In this document: positions 1 to 64,000 of the stretch, piece after piece
How the letters are laid out: every line of letters starts with the position of its first letter
Numbering within the stretch: the first letter of the stretch is position 1
Source: Candidatus Methylacidiphilum fumarolicum
GTDB taxonomy: Bacteria > Verrucomicrobiota > Verrucomicrobiia > Methylacidiphilales > Methylacidiphilaceae
DNA length: 64,000 nucleotides
Assembly: GCF_949774925.1 (NCBI RefSeq)
Contig: NZ_OX458932.1
Span: 744,001-808,000, forward strand
Direction: 5' to 3'
The notes under the pieces: generated by a model
Database searches by the model: none
Seen by the model: the letters and a program-made list of their open reading frames with translations, nothing else
What the model was told of the DNA's origin: nothing
Made by a program: the position numbers and the translations under genes

Positions 1-573
1 AATTACCAGGAGCTGCGGATCAAGCAGAACTTTGAACGCTGGACTCTGGATGTATTCCTTCTCCTTATGCACAATGGCCAGACATTGGCGGATGGAGATC
101 AAGTTGTTGCGAACAGTGTTATGCACAGAGGAGTAGCCGCTCTCTCTGTCGGCCGGCAACAGCTTCGTCTCCTCGGCACGCCAGCGCTTCATATCCGCCA
201 TTAAGTCGACTTCAATGTCGGAGAGGAGCTTCGACCACTCTTCCGCCGCCCCTGTGTCACGCGCGCGCAGGCGATACATCAACAGTGGCAAGAACGCGCG
301 AGCATTCTCCACTCGTATCTGAATTGCGTCGGGCTTCTGACTGTAGTATTTGGCGCGACGCCAAGCCTTGGAAAATTCATCCAGCATCGACTGAAATCTA
401 GCAAGAGCAGCCTCTCCACAGGCGAGGTTCTGGATCGCAGTGAAGAGTGAGTGAATCCGGATATTTGGTGCATTAGTATCCATTCCTGGCGTGTATCTCT
501 GCCCGGCTTGACGGATTTGCTCTTTGCTGAGATCAGTCAGTGCTGCACAGAATGATTGGTGAGTGGGACACAT
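1..573 (-). CDS. Unknown protein, N-terminal 191 residues (runs off the left edge)
   Basis: An uninterrupted minus-strand frame runs from an ATG at 573-571 to the window edge with no stop. The product begins MCPTHQSFCAALTDLSKEQ and continues through AGQRYTPG (about residues 25-32) into a long, mostly helical and charged region. A shorter start at 483 is possible, but the frame is open and protein-like before it. I recognise no family with certainty. An early 'AG.RYTP' element followed by a helical stretch is, from memory, seen in some large accessory P-loop proteins, but no P-loop lies within the visible part. Codon choice is GC-richer than in the host-like genes to the right, which suggests an acquired gene. 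It lies on the same strand as the decayed genes at 1116-2049. Confidence 0.55.
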   Translation of the reverse strand, partial: MCPTHQSFCAALTDLSKEQIRQAGQRYTPGMDTNAPNIRIHSLFTAIQNLACGEAALARFQSMLDEFSKAWRRAKYYSQKPDAIQIRVENARAFLPLLMYRLRARDTGAAEEWSKLLSDIEVDLMADMKRWRAEETKLLPADRESGYSSVHNTVRNNLISIRQCLAIVHKEKEYIQSPAFKVLLDPQLLVI

Positions 574-1115
574 AGTCAAATTATAGGGACAGTCAAGCTC
601 ACGCGTCGGACCGATTCCTCTGCGTTGCGATGAAGCTCAAACGCGAGCAATGGGCGCATAGTATCTTTCCGATCCTCAATATAACCACTTAATAGTATAT
701 AGTGTTGTCATCAAAACGCAATCCACTCGACCAACCAACCTTAATGACCTCTTCCTCTTCCAAGCCATCGTTTACGCACTCAACGTTCGATTGACGTGGC
801 TAAACGTCCTATCTAATTCGCTTATGCAAAATATGCTAGAGGATTGGAAGTGCTCTGTCCAACTAGGGTTTGCACGCGACCGGCATTTCTCCCACTACGT
901 TTTCATAAGCTTTGACCAACCTCAGAATGCAAATAGTTTTTCGATTTTCCAGGATGAGCCAGTCGTCAGTCACCACTCGTTGAGTCGCGAAAAAGGAAGG
1001 CCAGGCCCCATTCTTCCCGAGCCGTCAGCATCTCAACGCGCTGACGAGGGAGGTTTCGTCAATCCTGACGGAACGTCGTGCTTTTCCTAACCAGCTCCTT
1101 TGAGTGATTCGGAAA
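574..1115. other. Intergenic stretch without a supported gene
   Basis: About 540 bases between the partial left-edge gene and the decayed gene to its right. A 99-codon plus-strand frame (791-1090) exists, but its product has no protein-like pattern and no ribosome binding site. Minus-strand frames are broken by stops. Probably decayed sequence. Confidence 0.4.
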
Positions 1116-1828
1116 TCAGATGCGTTTGGCCTTCGCGCTTGATTTGAGCCGCCAATACTCGTCATCGATCGACTGAAACGAATAGTCGGGCAATAGTCTA
1201 TTTACCTCTTCGAGCAGGCTCTTTCTTTGAACACTCTTTTTTTCTGAGTTCAATTCGTTTTTCTTTGCCAGAACTCAAAGACCCTAGTGCCAATGCGTTG
1301 AATGTTTCTCCATTCAGCAACGTGACTTTGGCGTTTTGTCCTTTGACCGTGACGGTGCAATTTTCCGACCGCATTTCTTTGGCTTTTTGGTAGCGGGGGG
1401 AACCATTCCATTCAAGTCACTCGCCACAGCAGTTCGTCAAGACCTTTGATGCTTTTGTTCTGCTAGTTTCCATTCCGCCAGCGCGGCTATAGCGTCCGGG
1501 TCTGCCTCACAATACTCGTGCGATTTCAGTCAGAATGTGGCTCACACTTCCACAGGATCTTAGAATTTGACCCTGTTGTACATTTTGGAGCAGTGGTGCC
1601 AATTAGAGAGGCCGCGCAGAACCGCCGCACTAATGCCTCCGACACTCCTGACGCCTTCGATGCGGGACGTAACTCTCTCCTGTATGCGTCTAGATCATTG
1701 TACCTCATTGAAAACTCTTCGCAATATCCATCCATATCGTTGCCATCCAACCGATCTGTTCAGAAAACAGAATCTGATTCTCTTTTCGATTCCTCTTCGA
1801 GCCATTTCCTCAGATCTCGCTTTGCCAT
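1116..1828 (-). pseudogene. Decayed unknown gene, about 235 codons
   Basis: Protein-like segments follow one another on the minus strand but are broken. From ATG 1828 the frame reads MAKRDLRKWLEEESKRESD, meets a TGA, continues through DLDAYRRELRPASKASG, meets another TGA, then gives CEADPDAIAALAEWKLAEQ. After a frame change comes GSPRYQKAKEMRSENCTV and NGETFNALALGSLSSG. A further frame change at a run of seven A near 1245 leads into LEEVNRLLPDYSFQ and a natural-looking end at 1116. The amphipathic, charged character of all pieces argues for one former gene with at least two nonsense codons and two frameshifts. I do not recognise the family. It starts 26 bases after the small gene at 1855-2049, consistent with a former operon. 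Confidence 0.4.
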
Positions 1829-1854
1829 AAATTTTTTCCGGGCCGTTGGTTGGC

Positions 1855-2049
1855 TTATCGCATGACTGCTTGTGAACGCTCCTTCATTTCATTAAGCACC
1901 CGCTCTTTGGTTGTGCCATACTCAAGGGGCAAGAACCCATCCGCTCTCATGAGGCAGATGATTGCGCGAGAGAGATTAAAACATTCGCCTTTTACATGCG
2001 CGAATTGGTCTCGCACAGATTCTAATTCCATTCGTTCGATGTCGTTCAT
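1855..2049 (-). CDS. Small hypothetical protein, 64 aa
   Basis: An intact frame from ATG 2049 encodes MNDIERMELESVRDQFAHV followed by a hydrophobic/cysteine-containing helix (SRAIICLMRADGF) and a basic C-terminus. An alternative TTG start eight codons upstream (2073) would leave only a few bases to the relic IS edge at about 2078. Composition looks protein-like but no family is recognised. It precedes the decayed gene at 1116-1828 on the same strand. Its upstream region appears to have been replaced by the relic IS element, so it may no longer be expressed. Confidence 0.35.
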   Translation of the reverse strand: MNDIERMELESVRDQFAHVKGECFNLSRAIICLMRADGFLPLEYGTTKERVLNEMKERSQAVMR

Positions 2050-2078
2050 GCAAAAACTAGTTAGACACTGCAATTATC

Positions 2079-2528
2079 ATGTCGGACCGCAGGCGGTTAG
2101 AGCAAACGCTCTGGGCGGCAGCCGCCACTGACCTGCTGGAAGCCAGAGCCGCTGAATCGGCCTGCCTGCTTGAAGTGGGAAAAACCAGGCTTTTCGCCTT
2201 ACCGGATGCGACGGACGTACGCCTGGAGGGCGAAATTGAGACTCTTGAGTGTTATCTGGACAGATTGAGCATTGATCAAGGAGAGGAGCGCACTGTGGAA
2301 GCGAAGATCGGTGAGACAATCGGCACTGCTCGGTCAAACCGATGCTTTGCTTTTCCACTTTCTCCGCTTGCCTGCACTCCTCAAGTGTTAGGCTCCAGAG
2401 GAAGCGACCACCCCAAGCAAGTCTGAAAAAGTTCATCCCGTACGGTTTTGGAAGGATAGTACTAGTAGGTAACCTAGCGCTCAACGGGGCCTAGAAAGGG
2501 AAGACCAGCGTGTGAGGCAATCCTCATG
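2079..2528 (-). pseudogene. tnpB: tnpB fragment (IS200/IS605 accessory nuclease), N-terminal part
   Basis: Minus-strand translation gives FLWSLTLEECRQAEKVEKQ and SIGLTEQC, clearly matching FLWNLALEERRRAWKEEKR and RIGFVEQC in copy 1. The frame then shifts. The codon after GAG CAG TGC is CGA here, whereas both younger copies carry TGA at this position. This relic therefore preserves the ancestral arginine codon. The RuvC catalytic part and zinc finger are absent. Confidence 0.7.
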
Positions 2529-2559
2529 AGGCAACGCTGGATAGTGGCCATTTAGTGCA

Positions 2560-2976
2560 ATGACAGGTCCAGTGCGTTGACACTTTCTACCTTACTACGT
2601 TGACGTGTTGCATTACCATTTAGTGCTTGTAACAAAACACCCCGCAAGGCGCTCACTCGCCCAATTCTTGCCCGTGTACGTGCTATTGCGGCCATGCGCT
2701 GGGAAGGATGGGGCAGCAGTTATTTGAGTTAAGCGGAGAATCGGATCATCTTCACTTGCTGCTTGCTTTGCCAGCAAATCATGAAATCAGCCGCTTGGTG
2801 AAGAGTCTCAAGACAACTTCTTTCTGGCTTCTCCGCAGAGAGTATACCACTATGGTCGTCCGTTTCTCTCGTAAGCCAAGTTTTTTGGAGCCGTTCATAC
2901 TGGGTTATCAGGTGCGGGAAAGCCCCATTAACCGTACTCAAAGAGGATATCGAATAGCAAGAGGCAGAGGAATAGG
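2560..2976 (+). pseudogene. tnpA: tnpA relic (IS200/IS605 Y1 transposase)
   Basis: It starts at an ATG in the same position as the tnpA start of copy 1 (ATGACAGGTC), but meets TGA within 20 codons and changes frame. The later part still encodes GESDHLHLLLALP, the HUH-type metal-binding motif region (HVH in copy 1), and KSLKTTSFWLLRREYTTMV. The end matches the copy 1 stop region. It is inactive because of frameshifts and stops. Confidence 0.75.
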
Positions 2977-3175
2977 ATGGCCTTCCCCACCAGTCAAACC
3001 AAGAGCTCTGGCTAGTGCACTATCCGACGGAGGGGATAAAACTGAAGGATCAGGAGGAGGAAAAATCGTTAATACAGGAATGCTGACAATGGAAAGGAAA
3101 AAAAGTAGCTAAGAAAAAAAGTGGTTGCAAAGAAAAAGCATTTTCAGAAATAATACAAGCTTTAGAAATTTTTCC

Positions 3176-3973
3176 ATGAACTTAAGCCAAATTCCTATTT
3201 TTGTGTTGTGTGGAGGAATGGGGACACGATTAAGGGAAGAAACGGAGTTTAGACCAAAACCCATGGTAACAATTGGCAAGCATCCTATCCTTTGGCATAT
3301 TTTGCAAAGTTATTCTAAGTTTGGCTTCAGAAGGTTTATCCTTTGTTTGGGATATAAATCTGAAATGATCAAAAGTTATTTCCACAATTTTTTTTCTTTC
3401 AACAATGATTGCACAATCAATTTAAAGAACAATAAGACGGTTATCCACGAAAGCATCGAGCAGATTGATTGGGAAATTACCATGGCTTACACGGGAGAAA
3501 GGTCCATGACGGGAAGTCGGATTGCTCAAGCAGCAAAAAAGTATGTGGGTGATTCCGAATATTTTGGAGTGACTTATGGAGATGGGTTGACCGATGTGAA
3601 TCTTGCTGATGAATTTTACTTTCATCTTAACCACAAAAAAATTGGTACCATTCTAGGAGTCAATCCACCCTCCAGGTTTGGGGAACTGGAAGTGGATGGA
3701 GATCAGGTTATTTGTTTCCGAGAAAAACCTGACTTCGAAAACGATTGGATTAATGGAGGATATTTCTTTTTCAGACGAGAATTTCTTTCTTATTTATCCG
3801 AAGATGAAAACTGTATCCTTGAGCGAGCTCCCCTTTTTAATTTGGCTAGAGATGGGGAACTGAAAGTCTACAAGCACAAAGGGTTTTGGGCGTGTATGGA
3901 TACACAGAGAGATAGAGACATTCTTGTTAAAATGGTCGAGGAAGGCAATACCCCCTGGTTGACCAAAAAATAG
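3176..3973 (+). CDS. rfbF: Glucose-1-phosphate cytidylyltransferase
   Basis: Predicted to make CDP-glucose from CTP and glucose-1-phosphate for surface polysaccharide synthesis. The 265-residue product has the nucleotidyltransferase signature GGMGTRLREETEFRPKPM at about residues 13-30 and later GVTYGDGLTDVNL and GGYFFFRREF, all characteristic of the RfbF family (about 255-260 aa). I chose ATG 3176 because the family starts a few residues before the glycine-rich loop. The open frame extends upstream to 3125 without a better ribosome binding site. It is the first of four tightly packed genes. The window contains no CDP-glucose 4,6-dehydratase (RfbG), so either one of the two following SDR proteins takes that role or the pathway differs. 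Confidence 0.9.
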   Translation: MNLSQIPIFVLCGGMGTRLREETEFRPKPMVTIGKHPILWHILQSYSKFGFRRFILCLGYKSEMIKSYFHNFFSFNNDCTINLKNNKTVIHESIEQIDWEITMAYTGERSMTGSRIAQAAKKYVGDSEYFGVTYGDGLTDVNLADEFYFHLNHKKIGTILGVNPPSRFGELEVDGDQVICFREKPDFENDWINGGYFFFRREFLSYLSEDENCILERAPLFNLARDGELKVYKHKGFWACMDTQRDRDILVKMVEEGNTPWLTKK

Positions 3974-3979
3974 GTCCAT

Positions 3980-4975
3980 ATGAAAAAAGTTCTAATCACT
4001 GGTAATAAAGGCTATATAGGGGCGCATCTGGTTTCCCTATGTAAAGAATATGGCTTTGAAGTTATAGGGTGTGATATTGGATTTTTTGAAGGCTGCCATT
4101 GGGATTCTATTGTGCCAGCTGATGAACAATGGGAGATGGATTTTTTGTCGATTGACGAAAGAAAGCTTGAAGGCATTGATGTCATCTGCCATCTGGCTGC
4201 TATATCCAACGATCCCATGGGAGAACTTGATGAGAAACTTACTTATCGTATAAACCGTGATGGGTCGGTTGCTTTAGCTAAAAAAGCTAAAAAAGCTGGT
4301 ATCCCGTTATTTCTATATGCAGGGAGTTGTTCAGTTTATGGGAAAGCCGGTTCTTTAGATTTAGATGAAACGGCTCCTTTTAATCCTGTATCGGCTTATG
4401 CACAATCCAAAGTGGAAGCTGAAAAAGAGATATCGCAACTGGCAGATGCCTCTTTTTCCCCTGTTTTCTTAAGAAACGCAACGGCTTTTGGTTATTCTCC
4501 GATGCTAAGGATTGATCTTGTGGCCAATAATCTGCTCGCCTGTGCTTTGGCCTTGAAGCAGATTAGGGTTTTGAGCGATGGAACCCCTTGGAGACCCCTC
4601 GTTCATTGTAAAGATATTGCGCGAGCGTTTATTGCACTTATCCAGGCTCCGAGAGAGAAAATTCATAATCAAGCAATTAATATAGGAGGGAACGAAGAGA
4701 ACTATCAGGTCAGACAGATTGTTGATAAGGTCAAGCAGTTAGTGCCACAAGCCGAAGTGGTGTATACGGGAGAGGTTGGAGCTGACCCAAGAAATTATAG
4801 AGTATCTTTTGATAAACTCTCCAAAACACTGCCTGATTTTAAGCTTGATTATTCTCTGGATAGAGGCTTAGAAGAGCTCTATGAATCAATGGTAAAAAAG
4901 AAATTTTCCAAGGAAGATTTTGAGTCTGATCGATTTGTCCGGTTACGGAGGCTAAAAAAGAAGTTGATGAAATAA
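3980..4975 (+). CDS. NAD-dependent epimerase/dehydratase (extended SDR family)
   Basis: A 331-residue cytosolic sugar-nucleotide enzyme. The Rossmann motif GNKGYIG is at residues 8-14, the catalytic Ser lies in AGSCSVYG near residue 117, and the Tyr/Lys pair YAQSK is at 140-144. An LVHCKDIARAF segment is typical of the NDP-sugar epimerase/dehydratase family. It starts 6 bases after the cytidylyltransferase stop and is followed 10 bases later by the 3,5-epimerase gene, so it is surely co-transcribed. The exact substrate cannot be read from sequence; a CDP-hexose is likely from context. C-terminal residues after about 300 are lysine-rich. Confidence 0.85.
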   Translation: MKKVLITGNKGYIGAHLVSLCKEYGFEVIGCDIGFFEGCHWDSIVPADEQWEMDFLSIDERKLEGIDVICHLAAISNDPMGELDEKLTYRINRDGSVALAKKAKKAGIPLFLYAGSCSVYGKAGSLDLDETAPFNPVSAYAQSKVEAEKEISQLADASFSPVFLRNATAFGYSPMLRIDLVANNLLACALALKQIRVLSDGTPWRPLVHCKDIARAFIALIQAPREKIHNQAINIGGNEENYQVRQIVDKVKQLVPQAEVVYTGEVGADPRNYRVSFDKLSKTLPDFKLDYSLDRGLEELYESMVKKKFSKEDFESDRFVRLRRLKKKLMK

Positions 4976-4985
4976 TTTTGTTCCT

Positions 4986-5531
4986 ATGAAATTTGTTCCA
5001 CTTCCACTAGATGGGGCTTATTTGATCGATCTTGAAAAAAAGGAAGACCCAAGAGGTTTTTTTGCACGGTTTTTTTGCAAAAACGAGTATACAAGACATG
5101 GTCTTGATCCAACTATTGTGCAGATCAACACTTCTTTCAGTTTAAAAAGAGGAACCCTACGAGGTCTGCATTATCAAATTTTTCCCAAGGCGGAAACCAA
5201 AGTCATCCGGTGTATTCGTGGGGCTTTATGGGATGTCATTGTTGATTTGCGTCCGGAGTCTAAAACTTTTCTCTGTCATTATTCCTGTGAACTCAATGAG
5301 GAAAACAGACGGATGCTCTTTGTTCCTAAAGGGTTTGCGCATGGATTTTTGACATTAATGGATAACACAGAAGCCTTTTATTTAGTGGGAGAATTTTATG
5401 CTCCTGAATATGAAAGGGGAATTCGGTATAATGATCCAGCTTTAAATATTCCATGGCCTTTTGAGCCTCTAGTTATTTCAGAAAAAGACAAAAGTTATCC
5501 TGACTTAGACAGGCATAGAGTCCTCCAATGA
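4986..5531 (+). CDS. dTDP-4-dehydrorhamnose 3,5-epimerase-like protein (RmlC/RfbC family)
   Basis: 181 residues, the usual length of RmlC cupin epimerases. Recognisable features are DPRGFFARFF near residue 21, RGTLRGLHYQ with the catalytic His at about residue 62, VPKGFAHGF, and ERGIRYNDPALNIPWP near the C-terminus. In this operon it sits with a CDP-glucose-forming enzyme and no dTDP-glucose genes, so the substrate is probably a CDP-4-keto-6-deoxyhexose rather than the dTDP sugar. The 3' end overlaps the start of the next gene by the ATGA arrangement (5528-5531), evidence for translational coupling. Confidence 0.88.
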   Translation: MKFVPLPLDGAYLIDLEKKEDPRGFFARFFCKNEYTRHGLDPTIVQINTSFSLKRGTLRGLHYQIFPKAETKVIRCIRGALWDVIVDLRPESKTFLCHYSCELNEENRRMLFVPKGFAHGFLTLMDNTEAFYLVGEFYAPEYERGIRYNDPALNIPWPFEPLVISEKDKSYPDLDRHRVLQ

Positions 5532-6460
5532 AAATTTTGTTTACGGGAGGAAGTTCTTTCACAGGATTCTGGTTCTGCAAAATCCTTTTGGAAAGAGGGC
5601 ATGAGGTAGTAGGTGTGCTCACTAAAAAAAGAAATGACTATGAGGGAATAAGAAAAAAAAGAATAGATTACCTTTCTGTGCACATGGATTTTGTAGAGGA
5701 AGCCCCTTTTGGTTCAGAAAAAGGACGGAACCTTTTAAAAACCAAAACATTCGATGTTCTTTGTCATCATGGGGCCTATGTTAAAGACTACAAAAGTGAA
5801 AACTTTGATTGGCTTTTTGCCTTGGAAAACAATACGAAGCATATCCAGGAAGTCCTTAGCCTTTGTAAGGAGCATGGCGTTGGTACAATCATTCTTACCG
5901 GTTCGGTCTTTGAACCAAATGAAGGCATAGGTGACAGCCCTTTAAGAGCTTTCTCTCCTTATGGACTTTCTAAGGGCTTAACTGCAGAAGTCTTTAATTA
6001 TTATGCAACTGTTTATGGGCTTACTCTAGGAAAATTCGTTATTCCTAACCCATTTGGGATCTTTGAAGAAAAAAGGTTTACTTTTTATCTTATCGAAAAT
6101 TGGAAAAGAAAAAAAACGGCTATTGTCCAAACCCCAAACTATATTCGTGATAATATTCCTTGTGATCTTCTTGCTCATTGTTATTGCCGGTTTATCGAAA
6201 AGATGCATGCCGAAAAGCAAAAATATTGTAAAGCCAATCCAAGTTATTTTATAGAATCCCAAGGGGCTTTTGCCCTTAGGGTTTCTAGAGAAGTTAGCAA
6301 CCGAACTGGCTGGCATTGCGCTGTAGAACTTAAGGAACAAAAGACGTATACTGAACCTTACATGCGAGTCAATTTCCAACCGGCTCATTTCGACGTTCCA
6401 GAGTGGTCTGAAAAACGATTTTGGGATGATTATATCACTTATGCTATTGAGAATTACTAA
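5528..6460 (+). CDS. NAD-dependent epimerase/dehydratase (second SDR of the operon)
   Basis: 310 residues with N-terminal GGSSFTGFWF (Rossmann loop, residues 7-16), LTGSVFEP containing the catalytic Ser/Thr position, and SPYGLSK with Tyr145 and Lys149. It overlaps the preceding epimerase gene by four bases. Family members convert or reduce NDP-4-keto sugars; together with the 3,5-epimerase this one may act as the final reductase or epimerase of a deoxysugar branch. The specific sugar product is not determinable. A weak hairpin (AAAGCC...GGCTTT, about 6475-6499) follows the stop and may end the operon. Confidence 0.83.
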   Translation: MKILFTGGSSFTGFWFCKILLERGHEVVGVLTKKRNDYEGIRKKRIDYLSVHMDFVEEAPFGSEKGRNLLKTKTFDVLCHHGAYVKDYKSENFDWLFALENNTKHIQEVLSLCKEHGVGTIILTGSVFEPNEGIGDSPLRAFSPYGLSKGLTAEVFNYYATVYGLTLGKFVIPNPFGIFEEKRFTFYLIENWKRKKTAIVQTPNYIRDNIPCDLLAHCYCRFIEKMHAEKQKYCKANPSYFIESQGAFALRVSREVSNRTGWHCAVELKEQKTYTEPYMRVNFQPAHFDVPEWSEKRFWDDYITYAIENY

Positions 6461-6674
6461 ATTTATCTTAAAAGAAAGCCATGTTAAAAGAGCGGCTTTT
6501 ACACGAATGGAAGCTAGAGTGGAAACTGGATGGTTTCTTCGGTAGAAAAGGAAGAAGATTGATTTTGAGAAAATAAAACGGAGCTATGGTTTTCTTGAAA
6601 AACAACAAACGATTGGATTTTTGAATTAGCGACGGTTTGATTTCTTTTTGCTGCGCTCTAAAAAGATATATCGA

Positions 6675-7871
6675 ATGAAAAATGACTACCCAATAATAAT
6701 TATTGGTGGGGGTATCATTGGCCTGGCTTTGGGCTATAAGCTTCTGCGATCCAAGAAAGTTTCTTCTCTTATAATTCTAGAAAAAGAAAAAGAAGTAGGA
6801 CAACACCAAAGCAGCCATAATAGTGGGGTGCTCCATGCTGGGCTTTATTACGCAGTTGGTAGTCTTAAAGCCAAACTCGCTGTCGATGGCATCAGACAGA
6901 TGGTTTCTTTTTGTCGGGAAAATGGGATTGCTCATGAAATTTGTGGAAAATTGGTCGTTGCTAAAGAAGAGGCGGAACTCTCTGAACTCCATCGACTAAA
7001 AAAGCAAGGGGATGCGAATGGTCTTGTTGGATTACAAATTCTAGATTCCAAAGAGATGAAAAAAATTGAACCTTTTGCCAGCGGAATTGCTTCAATTTAC
7101 GTTCCAGAAGAAGGAATTGTGGATTATAGGCAAGTCTGTCAGGTGCTTGCTACTAAAATTGAACTCATGGGAGGGGAAATCTTTCGGGAAGCCAAGGTGG
7201 TTGACATTAAGAAAAAAGGTAGGTCGTGGAATGTCAGAACAGTGGGAGGAAATTTTTTGACTTCTTTTCTAGTCAATTGTGCCGGGCTTTATTGCGATAG
7301 AATATGCCGTTTAGCAATGGGGCATTGTCCCATTCGAATTGTTCCTTTTAGAGGAGAATATTTCGAAATCAAAGAGCATAGGAAATACCTTGTTAAAAAT
7401 TTGATCTATCCTGTTCCAGATCCTCGTTTTCCTTTTTTGGGTGTTCATCTGACCCGAATGATTAATGGAAAAGTTGAAGCAGGGCCAAATGCCGTTCTCT
7501 CTTTTTCAAGAGAGGGCTACTCTAAAGGCAGCTTCGATTGGAGGGATACCTATGAAATCTTATCTTATCAAGGATTATGGAATTTTTTAAAACGATATCC
7601 TCTTGCAGCATGGGAAGAGTGGAAAAGATCAAAAAGGAAAAGCCTTTTTTGCAAGGCGATCCAAAAGTTGGTACCAGAAATTCAAGAACAAGACTTGATT
7701 GCAGGAGCTGTTGGAATTCGGGCTCAAGCCCTCTTCCCCGATGGGAAACTTGTCAATGACTTTTTGTTTGTTAAAGATGAAGGAGTGCTTCATCTTCTTA
7801 ATGCTCCTAGTCCTGGAGCAACAGCTTCATTGGCGATCGCTGATGAAATCGTAAATAGAATTGAAGCCTAA
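6675..7871 (+). CDS. lhgO: L-2-hydroxyglutarate oxidase-like FAD-dependent oxidoreductase
   Basis: 398 residues beginning MKNDYPIIIIGGGIIG, an FAD-binding GxGxxG-type motif at residues 11-16. SSHNSGVLHAGLYY is the hallmark of the LhgO/YgaF branch of the DAO family, and PFRGEYFEI and GPNAVLSFSREGY are also family-like. The start at 6675 places the dinucleotide-binding motif at the usual distance; the frame extends nine codons upstream without support. LhgO oxidises L-2-hydroxyglutarate to 2-oxoglutarate with electrons passed to the quinone pool, acting as metabolite repair. It stands alone, about 210 bases after the sugar operon and 85 bases before IS copy 1. Confidence 0.85.
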   Translation: MKNDYPIIIIGGGIIGLALGYKLLRSKKVSSLIILEKEKEVGQHQSSHNSGVLHAGLYYAVGSLKAKLAVDGIRQMVSFCRENGIAHEICGKLVVAKEEAELSELHRLKKQGDANGLVGLQILDSKEMKKIEPFASGIASIYVPEEGIVDYRQVCQVLATKIELMGGEIFREAKVVDIKKKGRSWNVRTVGGNFLTSFLVNCAGLYCDRICRLAMGHCPIRIVPFRGEYFEIKEHRKYLVKNLIYPVPDPRFPFLGVHLTRMINGKVEAGPNAVLSFSREGYSKGSFDWRDTYEILSYQGLWNFLKRYPLAAWEEWKRSKRKSLFCKAIQKLVPEIQEQDLIAGAVGIRAQALFPDGKLVNDFLFVKDEGVLHLLNAPSPGATASLAIADEIVNRIEA

Positions 7872-7981
7872 GTAATAGCAGAAACTATGGCGAGGTGATA
7901 AGAAAGGAACTATCAACATTTTCTCTAATTTGATTTTTAAACTAACCACTTAGTCATCTACCCTCTCTGGCGGCCAGTGCT

Positions 7982-8007
7982 CCAGCCAGAGCCTTGGACT
8001 TGGCTGG
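7982..8007. repeat. Subterminal hairpin of IS copy 1 (probable TnpA recognition structure)
   Basis: CCAGCCA (7982-7988) pairs perfectly with TGGCTGG (8001-8007) around a 12-base loop, about 25 bases inside the element end. IS200/IS605 transposases bind such imperfect-palindrome hairpins. The same hairpin is at 43209-43234 in copy 2, and a degraded form occurs in the relic. Confidence 0.6.
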
Positions 8008-8021
8008 TGGTGAAGGCCGCC

Positions 8022-8438
8022 CTATTCCGGCGTTTCTTGCCGTTCGATGTACTGTTTGAGGACGGTTAATGGGGCGCCCCCGCACGTGATAACGCAGTAG
8101 GAACGGCTCCAAAGAACTGCCTTACGATAGAAACGGGCGACCGTTGTGGCAAACTCTCTGCGGAGAAGCCTGGAAGAAGTTGTCTTGAGATTGTTCAGGA
8201 AGCGGCTGAGTCCAAGATTGGGTGGCAAGGCAACCAGCAAGTGAACGTGGTCAGATTCTCCGTTGCACTCAAGCAGCTGTCCGCCCCATCCCTCCCAGCG
8301 CATTTCCGCAATAGCACGCAACCGGTCAAGCATGGGGCGGGTGAGCGCCTTGCGGCGGTATTTTGTGACAAGAACTAAATGGTAGTGCAGCGCGTAAACG
8401 CAGTGATGGAGAAGGTGCAAACGCACTTGACCTGTCAT
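8022..8438 (-). CDS. tnpA: IS200/IS605 family transposase TnpA (Y1 tyrosine HUH transposase)
   Basis: 138 residues, the normal size. It contains CVYALHYHLVLVTKYRRKAL near the N-terminus, the metal-binding HUH motif in GESDHVHLLVALPP, and a C-terminal TVLKQYIERQ with the candidate catalytic tyrosine. It catalyses single-strand excision and insertion. This is the only intact tnpA of the three IS copies in the window. The start codon (8438) faces the tnpB start across a short intergenic region. Confidence 0.92.
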   Translation of the reverse strand: MTGQVRLHLLHHCVYALHYHLVLVTKYRRKALTRPMLDRLRAIAEMRWEGWGGQLLECNGESDHVHLLVALPPNLGLSRFLNNLKTTSSRLLRREFATTVARFYRKAVLWSRSYCVITCGGAPLTVLKQYIERQETPE

Positions 8439-8486
8439 TGCACTAAATGATAGACCATATTGCTGGCCACTGTCCAGCGTCGCCTC

Positions 8487-10070
8487 ATGATGATCGCATC
8501 ACCCGCTGGTCTTCCCGTTCTGGGCCCGGTCGAGCGCAAGGTCACCTACCGGCTCTATCCATCCAAGACCGTCCGGGATGAGCTTTTGCGGACTCGGTGG
8601 GTCCATTGCTTCCTCTGGAACCTAGCTTTGGAGGAGCGCAGGCGGGCGTGGAAGGAGGAAAAGCGGCGCATCGGTTTCGTCGAGCAGTGCTGATGGCTCA
8701 CCGAACTCCGTTCCTGCAGCGCGCTTCTCGCCTCGATCAACGCTCAATCCGCCCAGGTAACGCTCAAGAGGTTGGATCTCGCCTTTCAGGCGTTCTTCCG
8801 CCGCATCCGGCAAGGCGAAAAGCCGGGATGCCCGCGTTTCAAGCAGGCAGGGTGAATCAGCGGTTTCGGCTTCAAGCAGCACGAAGGTGACTGGCAGCTG
8901 ATCGCCAGAGAGCGAAGCGCTCACCTGAAGCTTCGTCTCTCCGGCATTGGGGAGATCCCGATCCGGGGCAAGGCCCGTACTCCCGGAGAACCCAGGACAT
9001 GCGAGATCTTTCTTTCCGGCGGCCGATGGCATGCGTCGGTCACGATGCGCTGCCGGCCGGCGCGGGAGCATGGCTGTGGAGCCGAGGCTTTCGACCTGGG
9101 CACGGAGCGGTTCCTGACCAGCGCCAGGTTGGAGCCGGGAAAGAGCGAGCCGGACGTTTCCGAGGTCGCCAATCCGCGCCATCTGCGCAAGGCGCTTAAG
9201 AAGCTCAGGAAGCTCGGGCGGACGATCTCCCGCAAGATGGAGGCGGCGATCCGCAAGCACGGGAAACGGAAGGGATTTCGCATTTCCAAGAGGTTGCGCA
9301 AGCAGTACGAGCTGCTCGCCCGGATGCACGCCAAGGTGGCGAACGTCAGGAAGGATTTCCTGCACAAGCAGAGCGCCGCGATGGTGAGACGCAGCGGACT
9401 GTTGATCACGGAGGAGCTGGAGCCGAAAAGGATGACGGCTTCGGCCCGGGGCAGCCGGAAAAAGCCCGGGAAACGTGTGCGGCAAAAAGCCGGGCTGAAT
9501 CGAGAGATGTTGGACGCATCGTTCGGAGCTTTCGGGGCGATGGTCGGATACAAAGCGGAAGAGGCTGGTATCGGATACCTGGAAGCACAGGCGAGGACGT
9601 TGAAGCCAAGCCAGAGATGCCACCGATGCGGCGGCGTCGTGAAAAAGACCCTCGGCGACCGGTGGCATGAGTGCGCATGCGGAGCGTCCTGCCATCGGGA
9701 CGAGAACTCGGCGCTCGGGCTTCTCGACTGGGGCTTGGCGAAATGGGAGAAGGATCACGGCTTCGCCTTTCCGGGGCCGAAGGTCGTTGTATACGGAAAG
9801 GAATGGACGGGAACCGATCCATGCGTGGAGCGGGAAGCTCTGGCCGGATGGAACCTCGCTGCGGGCTGGAAGTCCGCGAGCCGAGCATACTCCGGTGAAA
9901 CTGCCCGCAGGGAAGCGCGAAACTCCATCCCAGAGCCGTCAGGCTTGGATGGAGTAGTTCATTTAATTAGAAAAGCCTTCGCGCTTTTGAGGAAAATTTT
10001 GCATGAATCACCTCAAGCAATTATAGGTGCTATTAGGAAAAAGAACGAGATTGGAAGCCATATTTATTAG
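8487..10070 (+). pseudogene. tnpB: tnpB of IS copy 1, interrupted by two in-frame TGA codons
   Basis: TnpB is the RuvC-like RNA-guided nuclease encoded by IS200/IS605 elements. From ATG 8487 the frame reads RKVTYRLYPSKTVRDELLR, FLWNLALEERRRAWKEEK and FVEQC, stops at TGA 8691-8693, continues in the same frame to a second TGA at 8853-8855, then is open to 10070. Preserved elements are AFDLGTERFL (RuvC Asp), ITEELEPKR (Glu), a CxxC...CxC zinc ribbon (RCHRCGG, HECACG) and HRDENSALGLL (final Asp). The coding frame has no stop inside the element and runs about 35 codons into host DNA. The first TGA is shared with copy 2; the second is private. Confidence 0.88.
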
Positions 10071-10278
10071 TAGCCTGAATCTGGATCTCTTAGATTTTTC
10101 GAATGTTTTCTAGACTAAGCATGGAATCTTTCGGTACGTTTTCAATAATTTATTGAAGAGGAAGCTTGGGCAGAACAACAATTTTCAAAAAGGCATGCCA
10201 GCGCTTTACTTTCTGAACCGCTTGCCATCCAAAGCACCTCCCTATTGACAGGCTTCTGAAGAGAAAAAAAATACAATT
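9964..10278. other. Intergenic region between IS copy 1 and the antiporter gene
   Basis: It holds the read-through tail of tnpB (to 10070), then about 200 AT-rich bases in which I see no gene, tRNA or strong hairpin. The antiporter gene ends at 10279 on the opposite strand. Confidence 0.4.
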
Positions 10279-11478
10279 TTAGCCTTCTTCTTCGTATTCG
10301 CCGATTTCTTTTTTAAGGAGAACTTCTTCCTTTTTCTTTTCTGCAATAACTATGGCTTTGGGAACAATCAGGCCGGCTAATAACATAGGAATAAGGGTGC
10401 TAACAAGAGTAGCAATGGTAATAATGGAATATTCTTCTCTATTCAATATTTTATTCTGTATCCCATAATGGGCAGCAATCAGTCCAAATGTCAATCCACC
10501 GGTTGCAAGAAGTGATCCATAAAGACTTTCTTTAATCGAATGCTTTTCAAGTATCAGATAAGGAAATAGGCCAAACAGCTTGAAGCATGTTTTAATCAGG
10601 GTAAGGAGGAGGATGGGGAAGAAACCAAAAATTAACGCATGAAGTGAAATGTGAAAGCCGCTTTTCATAAAAAAAAATGGAGTTAGTATGCTGTAAGCGA
10701 CTGCTCTGAGTCTTCTGCGTAATAACCTGTCTTTTGAGAAACTATTAGCTGAAAGAATACCCAAAACAAAAGCCGGAAGTACCGGTTCGGTTTTAGCCAT
10801 TGTAGCCAAAAATCCTAGAAGACTGAGCATGAGAAAGACAAATTTTATTTCTGGTTCGCTTACTGGACTTTTCTTAAGAAAAGCAAGAAGGAATCTAAGA
10901 AATTTTGGGAAAAGCCATAGGATTATGAGAGCAATTATTCCGAAAATAATCGAGGAAAGATCCCAATGTGTAAAAAAAATGCCGAGAGCTAAAACTGAAC
11001 CAAAATCCGTAATAAAGCAGCTGGATAAAAGAGTCTTGCCTAATGAGCTGTTTTCTATGCCTCTTTCAACAAGGGAAGTATATATGATGGCAATGGAAGT
11101 GGTCCCAAGAGCAATACCAGCAATAATACATTGAGCAGTTTTCCAATGTAGCAAGTAGTGGGAAAAAAGGGCAATGGCCAAGAAAGGAAACAAAAAGGAG
11201 CTTAATCCCGAAAACATGTTTTTTTTCCACGATTCTTTGAAATATTCAGGTTCGATTTCTGTACCAGCAATAAAACAGAGCATTGTAGCCCCTAGCTTAG
11301 ACAAAAAATTCATCCATTCTGTTGGATTGGAAAGACCTAAAAAATGACTTAGAACAGCTCCCATAAGAATTTCAGCCAGAGCAACAGGGATTTTCAATCG
11401 GATCGCCAAGAGCGCTGCAGAAAAAGCCCCGCCCATCCAGAGGGAAATAAAAAACCATGGGTTTTCCAAAATATTCAT
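10279..11478 (-). CDS. Cation:proton antiporter (Kef/NhaP-type, CPA2-like membrane domain)
   Basis: A 399-residue integral membrane protein with about 11-12 hydrophobic segments and a charged C-terminal tail ending in KKEIGEYEEEG. Supporting features are VALAEILMGAVLSHFLGL, LGATMLCFIAGTEIEPEYF, GIALGTTSIAIIYTSL and TEPVLPAFVLGILSA, which follow the order of Na+/H+ exchanger (PF00999) proteins. No TrkA-N/RCK domain follows, so it is the short form. The start at 11478 is chosen over the ATG eight codons upstream because it begins just before the first membrane helix. It probably contributes to pH or Na+/K+ homeostasis, which would be relevant in an acidophile. It is a single gene. Confidence 0.85.
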   Translation of the reverse strand: MNILENPWFFISLWMGGAFSAALLAIRLKIPVALAEILMGAVLSHFLGLSNPTEWMNFLSKLGATMLCFIAGTEIEPEYFKESWKKNMFSGLSSFLFPFLAIALFSHYLLHWKTAQCIIAGIALGTTSIAIIYTSLVERGIENSSLGKTLLSSCFITDFGSVLALGIFFTHWDLSSIIFGIIALIILWLFPKFLRFLLAFLKKSPVSEPEIKFVFLMLSLLGFLATMAKTEPVLPAFVLGILSANSFSKDRLLRRRLRAVAYSILTPFFFMKSGFHISLHALIFGFFPILLLTLIKTCFKLFGLFPYLILEKHSIKESLYGSLLATGGLTFGLIAAHYGIQNKILNREEYSIITIATLVSTLIPMLLAGLIVPKAIVIAEKKKEEVLLKKEIGEYEEEG

Positions 11479-11933
11479 AGCAGCTAAAAAAAGAAAAGGC
11501 ACTCTTTAAAGAGAAGTTGCTTCTTACCAATAGGCTTTTCTGGAATTGACCCTCAAAAGTTCGACAAAGAAAAAGAAAATGTTTTATTTCTAACCTATGA
11601 AAGTTTTAAACCGTGGGAAAAGGGCTTGAACTATTGACAAAAGAATAAACTCACTTAACGATAATATATATGTATTTGAGCATTAATCGCTACGAAAAAA
11701 AGACGATTAACCTGAAGAATTTGTCAGCTGCGAAACCGCTACTCTGTAAGCTTTGGAGGATCTAGTGATAGATCCTTCTCTAAGATCGTCCACAAAGAAG
11801 CAGAAAAGTTGCTTCATTTCTTTTGAAGAGGAATAAGTAATGATTTTGAAGCAATGGAGGAGGTTACTTTCTCCTGAGAACTTTGCTGCTTTAGATTTTC
11901 TTAACATGTCTATCAAAAAGAAAAGAGATTCTT
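11479..11933. other. Intergenic region with hairpins upstream of the old yellow enzyme gene
   Basis: No supported gene. A TTGACA box lies at 11634-11639 with an AT-rich ATAATATATA stretch from 11661, but the spacing (about 20) is longer than normal for a promoter. Two small hairpins follow: GGATCTA/TAGATCC at 11758-11775 with a four-base loop, and GAAGCA/TGCTTC shortly after. They could belong to the 5' leader of the downstream gene or be a terminator. A 69-codon minus-strand frame here has no family resemblance. Confidence 0.35.
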
Positions 11934-13070
11934 ATGAATGCATTAAAGCACTTATTCAAACCTTTGGTTGTTGGAGAGATAACCGTAGTAAATCGAATCT
12001 GGATGGCTCCAATGACTCGATGTCGGGCAGGGCAACCTGGGGATGTTCCTACAGAATTAATGGCTAAATATTATGCTCAGCGGGCCTCTGCGGGACTCAT
12101 TATTACCGAAGCCACGCAGATCAGTAAAGAAGGGCAAGGATACATATGGACTCCTGGTATCTACACGGATGCTCAGGAGGAAGGTTGGCGTCGAGTTGTG
12201 GAAGCGGTTCATCAGGCTGGAGGAAAAATCGCCTTACAACTTTGGCATGTTGGGAGAATCTCTCATCATCTACTTCAAGAAGGAGGAAAACCTCCCGTTG
12301 CTCCTTCGCCTATTCAGGCAAAAAATTCTAAATGTTTTGTTTTATTGCCCGATGGTACTCCGGCTCAGGTAGATCCGGATGTTCCAAGAGAACTTTCTAT
12401 TCCAGAAATTCATCGGATCATTGGCGAGTATGCAGCAGCTGCAAAACGAGCCATGAGAGCTGGTTTTGATTTAGTCGAAATCCATTGTGCTAATGGATAC
12501 CTGCCCAATCAGTTTCTCGATATTCGAGCAAATCAAAGAAAAGATCAATATGGGGGATCTCTTCAGAATAGGGCACGTTTCGTGCTCGAAGTGGTCGATG
12601 CGGTTTGTGAGGCTATAGGAAACAAACGGGTAGGGGTGCGTCTTTCTCCGAAGGGAATTTTTTGTGATATGACAGTAGAAGGGAGCATGGAGACAAATTT
12701 GTATGTTGCCTCTGAACTTGGAAAGCGTTCTATTGCCTATCTTCACATTGTTGAGCCAGATTGGGCAGAAGGGCAACCTCTAACAGATGAAGAACGGAAG
12801 GCTTTCCGTGAATCTTTCCCAAATGTATTAGTTTTTTGTAGTGGTTATACGGCTGAGCGAGCTGAATCGACCATTGCTTCAGGGATTGCCGATGCTATTG
12901 CTTTTGGTCGGCTGTTTATTGCTAATCCTGATTTACCGGAACGGTTTCGGCGTGGAGCTTTATTGAATGTACCAGATCCTTCCACATTTTATGGAGGAGA
13001 AGAAAAAGGGTACACAGATTATCCGACTATCGACGAACAAAACAGGAGAGGAGACGGGACTGTTCTCTAA
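11934..13070 (+). CDS. Old yellow enzyme family NADH:flavin oxidoreductase (alkene reductase, NemA-like)
   Basis: A 378-residue FMN-dependent TIM-barrel enzyme. The N-terminus LFKPLVVGEITVVNRIWMAP carries the classical MAPMTR element, followed by GLIITEATQIS, QLWHVGRISH and the active-site HCANGYLPNQFLD. The C-terminus has ADAIAFGRLFIANPDLPERF and FYGGEEKGYTDYP. These are diagnostic of class I OYEs, which reduce activated C=C bonds or nitro-esters with NAD(P)H. The start ATG 11934 is preceded by an AAAGAGATTCTT stretch that is only a weak ribosome site. The 3' end shares a hairpin with the convergent downstream gene. Confidence 0.93.
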   Translation: MNALKHLFKPLVVGEITVVNRIWMAPMTRCRAGQPGDVPTELMAKYYAQRASAGLIITEATQISKEGQGYIWTPGIYTDAQEEGWRRVVEAVHQAGGKIALQLWHVGRISHHLLQEGGKPPVAPSPIQAKNSKCFVLLPDGTPAQVDPDVPRELSIPEIHRIIGEYAAAAKRAMRAGFDLVEIHCANGYLPNQFLDIRANQRKDQYGGSLQNRARFVLEVVDAVCEAIGNKRVGVRLSPKGIFCDMTVEGSMETNLYVASELGKRSIAYLHIVEPDWAEGQPLTDEERKAFRESFPNVLVFCSGYTAERAESTIASGIADAIAFGRLFIANPDLPERFRRGALLNVPDPSTFYGGEEKGYTDYPTIDEQNRRGDGTVL

Positions 13071-13091
13071 TTACCATTTGCTCATTAGAGA
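13064..13091. terminator. Bidirectional hairpin between convergent genes
   Basis: TCTCTAAT (13064-13071) pairs perfectly with ATTAGAGA (13084-13091) around a 12-base loop. It spans the stop codons of the two convergent genes, so it probably ends both transcripts. There is no long T-tract on either side. Confidence 0.5.
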
Positions 13092-13756
13092 GCTTTAAAG
13101 AAAGCTTGGAAAACCGGCCCATAATAGACTAAATCTCTTTCCGGATGGTATTGGACACCAATACAAAAAGGATAAGACTTAAGCCTTACCTGTTCGATAA
13201 TTCCATCATATTTCGCTCGGGCTTCTATCGAGAGTCCTTCAGCAATTCTCTTTATAGCCTGGTGATGTGAACTATTGACAGCTTGGAATTGGAAAGTAGC
13301 ATTTTTTTCGACAGTCAGCTCTTGCAGGTTTTGGTCATAGAATATGGGTTCATTATGACCGGAAATGTTTAGAGAAAGACTTCCACCTAGGAAAATATTA
13401 AGCAGCTGGATTCCACGGCAAATGCAAAGTACTGGCTTGCCTTTGTCAAGGGTTTGCTCAAGTAGTGCAAACTCCCATTTATCACGTTGGAAATTGGGAG
13501 AAATTATCTGAGAAGGATCTTCCCCATCTATATTACTATACTGTTCTTGATATTCTCTTGAGATATCCTCTCCTCCCGTCAGTAGAAGTCCATCGTACTC
13601 TTTAGGGGAGGGTATTGGGTAAAGCTTTGAAATAACCTCTTGTCTATGTTCCCTAATATTGAGAAGTTGGATAGAATACGTGTTAGCTAGTTGATTGAGC
13701 TTCTCAAAGTATTGTTTATCCTTATCTCGAATCCAACAATAAACTTTTTTAATCAC
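13085..13756 (-). CDS. Class I glutamine amidotransferase-like hydrolase (gamma-glutamyl-GABA hydrolase, PuuD family)
   Basis: 223 residues with the Peptidase C26 pattern: DGLLLTGGEDISREYQ near residue 55, the nucleophile elbow PVLCICRGIQLLN with Cys113, SSHHQAIK, and QYHPERD with the catalytic His near the C-terminus. PuuD-type enzymes cut gamma-glutamyl bonds in the cytosol; the true substrate here is unknown, since no putrescine-degradation neighbours are seen. The gene is about 30 residues shorter than E. coli PuuD but contains all landmark motifs. It is convergent with the old yellow enzyme gene. Confidence 0.85.
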   Translation of the reverse strand: MIKKVYCWIRDKDKQYFEKLNQLANTYSIQLLNIREHRQEVISKLYPIPSPKEYDGLLLTGGEDISREYQEQYSNIDGEDPSQIISPNFQRDKWEFALLEQTLDKGKPVLCICRGIQLLNIFLGGSLSLNISGHNEPIFYDQNLQELTVEKNATFQFQAVNSSHHQAIKRIAEGLSIEARAKYDGIIEQVRLKSYPFCIGVQYHPERDLVYYGPVFQAFFKAL

Positions 13757-14218
13757 TTGTAAAATAAAATCTAGCCATTATAAGCAAGCAAATTTTTTTT
13801 CGAGTATCGAATGGAGATTACCTAAAAGAAAAATAATCATAATATTAAAATAATATTAAATAATGTTTGTTATATTTTTTTATTTAAAAAGTATATTATA
13901 TTTATTTATTTTAATTTTTATTAAATAAATTATTAGAAATGAATAACATGTGAATAAATAAAATTTTTAAAAATAGTATATTGCTATTATTAGATTATAA
14001 GCATTCTGTTAATAAAGATTAGCTATATTAGGAAATGTTTGTAATATTAGTTTATTTTTTATTGCAAAGTTTCCATGATTGATCTATCTTCTCTAAAAAT
14101 GTATACACTAGCTTCTTTTCTTTATTTCACCTTTTATTCTCGCTGCATACTTTCTGTTAAAAGGCGAAAGGATTCTTTGTAGAAGTCCATTGGGTTAAAA
14201 TCGAGCCTCTAGCCAGAA
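13757..14218. other. Strongly AT-rich divergent intergenic region
   Basis: About 460 bases with long A/T runs between the amidotransferase-like gene (minus) and the six-gene complex I-like operon (plus). It must hold promoters for both, but the composition gives too many TATAAT-like matches to single one out. No ORF or RNA gene is recognised. Confidence 0.4.
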
Positions 14219-16219
14219 ATGAACGAATATCTCCTTAAGGGATTACTCTTTATTTTTATTTTTTATATTTCTTTTGTCGTTCTTGCAAAGAACAATTTTA
14301 GATTTACCTATTGGCTAAGTGCTTGTTATTCAGGGTTTGGCTTACTATGTTCTCTTTCTTTTCTTCTCTCTGGTCAATCTAGTCAGTCCATAAGCTTTCC
14401 TCTTGGCCTACCAACGACGGGTGCCCACTTTAAAATCGATGCCTTAGCTAGCTTTTTCCTTTTGATCGTTAATCTTGGATCTTTCATCTCTTCATTTTAT
14501 GGCATCGGATATGGTTCTCATACATCCGAACAGTCAAGAATCCTTCCTTTTTACATTATTTTCTTGGGTTCGATGAATATGGTCCTCCTTGCAGCTGATG
14601 CCTTTAGTTTCCTTTTTTTCTGGGAATTGATGTCCTTATCTTCATGGGCATTGGTCATGTCTTCTCATCAGCACAAAGAAACAGCTGAGGCAGGCTTTAT
14701 TTATATTTTGATGGCTTCTCTTGGAACATTTGCTTTGCTTTTTGCCTTGAGTCTCATCGCTGCTCCTTCTAAATCCTACTGTTTTGATCAGATGGGTAAG
14801 GTAAATATGGATGGAAAGTTAGCTTCCCTTATCTTTTTACTTGCTTTATTGGGAGCAGGATCGAAAGCGGGCCTTGTGCCTCTTCATGTTTGGTTGCCGA
14901 AAGCTCATCCTGCAGCTCCAAGCCATGTGTCAGCTCTCATGAGTGGTGTAATGACGAAAGTGGCCGTTTATGGGTTTATTCGAATTGTTTTTGACCTGCT
15001 TCCATTCCAAGAAAAATGGTGGAGCATCCTGATTCTGATCATTGCTGGGATTTCCACAGTCGCTGGGGTCCTTTATGCACTGATGCAGCATGATATAAAA
15101 AGACTACTTGCCTATCATACGATTGAAAATATTGGCATTGTCTTTATAGGGATTGGGCTATCCATGGCTTTTAAAATTTACGGTATGACTGCTGCTTCGG
15201 CCTTGGCAATGACAGCAGCTCTTTTTCATGCACTGAACCATTCAATTTTCAAAAATCTGCTCTTTTTAGGCTCCGGAGCGATCCAGTCTGCTACGGATCA
15301 AAGAGACATGGAAAAACTGGGGGGCTTGATTTTGAACATGCCTCATACCGCCTTTACTTTTTTAATTGGCAGCGTGGCCATCAGCGCGCTTCCTCCACTA
15401 AATGGTTTTGTTTCCGAATGGCTTCTCATGCAATCGATTCTGCAGAGTCCCCAACTTCCTTCCTGGGGAATGAAGTTCCTTGTTCCATCTGTGGGAGCCT
15501 TTCTTGCTTTATCAGCAGCTCTGGCAGCATCATGTTTTATTAAAGTTTATGGGATAACCTTTTTGGGCCGCCCGAGATCGATGCAATCAACAGCAGCCTG
15601 TGAAACAGACCGGTGGTCAGTATTAGCAATGTATGCTCTGGCTTTTCTCTGCATTATTTTTGGTATCTTTCCAAGATTAGTAATTCATTTGCTTGGGCCC
15701 GTTGTCAGAGCGATTGCAGGTACCCATTACTTTCCTTTTTCTGCTAAATCCTTCTTCATGCCTTTGTCCCTTGCGGTTGACCAAAATGCTTATAATGGGT
15801 TTGTTCTAGTGCTTCTGCTTGGGATTTTCCTATTTTTCATATTAACTAGTATCAAATGGCTGGCCTCTGATCAATTCAGAAGAACGTCAATTTGGGATTG
15901 TGGATATCCAGAGAAAAGCCCTGACTGCCAATACACCGCGAATAGTTTTGCACAACCAATCCGAAAAGTCTTTGGTCCTTTCCTTTTTGCCACAAAAGAA
16001 AAGGTTATTTGTAGCGAGCCGTGGTATCCAAAGGCTGCTAAAATGATCGTCAAACTGCACGACCAGATATGGGAATATTTCTACAAACCCGTAGCGATGG
16101 CTATTGATAGCATTAGTGAAAAAATCAATTTTCTCCAGTTTCTTACCGTTAGGAGGTATCTGGTTTTAGTATTTTTAACCCTGGTGAGTCTTTTAGGTTT
16201 TTTAGCATTTTTGTTATGA
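14219..16219 (+). CDS. Proton-translocating antiporter-like subunit, HyfB type (Ehr/hydrogenase-4-like complex)
   Basis: A 666-residue membrane protein with some 16 hydrophobic segments, homologous to HyfB/NuoL-type subunits. Diagnostic is GSKAGLVPLHVWLPKAHPAA with SALMSGVMTKVAVYG, containing the conserved lysines and histidine of the proton channel, and LLAYHTIENIGIVFIGIG. C-terminal residues after about 540 include DCGYPEKSPDCQYTANSF, typical of HyfB/HycC C-termini. It is the first gene of a six-gene operon with overlapping or near-overlapping ends (ATGA overlap with the next gene at 16216). Predicted to pump or exchange ions as part of a membrane complex. Confidence 0.9.
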   Translation: MNEYLLKGLLFIFIFYISFVVLAKNNFRFTYWLSACYSGFGLLCSLSFLLSGQSSQSISFPLGLPTTGAHFKIDALASFFLLIVNLGSFISSFYGIGYGSHTSEQSRILPFYIIFLGSMNMVLLAADAFSFLFFWELMSLSSWALVMSSHQHKETAEAGFIYILMASLGTFALLFALSLIAAPSKSYCFDQMGKVNMDGKLASLIFLLALLGAGSKAGLVPLHVWLPKAHPAAPSHVSALMSGVMTKVAVYGFIRIVFDLLPFQEKWWSILILIIAGISTVAGVLYALMQHDIKRLLAYHTIENIGIVFIGIGLSMAFKIYGMTAASALAMTAALFHALNHSIFKNLLFLGSGAIQSATDQRDMEKLGGLILNMPHTAFTFLIGSVAISALPPLNGFVSEWLLMQSILQSPQLPSWGMKFLVPSVGAFLALSAALAASCFIKVYGITFLGRPRSMQSTAACETDRWSVLAMYALAFLCIIFGIFPRLVIHLLGPVVRAIAGTHYFPFSAKSFFMPLSLAVDQNAYNGFVLVLLLGIFLFFILTSIKWLASDQFRRTSIWDCGYPEKSPDCQYTANSFAQPIRKVFGPFLFATKEKVICSEPWYPKAAKMIVKLHDQIWEYFYKPVAMAIDSISEKINFLQFLTVRRYLVLVFLTLVSLLGFLAFLL

Positions 16220-17166
16220 TTAAAAATTTGGTTTTTCAATGTTTTGATGCGTTCCTTCTTCTTGCTGTCAGTCCTCTGGTGATTGGCATTATAAGAAAGA
16301 CGAAAGCGCGGTTCCTTCTGAAACAAGGTCCTTCTCTTTTGCAGCCCTACTACGACCTCATGAAATTGTTTCGTAAGGAAGTGACTCTTCCTGACTCTGC
16401 TTCATGGTTATTTAAAGCTACGCCCTATGTGGTCTTTACATTCAGCTGGCTAGCAGCCTCCCTTGTGCCTACCTTTTCTGCAAATCTACTTTTTAGTAGA
16501 ACAGCGGATCTCATTGCGATTGTAGCCCTCTTGGGTACAGCTAGGTTTTTCCTTTCCCTTGCGGCCTTAGATGCGGGGACAAGTTTTGGGGGATTAGGAT
16601 CTAGCAGAGAATCTTTGATTGCTTCACTGGCTGAACCCGCAATGATCATGATCATTTTCACAATAGCTTTGGTGGCGAAATCAACAGATCTCTCTGCAAT
16701 TTCTACTTTTATGATTTCTGGACAAGCAGGCTTAAGAGTCTCCTTGTGGCTTGCTTTAGCTTCTTTAGTTCTAGTTGCAATTGCTGAAAATGGGAGAATT
16801 CCTGTGGATAATCCTGCCACCCACCTGGAATTGACAATGATTCATGAAGCCATGATCCTCGAGTATTCTGGCAAATACCTAGCTTTGCTAGAGGCTGCCA
16901 GTCAACTTAAAATCGTTCTTTATCTTTCTCTGGTTGCCGCCGTTTTTTTCCCTTTTGGCATGTCAACCATGGTGGGTGGGATTTCTAGCTTTTTTATAGG
17001 GCTTTTTACCTATATTGCCAAAATTGGCTTAGGGGCTATAATGCTAGGATTTTTTGAAATCTTGGTGGCAAAGATGCGGCTTTTCAAAATCCCAAACTTT
17101 CTTGGAGCTGCTTTCATGCTGGCGCTTCTAGCTACCGTACTCCTTTTTGTTTCACGAAGCTTATGA
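16216..17166 (+). CDS. HyfC/NuoH-like membrane subunit
   Basis: A 316-residue membrane protein of the respiratory complex I subunit 1 family. Landmarks are KARFLLKQGPSLLQPYYDLMKLFRK near residue 30 (a NuoH/HycD-type loop facing the peripheral arm), ENGRIPVDNPATHLELTMIHEA near residue 200, and multiple hydrophobic helices. The conserved glutamate-rich loop supports a role at the membrane/peripheral-arm junction. It overlaps the HyfB-like gene by four bases and the next gene by four bases, so expression is coupled. Confidence 0.92.
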   Translation: MIKNLVFQCFDAFLLLAVSPLVIGIIRKTKARFLLKQGPSLLQPYYDLMKLFRKEVTLPDSASWLFKATPYVVFTFSWLAASLVPTFSANLLFSRTADLIAIVALLGTARFFLSLAALDAGTSFGGLGSSRESLIASLAEPAMIMIIFTIALVAKSTDLSAISTFMISGQAGLRVSLWLALASLVLVAIAENGRIPVDNPATHLELTMIHEAMILEYSGKYLALLEAASQLKIVLYLSLVAAVFFPFGMSTMVGGISSFFIGLFTYIAKIGLGAIMLGFFEILVAKMRLFKIPNFLGAAFMLALLATVLLFVSRSL

Positions 17167-17825
17167 ATCATAACCTTAATTTTGATATCACCCATATGCT
17201 AGCTGGCTCAATGCTCCTAGTTAGCTTTGTTCTTCTTTATCAAGACAGAATGTTTAGCCTTCTGAACGTCTATACCGTGCATGCTTTAGTTCTTGCAGCG
17301 GCTGCTGCCTGGCAAGGATTTGTTCAGCATGCACCACATCTCTACGCCACAGCGGTTATAGCTTTGGTGTTTAAAGCGATAGCTATCCCTTTGACCCTGA
17401 GATGGTTGATTGTCAAGCTAGCAATCCACAGGGAGATAGAAAAGGTGGTAGGTTCGGGAATTTCTGTGATTGTTGGGTTTTTCCTTACCGCCTTATCGAT
17501 TACTGTCATGATGAAAGCCAGTGGGGGTACCGATCCAATGACCCGAGAGGATCTTTCATTTGCACTAGCGGTGGTGTTGATCGGTCTTTTGATGATGGCT
17601 GGTAGGCGCAATGCAATAAGCCAGGTTGTTGGATTTATGTCCATGGAAAATGGTTTGATTTTAGCAGCCGTTGGTGCAAAAGGAATGCCACTTGTTGTTG
17701 AAATAAGTGTGGCTTTTTCTGTTCTAATCGCATTGATCGTTATCGGTATCTTTCTTTTCCGAATTAGAGAAAGATTCGATGTCGTTGATATCCGTGGACT
17801 CGAAAAGTCAGGAGGTGAACGGTAA
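17163..17825 (+). CDS. HyfE-like membrane subunit (NuoK-type)
   Basis: 220 residues, the usual HyfE size, with about seven hydrophobic segments. FKAIAIPLTLRWLIVKLAIH and GFMSMENGLILAAVGAKG (a conserved membrane glutamate in MEN) match HyfE. It forms part of the ion-conducting membrane arm. It overlaps the HyfC-like gene by four bases. A strong ribosome site for the next gene, AGGAGGTG, lies within its last codons. Confidence 0.88.
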   Translation: MNHNLNFDITHMLAGSMLLVSFVLLYQDRMFSLLNVYTVHALVLAAAAAWQGFVQHAPHLYATAVIALVFKAIAIPLTLRWLIVKLAIHREIEKVVGSGISVIVGFFLTALSITVMMKASGGTDPMTREDLSFALAVVLIGLLMMAGRRNAISQVVGFMSMENGLILAAVGAKGMPLVVEISVAFSVLIALIVIGIFLFRIRERFDVVDIRGLEKSGGER

Positions 17826-17826
17826 A

Positions 17827-19257
17827 ATGTACCTGAAAGCTATTCTTATCTTTCCATTCATTGGAATACTTTTGCTGTCTTTGGTTAGAAGCTATAGGAT
17901 TTCATCCTTTTTAAACGCCCTCTTTTCTTTTCTTTCCTTTGCTAGCTCCCTTCTTTTGCTTGTCAAAAGAGAGGCAGCTGGATTGTTTTTTGTTGTAGAT
18001 GAACTCAACATCGTTTTTATCCTCCTGACAAACTTTGTTGGCTTCACGACCGCTTTGTTTAGTCAAAATTATATTGCTCATGAAATAAAGACAGGGCATA
18101 TATCCGCTGTTTCCTTGAGATTTTATCATGCGATGTATCAGTCGCTTCTTTTTGGGATGAATCTGGCGCTTTGTTCCAACAACATAGGACTGATGTGGGT
18201 TGCTATTGAAATCGCTACGCTTTCGACGGTTCTTATGGTTGGTATTTACCGAACAGCTGAAGCCCTTGAAGCTTCATGGAAATATTTCATCCTTGGTGGA
18301 GTGGGTATAGCATTGGCTCTCTTTGGAACCTTTCTTTTTTATATTTCTGCTCGCCCAGCAATTGGAGAAGGATTGTCCGCGATGGCCTGGACAAATCTCC
18401 TTTCCCATGCGTCGACCCTGGATACTTCTCTTGTGAACATTGCCTTTGTTTTCATTCTTCTGGGTTATGGAACAAAAGCAGGACTGTTTCCATTACATGC
18501 CTGGTTGCCTGATGCGCATGCAGAAGGTCCAACACCTATTTCAGCTGTGCTTTCTGGGTTGCTCCTTAACGTGGCTCTATATGCGATCCTGCGGTTTAAA
18601 ATGCTTCTTGCGGCCAATCCACATGCCTTACAGGCAGGTCCACTGCTGATGTCAATGGGACTTGCTTCCGTACTGTTCGCTGCCCTTATGCTTTACAAAC
18701 GAAGAGATATCAAACGGCTTTTTGCTTACTCCTCGATTGAACATATGGGAATTATTGCCTTTGCCTTTGGGATTGGCGGAGCGCTTGCTAACTTTGCTGG
18801 GCTTTTGCATATGAGCATGCATAGCTTGACTAAGTCAGCGATTTTCTTTGCAATTGGTTATATCTCTCAGATTAAAAGAACACAGAAGATAGCTGATTTA
18901 TCTGGATTAACAGCAAGCCATCCTGTCCTGGGATGGGGGCTTGTATTTGGGGTGCTTGCAATAGCCGGTCTTCCACCAATGGGAGTGTTTATGAGTGAAT
19001 TTTTAGTCCTCAGTTCAGCTTTTGCTAAAGCGCCACTCCTCGCAGCTTTGCTTGCCTGCGGTTTGATCATTGCCTTTGGAGCACTCTTGCTCAAACTTGT
19101 TCAAGTGGCTTTTGGAGAGCCAAAAGGGACTTCTGCTGTTGTCCCTTCCTTATATCTGCCTATGTTGAGTCATTTTCTTCTTATCCTTACTGCTGGAATC
19201 TACATTCCTCCGCATGTGGTGGAATGGTTTAAACATACCTCTTTACTTTTAAAATGA
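17827..19257 (+). CDS. HyfF/NuoN-like proton-translocating antiporter subunit
   Basis: A 476-residue membrane protein. The conserved half-channel motif is GTKAGLFPLHAWLPDAHAEGPTP with SAVLSGLLLNVALYA, and RLFAYSSIEHMGIIAFAFGIG is also conserved. I chose ATG 17827, one base after the previous stop and 9 bases after AGGAGGTG (17811-17818); the longer frame from 17779 would run back inside the HyfE-like gene. It is the second antiporter-like subunit of the operon, as in HyfF. Confidence 0.9.
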   Translation: MYLKAILIFPFIGILLLSLVRSYRISSFLNALFSFLSFASSLLLLVKREAAGLFFVVDELNIVFILLTNFVGFTTALFSQNYIAHEIKTGHISAVSLRFYHAMYQSLLFGMNLALCSNNIGLMWVAIEIATLSTVLMVGIYRTAEALEASWKYFILGGVGIALALFGTFLFYISARPAIGEGLSAMAWTNLLSHASTLDTSLVNIAFVFILLGYGTKAGLFPLHAWLPDAHAEGPTPISAVLSGLLLNVALYAILRFKMLLAANPHALQAGPLLMSMGLASVLFAALMLYKRRDIKRLFAYSSIEHMGIIAFAFGIGGALANFAGLLHMSMHSLTKSAIFFAIGYISQIKRTQKIADLSGLTASHPVLGWGLVFGVLAIAGLPPMGVFMSEFLVLSSAFAKAPLLAALLACGLIIAFGALLLKLVQVAFGEPKGTSAVVPSLYLPMLSHFLLILTAGIYIPPHVVEWFKHTSLLLK

Positions 19258-19261
19258 GTTT

Positions 19262-20794
19262 ATGAAAAAACTAGAACTTTCTCCGCATTCCACAGAAGAA
19301 GCTATAGAGATAGAGATTGAGGCTGGAAAGAGAAAGAAATGTTGGGCTTTGGAAAAAGTCAGTGAAGAACGCTGGATTGAGCTTTCCAAAGAGGTAGCTA
19401 GCGGAAAATGGACTCTATTTGGTCTTTGGGGTTCTCCTCAAAAAGTGAACATGGTTCTTCTCGATGAGTCTCAGTCAAAGCTGCAAGTGATAGAGCTGGA
19501 GACACCGCTTGGAAAATTTCCTTCGGTTGCCATAGAGATTCCCTCGGCTGCCAGGTTAGAAAGAACTATACATGATCTTTTTGGATTAATTCCTGAAGGC
19601 TCCTTCGACAATCGCCCATGGCTTGATCATGGAAAATGGCAATTGCGTTATCCCCTGGGAAGCATCCTTCCCCCTGATGAACAAAAACCCTATTCTTTTT
19701 TTCTGTCGGAAGGGGAAAATCTCCACCAGATACCTGTAGGTCCTGTCCATGCTGGTATCATTGAACCTGGTCATTTTCGATTCACAATGGGAGGGGAAAT
19801 CGTTGTGCGTATGGAAGAACGACTAGGCTATACCCATAAAGGTATTGAAAAACTTTTCTTTGAGGCTTCAATCGAAAGGGGAGCTGAAATTGCTGCTAGA
19901 ATTTCTGGTGATGCGACCGTTGCTTATTCCTATGCTTATGCTCTTGCCGTTGAAGAAGCCATGGGAGTAACTCCTTCGCCAAGGGCTGTTTGGTTAAGAG
20001 CGCTGATGGCTGAAATGGAAAGGATGGCCAATCACTTTGGGGATATTGGAGCAATCTGTAATGATGCAGCTTTCCCAAGGATTTTGAGTCGATGCGCGGT
20101 TTTAAGAGAAAAAATTTTGCGGTTTTCTAAAGATTTTTTTGGACACAGATTGATGATGGGAAGAATCGTTCCAGGAGGACTTAACGTAGATTTGAGCAAG
20201 GAAGGAAAAGAAAATCTCTGTCTGCTTCTTAAAGAAATTAAGGAGGAACTTTATTCTATAAAAAATTTTTATGATTCAAAAAACTCTTTACAAGATAGGA
20301 CGGTGGGCACAGGTGTGTTGAATGCTCGAGCTGCAAAGCTCTTTGGAGCTGGTGGATTTATTGGGAGAGCTTCTGGAAGAAACTTTGACGCTCGAAAATG
20401 CTTTGCGTATCCACCCTATGATAAACTTTCCTTTGAATCCCCTTTGTTAGAGGCAGGTGATGTCAATGCGAGGGTGTGGATTCGGATCTTAGAAATTGAA
20501 CAGAGTAGCTTGTTGATCGAACAAATTTTGAATAATTTGCCTTCTGGAAGCATCCTTTCAGTAATTAAAGAACCAAAAGTAAGCGGGCAGGGACTTGCTG
20601 TAGTAGAAAGTTTTCGTGGGGATATATTGCTATGGATAGAGATTGAAAAAGGAAAAATCAGACGCTGTCATCCAAGGGATCCTTCCTGGTTTCAATGGCC
20701 GCTGCTTGAAAAGGTTATCGTTGGAGCAGTGGTCGCGGATTTTCCGCTTTGTAATAAATCCTTCAACTGTTCCTATTCAGGACATGATCTATAA
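19262..20794 (+). CDS. Hydrogenase-4 large-subunit-like protein lacking Ni ligands (Ehr/NuoCD-like)
   Basis: 510 residues, with an N-terminal NuoC-like (30 kDa) part to about 140 and then a NuoD/HyfG-like part: GPVHAGIIEPGHFRF, RLGYTHKGIEKLF, NHFGDIGAICNDAAF and FGHRLMMGRIVPGG. True group 4 [NiFe]-hydrogenases have RxCGxC and a C-terminal DPCxxC. Here the first is RISGDA (residues 213-218) and the second is FNCSYS (501-506), so three of four nickel-binding cysteines are missing. The protein therefore should not bind a NiFe centre and resembles the Ehr (energy-converting hydrogenase-related) complexes or complex I. It is the fifth gene of the operon, five bases after the HyfF-like gene. Confidence 0.92.
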   Translation: MKKLELSPHSTEEAIEIEIEAGKRKKCWALEKVSEERWIELSKEVASGKWTLFGLWGSPQKVNMVLLDESQSKLQVIELETPLGKFPSVAIEIPSAARLERTIHDLFGLIPEGSFDNRPWLDHGKWQLRYPLGSILPPDEQKPYSFFLSEGENLHQIPVGPVHAGIIEPGHFRFTMGGEIVVRMEERLGYTHKGIEKLFFEASIERGAEIAARISGDATVAYSYAYALAVEEAMGVTPSPRAVWLRALMAEMERMANHFGDIGAICNDAAFPRILSRCAVLREKILRFSKDFFGHRLMMGRIVPGGLNVDLSKEGKENLCLLLKEIKEELYSIKNFYDSKNSLQDRTVGTGVLNARAAKLFGAGGFIGRASGRNFDARKCFAYPPYDKLSFESPLLEAGDVNARVWIRILEIEQSSLLIEQILNNLPSGSILSVIKEPKVSGQGLAVVESFRGDILLWIEIEKGKIRRCHPRDPSWFQWPLLEKVIVGAVVADFPLCNKSFNCSYSGHDL

Positions 20795-20807
20795 GGAAGA
20801 AGACCCA

Positions 20808-21320
20808 ATGAAAAGCTATTTTTTTAAAAATATTTGGCCAAGAATGTTAACTGAAAAGATTGCGACGGAGAAAGAAAGCGAACTGATTAAACTTTCAGAA
20901 ACTTTGAAAGGAGCTTGCAGAAAAAAACTTGGAAGAAGCCTGGCTATAAGGGAGGTGGATGCAGGTTCTTGCAATGGCTGTGAATTAGAAATCCATGCTC
21001 TAAACAATCCTTTTTATGATATTGAAAGATTCGGAATCCGTTTTGTGGCTTCCCCTAGGCATGCTGATCTGCTTCTAGTTACTGGTCCTGTGACCAAAAA
21101 TATGATTGAAGCCTTAAAAAGAACCTACGATTGTACTCCAATTCCTAAATGGGTAGTAGCTGTGGGAGATTGTGCTGCAGGCTGTGGGGTCTTTAAGCAG
21201 AGCTATGCAGTCATGAACGGTGGAGTAAGTGATGTTGTACCGGTTGATCTCTGGATCTATGGGTGCCCACCTTCACCGATTGATCTTCTTCGTGGATTAA
21301 TACTATTAATGGAAAGATGA
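20808..21320 (+). CDS. Hydrogenase-4 small-subunit-like [4Fe-4S] protein (HyfI/NuoB-like)
   Basis: A 170-residue peripheral-arm subunit carrying an N2-type iron-sulfur cluster. Cysteine ligands are seen in CNGCELE (Cys55, Cys58), GDCAAGCG (Cys122) and YGCPPSP (Cys153). ATG 20808 is chosen because GGAAGAAGA precedes it and the frame upstream lies inside the large-subunit gene. It is the last gene of the operon. No separate ferredoxin-like subunit (HyfA/HyfH/NuoI) and no maturation protease is encoded, consistent with a complex that needs no NiFe maturation. Confidence 0.92.
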   Translation: MKSYFFKNIWPRMLTEKIATEKESELIKLSETLKGACRKKLGRSLAIREVDAGSCNGCELEIHALNNPFYDIERFGIRFVASPRHADLLLVTGPVTKNMIEALKRTYDCTPIPKWVVAVGDCAAGCGVFKQSYAVMNGGVSDVVPVDLWIYGCPPSPIDLLRGLILLMER

Positions 21321-22524
21321 ACTTTTAGGGGTGGGTACACTTGATTTCAAGCACAAGCATTTTTCTTTGGACTGATGGATATAATCGAAGGCGCGGAAGT
21401 CAGGATACTGATTCTGGCGCATTGCAACCAGTGGATTTGTTATAACTTTAAATTGGTTTGAAGCTATGCTAAGCTGCACAGAAGACTAATGCTAAATTGG
21501 CTGTATCTTAATGAAAAGTGTTGCTTAGGTCTTTTGTGTATCTTGTTAGGGCGCTGGACTGTTCCTTTGCCGACAAGAAGGCAGAAATGAGAGTCAACCG
21601 GACATGATTCAAGAAAATTGATTATTACTCTGAGAGTAAAGAGTTGTTATCGATATTGCGATGCCAATCTAGTTATAAACAGGCATGGCGAACCTATATT
21701 CGCCGAAGAAGCTTGGCACAACCTAAAAAAAGATCAGAGATAGGGAGATTCTTTCGTGGATGCCGCAGACCCGGCAGCATGCGATGCTTTTGGAGAGGAG
21801 TACCTGTAATAGCGGGCTACCCCCGATTGGAATCCTGAGAAGGGGGGCTGTTTCGAGGCTGACGACTCCAGGCAGCGGGGAGGTGTCCTCTTTGATTGTT
21901 AAGATGACAAACTAATTCTACTATCCTATTCACCGGAGAATGGAACAGCCTTGGCAAGGCCTGGGTCATCCCGATCCAAAACAAAGGCGAAAAGAACGAG
22001 CTTGGGTTAGGCATAAGCAAGTCCAGAGTATGTTTTTAAGAATTGTTTTTGTGTGGTGAACCCTAAATTCTCAGTTGGTAGACAAACCACTTGACTGCCA
22101 AAGATTGGCAAAATATCCAATGCGCAGTTTTATTTCCCTTGCTGGGTATCTCACTCATCATCAGTTAGCCTTGGTTTTCAGCAATGCATTAGCTGGATAA
22201 GCTTGCCAGGCTAGATTATCAAAAGGCATGTACCTGCCTGTTTTCACCAACTGCTAGAAGACCTCTTAAGAATTGATAAGGTTGTATTCCTGCGTTGCCT
22301 TTATTCGAAGGGACTAAATGCACAAAGTTCACCATGAGTTCTGGCTCAACCCCAAAAAACCAATTGATCATTATCGGCTGAAGCCAAGCTATCATATTCG
22401 ATCTGTGACTAGAATGTCGCAATACTATAGCTTGCAATGAATATTCCCAGATAGGCAGTCGCTATCTTGAACGTAGGCTTAATGTAGCGAAGCTTTTGTT
22501 AATTAAAGGGTCAAATTTGATGGG
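21321..22524. other. 1.2-kb region without a convincing gene
   Basis: Short frames exist on both strands (for example 21644-21838 plus and 22219-22437 minus), but none has a ribosome site, a family resemblance, or a length that stands out. A part near 21720-21990 is GC-richer than its surroundings, suggesting decayed foreign sequence. No tRNA-like fold or CRISPR repeats were seen. Confidence 0.4.
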
Positions 22525-23766
22525 TCATTTGATCCTTCTTATGAATTCTCTCAAAGAACTACAATTTCTCTGGATCCATCCACGAATAGTAATAAAAGCT
22601 GAAAGGGGAATGTAGAGGAAAGATAAAAAGAAAGGCAACCGATAAGTTTTTACAATCTCTGAGGAGGGAAAACGAAGAGATTTGAGGATGAAGAAGAATT
22701 TATGTTTTTTGAAATCAAATAGCTCGTAAAGCGTAAAATAACGTGGAAGAGGGAAAGAAGAGGATCTTTTCGAGCTTTTGGGGACAGAAAGAATTTCTTC
22801 ATTTTTTATCCAACTTTTTTCTAGAATTTCAAAAACGGGTTCAGGGATAGGGCTGTTATAATAATTTTTTGATAGGGCAATACCCAATAAGCAAAATCGG
22901 CTCCAACCAAAGCGAAAGGCTTTTTCGATCACTCTTTCCCAATCTTGTTGAGAAAAGTTTGCCCATAAAATGAATTGATGAAGATCTAAAAGATAACTCA
23001 ATTTTTCCCATCGATGCTTGCCCCCATGAGCCAATAAAAAAAGAAACTCATTTTCTTTAGGCATCCTTTGAAGGGGAATACCCTCAAAAGCAGACATGGA
23101 GGATTCTTTCCATGTTGATTCCAAAAATTTTTTGTCCAATACCCCATTAAAACAGGGAGCCCAATGGAGCTCACAAATGGATGGGGCCTGATCTTCTTCA
23201 AATTTTTTTGTTAATAAAGTTAGATCTTTGTCCCAAAAAAAGAGGGAGGAAAGCTTATAGGAAGAAGGGTTGTGTGGATAGTACCCAAGTTTGGAACGAA
23301 GTAGAACGATAGCTTTTTGGATGTCTGAGGTTGGGACTAACAGATCGATATCGGTGACGGTCTTTGAAAAAAAATCTTCGTAGAGTCTTTGACAAAGGTC
23401 CAATCCTTTTAAGGATATAGTTTGGATGCCATTATCATGGAATAGAAACAGTATTTTTTTAAACTCATCCAACAGCAATGAATTCCTTTTTGAAATGTGT
23501 TTACACAGTAGACGGAATTTTAGGTCGATATCTAGAGGAATAAGAAAAGGAAAGTCATTTTTAAGTTTATTATAAACAATAGGCCATAAGGAATGTTGAA
23601 AGGAAAAATTGAAAAATTGATCCCAGTCGAAATCTTGTCTTGAAAGAATTTTTAAAAGTTCTGTTTTTTGTAAATTATCAAGCGTTTTATTGCTTAAAAG
23701 AAGCAGCGATTTTTGTTCAGGACTTAATAAGATAAAATGGTTTTCTTTCTTTTTTTTGATTTTCAT
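22525..23766 (-). CDS. Nucleotidyltransferase family protein (PF14907-like, NTP_transf_5)
   Basis: A 413-residue cytosolic protein. The core is GIQTISLKGLDLCQRLYEDF followed by VTDIDLLVPTSDIQKA, the KG..L...LY....R..DID.LV pattern of the uncharacterised nucleotidyltransferase family, whose DxD binds metal-NTP. FLLAHGGKHRWEKLSYLLDL is another family-typical segment. The extreme N-terminus is lysine-rich. It is divergent from, and shares a 164-base intergenic region with, the small-peptide operon at 23931. Such nucleotidyltransferases are known to accompany HprK-related kinase and PqqD-like genes, so it is likely part of the same system. Target (peptide, protein or sugar) unknown. Confidence 0.8.
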   Translation of the reverse strand: MKIKKKKENHFILLSPEQKSLLLLSNKTLDNLQKTELLKILSRQDFDWDQFFNFSFQHSLWPIVYNKLKNDFPFLIPLDIDLKFRLLCKHISKRNSLLLDEFKKILFLFHDNGIQTISLKGLDLCQRLYEDFFSKTVTDIDLLVPTSDIQKAIVLLRSKLGYYPHNPSSYKLSSLFFWDKDLTLLTKKFEEDQAPSICELHWAPCFNGVLDKKFLESTWKESSMSAFEGIPLQRMPKENEFLFLLAHGGKHRWEKLSYLLDLHQFILWANFSQQDWERVIEKAFRFGWSRFCLLGIALSKNYYNSPIPEPVFEILEKSWIKNEEILSVPKSSKRSSSFPLPRYFTLYELFDFKKHKFFFILKSLRFPSSEIVKTYRLPFFLSFLYIPLSAFITIRGWIQRNCSSLREFIRRIK

Positions 23767-23917
23767 TATAAGTAATAAATATAGGCATATACACTAGATG
23801 TATATTAGTGTTTCCACTGTATTTTCTTTCAGAAATCTGTCATCCTTAATTTGCTTGTGTTAGAATTTAAATTTTCTTTAATCACACTTAATCTTTTTAA
23901 AGAAGCAAACTTAACAC

Positions 23918-23924
23918 AGGAGGT
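23918..23924 (+). promoter_or_regulatory. Strong Shine-Dalgarno sequence of small protein 1
   Basis: AGGAGGT seven bases before ATG 23931. Most genes in the window have weak ribosome sites, so this consensus site suggests high translation, as expected for a precursor peptide made in excess over its enzymes. Confidence 0.7.
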
Positions 23925-23930
23925 AATTAA

Positions 23931-24275
23931 ATGAATACAGAGTTAGATTTTAGTCAATTTGAGATGGAAACTTTGGAGTCTCGAGAGCTTTTTGCAGCCG
24001 CTGCGGTGCCACATCATTTAATCAACTTGAATCTGCCTTTGGACCTTTCTCTACAAGTGAATAATCCAACCAACGGACAACATATTATTAATCTTAATCT
24101 TCCAGCCGATCTATCCCTACACGTAAATCAACCCAATTTATCAGGATTATTGCAACCGATCACGACAACGGTTTCGACTATAACAACTCCTGTGGTGGGA
24201 TTGGCAGATGGCGTTGTTAGTCCATTATTGGGAACGGTAACTGGATTGCTTGGTTCAGTTTTAGCGATTGTTTAA
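23931..24275 (+). CDS. Putative precursor/secreted small protein 1 with LEPR-XLL-like leader motif and internal repeat
   Basis: 114 residues. The N-terminal part is acidic and carries LESRELFAA at 15-23 followed by AAVPHH. It then has two copies of an 18-residue unit, HLINLNLPLDLSLQVNNP (29-46) and HIINLNLPADLSLHVNQP (51-68), and a hydrophobic Thr/Gly/Val/Leu tail with SPLLGTVTGLLGSVLAIV at the end. There is no classical signal peptide and no cysteine. The LESRELFAA block resembles the N-terminal LEPR-XLL motif known in planctomycete and verrucomicrobial exported proteins. The neighbours (radical SAM, PqqD-like, HprK-like, M50 protease, HlyD adaptors) suggest a modified and exported peptide. 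The function itself is not recognised. Confidence 0.75.
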   Translation: MNTELDFSQFEMETLESRELFAAAAVPHHLINLNLPLDLSLQVNNPTNGQHIINLNLPADLSLHVNQPNLSGLLQPITTTVSTITTPVVGLADGVVSPLLGTVTGLLGSVLAIV

Positions 24276-24291
24276 AAAACAACAAAGTCCT

Positions 24292-24321
24292 GGGCTTTCC
24301 TTTGCCTGATAAGGGAAGCCC
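24292..24321 (+). promoter_or_regulatory. Stable hairpin between the two small-protein genes
   Basis: GGGCTTTCC (24292-24300) pairs with GGGAAGCCC (24313-24321), nine pairs including one G-T, loop of 12 bases. No T-tract follows, so it is more likely an mRNA processing or 3'-stabilising element, or a leaky attenuator, than a full terminator. Such hairpins often raise the amount of the first cistron over downstream genes. Confidence 0.5.
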
Positions 24322-24369
24322 AATAGTTGAGAGTTGTGTGAAGTGCTATAGAGGAGGGAAAAGGAAAAA

Positions 24370-24762
24370 ATGAAAGAAAATTTAACTAATTGTGAGGAGA
24401 CTAAGCTTTTTGAAGTAGAAGTATTGGAATCAAGAGAGCTTTTCGCGGCAGTTGCCCTTCCTCACCACATGATGATAAATATGCCGGGAGAATTTTTAAC
24501 ACAGCCCCACAATCTCAATCATTCACCAGTACTTCATACCCAGGTTTCTACTCCACTTAGCGATCCAAGCACAAGCCAGTTGCCGGTTTATCTGCAACTG
24601 ACTATTGGAGGGCCGCAGGCTGCTCTTCAAATTGGAGAGCTGAATTTAGCTAAGGATCTTCAACCTTTGCTTAGTGGCGTTAACGGGGTTTTGAATGTAG
24701 TAACAGGACTGACTAACGATTTGCTCAGTCCCCTTTTAATTTCGGTGCTATCGATTATTTAA
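24370..24762 (+). CDS. Putative precursor/secreted small protein 2 with LEPR-XLL-like leader motif
   Basis: 130 residues. An acidic N-terminus leads into FEVEVLESRELFAA (residues 14-27) and VALPHHMM, nearly the same block as in small protein 1 (FEMETLESRELFAA, AVPHH). The middle is Pro/Ser/Thr/Asn-rich without the repeat of protein 1. The C-terminus again is a hydrophobic Gly/Leu/Val stretch, GLTNDLLSPLLISVLSII, matching the GL....SPLL pattern of protein 1. A purine-rich GAGGAGGG site precedes the ATG. The shared head and tail with a variable middle look like a precursor family with a common recognition leader. One cysteine (residue 8) lies in the leader. Confidence 0.75.
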   Translation: MKENLTNCEETKLFEVEVLESRELFAAVALPHHMMINMPGEFLTQPHNLNHSPVLHTQVSTPLSDPSTSQLPVYLQLTIGGPQAALQIGELNLAKDLQPLLSGVNGVLNVVTGLTNDLLSPLLISVLSII

Positions 24763-24831
24763 ATGATTTGTTAGGTTGGCGTCTATAAAAACAAAAATTT
24801 AAAAACAAAAATTGATTAGGAGAGAAAGAAT

Positions 24832-25023
24832 ATGGAAGAAACTTATAATTTGGCGTTAATCAATCTGGAGATCTTTGAGACAAAGCTCAAAGAAAAGATT
24901 AAATTTATGTGGAAAAATCCCCAAATTTCTCCATTGGGAAATTTAAGCCATTTTTCAAATCAGGTTCCAGATCTAAGAAACCAGCTTTTATCAGTAACTG
25001 CATTGGCGACTATTGGTTTATAA
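24832..25023 (+). CDS. Small hypothetical protein in the peptide operon, 63 aa
   Basis: Preceded by a good ribosome site (TTAGGAGAG, about 10 bases before ATG 24832). It encodes MEETYNLALINLEIFETKLK, a Trp/Asn/Pro middle and a hydrophobic end LLSVTALATIGL. The segment INLEIFETKLKEK weakly matches the leader EVEVLESRELFAA, so it may be a third, diverged precursor. It ends 11 bases before the TTG start of the kinase-like gene. Too short to assign to a family. Confidence 0.55.
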   Translation: MEETYNLALINLEIFETKLKEKIKFMWKNPQISPLGNLSHFSNQVPDLRNQLLSVTALATIGL

Positions 25024-25034
25024 GGGAAGTATTT

Positions 25035-25937
25035 TTGAAGTCTTTGAGGCGATTGGCAAATGAGAAATTCGTGATGGAACCGGGTGGGAATACTAAATTT
25101 TTGGGTAAAGCAGTAGGCTATGGCATTGGATTGTCCGGTGCTTTTCTAGAGTTTCCTCCTGCCGGTCCATTACTTTGGGGTAGTGTTCCATTAATCGTTT
25201 CTTTAGTGGAGACTTTCCCAGATTTCAATCCTAAAGAAGTTTCTGTTTTTATAGGGCCGGTCAAACTTTTAAAAAACCCTGAGAGATTGGTCATTGGGGA
25301 AAATTTTTTGTTTACTATTCAATCGACTCAAATCACTTTGGATTGTACCCATTTTATAGATGACAAGTTCCGATATTATCTTTATCAGTTGGTTTTACCC
25401 CATTTTGCTCAGCTTATAGGCCGTCTTCTTTTCCTTCATGGCGGAGCTTTTGAGGTGGATTAGCAAGCCGTGGGCTTAGTAGCTAGTTCAGGAGGAGGAA
25501 AGTCCACCTTACTTTCTGCTTTTCTAGACTTGGGATATAACCTAGTGGCAGATGATCGGATTGGTTTTGTTTTGGAAGCAGAGGAACCGTTGGTCGTACC
25601 TTCTCATCCCTATCTTAGGAACTATCGAAAAGAAGAAGACATTGGGAAGCCTGTAAGAAAGCTAACAGAGAAGATACTTCCTCTTCAAACCATTTTTTTC
25701 CTGAGGTGGACAGAAAAAGTTGAACCTTTTATTGAAAAAGTTGAACCGGGAAAAGCTTTCCAAAATCTTTTTTCTAACAGTGTGTATTTTCCAGATGTAA
25801 AAATTCAGGCTAGGAAAATATTGCGATGGTTAGCGCAAATGAAGACTTATCGGGTTTATTTGCCAAAAGGAAAAATAGAAACATTGCCGCAGGTTTGTAA
25901 TATGATTTTGTCCTTAACCATTAATGACAAAAGGTAG
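25035..25937 (+). pseudogene. HprK-related kinase (HPr-rel-A type), interrupted by an in-frame amber codon
   Basis: From TTG 25035 (ribosome site AAGGGAAG) the frame gives about 142 residues ending FLHGGAFEVD, then TAG at 25461-25463. The same frame continues without loss as QAVGLVASSGGGKSTLLSAF to TAA 25935-25937, about 300 codons in all. The Walker A motif (SSGGGKST) begins eight codons after the stop, followed by NLVADDRIGFV, as in HPr kinase-like proteins. HprK-related proteins of this kind occur next to PqqD-like proteins and nucleotidyltransferases. The single nonsense change is otherwise not accompanied by decay, so a recent mutation, a sequencing error or suppression are all possible. 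A GTG at 24909 is an alternative start but overlaps the previous gene. Confidence 0.75.
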
Positions 25938-25939
25938 TA

Positions 25940-26956
25940 ATGATAACTTATTCAGTCTTAGGAATAATGCTTAGGAAAAAATGCCCACTGGCTTGTGCGC
26001 ACTGTATTACGGATTCTTCGCCACAGGCAGAGGGAATGCTGGAGGAGTCTTTTGTTTTCTCTATCCTGGAAGAGGCAGTTGGCCTAACTCCTGTGGTGAG
26101 TTTTACGGGTGGAGAAGCGTTTTTGAATAGCGAAATATTAATCCGGTGTATCCTTAAAGCCAAAGCCCTTGGCTTTAGAGTGACAGCTGTAACAGGATGT
26201 GGATGGGTTCGAACCGAAAAACATGCTTTCTTAGTCATCGAAGCGGTTAAAAAAGCAGGCCTAGACAGGCTTTGTATCAGTTGGGATCAATATCATTTGG
26301 CTTTTAAAAACGGATGGAAATTACAAGCGGTGGCGAAAGCAGCCTGGCAGTGGAAAATTCCTTTAATCATTCGAAGTGTCATTACCCCTGCTTCCAACAA
26401 TGGAAAGGATTCATTTCTACCGGATTTAGGTGAAATCCAATATCAAACAGAAAAGATCCCTCTTATAAAGCTGGGTAGGGCCAACGACCTTCCAGAAGAA
26501 GACTTTTTTTGGACCGATTCACCTCCGACAGGCGTATGCGGGGTGATCTTAGCACCAGTGGTTGAGTATGATGGTAGGGTTTTTGCTTGTTGTGGGCCAT
26601 CTCATTATGCAGGCCATCATTCACCTTTGGTATTGGGTGATGCTAGGAGAAAATCTTTAAGAGAAATTTTATTGAAAGCAAAAGAGGATCCAATCTTAGA
26701 AATTATTGCTCTACTTGGCCCTTACGGACTATTCAGGATTCTAAAGGACAGGTTCCCTATGATTAATATTCCTGAAAGGGATCGTTATTCGAGCATCTGC
26801 GATCTGTGCATGGATATTTTGAATGAGCGGCAGTTAGTGGCAAAGCTGCGGGAATATTTTATGGAAAAGGATGGTAAAAGCTTTTTAGTGGCTGCTAGAA
26901 TGATGAAAAAATTCACCGAGGTTAATAAAAAAGAATGCCACTCTTGCGGCTCTTAA
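25940..26956 (+). CDS. Radical SAM protein with SPASM-like extra cysteines
   Basis: 338 residues. The SAM-binding [4Fe-4S] motif CPLACAHC supplies Cys15, Cys19 and Cys22; SFTGGEAFLN (residues 54-63) is the GGE motif. C-terminal cysteines occur in GVCGV (200), VFACCGP (217-218), SSICDLC (287, 290) and a terminal ECHSCGS (333, 336). They resemble an auxiliary-cluster (SPASM/twitch) domain used by peptide-modifying enzymes. It starts two bases after the kinase-like frame and is followed 15 bases later by the PqqD-like gene, a pairing typical of RiPP maturases with their recognition protein. The product modification cannot be predicted. Confidence 0.88.
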   Translation: MITYSVLGIMLRKKCPLACAHCITDSSPQAEGMLEESFVFSILEEAVGLTPVVSFTGGEAFLNSEILIRCILKAKALGFRVTAVTGCGWVRTEKHAFLVIEAVKKAGLDRLCISWDQYHLAFKNGWKLQAVAKAAWQWKIPLIIRSVITPASNNGKDSFLPDLGEIQYQTEKIPLIKLGRANDLPEEDFFWTDSPPTGVCGVILAPVVEYDGRVFACCGPSHYAGHHSPLVLGDARRKSLREILLKAKEDPILEIIALLGPYGLFRILKDRFPMINIPERDRYSSICDLCMDILNERQLVAKLREYFMEKDGKSFLVAARMMKKFTEVNKKECHSCGS

Positions 26957-26971
26957 AAAACGAGGTTTCCT

Positions 26972-27277
26972 ATGGATGTTACTAGCTCTTTTGAAAAAGT
27001 GAAGATCCCAGAGTGGATTAGTTATGAACCAATAGAAAATGAATTGATTCTTCTCAATACAATAGATTGGAATTATTATCGGCTGGATGTCTATGGGACG
27101 GTTGTGTGGAAAAAACTGGTTGACCTTGATGGAGATGTCAATGCATTAAAAAAATGGGTGCTTGAGCATTTCGAAGGGGATCCCTTTCAAATTCAAAACG
27201 ACATAGATTGTTTAATCAAAACACTCATAGAAAAAAATCTTTTGGTAATAGACCAGAAGAAGGATCCTCTGGCTTAG
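26972..27277 (+). CDS. PqqD-like protein (RiPP recognition element type)
   Basis: 101 residues. The pattern WISYEPIENELILLNTIDWN, YYRLDVYGTVVWKKLVDLDG and IDCLIKTLIEKNLLVID matches PqqD-family proteins: a strand-rich start, 'N..G..VW..L' and a winged-helix-like C-terminus. Such proteins bind leader peptides and present them to the modifying enzyme. It directly follows the radical SAM gene, suggesting that it binds the LESRELFAA leaders. It could alternatively be the PqqD-related protein of HprK-related kinase systems. Confidence 0.85.
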   Translation: MDVTSSFEKVKIPEWISYEPIENELILLNTIDWNYYRLDVYGTVVWKKLVDLDGDVNALKKWVLEHFEGDPFQIQNDIDCLIKTLIEKNLLVIDQKKDPLA

Positions 27278-27316
27278 TCTTTTCTTACCATAGAAATTGT
27301 TTTATTGCTTGTGATA

Positions 27317-29446
27317 ATGGAAAGTGAAAAAAATATACTGCTTTCTTTTTTTTCACTGCCTCCAGATGCCTTTTTTGAAAGACTTCTATCGTTTTCTAGC
27401 TCTTTTTCAAAACCGGAAGATCTTTTTGTAATTGTTAGTCAGTATTCTGTTTTACACCTTGGCATAAAGGGGATGCGTATTGGTCGGCTTATTGGAGGTC
27501 GTTGGGAAATAGTCTGGTCTTCTTCCTTAGAGCCAAATCAATGGGAAACTGATTACGAGATGAAAATTTTTTTTATCCAATGGTTCAACAAAACCTTTTT
27601 AGAGAAGCACTCTTGTTATTTACATAAGGCTCCCGCAGGCGTGGACTCCAATCATCCACAAAATGAAACACTTCAATGCTACAATACGACAGATCTACAT
27701 CATCTTTTTTTCCATCTGAGTTTAGGAGATACTCCTTGGGGAGTTGTCCATTACTGGTTGGAAGAGACAAAAGTACTTGAGCAAAACTATAGATGGCTAT
27801 CTTTGCTTAGTAGTACTCTGGGAGATTGCTTAAAGGCGATTGCGTTTGCTGGAAAACTTCTTTTTCAAAATTCCCAGGCTTCTTTTCCCAATGCCTCAGA
27901 TGGACTCTATCTGAAATGTCTTGAAGATCTGGCTGTGGAAAACGATATAGAAAGAATAGAGTTTTTACTTGTCAACTATGGGAGAGAAATCGCAGGATGC
28001 GATCGGACCTGTCTCTTTGCTGTTCCCTTAACGAGCAAAGGTTTTTCATTTTTAACCACTCAGGATTTTACAAAAGCCAATGTGTTTGAACTCAAAGCGG
28101 TCAGCTCTCTTTCGAAAATCCATAAGCAATCCGATCAAGCACTTCTATTAAAAGAGGCTGGTATAGCCCTTTTCAAAGCTGCCAATCCGCATCATTTCCA
28201 AGATAAACTGCCGAAGCAGCAAAAATCAGTTTTTGCTATTTTTTTTGATGAAGCACAAGCAATAGAAGAGCAGAAGATTAATTCGGTTGAAAGAAAGGAA
28301 GATGGCCCACTTCGAATCGGTTTTGCTATGAGGGAATCTGCAGCAAAGGAAAGGCCTTTGGCTATAATTCGTTATTTTCAGAATATTCCTATGAATTGGC
28401 TGGCTGCTTTTCCTTTGATGGATCAGCAACAAAGAATTTATGGGTTTATTTCCTGGGAGGGGAAGGAAAAGATCATTCCTAGTCTGGATCTATTTAGCCT
28501 GCTGCAAAAAATTGCCATTATTGGAGGCAAAAGTGTAGCTAGGGCCTATTTTAAGCAGAAAAAATTTTGGATTTTCTCCAAAACGACAAAGAATCATCCT
28601 CTTTTAAATCCTTTAGTCTTTTATCCCTCTTTGCTTGCATTGATCCTAATTGTCGCTTTTTTCCCTCTACCAATGAAAATAAAGGGTAATGCAGTGTTAA
28701 TTCCTTCTTATGAAATATCAGTTCCAGCCATGGTCTCAGCAAAAATCGAATCGATCCATGTCCAGATTGGAGACTATGTGAAGAAAGGGACACTGCTTAT
28801 TCAGATGGATCCGACAAATATTCTTCTTAAGATAAAGGAAGTAGAGCAGGATTACAAAAAAAGTATGGCTGAAGCTGACCTTGCTCAAAATTTGAAGCAG
28901 GAAACAGCAATGCAGCTATCCAGACTGAATGCCTTAAAATCACAAGCGATTTTAAAAAGTTTGTATAATGACTTTTATCACTGTTCTGTTCGAGCCCCGA
29001 TCGAGGGAGTTGTCATGGGACCAAGCAATTTAGTGTCCCGGAGAGGGGATATACCGCAAGTTGGAGAAATTCTAGTCCAACTAGCTGATCCGAGATATTG
29101 GAAAGTTAAGATTGCTTTAAGAGAACAAGATTTTATATATCTAGGAAGAGTGATTGAAAGAAAAAACGAGCCCCTTGGAGTTTCTTTTCGACTTGCGGCT
29201 GACCCAACCAAAAGTTATAGACTTTTTTTAAGATCTCTTTCCCAGTTTATTAGTGGGGTAGAGATCGAAGGAAAAAAATATGAATTTTCTTTGATCATTC
29301 CATGGGAAGAGAAAAACATCGATCAGTTACTTTTGAAGAAAGGCCTACGTGGTCAGGCGAAGGTTTATGTGGGGCTTAGGCCATTAGCCCATATAGCTTT
29401 ACGTGATCTCATTGGGTTTCTAAGGATTCATGTTTTTTTCTGGTAG
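27317..29446 (+). CDS. Large HlyD-type adaptor with N-terminal GAF-like cytoplasmic region
   Basis: 709 residues. The first about 430 residues are soluble and of mixed alpha/beta character, with a possible GAF-like domain (FPLMDQQQRIYGFISWEGKE near the end). One membrane helix follows (LLALILIVAFFPLP, about residues 437-450), then a HlyD/biotinyl-lipoyl region: VSAKIESIHVQIGDYVKKGT, a short coiled coil, and SVRAPIEGVVMGPSNLVSRRGD. ATG 27317 is chosen over the TTG four codons upstream; the ribosome site is weak. HlyD proteins link inner-membrane exporters to the periplasm. The soluble front suggests sensing or substrate recognition. It lies 39 bases after the PqqD-like gene. Confidence 0.8.
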   Translation: MESEKNILLSFFSLPPDAFFERLLSFSSSFSKPEDLFVIVSQYSVLHLGIKGMRIGRLIGGRWEIVWSSSLEPNQWETDYEMKIFFIQWFNKTFLEKHSCYLHKAPAGVDSNHPQNETLQCYNTTDLHHLFFHLSLGDTPWGVVHYWLEETKVLEQNYRWLSLLSSTLGDCLKAIAFAGKLLFQNSQASFPNASDGLYLKCLEDLAVENDIERIEFLLVNYGREIAGCDRTCLFAVPLTSKGFSFLTTQDFTKANVFELKAVSSLSKIHKQSDQALLLKEAGIALFKAANPHHFQDKLPKQQKSVFAIFFDEAQAIEEQKINSVERKEDGPLRIGFAMRESAAKERPLAIIRYFQNIPMNWLAAFPLMDQQQRIYGFISWEGKEKIIPSLDLFSLLQKIAIIGGKSVARAYFKQKKFWIFSKTTKNHPLLNPLVFYPSLLALILIVAFFPLPMKIKGNAVLIPSYEISVPAMVSAKIESIHVQIGDYVKKGTLLIQMDPTNILLKIKEVEQDYKKSMAEADLAQNLKQETAMQLSRLNALKSQAILKSLYNDFYHCSVRAPIEGVVMGPSNLVSRRGDIPQVGEILVQLADPRYWKVKIALREQDFIYLGRVIERKNEPLGVSFRLAADPTKSYRLFLRSLSQFISGVEIEGKKYEFSLIIPWEEKNIDQLLLKKGLRGQAKVYVGLRPLAHIALRDLIGFLRIHVFFW

Positions 29447-29517
29447 AATCTCGGATTGTGTGTAGGAAAAAACTAGATCGATCTAAAGTTTATTTCTTTA
29501 AAGAAAAGAAAGATTTA

Positions 29518-30438
29518 ATGAAAAAGATAATGAGAAAATGGTTTGTGTTTTCTCTGTCTTTTTGCTCCGTTTTTATGCTTTGGTGGCCAATGGCTTTAAA
29601 AGGTGAAGGTTTGTTTAAAGACAGCCCAGAAGCTTCCCAGTCTGAATCCCTAGAGCCTCTACTAGAAGAAAAAGGTTCCTATCAAGCTGTGCTTCTTCCC
29701 ATTGCGGATCTAAGGCTGAGTGCTAAGGCTTCTGGGATCCTCGAAAAGTTTTTTTTTGAAGAAGGAGCATGTGTCAAAAAAGGCGATATCATAGCACAGT
29801 TAAACAGTGAGGAGGAAAAAGCAGAGATTGCAAGGGCAGAGGCAGAAATTGGAGTGCATGAAGCTGAGGTTGAAAAGGCAGAAGTGGAATTTAAAAGAAT
29901 CGAAGGGCTCTACAAAGAAGAAATCGTTAGTCCTAAACAATTTGAGGAGGCTAAATATAATTATCAAATGGCCCAAAATAAATTAAAAGAAGCGAGGGCT
30001 TTATTAATAACGGCTCAGAATCGGTTAGAATCCAAAATAGTGCGTTCACCTATCGAGGGAGTGTTTTTTAAAAAATTAAGGAATGAGGGAGAGTCCGTGG
30101 AAAGATTGGAACCAGTAGCTAGAGTGATTGATGTTTCAGAGCTACAGATGGTGATTTATTGCGAATCAAAATACTTTGGGAAATTGCATCCCAAAGACAA
30201 ACTTTCCGTTAAATTGGTCGATGGACCTTTTGCTGGGAAAGTGGTGGAAACGACCGTTGTATATGTGGATCCCTTCCTTGACCCTGCCAGTGGGACTTTT
30301 AGAGTAAAATTGGTGATGCCTGCCTCAAAAGAAGTTGTTGCGGGGATTACTGCTGAGGTCGTAATACCCGAGAATAAAGAGGAATTCCCTTCTCATTCTC
30401 CAATCATAGGCTTGAATGTGGGAGAAAAGATTCGATGA
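29518..30438 (+). CDS. RND/HlyD-type periplasmic adaptor (membrane fusion protein)
   Basis: 306 residues from ATG 29518 with an N-terminal membrane segment FVFSLSFCSVFMLWWPMAL, likely a signal peptide or anchor. Then come a lipoyl half-motif (KASGILEKFFFEEGACVKKG), a glutamate-rich coiled coil (about residues 100-170) and the second lipoyl half (KIVRSPIEGVFFKKLRNEG). The C-terminus has TVVYVDPFLDPASGTFRVKL, typical of RND adaptors. No RND pump follows here, so it probably works with the flanking adaptor and protease genes. Start chosen at the ATG before the signal; the upstream GTG frame (29458) lacks support. Confidence 0.85.
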   Translation: MKKIMRKWFVFSLSFCSVFMLWWPMALKGEGLFKDSPEASQSESLEPLLEEKGSYQAVLLPIADLRLSAKASGILEKFFFEEGACVKKGDIIAQLNSEEEKAEIARAEAEIGVHEAEVEKAEVEFKRIEGLYKEEIVSPKQFEEAKYNYQMAQNKLKEARALLITAQNRLESKIVRSPIEGVFFKKLRNEGESVERLEPVARVIDVSELQMVIYCESKYFGKLHPKDKLSVKLVDGPFAGKVVETTVVYVDPFLDPASGTFRVKLVMPASKEVVAGITAEVVIPENKEEFPSHSPIIGLNVGEKIR

Positions 30439-30838
30439 AAAAAGCAAGTACTTGCTTAGAGAATTTTTTTTGAGTTTACAATTCTTCTTATTCAAAATCC
30501 TTTTTCTTTCCTAGAAGTCAGAAGGACGAGTGGAAGCTTCAGTTTTGCTTCTACAAAAATTAGTTGCTTTCATTTTTTTCTAGCAATTAAATGTCAATAG
30601 AAAAAGAATCGGTTATGAACGATGTCATTCGATTGGCTTTGGATGCTTAGTCTGATGGTGTTGCTGCGCCCAAACCAATTGATCAGCAGGCTTGTATAAA
30701 GAAGACAGCCATGATAAGGCAAGTATTACTGAAAAGAGGATTTGCGGCAGTCAAAAATGATAAAAACGCCCCTCTCTTGCTAGGCAGACATATGTTTTTA
30801 GAGGTCAGCAGCTTTTAAAAGATTATTTGATTTTTACG
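30439..30838. other. 400-base gap between adaptor and protease genes
   Basis: No gene is supported. Only very short frames are seen (for example a 19-codon one from about 30590). The break in an otherwise tight operon may hold a separate promoter for the M50 protease gene. Confidence 0.35.
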
Positions 30839-33010
30839 ATGAGTTTAGGAGTGTTCAGTCAGCAGCCAAAGACAAAAGAAAAAATTGTTCCTTATAGATT
30901 AAGAACCGATCTAATTTTTCAGAAACAAACTTTTGGTAACAAAACCTACTATATTGTCAAAGACCCCTTGGGACTTTCCTATTATAGGTTCCCTCCTCAG
31001 GAAGCTTTTCTTGCCACCCTTTTCGATGGGAAAAGAACAACAGAAGAGATAGCTGAAATTTTTAATGCTCACTGGCCGCATCGGAAGATTAACCCAGAAG
31101 AAGTGTTGCGATTTGCTTCGATTCTTAGCCGAAGGAATCTGACTATACTGCCAGCAAGCCAATGGATGGAACAACTCCCCAGAAAAGCTTCTTCTTTTTT
31201 TCATCAGCTAAGCAAAATTTTTGTAAGGATTTTTTTCATCAAATTTCCCCTTGTTCGTCCCTCTTCTTGGCTTGACAAGATTGTTCATCGCCTCTGGTGG
31301 CTGTGGTCATTCCAAGGGGTAGTGCTAACTGTTTGTTTTTGGCTTTTAACTCTTCTGTTTCTTTTTTTCCATCGCTCTACTTTTATCACCAATCAGATCC
31401 AGTTTTTTTCTCCGCAAAATATATTCTTACTTTATTTGGCTATAGTCATTGACAAGACCCTGCATGAGTTTGGTCATGCAACTACATGCCGGCGGTTTGG
31501 AGGAGAGATTCATGAGATGGGGGTAGGCTTATTCTTTTTTATTCCTGTAGGGTATGTGGATGCTTCAGATAGCTGGGTGATTCCGGATAAGAAAGCGAGG
31601 ATTTTTGTTGGGTTGGCCGGAATTTATACAGAGTTGATTGTTGCCTCTCTAGCCGCTTATTTTTGGGTTTTTCTTCCCTTAGGTCTGGCAAAAAATCTTG
31701 CCTTTAACCTTATGGTTACTGCTAGTGTGACGACCCTTTTTTTTAATTTCAATCCTTTGATGAAGTTTGATGGCTATTATGCATTAGTTGATCTGCTTGA
31801 AATACCAAATCTTCGGGAGAAATCTTTTGCGTATTGCACAGCTAAACTCCAGGAATGGCTTTTAGGATATAAAGATCCATCTAATCAAGGAAAAAAAAAC
31901 GAGGCCAAAAATGTATGGATCTTTTTTGTTTATTCTATTCTGTCTACTGTCTATATGGCTTATCTTTGTCATTCGATTGGTCAAGTTGTTAGAAGATTTC
32001 TTACGCCGATAGGGTTGGAAAGAATAGGAGAATTTTTAGAATTTTCTTTAGGGATTGCTTTTGTAATGGCTATTTTATTCAGGATTTTCTTCCAGCCTCT
32101 CTTGATGGTCTCTAAAGCCAAAGACATAAAAAAGAACGCCAGCAAGCTTAAGTGGGTTGCCATAGGAGGGATTGCTTTGGGCATACTTTGTTTGGTTCCT
32201 GTAAGAGAGAAGGTCCGAACGGTTGGAGTGGTTCGATCAGATTTCGGACAAAATGTAGCGAGTCCAGATGGCGGCATTGTCCAGGAGATATGGGTCTATA
32301 GTGGTGAACATGTAAAACCAGGCCAACCACTATTGAAATTAAGAAATGACAAAGTTGAGACTGAGACGCAGCTTGCAAGACTTGATTTGTCTATGAAAAT
32401 GGTTGGGTTCTCAAACAAAAGAACATTTCAACAAAAGGATGAAGAGGCCTCTAAATCTAAAGAAATTCAAGTAATGAAAAGTCGTTACGATTATTTTTTG
32501 AAAAAGAAAGAACAGCTTTTTCTTCGCTCATCTATTGATGGCATCATTGTCAGTCCGAATGTGGAATCTTTGAAAGGAAGATATTTTAAAGCCGGAGAAA
32601 CCATTCTCAAAATTAGGGACATGCATCATTTTTCCTTTGTGGCGCCCCTGAATCAATCTCAATCTAGGATCGTGTATCCTGGAGCTGAGGTCAAAGGGAT
32701 ATGGATAAGCACAAAAAAAATATTTCATGGTCATGTTGCCCATGTGAGCCAAAAATTGGCAGAAGTCTCTGAGTTTGATCCTGGTCATCTTGTTCCTTTC
32801 GGAGGGAAAGTTCCGGTAATTCCTTCGAGTATAAAAAAAGAATATGAAAAAAATCCTTTTTATTTTGCCTATATTCCAGTGGAAAGTCCTTCGCAATTTA
32901 TGGTGGAGGGATTGAGAGCCAAACTTGTGATTAAAGGTAAAAAAACGCTACTTGGCAAAAAAATCTATCGGTTTTTGTCTACTCTTCTTTTTTATAAACA
33001 TGAAGAATAG
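30839..33010 (+). CDS. M50 site-2-type metalloprotease with N-terminal PqqD-like and C-terminal HlyD-like domains
   Basis: 723 residues. Residues about 20-105 (LRTDLIFQKQTFGNKTYYIV, EAFLATLFDGKRTTEEI) look like a PqqD-type domain. A multi-helix membrane part contains HEFGH at 209-213 and NPLMKFDGYY from residue 305, the two zinc-site motifs of M50 proteases. After about residue 430 there is a biotinyl-lipoyl/HlyD region (GIVQEIWVYSGEHVKPGQPL, SSIDGIIVSPNVES). ATG 30839 is used; an in-frame TTG lies four codons upstream. The combination suggests a protein that recognises a leader, cleaves it in or at the membrane and hands the product to an exporter. Zinc ligands are complete. Confidence 0.87.
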   Translation: MSLGVFSQQPKTKEKIVPYRLRTDLIFQKQTFGNKTYYIVKDPLGLSYYRFPPQEAFLATLFDGKRTTEEIAEIFNAHWPHRKINPEEVLRFASILSRRNLTILPASQWMEQLPRKASSFFHQLSKIFVRIFFIKFPLVRPSSWLDKIVHRLWWLWSFQGVVLTVCFWLLTLLFLFFHRSTFITNQIQFFSPQNIFLLYLAIVIDKTLHEFGHATTCRRFGGEIHEMGVGLFFFIPVGYVDASDSWVIPDKKARIFVGLAGIYTELIVASLAAYFWVFLPLGLAKNLAFNLMVTASVTTLFFNFNPLMKFDGYYALVDLLEIPNLREKSFAYCTAKLQEWLLGYKDPSNQGKKNEAKNVWIFFVYSILSTVYMAYLCHSIGQVVRRFLTPIGLERIGEFLEFSLGIAFVMAILFRIFFQPLLMVSKAKDIKKNASKLKWVAIGGIALGILCLVPVREKVRTVGVVRSDFGQNVASPDGGIVQEIWVYSGEHVKPGQPLLKLRNDKVETETQLARLDLSMKMVGFSNKRTFQQKDEEASKSKEIQVMKSRYDYFLKKKEQLFLRSSIDGIIVSPNVESLKGRYFKAGETILKIRDMHHFSFVAPLNQSQSRIVYPGAEVKGIWISTKKIFHGHVAHVSQKLAEVSEFDPGHLVPFGGKVPVIPSSIKKEYEKNPFYFAYIPVESPSQFMVEGLRAKLVIKGKKTLLGKKIYRFLSTLLFYKHEE

Positions 33011-33344
33011 TTTGATAGATCCCAACTATAAGACATCGCAACAGTTGCTTGCTTTAAATTCCTATTGGATTTGATTGCTCGTCATATCAGTGATTCACTC
33101 CTGCAGCTTGAAGTCACAGGCTCATTGCCAAGTGGAACAAAGGCTGGCTTATCAATTAAGATAATACTGCCTTTGAAACATTTAGCCCCTTTCTTGATGA
33201 CTCTGTTGTACAACCACTAATGTAAGCAACTGGCTCTCTTGTCCTGCATTGGGGGAGAGGCACCAAAGTAAGGCTTTGTAAAACGCCAAGGCATTTTTTT
33301 AATTTCTAATAGGCTATGGTCCAATTTTTGCTTGAAGAAAAAAA
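33011..33344. other. Intergenic region between the protease and the ATP-grasp cluster
   Basis: 334 bases, no gene recognised. Near its end ACGCCAAGGCA is followed by seven T (to 33301), a possible weak terminator just upstream of the next cluster. Confidence 0.35.
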
Positions 33345-34862
33345 ATGGGTGCGCCAATTCCTCAGATTTCTCAAGCAAATGGAGAAAAGGAAAAGCGACT
33401 TGAATTTGTTTCTCAGAATTATAGAAAACTTCTTTTAGATGGCCCAGATGAATCCTTAGATCCAAGGGGCGAACCGAAAAGAGAATATAAAGCTCTGTGG
33501 GAGCTATTCCTTTCACGGGTGGGAAAGGATAGATTACTTAGTGCACAGAATGCAGCAAATGAGAGGTTACGGCAGCTTGGTGTTCACTTTGTACTAAAAA
33601 TTGCCAAAGAGAAAACCGAAGAAAGAATTTTCCCTTTTGATATTCTTCCGAGACTTATCCTCAAAAAAGAATGGGACAAGATCCAAAGAGGGCTTATTCA
33701 AAGAACAATAGCTTTGAATCTATTTATAGAAGATGTCTATGGAAAGCAACGGATTCTAAAAGAAAAGGTTCTTGACCAAGCGTTGGTCTTAAGCTCCTTA
33801 GGGTATCTTCCTCAGATGATCGGAGTGAAAGTGCCAAGGGGCATCTACGCAGCGATTTGTGGCTGTGATCTGCTCCAAGACGAAAATGGAAATTTTGTTG
33901 TACTCGAAGATAATCTTAGAATCCCAAGTGGAGCTGCCTATATGCTCTGTTGCAGAAAAGTTTTAAAAGAAAGCTGTCCTTTTTTATTTGATCTCAAAAA
34001 ACCGTTGCCTATACAATCCTATCCCACAGTTCTTTTAAAAACCCTTCTCGATCTTCATCCTTCTGAGGTTTCTCAAGAACCAGTTGTGGCGGTTTTGACT
34101 CCAGGTCCTTATAATTCTGCCTATTTTGAACATGCATTTCTTGCAAATCAGATGGGAATTCCACTTGTCGAGCCCAAAGATCTTGTTGTTGAAAATGCAA
34201 CTCTTTATTTACACTCTAAGACCCATAAAAAAAGGATATCGATTCTTTATAGACGCATCGAAGAAAGCTTCATCGACCCTGTCGCCTTTCGGCCGGATTC
34301 ATTAATTGGAGTAAAAGGACTTTTTGGCTCTTTTATAAAGGGAGGACTTAGTTTGGTCAATGCCCCCGGTTGTGGCATTGGAGATGATAAAGCCATCTAC
34401 CCGTATGTTCCAAAGATGATCCGTTATTATCTAAATGAAGAACCCATCCTTAGGAACATTGAAACCTATTCATGTGTGGATTCCAAGCAACAGGCTTTTG
34501 TAGTGGACAACCTCGAAAGGTTGGTTGTTAAGGAAGTCAATCAATCTGGAGGATTTGGTATGCTCATTGGACCGGCAAGTTCTTCTAAAACGCGAGAAGA
34601 ATTTAAAAAAAGAATTCTAGCCCATCCTCGAAATTATATTGCCCAGCCACTGATCCATTTCTCGAAACTACCTTGTATGAGCGGTTCGGGAATTGAACCG
34701 CGAAGGGTTGATTTGCGTCCCTTTGTCTTGATGGGTAAAGAACTAAGGGTTGTCCCTGGAGGGTTAACACGAGTATCAATAAGCTGGGATTCTTTTATAG
34801 TCAATTCTTCTCAAGGAGGGGGAAGTAAAGATACATGGATCATTGAAGATGAGGGATGGTAA
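33345..34862 (+). CDS. Circularly permuted ATP-grasp family protein
   Basis: 505 residues. The family is recognised by FDILPRLILKKEWDKIQRGL, RGIYAAICGCDLLQDENGNF, VVLEDNLRIPSGAAYML, LVNAPGCGIGDDKAIYPYVP and the C-terminal RVDLRPFVLMGKELRVVPGG. These are the DUF404/DUF407 (CP_ATPgrasp) features. ATP-grasp enzymes form acyl-phosphates and ligate carboxylates to amines. Together with alpha-E and transglutaminase-like proteins such genes were proposed (Iyer and colleagues, 2009) to make or modify peptides. The stop overlaps the next gene region (ATGGTAA). Confidence 0.9.
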   Translation: MGAPIPQISQANGEKEKRLEFVSQNYRKLLLDGPDESLDPRGEPKREYKALWELFLSRVGKDRLLSAQNAANERLRQLGVHFVLKIAKEKTEERIFPFDILPRLILKKEWDKIQRGLIQRTIALNLFIEDVYGKQRILKEKVLDQALVLSSLGYLPQMIGVKVPRGIYAAICGCDLLQDENGNFVVLEDNLRIPSGAAYMLCCRKVLKESCPFLFDLKKPLPIQSYPTVLLKTLLDLHPSEVSQEPVVAVLTPGPYNSAYFEHAFLANQMGIPLVEPKDLVVENATLYLHSKTHKKRISILYRRIEESFIDPVAFRPDSLIGVKGLFGSFIKGGLSLVNAPGCGIGDDKAIYPYVPKMIRYYLNEEPILRNIETYSCVDSKQQAFVVDNLERLVVKEVNQSGGFGMLIGPASSSKTREEFKKRILAHPRNYIAQPLIHFSKLPCMSGSGIEPRRVDLRPFVLMGKELRVVPGGLTRVSISWDSFIVNSSQGGGSKDTWIIEDEGW

Positions 34863-34867
34863 AGCTT

Positions 34868-35779
34868 ATGATTGATCATCGCGTAGAAAATATTTATTGG
34901 ATGGCCAGATACATGGAAAGAGCCTTATTCAGTTTGAATATTGGTAAAAGCTATCTGGGATATGGTTTGGAAGCAAGTCAGGAAAAATGGAACTATTGTT
35001 GGCAAAGAATCAAAAAAGGAATGCGGATTTTTAGTACTCCTGAACCTACCAATAGCTCCTTACCCGTGTCCCTATTTTTTCTTTTGTTTGATAGCGAGAA
35101 TCCCTTATCAGCAATGTCTTCCCTGTTTTCAGCCAGAGAAAACTCGAAAATTTTGAGGGATATTCTTCCTGTTGCGCTTTGGGAGCAACTAAACGAGGCC
35201 TATTTTCTTCTTTCTTCGACAACAGTCACTTCGAGCCTGCAACCTTCTCATTATCCATTGATTACATCGACTATTGAAAAAATGCTCTTGTTTGGTCAGC
35301 TGGAATATTACCTTTTTGAAGAGGATGAACTCTGGGCATGGTTAAGAGCCGGTGAATACATTGAAAAAATTGGAAATTTTGCAGCCTTGCTTTTTGCCTA
35401 CGATCCGACGGAAAACAAGGACAACCCTTCTTTTGAGGAGTGGGAAGCGTTTCTAAATTCGCTCTTTCTTTTAGACCTGTTTAGGAAAAAAGTGGGACTG
35501 GCTTCGTTAAGCTTCGATAAGATCACTTCTTTTATATTACTTGCAAACAAGTATCCCTATTCGATTCTATCGCAATTGGAAAAACTTATGGGCTGTTTAG
35601 GAATAATCTCCCAAGAGTGGATAGTAGATATGGCCCAATCAACAACCAAAGAACTTTTGGGCAAAATTGTTGATTCTTATCGGAAAGAAGTTTCATCAGA
35701 AAATAGAAAAAAATTATTTCTAGAAATTCAAATCGCATGTAATTCGATCCATCAGCACCTTTTGTCAGCTATTGGGTAA
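34868..35779 (+). CDS. Alpha-E domain protein
   Basis: 303 residues, predominantly helical. The N-terminus RVENIYWMARYMERALFSLN is the hallmark of alpha-E (DUF403) proteins (R..E..YW.GRY.ERA). SAMSSLFSARENSKILRDIL is another conserved segment. It is a companion of circularly permuted ATP-grasp proteins, with unknown role. I prefer ATG 34868; ATG 34856, four codons upstream, overlaps the end of the ATP-grasp gene and is equally open. Confidence 0.88.
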   Translation: MIDHRVENIYWMARYMERALFSLNIGKSYLGYGLEASQEKWNYCWQRIKKGMRIFSTPEPTNSSLPVSLFFLLFDSENPLSAMSSLFSARENSKILRDILPVALWEQLNEAYFLLSSTTVTSSLQPSHYPLITSTIEKMLLFGQLEYYLFEEDELWAWLRAGEYIEKIGNFAALLFAYDPTENKDNPSFEEWEAFLNSLFLLDLFRKKVGLASLSFDKITSFILLANKYPYSILSQLEKLMGCLGIISQEWIVDMAQSTTKELLGKIVDSYRKEVSSENRKKLFLEIQIACNSIHQHLLSAIG

Positions 35780-35855
35780 GAACGTTGCACATTTTTTTCT
35801 TTTTAAATTTTTCAGCACAACTGGTTAACAATAACAAAAATTTCAAACGGTGATC

Positions 35856-38255
35856 ATGTGGAACAATATTTTGAAGAACGCAGCCTTCCTTGATGAGGAG
35901 AACTTAGAAAAATCCCAACAATCTCTCTCTCTTTATTTTAAACTAAACGGGATCTGTCCTTCTCCATATGAAGAGAACCTAGATTATTGTATTGATCCAT
36001 GGCCTATGGTTCTATCTGTAGATGATTGGATGGAGATTAGAGTAGGAGTGGAACAGAGAATGCTGGCTTGGCGAAGGTTTTTAAAAGACCTCTACTTTGA
36101 AAAATCGATTTTTAAAGATAAAGTCATTCCCTTTGAACCTTTTCTTTCTTCCGAACAATATAGGCGTGAATGCGTGGGTTTAGAACCTCCTGGTGGAGAA
36201 TATCTCTACATTTATTCTTGTGAAGTAGCAAAAGAAGAAAATGGGAAATGGGTTGTATTGAGAGACGAATTAGAACAGCCGCGCAACCTCATGCTTTCAG
36301 AAGAAATTAGGAAAGGACTCAAAGAGGCTTTGCCGCAGCTATATGAGGGTTTGGAAATTATGCCTATCACTGGTTTTCCTGAGAGGATGCTAGAAGCGTC
36401 TACCCAAAATCTGTCTGATAATAGAAATTGTCAGATAGCTATTGTGGCAGCTACGGCTGAGGATTGGGAAGCAGCGATATTAGCAAGAAGGATGGGCATT
36501 CCGATGTTTTTACCCTCTGATCTTGTTGTTTTGCAAGGAAAGCTTTATGCGAAAACATTAAGTGGACTTGAACCGATTAACATTCTTTTTCGAAGACTCC
36601 CTGATGGTTTACTTGATCCAATTGCAACCCGTTGTGAAGCGCAAGAAGGGATAGCTGGGCTTTTCTGGTGTCTGCGTAAGGCAACTCTTAGACTCATCAA
36701 TGCAGCTGGGTGCGGGATTACTACTGATCCACTCCTTCAATCTTACGCCTCGAAAATGATCCGATATTATTTGGGAGAAAAACCGCTGCTCAATTCTTTG
36801 CCTACTTATCCGGCTTATGATCCTGATGTCTTTTCTCTTTTTCTGGAAAGCTTGCAAGATTATTTCCTAAAAGACCGGAATGGACATAGTGTAGCTTTAG
36901 AAAGGCTACTTGGAAAGAATGATAAGACAATTTCTCGAGTTGATTGTAGATCCTTGGTCATTCAAAAAAAGCCTCAGTTGAAGAAATTCCCTTCTTTTTA
37001 TCGTACTACCCTTTCGCATAAACCGGCCGCTTTAGTCCTTTTTGGTGTTATTAAAAATGGGAAGCCTGAGCTGCTGCCAAATCTTTTTGGAAAAGTTGTT
37101 GCAGATGTTACATTTCAGGACAAAAATCAGTTACCTTTCTATAAGGACATCTGGCTTTTGCAGGAAAATTCTTGGACTTTCCCAAATGTAAATGCATGTG
37201 TCAATGTTTCTGTGAGAAGTCGCATTGCTCCTTTAAGCCGGGTAGCTGAATCGATGTATTGGATGGGACGATATCTAACTAGAAGCATGCAACTTAATCA
37301 CATGCTACTGACAGTTCGATTCTTTGAAGACGAGGCAATGAAAGGAGAATGTGAGGATGCTTATCAAAATCTTTTATCAGAAGTCCTCGGCTATTTTGTA
37401 ATTCGTTCTAATTCTTTTCATTCAACAGGAACTAAAGATTTTTTGACGCTTTTTTCATCTTTCTTCACTGGAACAGATTCGTACGATTCAGTGGTCAGCT
37501 GTATATCGAAATGTTATGATAATGGAAGAAAAATTCGTGACTCCCTTCCTCCTGAAGTTTGGCTTGCCCTTAGCTCACTCTTTTTTAGCCTTCAAACCCT
37601 ACCTCATGTAAGATCATCCATTAATTATGATCAAAGCTTAAATGAATTTTCTATAGGATCAGACAGACTTTTTGCTATCATTAATGAACATCTTCTTCGC
37701 AACGAGCTTTGGAATTTTTTTCAGATTGGAACATTTTACGAAAAAGGGAAGTTTAGTCTTCATTTAATCAAACTTTGTACAAAGATCACAGAAGAAAAGG
37801 AGGCTTTTTCCCGAGGATTTTTCCTTCAGATTGCCTTGGAATGGATACTAAAGCTTACATCGGCCTTGTATGCTTACAGAAGTCTTTATCATTATCCCTT
37901 TTCTCCAAAGAATCTCATCGAGCTTCTTCTCTTTGATAGGCAATTCCCTCGTTCAATCTACTTTTGCTTGAGACAGATCGAAGCGATGCTTCAATTTACT
38001 GAAAGGATTCAAAATATGTCACAAAAACCCCTTTCATTTGTTCGGTATATGGAGGCAAAATTGAAACGATGGATGGATGAAATTGGTTCAAATCAAGAGA
38101 AAGACAAAGAAAACATTATCCAATTTAAACAGGGGATTAGAGAGATAGAAAAGGAATTTTATGAATTTCATTCTCTCCTTTCTGATGAGTATTTGACCCA
38201 TCAATCGACCTATGAACATGTGGCCGGGGATAAAGGAAAATATGTCACTGCTTAA
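35856..38255 (+). CDS. Fusion of circularly permuted ATP-grasp and alpha-E domains
   Basis: 799 residues. Residues 1 to about 460 carry ATP-grasp features (CVGLEPPGGEYLYIYSCEVA, KWVVLRDELEQPRNLM, LINAAGCGITTDPLLQ). The C-terminal half starts SRVAESMYWMGRYLTRSMQL, the alpha-E signature, and stays helical. It thus repeats in one chain the pair of separate genes just upstream. A GTG two codons earlier (35850) is possible. It is about 75 bases downstream of the alpha-E gene and ten bases before the transglutaminase-like gene, forming one cluster. Confidence 0.9.
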   Translation: MWNNILKNAAFLDEENLEKSQQSLSLYFKLNGICPSPYEENLDYCIDPWPMVLSVDDWMEIRVGVEQRMLAWRRFLKDLYFEKSIFKDKVIPFEPFLSSEQYRRECVGLEPPGGEYLYIYSCEVAKEENGKWVVLRDELEQPRNLMLSEEIRKGLKEALPQLYEGLEIMPITGFPERMLEASTQNLSDNRNCQIAIVAATAEDWEAAILARRMGIPMFLPSDLVVLQGKLYAKTLSGLEPINILFRRLPDGLLDPIATRCEAQEGIAGLFWCLRKATLRLINAAGCGITTDPLLQSYASKMIRYYLGEKPLLNSLPTYPAYDPDVFSLFLESLQDYFLKDRNGHSVALERLLGKNDKTISRVDCRSLVIQKKPQLKKFPSFYRTTLSHKPAALVLFGVIKNGKPELLPNLFGKVVADVTFQDKNQLPFYKDIWLLQENSWTFPNVNACVNVSVRSRIAPLSRVAESMYWMGRYLTRSMQLNHMLLTVRFFEDEAMKGECEDAYQNLLSEVLGYFVIRSNSFHSTGTKDFLTLFSSFFTGTDSYDSVVSCISKCYDNGRKIRDSLPPEVWLALSSLFFSLQTLPHVRSSINYDQSLNEFSIGSDRLFAIINEHLLRNELWNFFQIGTFYEKGKFSLHLIKLCTKITEEKEAFSRGFFLQIALEWILKLTSALYAYRSLYHYPFSPKNLIELLLFDRQFPRSIYFCLRQIEAMLQFTERIQNMSQKPLSFVRYMEAKLKRWMDEIGSNQEKDKENIIQFKQGIREIEKEFYEFHSLLSDEYLTHQSTYEHVAGDKGKYVTA

Positions 38256-38264
38256 TCATTCCCA

Positions 38265-39122
38265 ATGAAATTTTCTATATCCCATACGACCGAATACGTG
38301 TACACGGCAGCTGCACTGGAATCATTTTCTGAGCTAAGGTGCCATCCACAAAATTCCATTCGACAAACGGTTTTAAGCCACGAAATGATACTTTCGCCTA
38401 CTGTGCCTGTTTATTTTTATACCGATTATTTTGGTAATAAGACCTCATTTTTTAGTATTCCTTTTAAACATAACCGATTAATCGTTGAGACCAAAAGCAT
38501 CGTTCTAACGCATCCGTATCCAGATCCCCTTGGAGATGTTAACCTTAGCGTTAGTGAAGCATTGATTGTTTATGGATTTCAAAGGTTTGAACTGTTTGAT
38601 TTTCTGCTTCCATCAAAATATATTTCTCTACTTTCGGAAACAAAAGAACTCAGCTCAAAGATCTTTCAAAGAGAGAAGCCATTGATTGAGGCATTGCTTG
38701 AACTGAACCAATTCATACATCAATTTCTTTCTTATGCACCTGGGACAACTGATATTTCTACCTCCGTATCCGAACTGTTGATACTGAGAAAAGGAGTTTG
38801 TCAGGACTATACTCATCTGATGATTGCTGTCCTTCGCGCTACGGGCATTCCAGCTCGATATGTAAGTGGATATATAGAGCCAATCAAAGAAGAATCTTCT
38901 GTAAAACAGCCAATTGGTGTGGCAACGCATGCTTGGGTCGAAGTCTATCTACCTAATAAGAAATGGGTTGGATTCGATCCCACAAACAATACGGTTGAAG
39001 GAGAATATCATATTCAAATAGCTGTTGGTAGAGACTATGATGATGTGGCTCCCCTACGTGGGATCTTCAAAGGTTATCATGGGCAGGAGTTGAATGTTGC
39101 CGTTCAAGTGGAAAGGGTTTGA
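38265..39122 (+). CDS. Transglutaminase-like cysteine protease superfamily protein
   Basis: 285 residues. The N-terminus MKFSISHTTEYVYTAAALES is typical of the bacterial transglutaminase-like N-domain. The catalytic triad is visible as RKGVCQDYTHLM (Cys about 179), ATHAWVEVYLP (His about 222) and GFDPTN (Asp about 238). The C-terminus GRDYDDVAPLRGIFKG is also conserved. It is the usual fourth partner of the ATP-grasp/alpha-E proteins and probably hydrolyses or transfers an amide or peptide bond. No signal peptide, so cytosolic. Confidence 0.92.
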   Translation: MKFSISHTTEYVYTAAALESFSELRCHPQNSIRQTVLSHEMILSPTVPVYFYTDYFGNKTSFFSIPFKHNRLIVETKSIVLTHPYPDPLGDVNLSVSEALIVYGFQRFELFDFLLPSKYISLLSETKELSSKIFQREKPLIEALLELNQFIHQFLSYAPGTTDISTSVSELLILRKGVCQDYTHLMIAVLRATGIPARYVSGYIEPIKEESSVKQPIGVATHAWVEVYLPNKKWVGFDPTNNTVEGEYHIQIAVGRDYDDVAPLRGIFKGYHGQELNVAVQVERV

Positions 39123-39244
39123 GTGTATTCTGAAACAATCGTTGCAGCTGGATTAGTTGTATTCTTTTTGACAAGAAAAAAATGTAAAAATTAGCTGCAA
39201 AACTCTTTAATTATTAGAAAATTCCTTGCATTGTAGTTCAGGCG

Positions 39245-39928
39245 ATGAATTTTTTTTTCTTCTTAATTTTATGGATTCTTTTTAGTCGGTTTGATTTGTC
39301 TGTTGCTGCTTCTCCAGCTTCTGATCCTGCCCAACCTGCGGATGTCTTCCCTAATGCCTCTTTAGAACCAGAAGATCTGATCGAATTTCCAAAGTTATCA
39401 AAACCTATTCAACTTCTCATTACAAAAGCTTTGGCCTTGACCCACCAAAACTTGACCTACCTTTATGGATCAGCCGATCCGAAGGAAGGAGGAATGGATT
39501 GTTCAGGATTTATTTATTATCTTCTTACCCAGATCGGATTAAAGAACGTTCCGCGAAGTGCTTCTCAAATCTATTCTTGGGTAAGAAAAGAAGGATTATT
39601 CAGGGCGGTCTTGAGTAATAACCAAGAAAGTTTTGAATTATCTGAGCTAAAGCCTGGAGATCTTCTTTTCTGGATAGGAACTTATCCGACAGCCAATGAT
39701 CCACCCATTACTCATGTCATGATTTATCTTGGCCATGAAAAACAAACGGGAGAACGGGTAATGGTTGGTTCAAGTGATGGACGAACCTATCATGGGAAAA
39801 GAAGATGGGGAGTGAGTGTTTTTGATCTTTTTATGAAATTTGCAAATCCTAATTATCATCTAAATAGTTCCACAAAGTTTATCGGATACGGAAAAATTCC
39901 TGGGATAGAAAAATTGGAAGAAAACTAG
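39245..39928 (+). CDS. NlpC/P60 family secreted cell-wall hydrolase
   Basis: 227 residues with an N-terminal signal-like hydrophobic segment (FFFFLILWILFSRFDLSVAA). The domain begins near residue 65: YLYGSADPKEGGMDCSGFIY holds the nucleophile Cys86, and LKPGDLLFWIG and PITHVMIYLG hold the catalytic His (about 157). Family members cut gamma-D-glutamyl-diaminopimelate or related bonds in peptidoglycan. It stands about 120 bases after the transglutaminase-like gene and may or may not be part of that cluster. Confidence 0.9.
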   Translation: MNFFFFLILWILFSRFDLSVAASPASDPAQPADVFPNASLEPEDLIEFPKLSKPIQLLITKALALTHQNLTYLYGSADPKEGGMDCSGFIYYLLTQIGLKNVPRSASQIYSWVRKEGLFRAVLSNNQESFELSELKPGDLLFWIGTYPTANDPPITHVMIYLGHEKQTGERVMVGSSDGRTYHGKRRWGVSVFDLFMKFANPNYHLNSSTKFIGYGKIPGIEKLEEN

Positions 39929-40939
39929 CTTTAAAAAGGGGGGGATGAAAGTCGTTTATATAAGCTATAAAAAACTCTAGAAAAGAAAAAAAATATCTCA
40001 TGGAAGTATCATAAAACACAATGTTGAACTATAATAATAAAAAATTACGTATAGCTCCTATCATTTTTGCGGTTATGTGATTCCATAAGTATCTTTTAAA
40101 TCCCAAAGCTAACTTATAGGGAAGAGAAGAATGTTTAAAAAAAAGAAAGGATGATGAAGAGAATTAGAGAATCGTGAAAGCAAATCAAGAACTACCCTAA
40201 AAATCATAACATAACATTTCTGTAGAAAAAAAGATCGTTTCACATTTTCGGTTGCAAAGTCATGGAGTATTATTAATCAATATCATGCCAAGCAAGATGC
40301 ATGCCATGGCATTCCATCATGTCCATAAGCTGTATTCTAATCCACGATAAATGTAAGTAGATGCTAGTGATATTTCTTTGTAAAGATGATTAAAACATAC
40401 TTCTTCCTTGAGTATAATTATTCTTGCAAAATTGCATACATATCTTTTTTTGTTTTCTGCTGCTTTCAATCGGGCACATGCTATTCCATATAGTACGCGT
40501 ATATCTGCCTAAAGGCGAGTCCTTTCTAGGGGTATTATATGCCTATTGTTTTCATCAACTATACTCGGATAATGATAGAACATAGCAACCACGCTATTCA
40601 AAAGAAGTAAAATATATGTCAAGCTCTTTCTTTTCAAGAAGATAGATCTTTTTTTAATTCTGTTTTAAATCTGTTTCTTGACCATACCACTGGATTATTA
40701 ATGAGAAACAAAAATAAAAAAGAAAAAACATAAAAAATAACCAAGCAATCTCAGCGATCTTGTGAATAGAAAAGAAGAGCTAAATAAAAAAATGATAAAA
40801 AATATTATAATAACTATTTTAAAGACAGGAGATATAATACATGGAATACAGATGGTGGGAAAATATGTTATAAATATTAGATGCTCTTTCGTTCTTGCCT
40901 ATTGGTAAACAATATATAGAAAGTATTATAAAGATAGCC
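39929..40939. other. 1-kb AT-rich gene-free region
   Basis: No ORF above about 60 codons, no tRNA fold and no repeat array were found. A perfect 12-base palindrome ATGCCATGGCAT lies at 40301-40312. The region separates the NlpC/P60 gene from a minus-strand LuxR-type gene that ends at 40940. It could hold an unrecognised small RNA. Confidence 0.4.
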
Positions 40940-41713
40940 TTACAGATTTAGTAAATTTGTATGAATAGCCCTTGCAACAGCTTGGCAACGGTTAGTAACG
41001 TCAAGTTTTATAAATATATTTTTTAAATGATATTTTACCGTTGATTCACTTATATTTAAGATACAAGAAATTTCCCAATTTGTCTTCCCTTCTTTAACCC
41101 ATTTTATTATCTCTTTTTCTCGATGGGTTAAAGTGTCTGAATAGTTGCTTTCTAATTTTTGGATATTTTTTGGTAAAAAACATTTTAGAACAGACAAATG
41201 GAGATGATGCATAAGGACACCTAAGACTATTTCATGGCGACGATGCCTTTCAATATCTTTATCACAAAAAGAGAATAGAGTAGCTATGCTACTTGTCTGT
41301 TCAAAAACTCCATAACTCAATCCTGTTAGAAGCCCTATATCTGAAGCGTCTTTGATGTATTCTTTTCTTAACTTATCGTGATTGTTTTTAAAAATGACAG
41401 TTCTCCTGACAATTCTTCCCTCGTTATTAAGTGCTGTTCTGATCACAGGATCCACTTTCTGATATTGTAACTTTAGATAAAAGGCAATGAGATCGTTTGG
41501 AAAACTATGATTAAATATTTTAATGATTTTATCTATTTTGATATTAGCGTTGATTTTTGTTATACCGCAAGCAATCAATCTAGAAGGTAGAATGTTCTGA
41601 ACTTTCCCAAAAAGATTCCTTAGCTCCTTTTCCTTTTTTAGGTGTATGGAAAAATTAATAAGTTCTAAAGCATCCAAAAGATCTTTTTTGCTAAGAGAAG
41701 AAGTTTTTCCCAT
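40940..41713 (-). CDS. LuxR-family transcriptional regulator
   Basis: 257 residues from ATG 41713. The C-terminal DNA-binding domain is clear: LTHREKEIIKWVKEGKTNWE, ISCILNISESTVKYHLKNIF and KLDVTNRCQAVARAI. The N-terminal about 170 residues have the layout of an autoinducer-binding domain (AFYLKLQYQKVDPVIRTALN), so it may sense an acyl-homoserine lactone or a related small molecule. No LuxI-type synthase is in the window. A longer start at 41773 would add a hydrophobic Ile-rich stretch; I consider it less likely. Confidence 0.85.
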   Translation of the reverse strand: MGKTSSLSKKDLLDALELINFSIHLKKEKELRNLFGKVQNILPSRLIACGITKINANIKIDKIIKIFNHSFPNDLIAFYLKLQYQKVDPVIRTALNNEGRIVRRTVIFKNNHDKLRKEYIKDASDIGLLTGLSYGVFEQTSSIATLFSFCDKDIERHRRHEIVLGVLMHHLHLSVLKCFLPKNIQKLESNYSDTLTHREKEIIKWVKEGKTNWEISCILNISESTVKYHLKNIFIKLDVTNRCQAVARAIHTNLLNL

Positions 41714-41816
41714 TATTCGAAAGATAAATATAATAATAGGATTAAGAATAATTAAGTTATTTTTCCTAATCAAGTGGGTAGTTGCCTAAAAAAATACATT
41801 TTTTAGTGTTAACCTC

Positions 41817-42005
41817 ATGAAAAATAATGATCAATTTGTGGCTATAGATTTAATTAATTTATTTAATAAACTTATAGATTATAATGAAGACGAAAAGATA
41901 TGGGCAGCAATAGAGTCATTGGCAAAAAAGATAGACCAGATTGAATGGAGGATAGCTCAAATTGAAAAGAAAATCGGCATTTCAAAAATAAATTCTAATG
42001 GATAA
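41817..42005 (+). CDS. Small coiled-coil hypothetical protein, 62 aa
   Basis: An intact frame from ATG 41817 encoding an acidic start (IDLINLFNKLIDYNEDEKIW) and a heptad-like helix KKIDQIEWRIAQIEKKIG. The amphipathic pattern and AT-rich, host-like codons support a real gene, although the ribosome site is poor. It starts about 100 bases from the LuxR gene, divergently, and is convergent with the OmpR-type gene. Function unknown. Confidence 0.5.
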   Translation: MKNNDQFVAIDLINLFNKLIDYNEDEKIWAAIESLAKKIDQIEWRIAQIEKKIGISKINSNG

Positions 42006-42020
42006 AAAAGAGAGGAACTA

Positions 42021-42701
42021 TTATAAAATATCCCGGATTATCCATCCTTTACCTCGAATGGTGGTAATGAAATTCTTTAAAGTATTTTTTTCAAGTTTTT
42101 TTCTTAAACCACATATATGTACCTGAATCACATTTCTGATAGAGCTAATCTTAGAGGGATTGCCCCATATTTGTTCAGAAATTTCTTCGGTAGATACAAT
42201 GTTATTTCTTTTTGATAATAATAGGGCCAGCAAAGAAAATTCTTTTGGAGTTAGTTTTATTTCTCTAGTTCCTTTCCAGACTTTAGAATTTTTTAAATCA
42301 ACGGTGAGATTTCCAGTTTTCAAGATATGTTTTTCTGGTTTTTTCTTTTGAAGAAGAATCTGGAGATGCTCGGCAAGCTCTTCAGGGCTAAAATCTTTTG
42401 GAATGAAAACTTCAATGCCTTTTCTTAAAGCAATGATTCTTTTTTGCGCATTTAAATCAATATCAATTAATAGAATGGGTAGCAGAATGCCTTCACTCCT
42501 TAATTTCTCAACAATCTCTAGATAAGGAAAGTTGCTAGGGGTCTTTGGATCAATAATGGCAGCATCATAAGTTTTAAAAATGAGCTGAATAAAAAATTCG
42601 CTTAAATGGTTTACGGCGATTAGTTGGCTATTTAGAAGCCTTGAAGCTTCTTCAACAGATCGAATGTAGGTTTCATTTGATGTTGCAAGGATAAAAATCA
42701 T
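42021..42701 (-). CDS. OmpR/PhoB-type response regulator with an atypical receiver
   Basis: 226 residues. The C-terminal winged helix is typical: IKLTPKEFSLLALLLSKRNN, VSTEEISEQIWG and IRNVIQVHICGLRKKLEKN. The receiver keeps the phospho-acceptor position (AAIIDP, Asp51) and a lysine (FIPKDF), but the acidic pair that binds Mg2+ near residues 8-10 is replaced by ATSNE. It may therefore act without phosphorylation. No histidine kinase lies next to it. It is an orphan regulator on the same strand as the LuxR gene. Confidence 0.85.
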   Translation of the reverse strand: MIFILATSNETYIRSVEEASRLLNSQLIAVNHLSEFFIQLIFKTYDAAIIDPKTPSNFPYLEIVEKLRSEGILLPILLIDIDLNAQKRIIALRKGIEVFIPKDFSPEELAEHLQILLQKKKPEKHILKTGNLTVDLKNSKVWKGTREIKLTPKEFSLLALLLSKRNNIVSTEEISEQIWGNPSKISSIRNVIQVHICGLRKKLEKNTLKNFITTIRGKGWIIRDIL

Positions 42702-43183
42702 ACAGATGCCTTAAAGAAAAAGGATTCACGACCATTCTACTTAAGAGGAAAAGAAAAGAAGATGTTTGTAGCTAACAATATGATTCTGCTTGTTTCCTAT
42801 ATTTGGACTTAAGATATTGTAGTTTATTAAGATTTTTTTTATCTACTATTTTCACCAATAGATGACAAAGACATTCTAATCTATCATTTTTAATTCATCT
42901 TATCTAAATTTTTTTTATTTTATTTAAAAGCATATCCAGGTCAATCCCTATTTTTCACTTAGAAAAAAAAACACTAAATTTTTTAAAGAAAAAGGTATAA
43001 ATAGGATGCAGCAAATGACCGTTATCGTTCTGATACACTATGAGGCATATTGAATAGAATAGATGTTGATGGATTCATAGACAATCCGTAGCAACAAATA
43101 AAAAATTTTAGCCGTTTGTATCGTTAAAAAGCTCAGTGATGTGTTGCCAGTTGAGATTTTTGCAATTTTAAAGACGATTTTTT
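42702..43183. other. AT-rich intergenic region upstream of IS copy 2
   Basis: 480 bases of A/T-rich sequence between the OmpR-type gene start and the IS end. It presumably holds the promoter of the regulator. No gene seen. Confidence 0.4.
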
Positions 43184-45188
43184 TCTACCCTCTCCGGCGG
43201 CCAGTGCTCCAGCCAGAGCCTTGGGCTTGGCTGGTGGTGAAGGCCGCCCTATTCCGGCGTTTCTTGCCGTTCGATGTACTGTTTGAGGACGGTTAATGGG
43301 GCACCCCCGCACGTGATAACGCAGTAGGAACGGCTCTAAAGAACTGCCTTACGATAGAAACGGGCGACCGTTGTGGCAAACTCTCTGCGGAGAAGCCTGG
43401 AAGAAGTTGTCTTGAGATTGTTCAGGAAGCGGCTGAGTCCAAGATTTGGTGGCAAGGCAACCAGCAAGTGAACGTGGTCAGATTCTCCGTTGCACTCAAG
43501 CAGCTGTCCGCCCCATCCCTCCCAGCGCATTTCCGCAATAGCACGCACCGGTCAAGCATGGTGCGGGTGAGCGCCTTGCGGCGGTATTTTGTGACAAGAA
43601 CTAAATGGTAGTGCAGCGCGTAAACGCAGTGATGCAGAAGGTGCAAACGCACTTGACCTGTCATTACACTAAATGATAGACCATATTGCTGGCCACTGTC
43701 CAGCGTCGCCTCATGATGATCGCATCACCCGCTGGTCTTCCCGTTCTGGGTCCGGTCGAGCGCAAGGTCACCTACCGGCTCTATCCATCCAAGACCGTCC
43801 GGGATGAGCTTTTGCGGACTCGCTGGGTCCATTGCTTTCTCTGAACCTAGCTTTGGAGGAGCGCAGGCGGGCGTGGAAGGAGGAAAAGCGGCGCATCGGT
43901 TTCGTCGAGCAGTGCTGATGGCTCACCGAACTCCGTTCCCACAGCGCGCTTCTCGCCTCGATCAACGCTCAATCCGCCCAGGTAACGCTCAAGAGGTTGG
44001 ATCTCGCCTTTCAGGCGTTCTTCCGCCGCGTCCGGCAAGGCGAAAAGCCGGGATTCTCGCGTTTCAAGCAGGCAGGGCGATTCAGCGGTTTCGGCTTCAA
44101 GCAGCACGAAGGTGACTGGCGGCTGCTCGCCAGAGAGCGAAGCGCTCACCTGAAGCTTCGTCTCTCCGGCATCGGGGAGATCCCGATCCGGGGCAAGGCC
44201 CGTACTCCCGGAGAACCCAGGACATGCGAGATCTTTCTTTCCGGCGGCCGATGGCATGCGTCGGTCACGATGCGCTGCCGGCCGGCGCGGGAGCATGGCT
44301 GTGGAGCCGAGGCTTTCGACCTGGGCACGGAGCGGTTCCTGACCAGCGCCAGGTTGGAGCCGGGAAAGAGCGAGCCGGACGTTTCCGAGGGAGCCAATCC
44401 GCGCCATCTGCGCAAGGCGCTTAAGAAGCTCAGGAAGCTCGAACGGACGATCTCCCGCAAGATGGAGGCGGCGATCCGCAAGCAGGGGAAACGGAAGGGA
44501 TTTCGCATTTCCAAGAGGTTGCGCAAGCAGTACGAGCTGCTCGCCCGGATGCACGCCAAGGTGGCGAACGTCAGGAAGGATTTCCTGCACAAGCAGAGCG
44601 CCGCGATGGTGAGACGCAGCGGACTGTTGATCACGGAGGAGCTGGAGCCGAAAAGGATGACGGCTTCGGCCCGGGGCAGCCGGAAAAAGCCCGGGAAACG
44701 TGTGCGGCAAAAAGCCGGGCTGAATCGAGAGATGTTGGACGCATCGTTCGGAGCTTTCGGGGCGATGGTCGGATACAAAGCGGAAGAGGCTGGTATCGGA
44801 TAGCTGGAAGCACAGGCGAGGACGTTGAAGCCAAGCCAGAGATGCCACCGATGCGGCGGCGTCGTGGAAAAGACCCTCGGCGACCGGTGGCATGAGTGCG
44901 CATGCGGAGCGTCCTGCCATCGGGACGAGAACTCGGCGCTCGGGCTTCTCGACTGGGGCTTGGCGAAATGGGAGAAGGAGCACGGCTTCGCCTTTCCGGG
45001 GCCGAAGGTCGTTGTATACGGAAAGGAATGGACGGGAACCGATCCATGCGTGGAGCGGGAAGCTCTGGCCGGATGGAACCTCGCTGCGGGCTGGAAGTCC
45101 GCGAGCCGAGCATACTCCGGTGAAACTGACCGCAGGGAAGCGCGAAACCCCATCCCAGAGCCGTCAGGCTTGGATGGAGTAGTTCATT
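43184..45188. mobile_element. IS200/IS605-type insertion element, copy 2
   Basis: Nearly identical to copy 1 at 7957-9963 and in the same orientation; ends defined by loss of identity in the flanks. Both tnpA (single-base deletion) and tnpB (deletion plus stops) are broken, so this copy cannot move by itself but could be mobilised by the TnpA of copy 1. The subterminal hairpin CCAGCCA/TGGCTGG is intact at 43209-43234. Confidence 0.88.
43249..43664 (-). pseudogene. tnpA: tnpA of IS copy 2, frameshifted
   Basis: Same reading as the intact tnpA of copy 1 until a one-base deletion near 43547 (GCACGCACCGG against GCACGCAACCGG) shifts the frame at about residue 39. The downstream part with GESDHVHLLVALPP and the C-terminus remains readable in the shifted frame. 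Recent inactivation. Confidence 0.88.
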
Positions 45189-45268
45189 ATGGCATAAAGA
45201 ATATGGATGGAAGAAATTTCCATGGCGTTTTATCAAAAGTTTTGAAATCGAATAGTGCAAAAGAGTAA
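43713..45268 (+). pseudogene. tnpB: tnpB of IS copy 2, frameshift and nonsense codons
   Basis: Corresponds to the tnpB of copy 1. A one-base deletion near 43844 (CTCTGAACC against CTCTGGAACC) breaks the frame early. The TGA after FVEQC (position equivalent to 8691 in copy 1) is present here too, and a private TAG at 44801-44803 truncates the product before the zinc ribbon. The second TGA of copy 1 is a CGA here. RuvC motifs AFDLGTERFL and ITEELEPKR and the zinc-finger part persist in pieces. The frame again has no stop inside the element and ends 80 bases into host DNA. Confidence 0.88.
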
Positions 45269-45624
45269 GCTGATGATTTGAGTATTAATGAACCGACTAC
45301 TTTGTCTATTTAGATGAACAGTCGAACAACTACAGACTGATTTATTCGCAGTAGTTGGAGTTCATCAGGATAAAGTGAAGGCGCAAAGCCGTTGAGAGAA
45401 AGTCAATATTCAGGAGAAGAAAGGGTTTTTTGATATTTTGCTTTGGTTAAAGATTAAAAAATTATAAAGATGAACGGCCAAAAATCAGGAAGTATAGGCA
45501 ACAAGCAGTTTTTCAGTGGAAAATCTCTTATGGAGACATAGAGAAAGCAACGTTTTATTTTTGTAGATGCTTAAAAATTATTAAAACAGCTACTCGAAGT
45601 TATGTTTAAATATTTGTAGTACCA
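45269..45624. other. AT-rich intergenic region
   Basis: 356 bases between the tnpB read-through tail and the next gene; no gene or strong structure seen. Probably contains the promoter for the secreted hypothetical protein. Confidence 0.35.
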
Positions 45625-46134
45625 ATGAAGAGATGGTCAATTGTAATTTTTTTTCTTTTCTCCTTCTTTTCTTTCCAGTTGTCAGAGCTCTTAGCTTTAC
45701 GAGCTGCCAAAACCCCTTTGGCTACTCCAAGGCTTTTGAGGTTTCTGGATCAGTTTCCTGAAGGCGAGCAGATGTTTATTCGCAGTTATTTAGCTTTTGA
45801 TTGTACCCATGATTATATTGGAACAACCAGTGCAGATGGGGAGGAGTTTTATTTCATATCTGAAGATGGAAATGAAAGAAAAGGAGTGCTACTATTTTCG
45901 AATAAAAATTCGAAAATACGATTCGTTCATTATTGTTCCTTTTGTTATGTTTACCGAGATCTTCCAAAGATTGGTTTAAGTTCTCAAGAAGTAAGCTGTA
46001 TTGCTTCATTTTGGGCAAGAAGGGAATTAGCTGAAAAAGGGGAGGGACAGTTACGAGCCGAAGCTTTGGCCTCAAAAAATAAGATTTATCCCCTACAAAA
46101 AGAGGCATACGAAAAATTAGGGATTTTGCCTTAA
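45625..46134 (+). CDS. Secreted hypothetical protein, 169 aa
   Basis: The N-terminus MKRWSIVIFFLFSFFSFQLS is a clear signal peptide, with possible cleavage after LLALRA. The mature part has TPLATPRLLRFLDQFPEGEQ, two Cys in HYCSFCYVY, and a helical charged end. I recognise no domain. A hairpin terminator follows directly, so it is probably a single-gene unit. Confidence 0.65.
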   Translation: MKRWSIVIFFLFSFFSFQLSELLALRAAKTPLATPRLLRFLDQFPEGEQMFIRSYLAFDCTHDYIGTTSADGEEFYFISEDGNERKGVLLFSNKNSKIRFVHYCSFCYVYRDLPKIGLSSQEVSCIASFWARRELAEKGEGQLRAEALASKNKIYPLQKEAYEKLGILP

Positions 46135-46138
46135 AGCT

Positions 46139-46167
46139 TTCCATTGGACTAAATCCTCCCAATGGAA
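46139..46167 (+). terminator. Hairpin terminator after the secreted hypothetical gene
   Basis: TTCCATTGG (46139-46147) pairs with CCAATGGAA (46159-46167) around an 11-base loop, five bases after the stop codon. Only a loose T-rich stretch follows. Confidence 0.55.
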
Positions 46168-46347
46168 TGTCATTCATCTTTTCCAAAGGTCCCTAGGTAA
46201 CGGTTTAGCTAAGAACCGGAAAACTGCTACAGAAAAGTGATTAAGGAAGCCATAGAGGTTAGCTCAGGCATGGATGATACCTGTCCACAAAAATTGTCCT
46301 TGAACCGAACAATAGAGGGAAAAACCCTCCTTTGCCTTCGGCTATGG

Positions 46348-46382
46348 AAAATCCTCCCCTTTGCATAACAGAGTGGGGAGGA
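46348..46382 (-). terminator. Rho-independent terminator of the outer-membrane protein gene
   Basis: On the minus strand TCCTCCCC pairs with GGGGAGGA (plus-strand arms 46352-46359 and 46375-46382), followed by TTTT, a few bases after the gene's stop at 46390. Confidence 0.65.
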
Positions 46383-46389
46383 AAAGAGC

Positions 46390-47298
46390 TTAAAAGAGTA
46401 GATGGAATTTCATGATCAGTGCATTGGCGTATTTTTTTTCTATTGTTGGAGAATTCAATCCAATTTGATAACCAAAGCCAAAGTAGACTTTCCAATCATC
46501 TTTGAACGCAAAACGGCCAATCAACACCTCCGGGACCACAAAAAGTCCTGGGGCATTTATAAAATAGAGCTGATCGAACGAAGATTGAGAGGTGATTTCT
46601 ACTGTTGGAGTAACATATCCGATTCGATATTGGAAGGCGACATTGTAGAAATAGGGTAGTGCTGAATTGGTGTTATTCCCATCAGTCCATCGAGTCCCAA
46701 AGTTCAATTGCATAGAGAAATTACCCCATCCTTTGCCAAAAAGAAGGGCTGGAGCCCAAGTCCAGTGGTTTTGAGGGCCGGGAAGTGTAGTACCAAGCGG
46801 AGAAACAGCTTGTAACTGAACAGAAAAACAATAATTTTTTTGTCCTTCTGGGGAAGCCATGATTCGGTTCCTAACAAGAAATGTTTCTCCCGCAAAGCCG
46901 TCATTTCTTCCTTGGCCAGGGAAAAATAAGTATTCTGGGAGAGAAAAAGTAAATTGAATGGTTGGTCCTACAATCAGAGATACACCTTTGCCTGAACCAA
47001 AATCCCATCCCTTATTACCTGTTGGGAGAGTTTCATAATAAACATCATAGCGGATTCTCTGCTCTAGCCTTGCTGTAGAAGTTACAAGAGGAGTAAGCCA
47101 TTTGGGCTGTCTGTCTCGTGTTTCTGCAGCCATTTTTCTCCATTTGCCAAGCCATCCTTTCCCTGGGTCCTGAGAGTTCATTGTTTCAACTAAATCTTGC
47201 GCAGCGATTTCTTCTCCTGGCCAGAAAACTGTGTCGGCTTTTGCGAAGTTCGATAAGACAAACAAAAGCAAAATGAAAAGAAAAGTACGGATAACCAT
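46390..47298 (-). CDS. Probable outer-membrane beta-barrel protein
   Basis: 302 residues from ATG 47298: MVIRTFLFILLLFVLSNFAKA is a signal peptide with an AKA cleavage site. The mature part contains many alternating-hydrophobic, aromatic-rich strands (GVSLIVGPTIQFTFSLPEYL, NFSMQLNFGTRW, YFYNVAFQYRIGYVTPTVEI, KVYFGFGYQIGLN) and ends in MKFHLLF, a terminal Phe as in outer-membrane barrels. No named family is recognised; similar proteins are often labelled transporter or putative porin. The upstream frame to 47358 adds only an unlikely N-terminus. A good terminator follows. Confidence 0.7.
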   Translation of the reverse strand: MVIRTFLFILLLFVLSNFAKADTVFWPGEEIAAQDLVETMNSQDPGKGWLGKWRKMAAETRDRQPKWLTPLVTSTARLEQRIRYDVYYETLPTGNKGWDFGSGKGVSLIVGPTIQFTFSLPEYLFFPGQGRNDGFAGETFLVRNRIMASPEGQKNYCFSVQLQAVSPLGTTLPGPQNHWTWAPALLFGKGWGNFSMQLNFGTRWTDGNNTNSALPYFYNVAFQYRIGYVTPTVEITSQSSFDQLYFINAPGLFVVPEVLIGRFAFKDDWKVYFGFGYQIGLNSPTIEKKYANALIMKFHLLF

Positions 47299-47477
47299 TA
47301 GATGTACCCGAATGCATTCATTGAAGAAAAAAGTACTTTTGGTGTACAAATAAAGCAAAGGGAATGCCAGTTTTTATAGTTTTATTTATTTTTAATAAAG
47401 GAATTAATCTATGCCCTTTTTATCTATTTTTTGCGGCTTGATTAAAGAACAGTTAAAAGGGAAGTTTTAGTTTTTGT

Positions 47478-49103
47478 TTATTCGTGCATTAATCGCTGCA
47501 AGTGGAGATCACAAAGAAGATGGAAAAGACGACTCAATAGGAGCATGAGTGGTTCAGTTGAAGAAATCTTTAAAAGATGGTCTTGTGGAAGTTCCATAGG
47601 TTCTTCATAAAGACTATCTATAAGAGGGAGATCTTCTAGACGTGCATCGGAAATGGAACGATAGACTGATCGTTCTACAAGCCTTTTTTTCCTTGTAGGC
47701 AAATCCGCTTGCACTTCGATAAATAAAACGCTGTAACCTTTTGAATGCACTGCTTCTAGAAGCAATGCCCTTTGTTCCTTTCGTCCAAAGGTAGCATCAA
47801 GTACAACTCCTTTGTTTGTACTTAGTTCAGTAAGTCCGTTATGAATCAATCGTTCGTAAGTTTTAGAGGTTATTTCTTCTGAGTATAATTTTTCTCGAAT
47901 CGATTCTTCTGGTCTTGTATAAATGTCTAGGCCTAGCATCTCTTTACGGATTCTGTCAGAAGAAAAGACTTTCCAGTCAAGCTCCTCTGCAAGGCTTTGA
48001 GCCAAATAGCTTTTCCCTGTCGCTATTTTTCCCATAACCACCAAAAGAATAGGCTTAGACCCGATCGCAGCATACTGTAAAGAAAGGCGGAAATATTTTT
48101 TAGCCTTTTCAATATGCTCTTTTTTCTTCACCGGATCAACGAGAGGGTCTTGAGCAGTCATTCCTTCGACTTTTCCTCGGACGTAAGCTCGGTAAGATTT
48201 GTAAAAATCGAGTAGTTTTTTTAGGCCTAAATCCTTTAATTCTTGTCCCATACGGTCAGAAAAGAAGCAAGATAGATCTTGACGGCCATTATAATCAAGA
48301 TCCATAGCTAAGAAGGCAATGTCAGAAGCAACGTCTATGAATCGGAATCTTTCATTGAACTCAATCCGATCGAAAATGCAGATATTTTTAGGCTGCAAAT
48401 GAATATGTTCAAGGTGTAGGTCTCCATGACAATTTTTGATCCAACCTTGCTGTACTCGCTCTTCAAAAAGATCAGGATACAGTTCGTAAAAACGATTTGT
48501 AAAATAGCGGATCGACTCAAAGGCGGTTTGGCTGACAGTTATATTGATGACGGATTGGGTTTGCTCAAAGTTTTCATCGGTATTTTTTTTAATTTTTTCG
48601 ATTGTACCCCATGAAGCAATATCTGCTCCGCCTTCGGTTTCTTTATAGAACTGGCAAAGCTTAGAGACAATCCTCTCCATATCCGCAAGTTGCACGCAAT
48701 TCCTAAGGAGTAACCTTTTGAAAAAATAACGATGCGGAAGCATACGCATTTGTACAGCATACTCGATGGCACTGCCTGAGCCATCGAAAGTCAAGAAACC
48801 TGATGGATTTTTGAAAATTGGAATTACTCCTAAGTAAGCATCAGGGCAAAGGAGCCGGTTTAATTGAATTTCTTGTTGGCAAAAAAAACGTCTTTTTTCG
48901 AGAGTAGAAAAATCAAGAAATCCAAAATTCACTGGTTTTTTTATTTTGTAAACAAATGGAGGAACGATAAAAACATAGGATGCATGGGTTTGAACAAAGC
49001 GAATATGTTTAGGCTTATGGGGATAGGAATGTTTGGTTAATAGAAACTTTAATAGTTCTTCTTGAGATGGAAGATCGTCCCTTGTTTTTTTGTCGTTATT
49101 CAT
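47478..49103 (-). CDS. Two-domain protein: aminoglycoside phosphotransferase-like plus P-loop (gluconate-kinase-like) kinase
   Basis: 541 residues. The first about 330 resemble APH-type kinases: VFIVPPFVYKIKKPVNFGFL at the N-lobe and the catalytic loop KNCHGDLHLEHIHLQ followed by ICIFDRIEFNERF. The C-terminal domain has Walker A VVMGKIATGKSYLAQSLA and LIEVQADLPTRKKRLVERS. This fusion is widespread in bacteria and usually annotated as an AAA or APH family protein; the substrate is unknown. It is a stand-alone gene between two other minus- and plus-strand units. Confidence 0.85.
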   Translation of the reverse strand: MNNDKKTRDDLPSQEELLKFLLTKHSYPHKPKHIRFVQTHASYVFIVPPFVYKIKKPVNFGFLDFSTLEKRRFFCQQEIQLNRLLCPDAYLGVIPIFKNPSGFLTFDGSGSAIEYAVQMRMLPHRYFFKRLLLRNCVQLADMERIVSKLCQFYKETEGGADIASWGTIEKIKKNTDENFEQTQSVINITVSQTAFESIRYFTNRFYELYPDLFEERVQQGWIKNCHGDLHLEHIHLQPKNICIFDRIEFNERFRFIDVASDIAFLAMDLDYNGRQDLSCFFSDRMGQELKDLGLKKLLDFYKSYRAYVRGKVEGMTAQDPLVDPVKKKEHIEKAKKYFRLSLQYAAIGSKPILLVVMGKIATGKSYLAQSLAEELDWKVFSSDRIRKEMLGLDIYTRPEESIREKLYSEEITSKTYERLIHNGLTELSTNKGVVLDATFGRKEQRALLLEAVHSKGYSVLFIEVQADLPTRKKRLVERSVYRSISDARLEDLPLIDSLYEEPMELPQDHLLKISSTEPLMLLLSRLFHLLCDLHLQRLMHE

Positions 49104-49330
49104 ATGTGTTTTTTTTTACATTTCAGGATATATATCTTTTTGATTCATCGGTAGTTGTTGGGATGATTTTTTTCTTAAGAACACTTCCTAAAGAGGATAT
49201 AAAAGGAAAGCGAAAAAGGAAAGGCAAAAGACTGCTGAGTGATTGAACAAGATTTAGTGCTCTTCAAAAGCTACTGGGTTTTGTTGGAGAGAACGTATTA
49301 TAACAATAGAGCTTTAAGGATGGTCGGAAT

Positions 49331-51406
49331 ATGCTTGTTAGAATTGGCGTGGACATAGGAGGCACTTTTACAGATTTTGTGGTTTATGATGGTGGTACTA
49401 TTCAAAGGTTAAAACGGCGGTCGACCAGTATGCGACCTGAAGAAGGATTAATTGAAGGAATCAAAGAACTGCTTAATTCTTTTGATCGTTTGAATGCTTT
49501 TGAAATTGTCCATGGCACTACTGTTGGAACCAATGCTATTCTTGAGGGCAAAGGTGCTAAGACAGCTCTTTTTACTACTAAAGGCTTTGAGGATGTCCTT
49601 GAGATTGGTAGGCAGAACCGGCGAAGTCTCTATAAACTTGGACCGTCTAAAGTCCCTTGTCTTATTCCACGACACCTTCGCTTTGGGGTTCCTGAAAGAG
49701 TCACAAAGGAAGGAGAAGTGCTAGAGTCTATCGATCTTTCCGCTATAGACACAGTGGTTGACAAATTAAAAGAGGAGCAAGTAGAAAGCGTGGCTGTCTC
49801 TTTCCTTTTTTCTTTTGCTAATCCCATCCACGAAAAGAAGATTGGGTTATTCCTAAGACAGAAAGGCTATCAAGTAAGCTTATCGCATGAAATTCTTTCT
49901 GAATATAGGGAATATGAAAGAACGTCGACGACGGTCCTCAATGCCATGATTGGTCCGGTAATTTCAAGATATCTCGAAGGAGCTTTGAACTCTCTTTATG
50001 AGTGGATTGCCTCTCGTTTTGGACGTCAACTTCTTTCTCGTTGTCGAAGAAAGTCTTTTTTCAGAATAATGCAATCTAACGGTGGCATATTATCGGTGGA
50101 TGGAATCAGAAAAAAACCACTTTTGACGATCTTATCAGGACCAGCTGGAGGGGTGTGTGCAGCAGCCGCTGTAGCTCGCAGCTGTGGTTTAGAACGAGTT
50201 GTAACACTTGATATGGGTGGAACATCCACTGATGTCAGTTTTTTTGTGGGCGAAGAGATGGATAGAACGACAGAAGGTGAGATTGGGGGATATGCCTTCG
50301 GCAGCTCTATCCTCTCGATAAAATCGGTTGCAGCGGGTGGTGGATCGATCGTTCGGGTTGATGCCGGAGGAGCTTTGCGGGTAGGTCCTCAGAGTGTCGG
50401 TTCCGATCCAGGGCCGATTTGCTATGGGAAAGGGGAATGTCTAACGGTGACAGATGCGCATGTTATTTTAGGCAGATTACTGGATACGGTTTTTTTAGGT
50501 GGGCAGTTACGATTGGATCGACAAAGGACCTGGCAACTTTTCGAGCAATTTTGCCAACAGAAAATGGCTGAGTATATCGAAAAGGAAGGGGGGATCGAAA
50601 AAGCAGTCATAGGACTTGCTCAGGGAATATTGGATATAGCTAACTTACAAATGGCTAAAGCTATCGAGCTTATGACTGTTTCCAAGGGATTAGATCCAAG
50701 AGATTTTTCTTTAATGGTTTATGGTGGCGCCGGTGGACTACATGGCTGTGACTTAGCGGAAGCTCTTGGGATTCCACTTGTCGTGGTGCCAAGAGATCCA
50801 GGGTTATTCTGTTCATTGGGTGTGTTATTGTCAGATGTTGTCAAAGATTATTCTTTTAGTTGTATTAGACCCTTGGAAGCATTTGAGGAAGATGAGATCG
50901 AATCGTTTTTTAGAAAATTAGAAAGAGAAGCTAAGAAAGATCTAGAAGAAGAGGGAATACCTAGTTCTAGACAACTATTTTATAGATACATTGATTTGAG
51001 GTATAAGGGCCAATCTTTTGAGATTAGCCTCCCTTACAGTACAAGGTTGGAAAGAGAATTTCACCAAAAGCATGAGGAAAGGTTTGGCTATTGTGACTGG
51101 TCAAGGACAATAGAAACGGTGACGTTTCGCTTAAAAGCAGTGGGCGTTATTGATAAGATGACTTTTCCGAGATATCCAATCCTTGGAGAAACCCCTCGTC
51201 CTGAAGCGATAATTGGAACAATGCCGGTTTATTTTCAAAAAAAACAGTGGCCCACTTCCATTTATCTAAGGGAAAAGCTAGAGGGAGGAAACCGGATAGT
51301 CGGTCCTGCAATAATTGTTGAATATAGTGCAACCTCGGTTGTGAACCCTGGCTTTGAAGTCATCGTCGACTGTTATGGAAACCTTTTTATCTCCAAGAGG
51401 ACTTGA
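49331..51406 (+). CDS. hyuA: Hydantoinase/5-oxoprolinase subunit A
   Basis: 691 residues. The N-terminus RIGVDIGGTFTDFVVYDGG is the ATP-binding motif of HyuA. EIVHGTTVGTNAILEGKGAK, LSGPAGGVCAAAAVAR, VTLDMGGTSTDVSFF and MVYGGAGGLHGCDLAEALGI are further landmarks. Such subunits, with HyuB, hydrolyse five-membered cyclic amides (hydantoins, 5-oxoproline) at the cost of ATP, or form part of acetone carboxylase-like enzymes. The pair here is separated by 37 bases and is surely an operon. Gene name by family; the substrate is not fixed. Confidence 0.9.
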   Translation: MLVRIGVDIGGTFTDFVVYDGGTIQRLKRRSTSMRPEEGLIEGIKELLNSFDRLNAFEIVHGTTVGTNAILEGKGAKTALFTTKGFEDVLEIGRQNRRSLYKLGPSKVPCLIPRHLRFGVPERVTKEGEVLESIDLSAIDTVVDKLKEEQVESVAVSFLFSFANPIHEKKIGLFLRQKGYQVSLSHEILSEYREYERTSTTVLNAMIGPVISRYLEGALNSLYEWIASRFGRQLLSRCRRKSFFRIMQSNGGILSVDGIRKKPLLTILSGPAGGVCAAAAVARSCGLERVVTLDMGGTSTDVSFFVGEEMDRTTEGEIGGYAFGSSILSIKSVAAGGGSIVRVDAGGALRVGPQSVGSDPGPICYGKGECLTVTDAHVILGRLLDTVFLGGQLRLDRQRTWQLFEQFCQQKMAEYIEKEGGIEKAVIGLAQGILDIANLQMAKAIELMTVSKGLDPRDFSLMVYGGAGGLHGCDLAEALGIPLVVVPRDPGLFCSLGVLLSDVVKDYSFSCIRPLEAFEEDEIESFFRKLEREAKKDLEEEGIPSSRQLFYRYIDLRYKGQSFEISLPYSTRLEREFHQKHEERFGYCDWSRTIETVTFRLKAVGVIDKMTFPRYPILGETPRPEAIIGTMPVYFQKKQWPTSIYLREKLEGGNRIVGPAIIVEYSATSVVNPGFEVIVDCYGNLFISKRT

Positions 51407-51443
51407 TTGGTTGTGACTCTGTGTTTTTTATTTTAGGAAGGTT

Positions 51444-53009
51444 ATGGATCCGATTGAATTAGAGATATTTAAGTCTCTTTTTATTTATGTTGCCGAAGAA
51501 ATGGGCGTAACCCTGAGAAGGACTGCTTTTTCTCCGAACATTAAAGAAAGGCGGGACTATTCCTGCGCTATCTATAATAAAGAAGGCTTACTGGTGGCTC
51601 AAGGCGACCATATGCCTGTGCATTTAGGTTCTATGCCGATGGCTGTTCGTAGGGTTGTTCGTTCGATTTCCATGAAAAAGGGGGATGTAGTCATTCTCAA
51701 TGATCCTTTCGAAGGGGGGACGCATCTTCCGGATATTACCATGATAACGGCCGTTTTTATTGACAATGCCGATGGAACCCCTTTTTTTTATGTAGCTTCT
51801 CGAGCCCATCATTCAGATATTGGGGGCATAGCTCCAGGCTCGATGGCCTTAACCAGAGAAATATACCAGGAGGGGTTGCGTATTCCTGCAGTAAAACTGG
51901 TGGAAGAGGGAAAATGGAACGAACCGCTATTAAATCTTATCCTTTCGAATGTTCGCACTCCATCAGAACGCGAAGGCGATTTGACAGCCCAATTATCAGC
52001 AAATCGAGTAGGGGAAAAAAGGCTCTTGGAGATGGTCCGCAAATATGGAAAAGAAAAGATAGCCGAGGCTATGAGCGCTTTAATTGATTACACAGCGAGT
52101 ATGGTGCAAAAGAGGCTAGAACAAATACCTGATGGAACCTACAAAGCTTTGGATTTCTTAGATGACGATGGGATTTCTCCAGAACCAATTCCTATACAGG
52201 TAGCAATTCAAAAGAAAGGCAAGAGTGTTTTAATTGACTTCAACGGCTCATCTCACCAGGTTGAAGGGAACCTTAACGCAGTCTTTTCCATCACTCATTC
52301 AGCTGTTGCTTACGTCTTGCGAGCGCTTTTGCCTGAAGAAGTGCCTGCTAATGCGGGAATATTATCCTCCGTGCAACTGATTGCCCCTTCAGGAACTGTA
52401 GTGAATGCCATCTATCCGGCTTCTGTGGCTGGAGGCAATGTTGAAACCTCACAAAGAGTCGTTGATGTTCTTCTGAGAGCTTTGCATCAAGCTATCCCAG
52501 AGTTGATCCCAGCAGCTAGCAGTGGAACAATGAATAATCTTAGTTTTGGAGGCCTCCATTATGAGAGTGCTGAGCCTTTTACCTATTATGAAACCATTGG
52601 CGGGGGGATGGGAGGGGGACCTTTAGGGGATGGGGACAGTGCAGTCCAGACGCATATGACTAACTCTTTAAATACTCCCATCGAAACAATGGAATATAAT
52701 TTGCCTATCCGAGTGAAAAGGTATGCCATTAGAGAAGGGTCAGGTGGCAAGGGAGAAAAAAAAGGAGGCGATGGGATCATTCGGGAAATAGAATTTCTGC
52801 AACCAATGACTGTCTCGATTCTTTCGGATAGAAGAAAATTTGCTCCGTATGGTCTTTTGGGAGGCGAAGATGGTAAACCTGGAGAAAATATTTTAATCCG
52901 TCAGGGCCAGGAAATTCGGTTGCCTTCAAAAAAGGTGTTCAGCGTCCAAAAAGGAGATCTTTTAAGAATTGAAACACCCGGTGGGGGTGGATGGGGAATG
53001 AAGAAATAA
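51444..53009 (+). CDS. hyuB: Hydantoinase/5-oxoprolinase subunit B
   Basis: 521 residues with MDPIELEIFKSLFIYVAEEM, RRDYSCAIYNKEGLLVAQGD, DVVILNDPFEGGTHLPDITM, RAHHSDIGGIAPGSM and the glycine-rich ETIGGGMGGGPLGDGDSAVQ near residue 385. The C-terminus ETPGGGGWGMKK is characteristic. ATG 51444 follows AGGAAGGTT, a reasonable ribosome site. It works with subunit A upstream on a cyclic amide, probably 5-oxoproline or a hydantoin. Confidence 0.92.
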   Translation: MDPIELEIFKSLFIYVAEEMGVTLRRTAFSPNIKERRDYSCAIYNKEGLLVAQGDHMPVHLGSMPMAVRRVVRSISMKKGDVVILNDPFEGGTHLPDITMITAVFIDNADGTPFFYVASRAHHSDIGGIAPGSMALTREIYQEGLRIPAVKLVEEGKWNEPLLNLILSNVRTPSEREGDLTAQLSANRVGEKRLLEMVRKYGKEKIAEAMSALIDYTASMVQKRLEQIPDGTYKALDFLDDDGISPEPIPIQVAIQKKGKSVLIDFNGSSHQVEGNLNAVFSITHSAVAYVLRALLPEEVPANAGILSSVQLIAPSGTVVNAIYPASVAGGNVETSQRVVDVLLRALHQAIPELIPAASSGTMNNLSFGGLHYESAEPFTYYETIGGGMGGGPLGDGDSAVQTHMTNSLNTPIETMEYNLPIRVKRYAIREGSGGKGEKKGGDGIIREIEFLQPMTVSILSDRRKFAPYGLLGGEDGKPGENILIRQGQEIRLPSKKVFSVQKGDLLRIETPGGGGWGMKK

Positions 53010-53021
53010 GTTGTTCATAAG

Positions 53022-53070
53022 AAAAGTTGGGAGAACGAGGGATAGGGAAGAAAAAAATTCCAACTTTTTA
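53022..53070. terminator. Bidirectional terminator between hyuB and the L,D-transpeptidase gene
   Basis: AAAAGTTGG (53022-53030) pairs with CCAACTTTT (53060-53068). The loop is long (about 29 bases), and the right arm overlaps the end of the convergent L,D-transpeptidase gene. A/T runs flank both sides. Confidence 0.4.
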
Positions 53071-53619
53071 ATCGAAAACAAGCACTCTAGTGTGAATAGG
53101 GGTGTTTGTAAAAAGTTTTGCAGCAAAATCCATAGGCAATCGGATACATCCATGAGAAATAGGTCGGCCTGTGGTTGGCCCACCATGAAAGCCGATACCA
53201 CTGTTTGTCAAGCGCAGAAAGTAGGGCATTGGGGCTCCTCGAAAATGCCATTTTTTTGAAATTCTTTCTTTAGAACTGCCTGGCCGTAGGATGTTCCCAT
53301 AACGGTCGACAATATAGCCATAAAGGTTTGAATAATGAATTTTTTCTTTTTCTATGATCTGGTATTCTCCAGCTGGGGTAGAAAAATTTTCTTTTCCTGA
53401 AGAAATAATCGATGCGCCAACGAGCTTCCCGTTGGTGCCATAGGCGTAGATTTTTTGTTCCGATAAGCTCACAATAATTTCTGAAATCTGAACCTCCGTT
53501 TGGTTTCTAAGCCATTGAAAATTTTTCTCTCTTTCAGCCATCAATCCATGCGTCTGGAAAAAAAGGAAAAAAATAAGACAACAAGGATACAAAAACTGGA
53601 GTCTTTTCTTTAGCAACAA
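53068..53619 (-). CDS. L,D-transpeptidase (YkuD family)
   Basis: 183 residues with an N-terminal hydrophobic segment (FLYPCCLIFFLFFQTHGLMA) acting as signal peptide or anchor. The YkuD domain shows IIVSLSEQKIYAYGTNGKLV at its start, STPAGEYQI, and the catalytic GIGFHGGPTTGRPISHGCIR with His145, His156 and Cys158. It cross-links peptidoglycan stems (3-3 links) or attaches proteins in the periplasm. It is 45 bases upstream (minus strand) of nothing related; the RND efflux operon lies before it. Confidence 0.9.
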   Translation of the reverse strand: MLLKKRLQFLYPCCLIFFLFFQTHGLMAEREKNFQWLRNQTEVQISEIIVSLSEQKIYAYGTNGKLVGASIISSGKENFSTPAGEYQIIEKEKIHYSNLYGYIVDRYGNILRPGSSKERISKKWHFRGAPMPYFLRLTNSGIGFHGGPTTGRPISHGCIRLPMDFAAKLFTNTPIHTRVLVFD

Positions 53620-53664
53620 AAGGATCCTTTTTTTAATTTCCTGAATTTATATGTTTTTTTTCAG

Positions 53665-56600
53665 TTATTTTTTTTCAAGGAATTCTTGCTCTTTCAGTAT
53701 TGGATGAACTTGTTTTTTTTCTTTTCGATATTCCAGATAAAAATACAAAAGCGGTAGCAGTAAAAGGGTTAGGAAAGTTGATGAACCAATCCCTCCAATG
53801 ACAACAATGGCAAGAGGTTTTTGAACTTCAGCCCCAGCTCCTTTAGAAAGTGCCATTGGGATAAAGCCAAGGCTTGCAACCGCTGCAGTGGTAAGAATCG
53901 GTCGAAATCTTAAGTCACAGCTTCTTTCAATTGCTTCTTTTAGTTCATATCCTTCTTGTCGAAGCTGGTTGATAAAGGTGACAAGGATCAAAGAGGCCAG
54001 AACGGATATCCCCGAAAGAGCGATCATACCAATGGCTGCAGAAATACTAAAAGGAATATGCAAAAAGAAAAGAGATAATATGCCACCGGTGGCTGCAAAA
54101 GGGACACTGGAAATGACAAGAAGACTCTGTTTGAAATTTTTCAGGGCGATATACGATAAAAAGAAGATAAGTAAAAGGCAAGAGGGTACAATAACAAAGA
54201 GTCTTTGCCTTGCCTTTATTAAATTTTGATACTGACCGGCATACTCAACATAATATCCCTTAGGGGGATGAATCTGTTTTTCAACTTTTTTTCTGATTTC
54301 CTCAACATACCCTTCGATATCTTTCTTTGTGAAAGTGACCATGACAGCACGATATCGAACGCCGTTTTCTCTGAAAATCGATCGCGGCCTTTTATAAATT
54401 TGGTAGTGGCAGATAGAGGAAAGTGGCATAACACCGCCAGTCACCGATTTAATGGGCAGATTAAGGACTTCTTCTGGATTTTCTCTAAAGTGTTCTGGAA
54501 GTCGGATAGTAATAGGATATCGCTTTTCTCCATCGATCATGAGACCTACAGGGTTCCCAGCCATCGCCGAATATATTGCCGAATTCATTTCGCTTGCCTC
54601 GATATTATATTTGGCCATCAACTGTCGATCAGGAATGAATTCTAGAGAAGGAGCGTCTCCTTCGGCTTGAATTTGTGTTTCAAGAGTCCCAGGGATAGAT
54701 TTGACAATTGCTTCGGTTTGCTTGGCTAAATTGGTTAAAATATCGTAATCTTCTCCAAACCATTTGATCGAAAGATCCGTTCGAACGCCTTCGAGCATTT
54801 CATTGAATCGTGTTTCAATGGGTTGGGAAAAAAGGACTTTTTGTCCAGGGACACGGTAGGAAATTTCTTTATTTATCAACTCAATAAGCTCTGCTTTGGA
54901 AATCGGTTTTCCATTTTTCTTTCTCCACATATCTTTTGGTTTTAGCATCAAGTAGATGTCATTTTCGTTTGGGGGCATAGGGTCGGTAGCAATTTCTGAA
55001 GTGCCTACTCTAGAAAAGATGCATTTGATTTCTGGGAATTTTTCTAAAAGCATCTTTTCAGTCTTTTTTTCCATGGCCACCGAGGAAGGTAAATCACTGG
55101 ACCAGGCTCTATAGATCATGGCGGCAATAGATCCTTCATCAAGTCTTGGGATGAATTCGGTTCCTAGCCGACTGAAGGCTATAAAGGCGGAAGCTATTAA
55201 GAGCAGAGCAGCAGGAAGAACTATCCATTTGCCAGAAGCTAATGTCCAATGTAACACCAAAAGATAGGCCTTTTTAAGCACAGAGACCACAAATGTATCT
55301 TTCATCTCCTTTTGAGCTTTTAAACCAAGCACGGCTACGGTTGGGACATAGGTTAAACTCAGCAGGAGAGAGCCAGAAAGAATGAAAATAACAGTTATCG
55401 CCATAGGTCTAAAGGTCTTACCTTCGATTCCAGAGAGGGTGAGAATCGGTAGATAGACAACTGTAATAATTAGAATCCCAAAGAAGACAGAACCGATTAC
55501 TTGCAAAGTAGCATCGAATATTTCTTTTCTTTTTTCTTCTGGACTAATAGGTCGAGCAAGTAAAGCCTCTTTTACAGATAACCTCCGCAGAACATTTTCT
55601 GTAACAACGACGGCTCCATCAACGATCAATCCAAAATCAATAGCTCCTAAGCTCATAAGGTTTCCGGAAAGTCCCAACCAACACATAAGAGTGATGGCAA
55701 AAAGGAAGGACATAGGAATGACTGAGGCGATAAGTAATGAACTTCTCCAGTTACCCAGTAAAACAAAGATGATTGCAGTGACTAGTAGTGCTCCCTCCGT
55801 CAAGTTGTGAGTTACTGTTCGGATTGTGGCATTAACTACCTCTGCCCTGTTGTAAACGGGAACAATTTCAAAGGAAGAGGGAATTCTTTGTTGGATAAGT
55901 TCCAACTGCTTGCTTACTCTCTCAGAAACAGCTCGACTATTTTCCTTAATAAGCATCATCACGGTTCCAAGAACAGCTTCTGCCCCATTGTAAGTTGCAG
56001 CTCCTACTCGAATGTTGCCTCCCACTTCTACCTTAGCTACATCCCTTACTAATACTGGCTGTGATCCTCCGGCGTATTTAATTGGGATTATCGCAATTTC
56101 ATCCAGAGTATTCACCCTGCCCAAAGATCTTACTGTAAGCTGTTCGCCCGCTTTATCGATGACTCCTCCACCGGCAATCTCCGTATTTTGGCCAACAATA
56201 TGCCCAAATTCACCAATCGTAAGCCCCACATTAGTCAGCCGACTAGGATCAGGTTCTACGAGTATCAGCTTTTGATAACCTCCGCTTGTATTTACATCAG
56301 CTACACCTGCTACCCTTCTAAGCATTGGCCTAATTGTGTATTCCTGGAGCAGTCGTAGTTCTATCAATTGAAGCAGTTCCGAAGAAGGCTTGTCTGCGCC
56401 TTCTTTATAGCGGATAATGTAATTGAAAATTTCGCCCAGTCCTGTGGCTATGGGTGCCATGGTTGGGGTAATATTAGGTGGAATCTTCGAACTGGCTACC
56501 AGTAGCCTTTCGCCTACAAGTTGCCTGCTGCGATAAACATCAGTGCCGTCTCTGAAGATTAATGTCACTTGAGAAAGACCGAATTTGCTTAGAGAACGGA

Positions 56601-56844
56601 TCGTTTCTAGCCCTGGGATCCCTCCCATTTCGATTTCTATTGGAAAAGTGATTAGTTTTTCTACTTCTTCTGGAGCAAAAGCGGGAACATAGGTATTAAT
56701 TTGGACTTGAACATTCGATAAATCTGGAACAGCATCAATAGGCAGATGGAAAAAAGACCATAGTCCGACGATAAATAGAACAATGGCTAAGCCAAGGACA
56801 ATTTCTTTCTTTTCGATAGATAAAAAAATGATCTTTGTTGGCAT
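53665..56844 (-). CDS. Heavy-metal efflux RND transporter (CusA/CzcA family)
   Basis: 1059 residues, the normal size. The HME-RND signature AIDFGLIVDGAVVVTENVL is in the transmembrane region, and the N-terminus FHLPIDAVPDLSNVQVQINT is diagnostic of CzcA-type pumps. LDEGSIAAMIYRAWSSDLPS and GTSEIATDPMPPNENDIYLM are periplasmic-domain landmarks. It expels Cu/Ag or Zn/Co/Ni/Cd, using the proton gradient, with the adaptor and outer-membrane channels encoded upstream (56854-60387). A lysine-rich tail follows the last helix. Confidence 0.95.
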   Translation of the reverse strand: MPTKIIFLSIEKKEIVLGLAIVLFIVGLWSFFHLPIDAVPDLSNVQVQINTYVPAFAPEEVEKLITFPIEIEMGGIPGLETIRSLSKFGLSQVTLIFRDGTDVYRSRQLVGERLLVASSKIPPNITPTMAPIATGLGEIFNYIIRYKEGADKPSSELLQLIELRLLQEYTIRPMLRRVAGVADVNTSGGYQKLILVEPDPSRLTNVGLTIGEFGHIVGQNTEIAGGGVIDKAGEQLTVRSLGRVNTLDEIAIIPIKYAGGSQPVLVRDVAKVEVGGNIRVGAATYNGAEAVLGTVMMLIKENSRAVSERVSKQLELIQQRIPSSFEIVPVYNRAEVVNATIRTVTHNLTEGALLVTAIIFVLLGNWRSSLLIASVIPMSFLFAITLMCWLGLSGNLMSLGAIDFGLIVDGAVVVTENVLRRLSVKEALLARPISPEEKRKEIFDATLQVIGSVFFGILIITVVYLPILTLSGIEGKTFRPMAITVIFILSGSLLLSLTYVPTVAVLGLKAQKEMKDTFVVSVLKKAYLLVLHWTLASGKWIVLPAALLLIASAFIAFSRLGTEFIPRLDEGSIAAMIYRAWSSDLPSSVAMEKKTEKMLLEKFPEIKCIFSRVGTSEIATDPMPPNENDIYLMLKPKDMWRKKNGKPISKAELIELINKEISYRVPGQKVLFSQPIETRFNEMLEGVRTDLSIKWFGEDYDILTNLAKQTEAIVKSIPGTLETQIQAEGDAPSLEFIPDRQLMAKYNIEASEMNSAIYSAMAGNPVGLMIDGEKRYPITIRLPEHFRENPEEVLNLPIKSVTGGVMPLSSICHYQIYKRPRSIFRENGVRYRAVMVTFTKKDIEGYVEEIRKKVEKQIHPPKGYYVEYAGQYQNLIKARQRLFVIVPSCLLLIFFLSYIALKNFKQSLLVISSVPFAATGGILSLFFLHIPFSISAAIGMIALSGISVLASLILVTFINQLRQEGYELKEAIERSCDLRFRPILTTAAVASLGFIPMALSKGAGAEVQKPLAIVVIGGIGSSTFLTLLLLPLLYFYLEYRKEKKQVHPILKEQEFLEKK

Positions 56845-56853
56845 AACTTTTCT

Positions 56854-57720
56854 TTAGTAGGTGGAAGGCCCTCCGGATTGAGACAGAGACAGTTCGAGTA
56901 ACCAGAGCTGTTTGGCTCCATGTGTCACGACCTCTTGTCCTTTTTCGATTCCTTTTTTTATGGCGGCTATTCCTTGACTGACAAAGGCGACTTCAATCGG
57001 TTTGCGTAGATATCTGCCATGACCTAAAAAAAGATAGGAAAAGCAGCCACTGGCGGTGTACAAAACTGCGGATTCAGGAACAGTTACCCAAGTTGCAACC
57101 AGCCCCAGGGAAGTTTCAAAGTTTATCCAATCGCCAGCTTGGAGACGCTGTTTAGGATCAGTAATCTGTAAAATGAGTTCCGCTTTTCCTATGACTGGAA
57201 TGAGCTCTTTGTCTATAAAAAAAATTTTTCCCTCATAGGTAGCCTCTGAGCCTTCCTGTTTGGACTTAACAAGCACGCGTTGACCAACGTTAAGTTTTTC
57301 AGAATCTTTAGCATCAATAAAAGAAGTAGAATAGGCAAAACCTTCTTTCAAACCACTCTGCTCGGAAGTTTTTTCCCATGAGACCCTGTAAACTTGACTT
57401 TCTCCAAAGTAGAGGGGAGCAATTTCTTTTTCGACGGCTGCCTCTATTTGAATTCCCATTTCTTTTTCTGTGATTTCACCAAGGAAAAGTCCTTTACCAG
57501 GAATGAATTGCGGTGGAGAGGATGGATCCAGTCGCGGCAGCGACTCTTCAAAAACAATCTCTGGCGCAGAAGCTCCTGAAGGGTGGTCCGTAGCTTGTCC
57601 ATAAAGGGAAGGATAAAAGAAGAAAGTCAACCAAGTCATAAGAACAAAAAAGAAAATAAAAAAAGGGGTAAAGCCTGGGAACTTTATTAGGAAGGGGTAC
57701 AATAAAAAACAGAAGAGCAT
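56854..57720 (-). CDS. Short periplasmic adaptor of the heavy-metal RND pump
   Basis: 288 residues, about 100 shorter than CusB/CzcB. After an N-terminal hydrophobic segment come beta-barrel-like parts: KLNVGQRVLVKSKQEGSEAT, GKIFFIDKELIPVIGKAELI, and VTVPESAVLYTASGCFSYLF with AAIKKGIEKGQEVVTHGAKQ, the membrane-proximal end of such adaptors. The long coiled-coil hairpin and complete lipoyl motif are not recognisable, so this may be a reduced adaptor. An internal ATG at 57639 would give a cleaner signal peptide (MTWLTFFFYPSLYGQA). It lies 9 bases before the pump gene and 29 after the TolC gene. Confidence 0.75.
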   Translation of the reverse strand: MLFCFLLYPFLIKFPGFTPFFIFFFVLMTWLTFFFYPSLYGQATDHPSGASAPEIVFEESLPRLDPSSPPQFIPGKGLFLGEITEKEMGIQIEAAVEKEIAPLYFGESQVYRVSWEKTSEQSGLKEGFAYSTSFIDAKDSEKLNVGQRVLVKSKQEGSEATYEGKIFFIDKELIPVIGKAELILQITDPKQRLQAGDWINFETSLGLVATWVTVPESAVLYTASGCFSYLFLGHGRYLRKPIEVAFVSQGIAAIKKGIEKGQEVVTHGAKQLWLLELSLSQSGGPSTY

Positions 57721-57749
57721 TGCAGTCAGTAGTATTTATCTTTTTATTG

Positions 57750-59063
57750 TTATTTTGACCATTCTCCACCAGTAAGGGTTTGTAGGTCATAGAAAGCAAC
57801 AGCTGCATCGATCTGTGCAGTTCTTAAAGTTAGCGCACTGAAGATATATTGTCTTTGTATTTCTAGGAATGTTTGAACAGGCAGTGCTCCGACTCGATAC
57901 TGTCTTTCGGCAAGATTGACGGCCGAACGTAGTTCATCCAAAAGAGATAGTGGCTGTTTAGCTAATAAGCTTGTTGCTTGTCTATATACTTCTAATCTGG
58001 AGTTGATCGCACTTTGAACCATTCTCCAAGTTGAAGCGAGCATGGAAACCGCCTGCTCTTTTCTTGCTTCAGAGGTAAGAATATTTCCACGGTTCTGATT
58101 CCAAAGAGGAACTCCACTAGTAAAAATCACTCCTGGACCAATATTGTTGTTTGTCCCTTTTTCCTGAATGAAATAAGGACCAAGACCAAAATCTGGCATA
58201 TTCATCAACTTTGCCGAATCGATTACTTTTCCAGCTCGTTCGATTTCCACCACTCGCATTTTGATGAAATTGTTTTGTTTGCTTGCCAAATCAAGAAGCT
58301 TTTTTAGATCAGGAACAATAGGCCATTGGACGGGCGGTAAAATATTTTGAGGAAGAGGATGCTCTGGAGGATAGCCAAGAATAGCGTTGAGTTGAGCAAA
58401 CACTGTTTTTTTTAGTTGTTCCTGTTCCCTGTACATTCTCTGAAAATCAACTAAACTTCCCTGGATTATCCTCAGGTCAAGCAGCCCTTGGATCCCGATT
58501 TTTGGGCGTTTTGCTAAAAAATCGATTAGTTCTTTGCTTTGGTTGACAATTTCTTGTGTTGCTTTTGCATTCACATCGGCGACAGCCAGCTGATAAGCAA
58601 GGCTTGCCACTTGCGCTCTTAAGCTTAACTTAAATTGATTTAACCAAAGCCTTGCTAACTCTCCATCTTTGTCTGAAATAGCTTTAAGAATATCCATTTT
58701 ACCAGGAAAGAAAAAGGGTTGAACGATTTCGTATTCCTGGTAAAAACCTGTTGCCCCGCCTGATTTTTCTCCCTGGCTTGGGGAGCTAAACCATGGACCA
58801 GCATAGCCAACAATTTCTGGATAGGGTAAAATTTTTGCTTGGATCGATTGACCTTTAGCCGCTTCGATCCCTGCTTCATAATAGAGTATTTCTGGATTCC
58901 TCCGGTAGGCTTCTTCTATGAGATTCTGAATCGTAATGGAAAAGTTAAACTGATCTGATTGGCCTTTCAAAGAAGGAGGAAGACAAAAAAAACAGAGACA
59001 AAGAACCAAAAGTTCCAGAAGGAAAAAAGGATAAAAAGCCTTAATTTTGGGTTGAGTTTTCAT
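57750..59063 (-). CDS. TolC-type outer-membrane efflux protein, paralogue 1
   Basis: 437 residues with a signal peptide (FFLLELLVLCLCFFCLPPSL) and two long helical hairpin halves. Landmarks are NPEILYYEAGIEAAKGQSIQ, KRPKIGIQGLLDLRIIQGSL and LAERQYRVGALPVQTFLEIQ. OEP (PF02321) family, forming the outer-membrane exit duct. It is one base after the second TolC-type gene, with which it shares the same layout and blocks such as RPKIGIQGL and RQYRVG; the two are ancient tandem duplicates. Confidence 0.9.
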   Translation of the reverse strand: MKTQPKIKAFYPFFLLELLVLCLCFFCLPPSLKGQSDQFNFSITIQNLIEEAYRRNPEILYYEAGIEAAKGQSIQAKILPYPEIVGYAGPWFSSPSQGEKSGGATGFYQEYEIVQPFFFPGKMDILKAISDKDGELARLWLNQFKLSLRAQVASLAYQLAVADVNAKATQEIVNQSKELIDFLAKRPKIGIQGLLDLRIIQGSLVDFQRMYREQEQLKKTVFAQLNAILGYPPEHPLPQNILPPVQWPIVPDLKKLLDLASKQNNFIKMRVVEIERAGKVIDSAKLMNMPDFGLGPYFIQEKGTNNNIGPGVIFTSGVPLWNQNRGNILTSEARKEQAVSMLASTWRMVQSAINSRLEVYRQATSLLAKQPLSLLDELRSAVNLAERQYRVGALPVQTFLEIQRQYIFSALTLRTAQIDAAVAFYDLQTLTGGEWSK

Positions 59064-59064
59064 T

Positions 59065-60387
59065 TTAAAATATAGTTTGGCTAGGTTCTATTCCGACAAT
59101 GTTCTCTAATTCGTAAAAAGTTGAGAGCAGATCGATTTCAGTACTTCTGATTGATAAAGAAACCGCTAGATATTGTTTTTGGACTGCTAGAAAGCGGTTA
59201 ATATCAATCGATCCTACTCGATACTGTCTTTCTGCAATAGATGCTGCCTGTTTCAGCTTTTCTAAAATTTTTTCTGAAGGCAATGACAGGAGCTGTTCTC
59301 GAGCTTTTTCATAAACAGCAAATCGGGAGCCAAGCAAAGAATTAATCATTTGAACAGTAGCATTGTATATGGAATGAGCTTGGGATACTTTTGCTTGTGC
59401 ACTGATAATGTTTCCTTTGTTTGTTGTCCAGGCAAATCCGGCTTGACCTGGAACATTTGAACCACTGAAAGGAATCCCTACAGTAAAGGTAATCCCACCT
59501 CCCTGATCGGTATTGATTCCTTTGTTGTATTCCCAGAAAGGACCAGCAGTGAAATCTGGATAGGCATTTAGCTTGGCTAAGTAGAGCTCTTTTTCAGCCC
59601 TGTGGATTAAAAGATCATTGATAAGAATGGTAGGGTTGTGAGTTAATGCCAAACGTCGTAGTGATTCCAGATTTAGCTTAGGGAAAGTTCTCTCAGGAAG
59701 GATGTTCGAAGGTAAGGGGGTTAAAGGAGATTGATTTAAAAGGGCGTTGAGTTGGGATTTGAGAGTAGTCAGGTTTTGTTGCTGATCCCTTTGGCTCTGG
59801 AGAAAACTAATTAAACCTCCCTGAAGAATTCTTAGTTCAATAAGACCTTGGATACCAATCTTAGGTCTTTGTGACAAAAAAGCAATCAACGCTGAGAACC
59901 TTTCGATGATTTCTTCTGTTACTCGAAGATTTTCGTTGGTAAGGCCTATACTGTAAACAAGGGAATAGACTTTGAAGGCTAAAAATAATTTGTATCTTAA
60001 AAAAATAAGCTCAGCAATTTCCCGGTCTAGATGAGCTATTTCTTTATGAGATTTAAGCTTTCCAGGAAATGGAAGGGGTTGGTAAAGTTGGTATAACTGA
60101 TAGCCATAGGGAATGAAAGCCGAAGGAGCATTAATAGAGCCACTGCTATTCCATGGCCCAATATATCCAATGAACTGAGGGAAAGGAAATAGTCTAGCCT
60201 GAATTTGTTGACCTTTTGCTGCTTCTATTTCCATATAAAAATAATGGACAGTGGGATCGACTGTAAGGGCTTGATCAACCAGCTTTTTTAAAAGTCTTTC
60301 TTTGTTCTCTGCTCCATATAAGCAATCAAAGGCGACAAAACAGAAAATCCAGGTGCTAAGCAGTTGCATGCCATAACCTATTTTCAT
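59065..60387 (-). CDS. TolC-type outer-membrane efflux protein, paralogue 2
   Basis: 440 residues from ATG 60387 with a signal peptide (GMQLLSTWIFCFVAFDCLYG). It shares with its neighbour IEAAKGQQIQARLFPFPQFI, SQRPKIGIQGLIELRILQGG, LNALLNQSPLTPLPSNILPE and ERQYRVGSIDINRFLAVQKQ. First gene of the four-gene efflux operon. Starts at 60408 or 60369 are also open; I chose the one giving a charged n-region before the hydrophobic core. Confidence 0.87.
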   Translation of the reverse strand: MKIGYGMQLLSTWIFCFVAFDCLYGAENKERLLKKLVDQALTVDPTVHYFYMEIEAAKGQQIQARLFPFPQFIGYIGPWNSSGSINAPSAFIPYGYQLYQLYQPLPFPGKLKSHKEIAHLDREIAELIFLRYKLFLAFKVYSLVYSIGLTNENLRVTEEIIERFSALIAFLSQRPKIGIQGLIELRILQGGLISFLQSQRDQQQNLTTLKSQLNALLNQSPLTPLPSNILPERTFPKLNLESLRRLALTHNPTILINDLLIHRAEKELYLAKLNAYPDFTAGPFWEYNKGINTDQGGGITFTVGIPFSGSNVPGQAGFAWTTNKGNIISAQAKVSQAHSIYNATVQMINSLLGSRFAVYEKAREQLLSLPSEKILEKLKQAASIAERQYRVGSIDINRFLAVQKQYLAVSLSIRSTEIDLLSTFYELENIVGIEPSQTIF

Positions 60388-60546
60388 GACTATTATGTGG
60401 AAACTCATGCCTACTGTTCTGGAAAATAACCAGCTTTTTTAACTATCTTCTTTAGAGAAAACATGGATTGGTAAAGTAAAGAAAGAATAATCGTTTCCAT
60501 GAAAAAAAATTAATTTTTCTTTTTTGCTAATTTCGACCCATAATAA

Positions 60547-61296
60547 ATGATGAAAGTTGTCTTTCTTCGTCATGGTGAAAGTCTATGGAATAAGGAGAAC
60601 AGGTTTACGGGCTGGACCGACATTGATTTATCTGCCCATGGAATAGAAGAAGCAGAAAACGCCGCAAGGTTACTAAAAGAAGAGAATTTTGTCTTTGATA
60701 TTGCCTACACATCCCTTTTAAAACGGGCAATCCGAACGCTTTGGATCGTCCTGGATAAAATGGACTTGATGTGGATTCCTGTGGAAAAAAGTTGGCGGCT
60801 TAACGAAAGGCATTATGGGGCACTACAAGGACTCAATAAATCTGAAATGGCAAAAAAATATGGTGAAGAGCAAGTGCTGTTATGGCGCAGAAGCTATGAC
60901 ATTAGACCACCAGTATTAGATTTGAACGATCCAAGACATCCTAAGTTTGATCCTCGCTATAAATCCCTGCCTCCTGAAAGTATTCCCTCAGCTGAAAGTC
61001 TAAAAGACACATTAGAGAGAACTGTGCCCTACTGGACAGAGAAGATTCTTCCCGAAGTTCTCTCTGGAAAAAGGGTATTGATTGCTGCCCATGGGAACAG
61101 TATCCGTGCCCTAATAAAGCATATCGAGAGTATCAGTGACAAAGAGATTGTTGGAATGAATATCCCAACAGGTTTTCCTTTGGTTTATGAACTCGATGAG
61201 AAAGGAAGAAAACTTACTTCCTATTATCTTGGAGATATTCAAGAGATCAAGAAAGCCGAACAAAGGGTGGCCAACCAAGGCAAAGCAACTAGCTAA
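60547..61296 (+). CDS. gpmA: 2,3-bisphosphoglycerate-dependent phosphoglycerate mutase
   Basis: 249 residues, as typical. The active-site motif [20 protein letters not shown] holds His9; [40 protein letters not shown] (second His) and [17 protein letters not shown] are all conserved. It interconverts 3- and 2-phosphoglycerate in glycolysis/gluconeogenesis. ATG 60547 is followed by a second in-frame ATG; either may be used. It is divergent from the efflux operon and convergent with the histidine kinase gene. Confidence 0.96.
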
Positions 61297-61315
61297 AAAT
61301 CAGCTAGTTTTTTTT
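61288..61315. terminator. Terminator shared by gpmA and the histidine kinase gene
   Basis: ACTAGCT (61288-61294) pairs perfectly with AGCTAGT (61302-61308), loop of seven, followed by a T-run to 61315. It overlaps the stop codons of both convergent genes. Confidence 0.7.
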
Positions 61316-62689
61316 CTCTGATTCATTGCCACAACCTGTTGGAAGCAGGAGGGAAAACTGGTTGTGTCCTTTTTCATCAATCAAGTAGGTAATTTCTCCT
61401 TTATGGGCGAGAACAATTTCCCTACACAAATTAAGACCTAATCCATGTCCAGAAATTCCATGTTCAGTAGCATTCTTCCCTCTGTAAAACCGTTCGAAAA
61501 TTTTTTTTCTTTCTTCTTCAGGTACTACAGGCCCACTGTTACTTATCTGAAGAAGGCATCGGTCAGTACCTTTAAGTTGCAAGCTCACGCCTATGTATCC
61601 CCCAGAAATATTGTACTGAATGGCATTGTCAAAGATATTCCATAAAAGTCGGCGTATGAGGTCTTCGTCGGCAATCATGGGAGTCGATTGGGGCAGTTGC
61701 TTTTCAATAGTGATCCCTTTGGAGGCAGCAAGAATAGCGGTGTCTTCTAAAATTTCGTTGAGGATTTGGGATAGGTCAATACGAGTTGGTTTTATAAAAG
61801 AACTGTCTCTATCCAAATTAGATAAAAAAAGAAGTGTTTGCGTAATGGAGCTTAAAGATTGTACTTGTTCGTATAAGTTCAGAAACGTTTTTTCAGTTTG
61901 ACAATCTATATCAGTTCTTTGGAGTGCTGATTCCAACTCGTTTTTTAAAATGGTTAGGGGTGTTTTTAATTCGTGGGAGGCATCAGCGGTGAGTCTAATT
62001 TCTCTTTGAAAAGCCTCTTCCAATCTTCCAAGCATTTCATTGAGGATCGTAACGAGTCTTTTAAGATCCGGATCTAGGGCTGGAATGGAAAGTCTTTGAT
62101 GCAAAGCCGAAGCTCTGATCTGTTCAAGGGTAGAGGTCATTTGACGGATGGGTAGCAAAGCCTTTCTAGAGATCCACCATCCTCCAAATGTGGAGAGGAT
62201 CAAAGCGAAGGGGGCAGATAGTAGATAGGCGTAGGAAGCTTCCGTGAGGATTTCATAGATCGAAAGCATCTTTTTTCCAAGAGCAAGCTTATAACCGTTC
62301 TTTTCAGTATAAAATACGCGATAGAGGCCATCTCCAAGTTGTGCATAAAAAAAACTGTTGATTGCATGGTCTTCAAAGAGGTTTTTACCAGCTAGGAGTG
62401 GCGATTTGTAGACCATTGCTGGATCAGAATAAGACAGTTCGAGAATGGAGCTTTCTTCGAAGGGATTAATATTCAAAGAAAAAGAGTCTTTGGAAGAAAA
62501 GAAAGAGGCAGGCTTTTCGGTTAAAAGACCGAACAATTCAATGGAATCGGTTTTCAACTCTTGGTCTGTACTTTCAATCAACTCTCTATAGAGGGTCAAG
62601 CCAGCGACAATTCCAGATGAAAGAAGAGAGGCTCCAACTAAAAAAGCGGTCCAAAGGGCTATCTTCCAGCCTAGAGGAAGGTTTTTCAT
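61304..62689 (-). CDS. Sensor histidine kinase (CusS/CzcS-like)
   Basis: 461 residues from ATG 62689. Two membrane helices (GWKIALWTAFLVGASLLSSG near 10-28 and AYLLSAPFALILSTFGGWWI near 160) enclose a periplasmic sensor of about 125 residues. HAMP is followed by the dimerisation H-box LTADASHELKTPLTILKNEL and the ATPase N, G1 and G2 motifs (LLWNIFDNAIQYN, ISGHGLGLNLCREIV). It lies 32 bases downstream of the response regulator gene with the same orientation, forming a two-component system, and near the heavy-metal efflux operon, which suggests metal sensing. Confidence 0.92.
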   Translation of the reverse strand: MKNLPLGWKIALWTAFLVGASLLSSGIVAGLTLYRELIESTDQELKTDSIELFGLLTEKPASFFSSKDSFSLNINPFEESSILELSYSDPAMVYKSPLLAGKNLFEDHAINSFFYAQLGDGLYRVFYTEKNGYKLALGKKMLSIYEILTEASYAYLLSAPFALILSTFGGWWISRKALLPIRQMTSTLEQIRASALHQRLSIPALDPDLKRLVTILNEMLGRLEEAFQREIRLTADASHELKTPLTILKNELESALQRTDIDCQTEKTFLNLYEQVQSLSSITQTLLFLSNLDRDSSFIKPTRIDLSQILNEILEDTAILAASKGITIEKQLPQSTPMIADEDLIRRLLWNIFDNAIQYNISGGYIGVSLQLKGTDRCLLQISNSGPVVPEEERKKIFERFYRGKNATEHGISGHGLGLNLCREIVLAHKGEITYLIDEKGHNQFSLLLPTGCGNESEKKN

Positions 62690-62721
62690 AGCAACAATAG
62701 AAATGGCCACAGCTGGTTTTC

Positions 62722-63393
62722 CTAGACGGCTTCTATTTTGTACCCAACACCCCGAACAGTTTGTATCAATTTTTGTTCTTCAAATTCGTCAATCTTTTTG
62801 CGCAGCTTTTGGATATAGACATCCACAAGGTTTGTTCCAGGATCAAAATGATAATTCCAAACATGTTCACAAATTTGAGTCCTCGTGAAAACTCTTCCTG
62901 GTGTTCTCATTAGTAGCTCAAGAAGGGAAAATTCCTTTGCCGTTAAATCGATTTTCTTTTGGCCGCGGAACACCTCTCTTGTTACCAAATTCAGCGTCAA
63001 ATTCCCTACTTTATAAACAGAGAGACCGACACCTGCCGTTCTTCGGATTAAGGCCCTTAAACGAGCTACTAGCTCATCCATAGAAAAAGGTTTTGGAAGG
63101 TAGTCGTCAGCACCACTGTTCAACCCTTCTATTTTGTCTCTTGTTTGGCTTCTTGCACTCAATAAAAGAATAGGAAGATGAACCCCTTTTTCCCTAACAG
63201 CCTTAAGGACACTGATCCCATCTGGTCCTGGAAGCATAATGTCTAAGATCGCTGCATCATAAGGGGTGGTGAGCAATTGAAGAAGAGCCTCATCACCTCG
63301 GCTGCAAGTATCAACCACAAAACCCTCTGCTTCCAATCCCTTGGCAATGAATCGGCAGATTTTTCCTTCATCTTCGACGACAAGAATACGCAT
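62722..63393 (-). CDS. OmpR-family response regulator (CusR/CopR-like)
   Basis: 223 residues. The receiver shows MRILVVEDE (acidic pair), DAAILDIMLPGPDG with Asp51, LLLSAR and DDYLPKPFSMDEL with the conserved Lys. The winged helix shows IDLTAKEFSLLELLMRTPGR and RTQICEHVWNYHFDPGTNLV. ATG 63393 is preferred over GTG 63399. It is paired with the histidine kinase downstream. It likely controls the nearby metal efflux operon, by analogy with CusR and CopR. Confidence 0.94.
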   Translation of the reverse strand: MRILVVEDEGKICRFIAKGLEAEGFVVDTCSRGDEALLQLLTTPYDAAILDIMLPGPDGISVLKAVREKGVHLPILLLSARSQTRDKIEGLNSGADDYLPKPFSMDELVARLRALIRRTAGVGLSVYKVGNLTLNLVTREVFRGQKKIDLTAKEFSLLELLMRTPGRVFTRTQICEHVWNYHFDPGTNLVDVYIQKLRKKIDEFEEQKLIQTVRGVGYKIEAV

Positions 63394-64000
63394 GCCCACA
63401 GTTCTTTCTCAAAGATAGGATTAAAAGCTCTCTTTGGAAAGAGTCAATGTTCAAAAGAAAAATTCCTGTGGATAGAGCACTTCTATTGGTGACATTCCCA
63501 TATCCCCTAAAAAGGATGAACTTCTAACCCCTTTTCACAAGTTTTGGGCTGTTCCCATAGTAGGGAACCTGCGCCCGTGCCAGTATGTTGCTTGATGTTT
63601 GCAATTGAGGCAAGAAAACGTTGGCCCATGTACAGATTGCTACTACGCGGGAGACTACCAGGGCGCACGTAATGTCTTTGGGCAACGACACTATTTGACT
63701 ATAGCTGATAGGATCCATGTTGATCAAGCCTACACTGTCCTTGTAACTCTCCAATTCATGGGCTTTGCATCGAGAGTTCCTCCCTTTGGGCTTGTGGCAA
63801 TGGCCACATGCAGTACGCCCTCTTTAGCTGCCAGGTTCCTCCTCAAGTGAAGCACACAATGCGGTATTTACCTGATTTCTGTTGTAGCTAATTGATGTCC
63901 TTGCCGTATTCCTACTGGCTTATGCGCTAGCTGTAAGGACGACTTATCCCTCCTCAGAGTTGTCGAAAAAAAGCGACTGTATGCCCTCTTCTTTGCAAAA
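63394..64000. other. Right-edge region, possible decayed transposase remnant
   Basis: No intact gene. On the minus strand around 63524-63640, alternative frames give SCLNCKHQATYWHGR and SSNILARAQVPYYGNSP. These vaguely recall the zinc-finger and NIL-type C-terminal end of TnpB proteins, but with frame changes. The rest is unrecognised. The GC-richer composition than in the neighbouring genes would fit a relic of mobile DNA. Confidence 0.25.

Follow-up and report, generated by a model that had tools for sequence, protein, structure and literature searches.

A Methylacidiphilum locus that may join a lasso-type peptide-tailoring cassette to an M50-HlyD export module for LExR-signal proteins

Introduction

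What is the role of two small proteins that share an N-terminal surface-protein-like signal and are encoded directly before peptide-tailoring enzymes and an intramembrane protease? This question is raised by positions 22525-33010 of the window, the 64,000-nucleotide stretch of Candidatus Methylacidiphilum fumarolicum (NZ_OX458932.1) that was analysed. The host is an acid-loving methane-eating bacterium, and the toolkit is otherwise met in the lasso-peptide clusters of methanotrophs. The motif of the small proteins resembles ExLExRxLLA, a planctomycete surface-protein signal (PMC8567305) that has been termed a putative export signal since 2004 (cited in PMC8567305). No paper naming the export machinery of this signal was found in the open-access literature.

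The preferred explanation, held with even confidence for and against, is that the locus is a single operon plus a divergent NTP_transf_5 gene in which two modules have been joined, a lasso-type tailoring cassette and a LEPR-signal export module, in a fusion specific to the genus. It is proposed because the nearest relatives of the radical SAM enzyme outside the genus sit in lasso clusters, the M50-HlyD module is separate elsewhere, and no other M50-HlyD locus examined carries the cassette.

Locus layout and conservation

All of the genes named in the sequence-only reading are present, at or near the positions where it had placed them, and the entire block is syntenic in 5/5 Methylacidiphilum genomes, that of the window and four others. 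The order A1-A2-63aa-HprK-rSAM-PqqD-HlyD-HlyD-M50, all on the forward strand, is fixed in all five. Every gene is under purifying selection in the genus comparison (dN/dS about 0.04-0.4, in each case <0.4). Divergent from the operon, on the reverse strand, is the gene for a 413-aa NTP_transf_5 protein (22525..23766; Pfam PF14907, E 1.9e-40).

Two small proteins with an N-terminal signal

The first gene of the operon encodes A1 (23931..24275, 114 aa, signal ETLESRELFAA) and the second its paralogue A2 (24370..24762, 130 aa, signal EVLESRELFAA). Two small proteins with a common leader had been claimed from the letters alone, and this is upheld: LESRELFAA begins after residue 14 in one and residue 18 in the other, and both proteins are conserved and syntenic in the four other genomes of the genus. 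They are the sole carriers of LE.R.[LF][LF].A among the 237 ORFs of at least 50 aa in the window. A degenerate DNA pattern for the signal has two matches in the whole 2.48 Mb genome, which are A1 and A2, however the reversed-pattern control also has two in the same genome, and the DNA pattern alone is therefore weak evidence. The case for these genes instead rests on their position, their conservation, and their ribosome-binding sites (GGAGG for A1).

In A1 the signal is followed by a polar middle and a hydrophobic V/L/T/G tail; identity within the genus is 80-96% (dN/dS 0.04-0.31), and no homologues were found outside Methylacidiphilum. Both N-termini fit the ExLExRxLLA consensus (ETLESRELFA and EVLESRELFA), with F replacing L at one position. 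The top Pfam match of A1 is Planc_extracel (PF07595), for which A1 scores 14.7 bits and A2 13.4 bits against a cut-off of 25.5, and the LEPR-XLL profile NF012209 gives no match for A1. Carriers of PF07595 or NF012209 signals are mostly very large surface proteins, whereas A1 and A2 are small and under both cut-offs.

The proposed tailoring cassette

The first module would be a RiPP tailoring cassette of the type found in lasso clusters, comprising a PqqD-like leader binder, an EpeE-like radical SAM enzyme, an HprK-like Ser/Thr kinase, and the PF14907 enzyme, which may decorate a phosphorylated residue. In lasso clusters, HprK-like and nucleotidyltransferase enzymes phosphorylate and hexosylate the precursor (PMC9266682); the earlier description of the HprK-related, PqqD-like, and nucleotidyltransferase trio as without assigned function is thus outdated.

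The radical SAM/SPASM protein (25940..26956) has TIGR04078 as its best NCBIfam match (E 4.8e-32), with 111.6 bits against an equivalog cut-off of 300. Its best PDB match is YydG (8ai1-8ai6, residues 7-306), and among solved structures EpeE alone matches, near full length. Cys218 is aligned with the catalytic H-donor Cys223 of EpeE, and the CC pair is invariant in nine relatives. On these comparisons the enzyme is closest to the YydG/EpeE peptide epimerases, and its probable activity is the epimerisation of peptides in Val/Ile/Leu-rich stretches. It is unlikely that it performs another chemistry, such as splicing or the formation of C-C, C-S, or ether cross-links, giving a product that is not epipeptide-like. 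The TIGR04078 score far under the cut-off would fit such a role, as would the alignment of Ala205 with the position that we take to be EpeE Asp210. Against this stand the exclusive structural match to EpeE, the aligned H-donor, and the invariant CC pair; in addition, neither A1 nor A2 nor the 63-aa protein encoded after them has a Cys in its C-terminal half, which disfavours thioethers of the sactipeptide type.

The predicted epimerase invites comparison with the epipeptide locus epeXEPAB (yydFGHIJ) of Bacillus subtilis, in which an EpeE-like radical SAM enzyme and an M50 protease are likewise encoded near small precursors with Val/Ile-rich cores. Here, in contrast, the M50 protease is one part of a fusion with PqqD-like and HlyD domains, no ABC transporter would take part in export, the locus has additional genes for a kinase, PqqD, and PF14907, and the small proteins bear the LExR signal.

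Outside the genus, the nearest relatives of the radical SAM enzyme are in methanotrophs (Methylococcus, Methylacidimicrobium), within lasso-peptide clusters that also have HprK, PqqD, and NTP_transf_5 genes. The methanotroph clusters around related enzymes contain PF13471, PF00733, PF14907, an ABC exporter, and lasso leader peptides with V/T/L-rich cores. The sequence-only reading would have been contradicted by a radical SAM gene that consistently belongs to a different pathway, and this applies in part, since the nearest genes outside the genus accompany lasso peptides rather than LExR peptides. The family tree has long, doubtful branches and was relied on for the genus clade only. The cassette is common to extremophile methanotrophs and other methanotrophs.

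The free PqqD-like protein (26972..27277) is a leader-binding RRE with a PF05402 match above the cut-off (33.5 bits), and among NCBIfam families it is most like the lasso PqqD chaperones. A role in PQQ biosynthesis was rejected, as there is a better PqqD match elsewhere in the genome.

The start of the HprK-like kinase gene (25074..25937) was corrected to about 25074. Its H-K-D-D catalytic motif is invariant in relatives, and an AlphaFold model (mean pLDDT 60) compared by Foldseek has the HPr kinase/PEPCK fold (prob 1.0). In the genome of the window only, an in-frame TAG (25461-25463) falls between the H and the K of the motif, where four relatives have a Ser codon, and the kinase is probably inactive in this strain.

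An H-K-D-D kinase, a nucleotidyltransferase-type enzyme, and a PqqD-like chaperone are shared with lasso clusters that have tailoring enzymes (paeninodin PadeK; pseudomycoidin PsmK/PsmN). The partners that accompany the cassette there are missing from the locus, however: no Asn-synthetase-like lasso cyclase is among the proteins of the cluster, the PF13471 leader protease is absent from 5/5 genus genomes (it is present in Methylacidimicrobium), no ABC transporter is among the operon ORFs, there is no clear lasso precursor, and M50-HlyD export genes are found instead. The cluster would represent a lasso-type tailoring cassette in use without lasso enzymes.

The third small gene

A third small protein had been suggested with hesitation. 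It is encoded by a separate conserved gene (24832..25023, 63 aa) with gene and stop kept in 5/5 genomes; the alternative that this ORF is the N-terminus of the kinase was rejected, because its stop is retained and the distance to the kinase gene puts the two in different frames from genome to genome. The protein has a leader-like WKNPQISPLGNLSHFS and a tail QLLSVTALATIGL, and is a candidate precursor for the radical SAM cassette.

A1 and A2 are unlike lasso precursors, and a link between them and the radical SAM enzyme may be absent. It is possible, though doubtful, that two devices share one operon, the 63-aa peptide being the sole precursor of the HprK, radical SAM, PqqD, and NTP_transf_5 cassette (a lasso-descended RiPP without lasso enzymes), with A1 and A2 exported unmodified by M50-HlyD. 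The 63-aa gene directly precedes HprK-radical SAM-PqqD, its product combines the lasso-leader-like stretch with a V/T/L tail resembling methanotroph lasso cores, the M50 module occurs elsewhere with no radical SAM gene alongside, and the M50 protein has a PqqD-like domain of its own. However, the leader likeness is weak: similarity to the lasso leader YxxPxLxxxGxLxxLT was reached in 49/20000 column shuffles (P about 0.0025), hhalign against lasso precursors reproduced the register of the hand alignment but with P 0.39, and NCBIfam profiles gave no match. The gene order fixed in all five genomes also favours one pathway, as in the preferred explanation of two joined modules.

The proposed export module

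The second module would be an ABC-free export device, composed of the PqqD-M50-HlyD protein, two HlyD-type adaptors, and, ancestrally, TolC. HlyD adaptors, and TolC in two relatives, are shared with type I secretion and tripartite export, whereas this operon has no ABC, RND, or MFS pump and has an intramembrane protease-adaptor fusion instead. For the first adaptor (27305..29446), which had been read as GAF/HlyD, the HlyD part is confirmed by Pfam; the same search detects no GAF domain in the window protein, although homologues have one (E down to 2e-12). HlyD2 (29458..30438) is an RND/HlyD periplasmic adaptor (TIGR01730, E 1.3e-43, above cut-off).

The last gene (30827..33010) encodes a leader-binding domain, an intramembrane metalloprotease, and an adaptor. 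The claimed fusion is supported, as profile comparison backs the PqqD-like N-domain (P 7e-6); Pfam detects this domain in just 2/13 homologues. HE[FL]GH and the second metal-site motif are retained in 13 homologues. The best NCBIfam matches, daptide HExxH (3e-51) and YydH/LiaK (1.5e-12), are both under cut-off. An AlphaFold model built from two sequences (pLDDT 31) was discarded.

In two relatives a TolC gene is intact between HlyD2 and M50 (L040 5443-6855, L041 12698-14101). In the window this position is taken by a gap of just 388 bp (30439..30826), and TolC is likewise absent from the locus in genomes G001 and G004. Judged from this comparison, TolC is ancestral in the module and has been lost here. 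Its loss from three of the five genomes, the kinase stop, and the frameshifted M50 gene of G004 are hints of decay, although the stop and the frameshifts could also be sequencing errors. A decaying remnant that is no longer functional in this strain is nevertheless fairly unlikely, given that dN/dS stays <0.4 for every gene, and for the kinase also in the region of its stop, and that G002 and G003 show no visible damage to TolC, kinase, or M50. If the locus is instead the proposed fusion of two modules, TolC would be supplied from elsewhere in this strain, or export would be impaired.

The PqqD-M50-HlyD fusion would bind the ExLExRxL(L/F)A leader at the N-terminus and cleave it within the membrane, and the module would export proteins with this leader, A1 and A2 being the cargo here. 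Together, the two modules most likely yield at least one small peptide that is modified and exported. We infer that leader-dependent modification, membrane cleavage, and export make the best reading; the pairing of substrates, the small protein that is modified and the manner of its modification, epimerisation, the cleavage site, and export itself are all proposed on this basis.

The LExR signal beside M50-HlyD genes

The set of PqqD-M50-HlyD, GAF-HlyD, and HlyD genes, with or without TolC, is a separate and widespread module. The tailoring cassette was found at 0/69 other M50-HlyD loci examined, and the joining of the two modules therefore rests on one genus. Recurrence of ORFs with LE[SP]R.L[LF].A next to M50 genes had been proposed as a check, and it is observed in Verrucomicrobiota, where an LExRxLL protein adjoins M50-HlyD at 17/40 loci compared with 0/20 random loci (P 4.6e-4), the latter taken from genomes of the same set in replacement of a first control of loci from other taxa (0/55). 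Counted by ORF, LExRxLL N-termini number 18/485 near M50-HlyD and 0/312 at random loci (P 1.3e-4), and the reversed-motif control for adjacency gave 0. In Planctomycetota the adjacency is essentially unseen (1/20), and outside the genus the signal is carried almost without exception by large proteins rather than small peptides. In some Proteobacteria the module is likewise beside large proteins with an N-terminal LExRxLL signal.

This adjacency suggests how a long-known, unexplained tag is used, and because of the statistical link PqqD-M50-HlyD is a concrete, testable machinery candidate for ExLExRxLLA. A1 and A2 would offer small, simple cargo for studying a secretion route that is elsewhere linked to giant proteins. 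A wider proposal can be made only tentatively and is rather doubtful as a whole: that A1 and A2 form a new RiPP class, epimerised, phosphorylated, and perhaps glycosylated by the lasso-type cassette before being cut and exported by PqqD-M50-HlyD, and that this machine is also the general secretion route for LEPR-XLL/ExLExRxLLA proteins in Verrucomicrobiota and Proteobacteria.

Used to probe genomes in six frames, PF07595 was too weak and was rejected, with matches in 4/289 and 3/149 genomes. The congener G003 has a second M50/HlyD/TolC set, beside a 1208-aa phosphoesterase starting MKKKLRIESLEKRYLMHAA; this protein and a Thalassospira protein also score under the PF07595 cut-off. At two plasmid loci, giant annotated LEPR-XLL proteins adjoin M50-HlyD genes.

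Conserved gene order in Methylacidiphilum

The window is a stretch of one single 2,476,671-bp contig, and at 22525-33010 every gene type named in the sequence-only reading is present, in order: a divergent NTP_transf_5 gene (PF14907), the small-protein genes A1 and A2, a third small gene, an HprK-like kinase, a radical SAM/SPASM enzyme, a PqqD-like protein, a GAF-HlyD adaptor, a second HlyD adaptor, and a PqqD-M50-HlyD fusion. This order is identical in four out of four other Methylacidiphilum genomes (tblastn, all parts as queries), where identity to the window copy is 80-96 % for A1 and 54-86 % for A2. The dN/dS is approximately 0.04-0.4 for every gene, including those of the small proteins, wherever dS is unsaturated. 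Among 289 genomes of the phylum, A1 and A2 have no match outside the genus, and the third small protein has just one, marginal and stop-containing. A TolC gene lies between the second HlyD and M50 genes in two relatives and is absent there from the window, G001, and G004; the M50 gene of G004 is in broken pieces.

The predicted export module and LExR-signal proteins

The top models for the M50 protein are a daptide intramembrane protease (3e-51) and YydH/LiaK (1.5e-12), both under the cut-off. HE[FL]GH is retained in 13 homologues, as is the second metal-site motif, and the N-terminal domain resembles PqqD (profile comparison, 66 columns, P 7e-6). A profile that picks up some HlyD-only matches too places homologues in up to 72 of the 289 Verrucomicrobiota genomes; they are also present in 31 of 149 from Planctomycetota and on proteobacterial plasmids, where giant genes adjoin in the four loci read, two of them annotated as LEPR-XLL proteins. 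On E. coli plasmid NZ_CP081687.1 the export module is also present (L075, 1-13779), where a giant Ig-like protein gene precedes those for TolC, two HlyD-type adaptors, and M50-HlyD. Of 69 M50-HlyD loci tested apart from those with A1/A2, not one has the radical SAM, HprK, PqqD, or NTP_transf_5 genes.

It had been predicted that ORFs with the LExR signal, which the A1/A2 leader fits, would recur beside M50 genes. Using LE.[RK].[LMF][LMF] within the first 70 residues, this held in Verrucomicrobiota, with such an ORF in 17 of 40 M50-HlyD loci and in none of 20 loci drawn at random from ten of these genomes; the 17 are a minimum, because many giant genes overrun the 10 kb flanks. The reversed motif was never found in the tested loci. 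In Planctomycetota, however, the motif occurs at 1/20 M50-HlyD loci versus 0/20 random loci, therefore there is no such adjacency in that phylum. The adjacency in Verrucomicrobiota and the two plasmid cases support the broader proposal that PqqD-M50-HlyD modules may handle LExR-signal proteins.

At several Verrucomicrobiota loci (L199, L200, L202, L206, and L208; e.g. L206 0-3953, L208 0-3443), proteins starting MYQLED/ERILFDGAA or alike, a variant LExR signal, adjoin M50-HlyD genes. The congener G003 has a second module copy (L042 1968-13726; G003:C1:118000-137000), with PqqD-M50-HlyD, TolC, GAF-HlyD, and HlyD, adjoining a 1208-aa PF04185 phosphoesterase (start MKKKLRIESLEKRYLMHAA) with a LEKRYLMHA N-terminus; a Fic-like protein is also encoded there.

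It is proposed that a small precursor would be modified under PqqD guidance, that the M50 protein would then recognise its ExLExRxLFA leader through the PqqD-like domain, with cleavage in or at the membrane, and that the product would exit via the HlyD adaptors and TolC. A precedent is the epipeptide M50 protease EpeP, thought to cleave and export (PMC10885120). The individual parts are of known kinds; no description of the modification cassette joined with M50-HlyD export was found in the open-access papers searched.

The predicted modification cassette

Among NCBIfam models, the radical SAM protein scores best with that of the YydG peptide epimerase (4.8e-32; 111.6 bits against a cut-off of 300), and YydG/EpeE are the only solved structures matched (residues 7-306). 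With EpeE numbering inferred from the 25-residue offset of the crystallised chain, Cys223, the proposed H-atom donor (PMC8326336), aligns with Cys218, and the position taken as Asp210 is Ala205. When genomes of 84,980 species were scanned, the closest relatives outside the family came from Methylococcus capsulatus Texas (40 %) and a Methylococcaceae MAG (39 %), alongside Methylacidimicrobium (34-37 %), followed by scattered bacteria (≤31 %).

Neighbours of the methanotroph genes include HprK, PqqD, PF14907, an Asn-synthetase-like cyclase, an ABC exporter, and peptides that combine a lasso leader with V/T/L/G-rich cores; in Methylococcus and Methylacidimicrobium the PF13471 lasso protease is nearby too (checks covered a subset of these parts in some of the genomes). 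None of the five Methylacidiphilum genomes has a PF13471 gene. L082 6611-14079 (Methylococcus) and L083 40-7549 (Methylococcaceae), with EpeE-like radical SAM, HprK-like kinase, and PF14907, are apparently epimerase-bearing lasso clusters common to methanotrophs. A Rhodospirillaceae MAG encodes, immediately 5′ of an EpeE-like radical SAM gene, a 116-aa protein (L087 9587-9937) whose C-terminal tail is hydrophobic (VGATVWAVAAGSYSMASSKIAVAF); it is a possible epipeptide-like precursor.

The third small ORF (24832-25023, 63 aa), previously a tentative call, is a gene of its own, because its stop is kept across the five-genome alignment and its spacing to the kinase gene differs in length and frame. 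Its WKNPQISPLGNLSHFS agrees at each position with the lasso leader YxxPxLxxxGxLxxLT if W may replace Y, I and F each an L, and S a T (shuffle P ~0.0025). The cassette may therefore have this peptide as its actual substrate, a lead only, given an hhalign P of 0.39 and that three small proteins were examined.

In known lasso systems, the precursor is phosphorylated by an HprK-like kinase, and PsmN is required for hexose addition onto the phosphoserine (PMC9266682). The modelled C-terminal domain of the kinase here matches HPr kinase and PEPCK structures, giving moderate support for that fold, since mean pLDDT is 60. Its gene starts near 25074 and has an in-frame TAG at 25461-25463, between H and K of the catalytic H-K-D-D motif, where four relatives have TCG, TCA, TCC, and TCC; the cause is a recent loss or else an error in sequencing.

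Flanking features

Just upstream of the cluster (17779-21320) are genes like those for group 4 hydrogenase/complex I subunits. Two GC-rich, closely similar islands of IS200/IS605-type appearance lie at 8022-10070 (TnpA-like 8022-8438, TnpB-like 9045-10070) and 43847-45268, the second copy being split.
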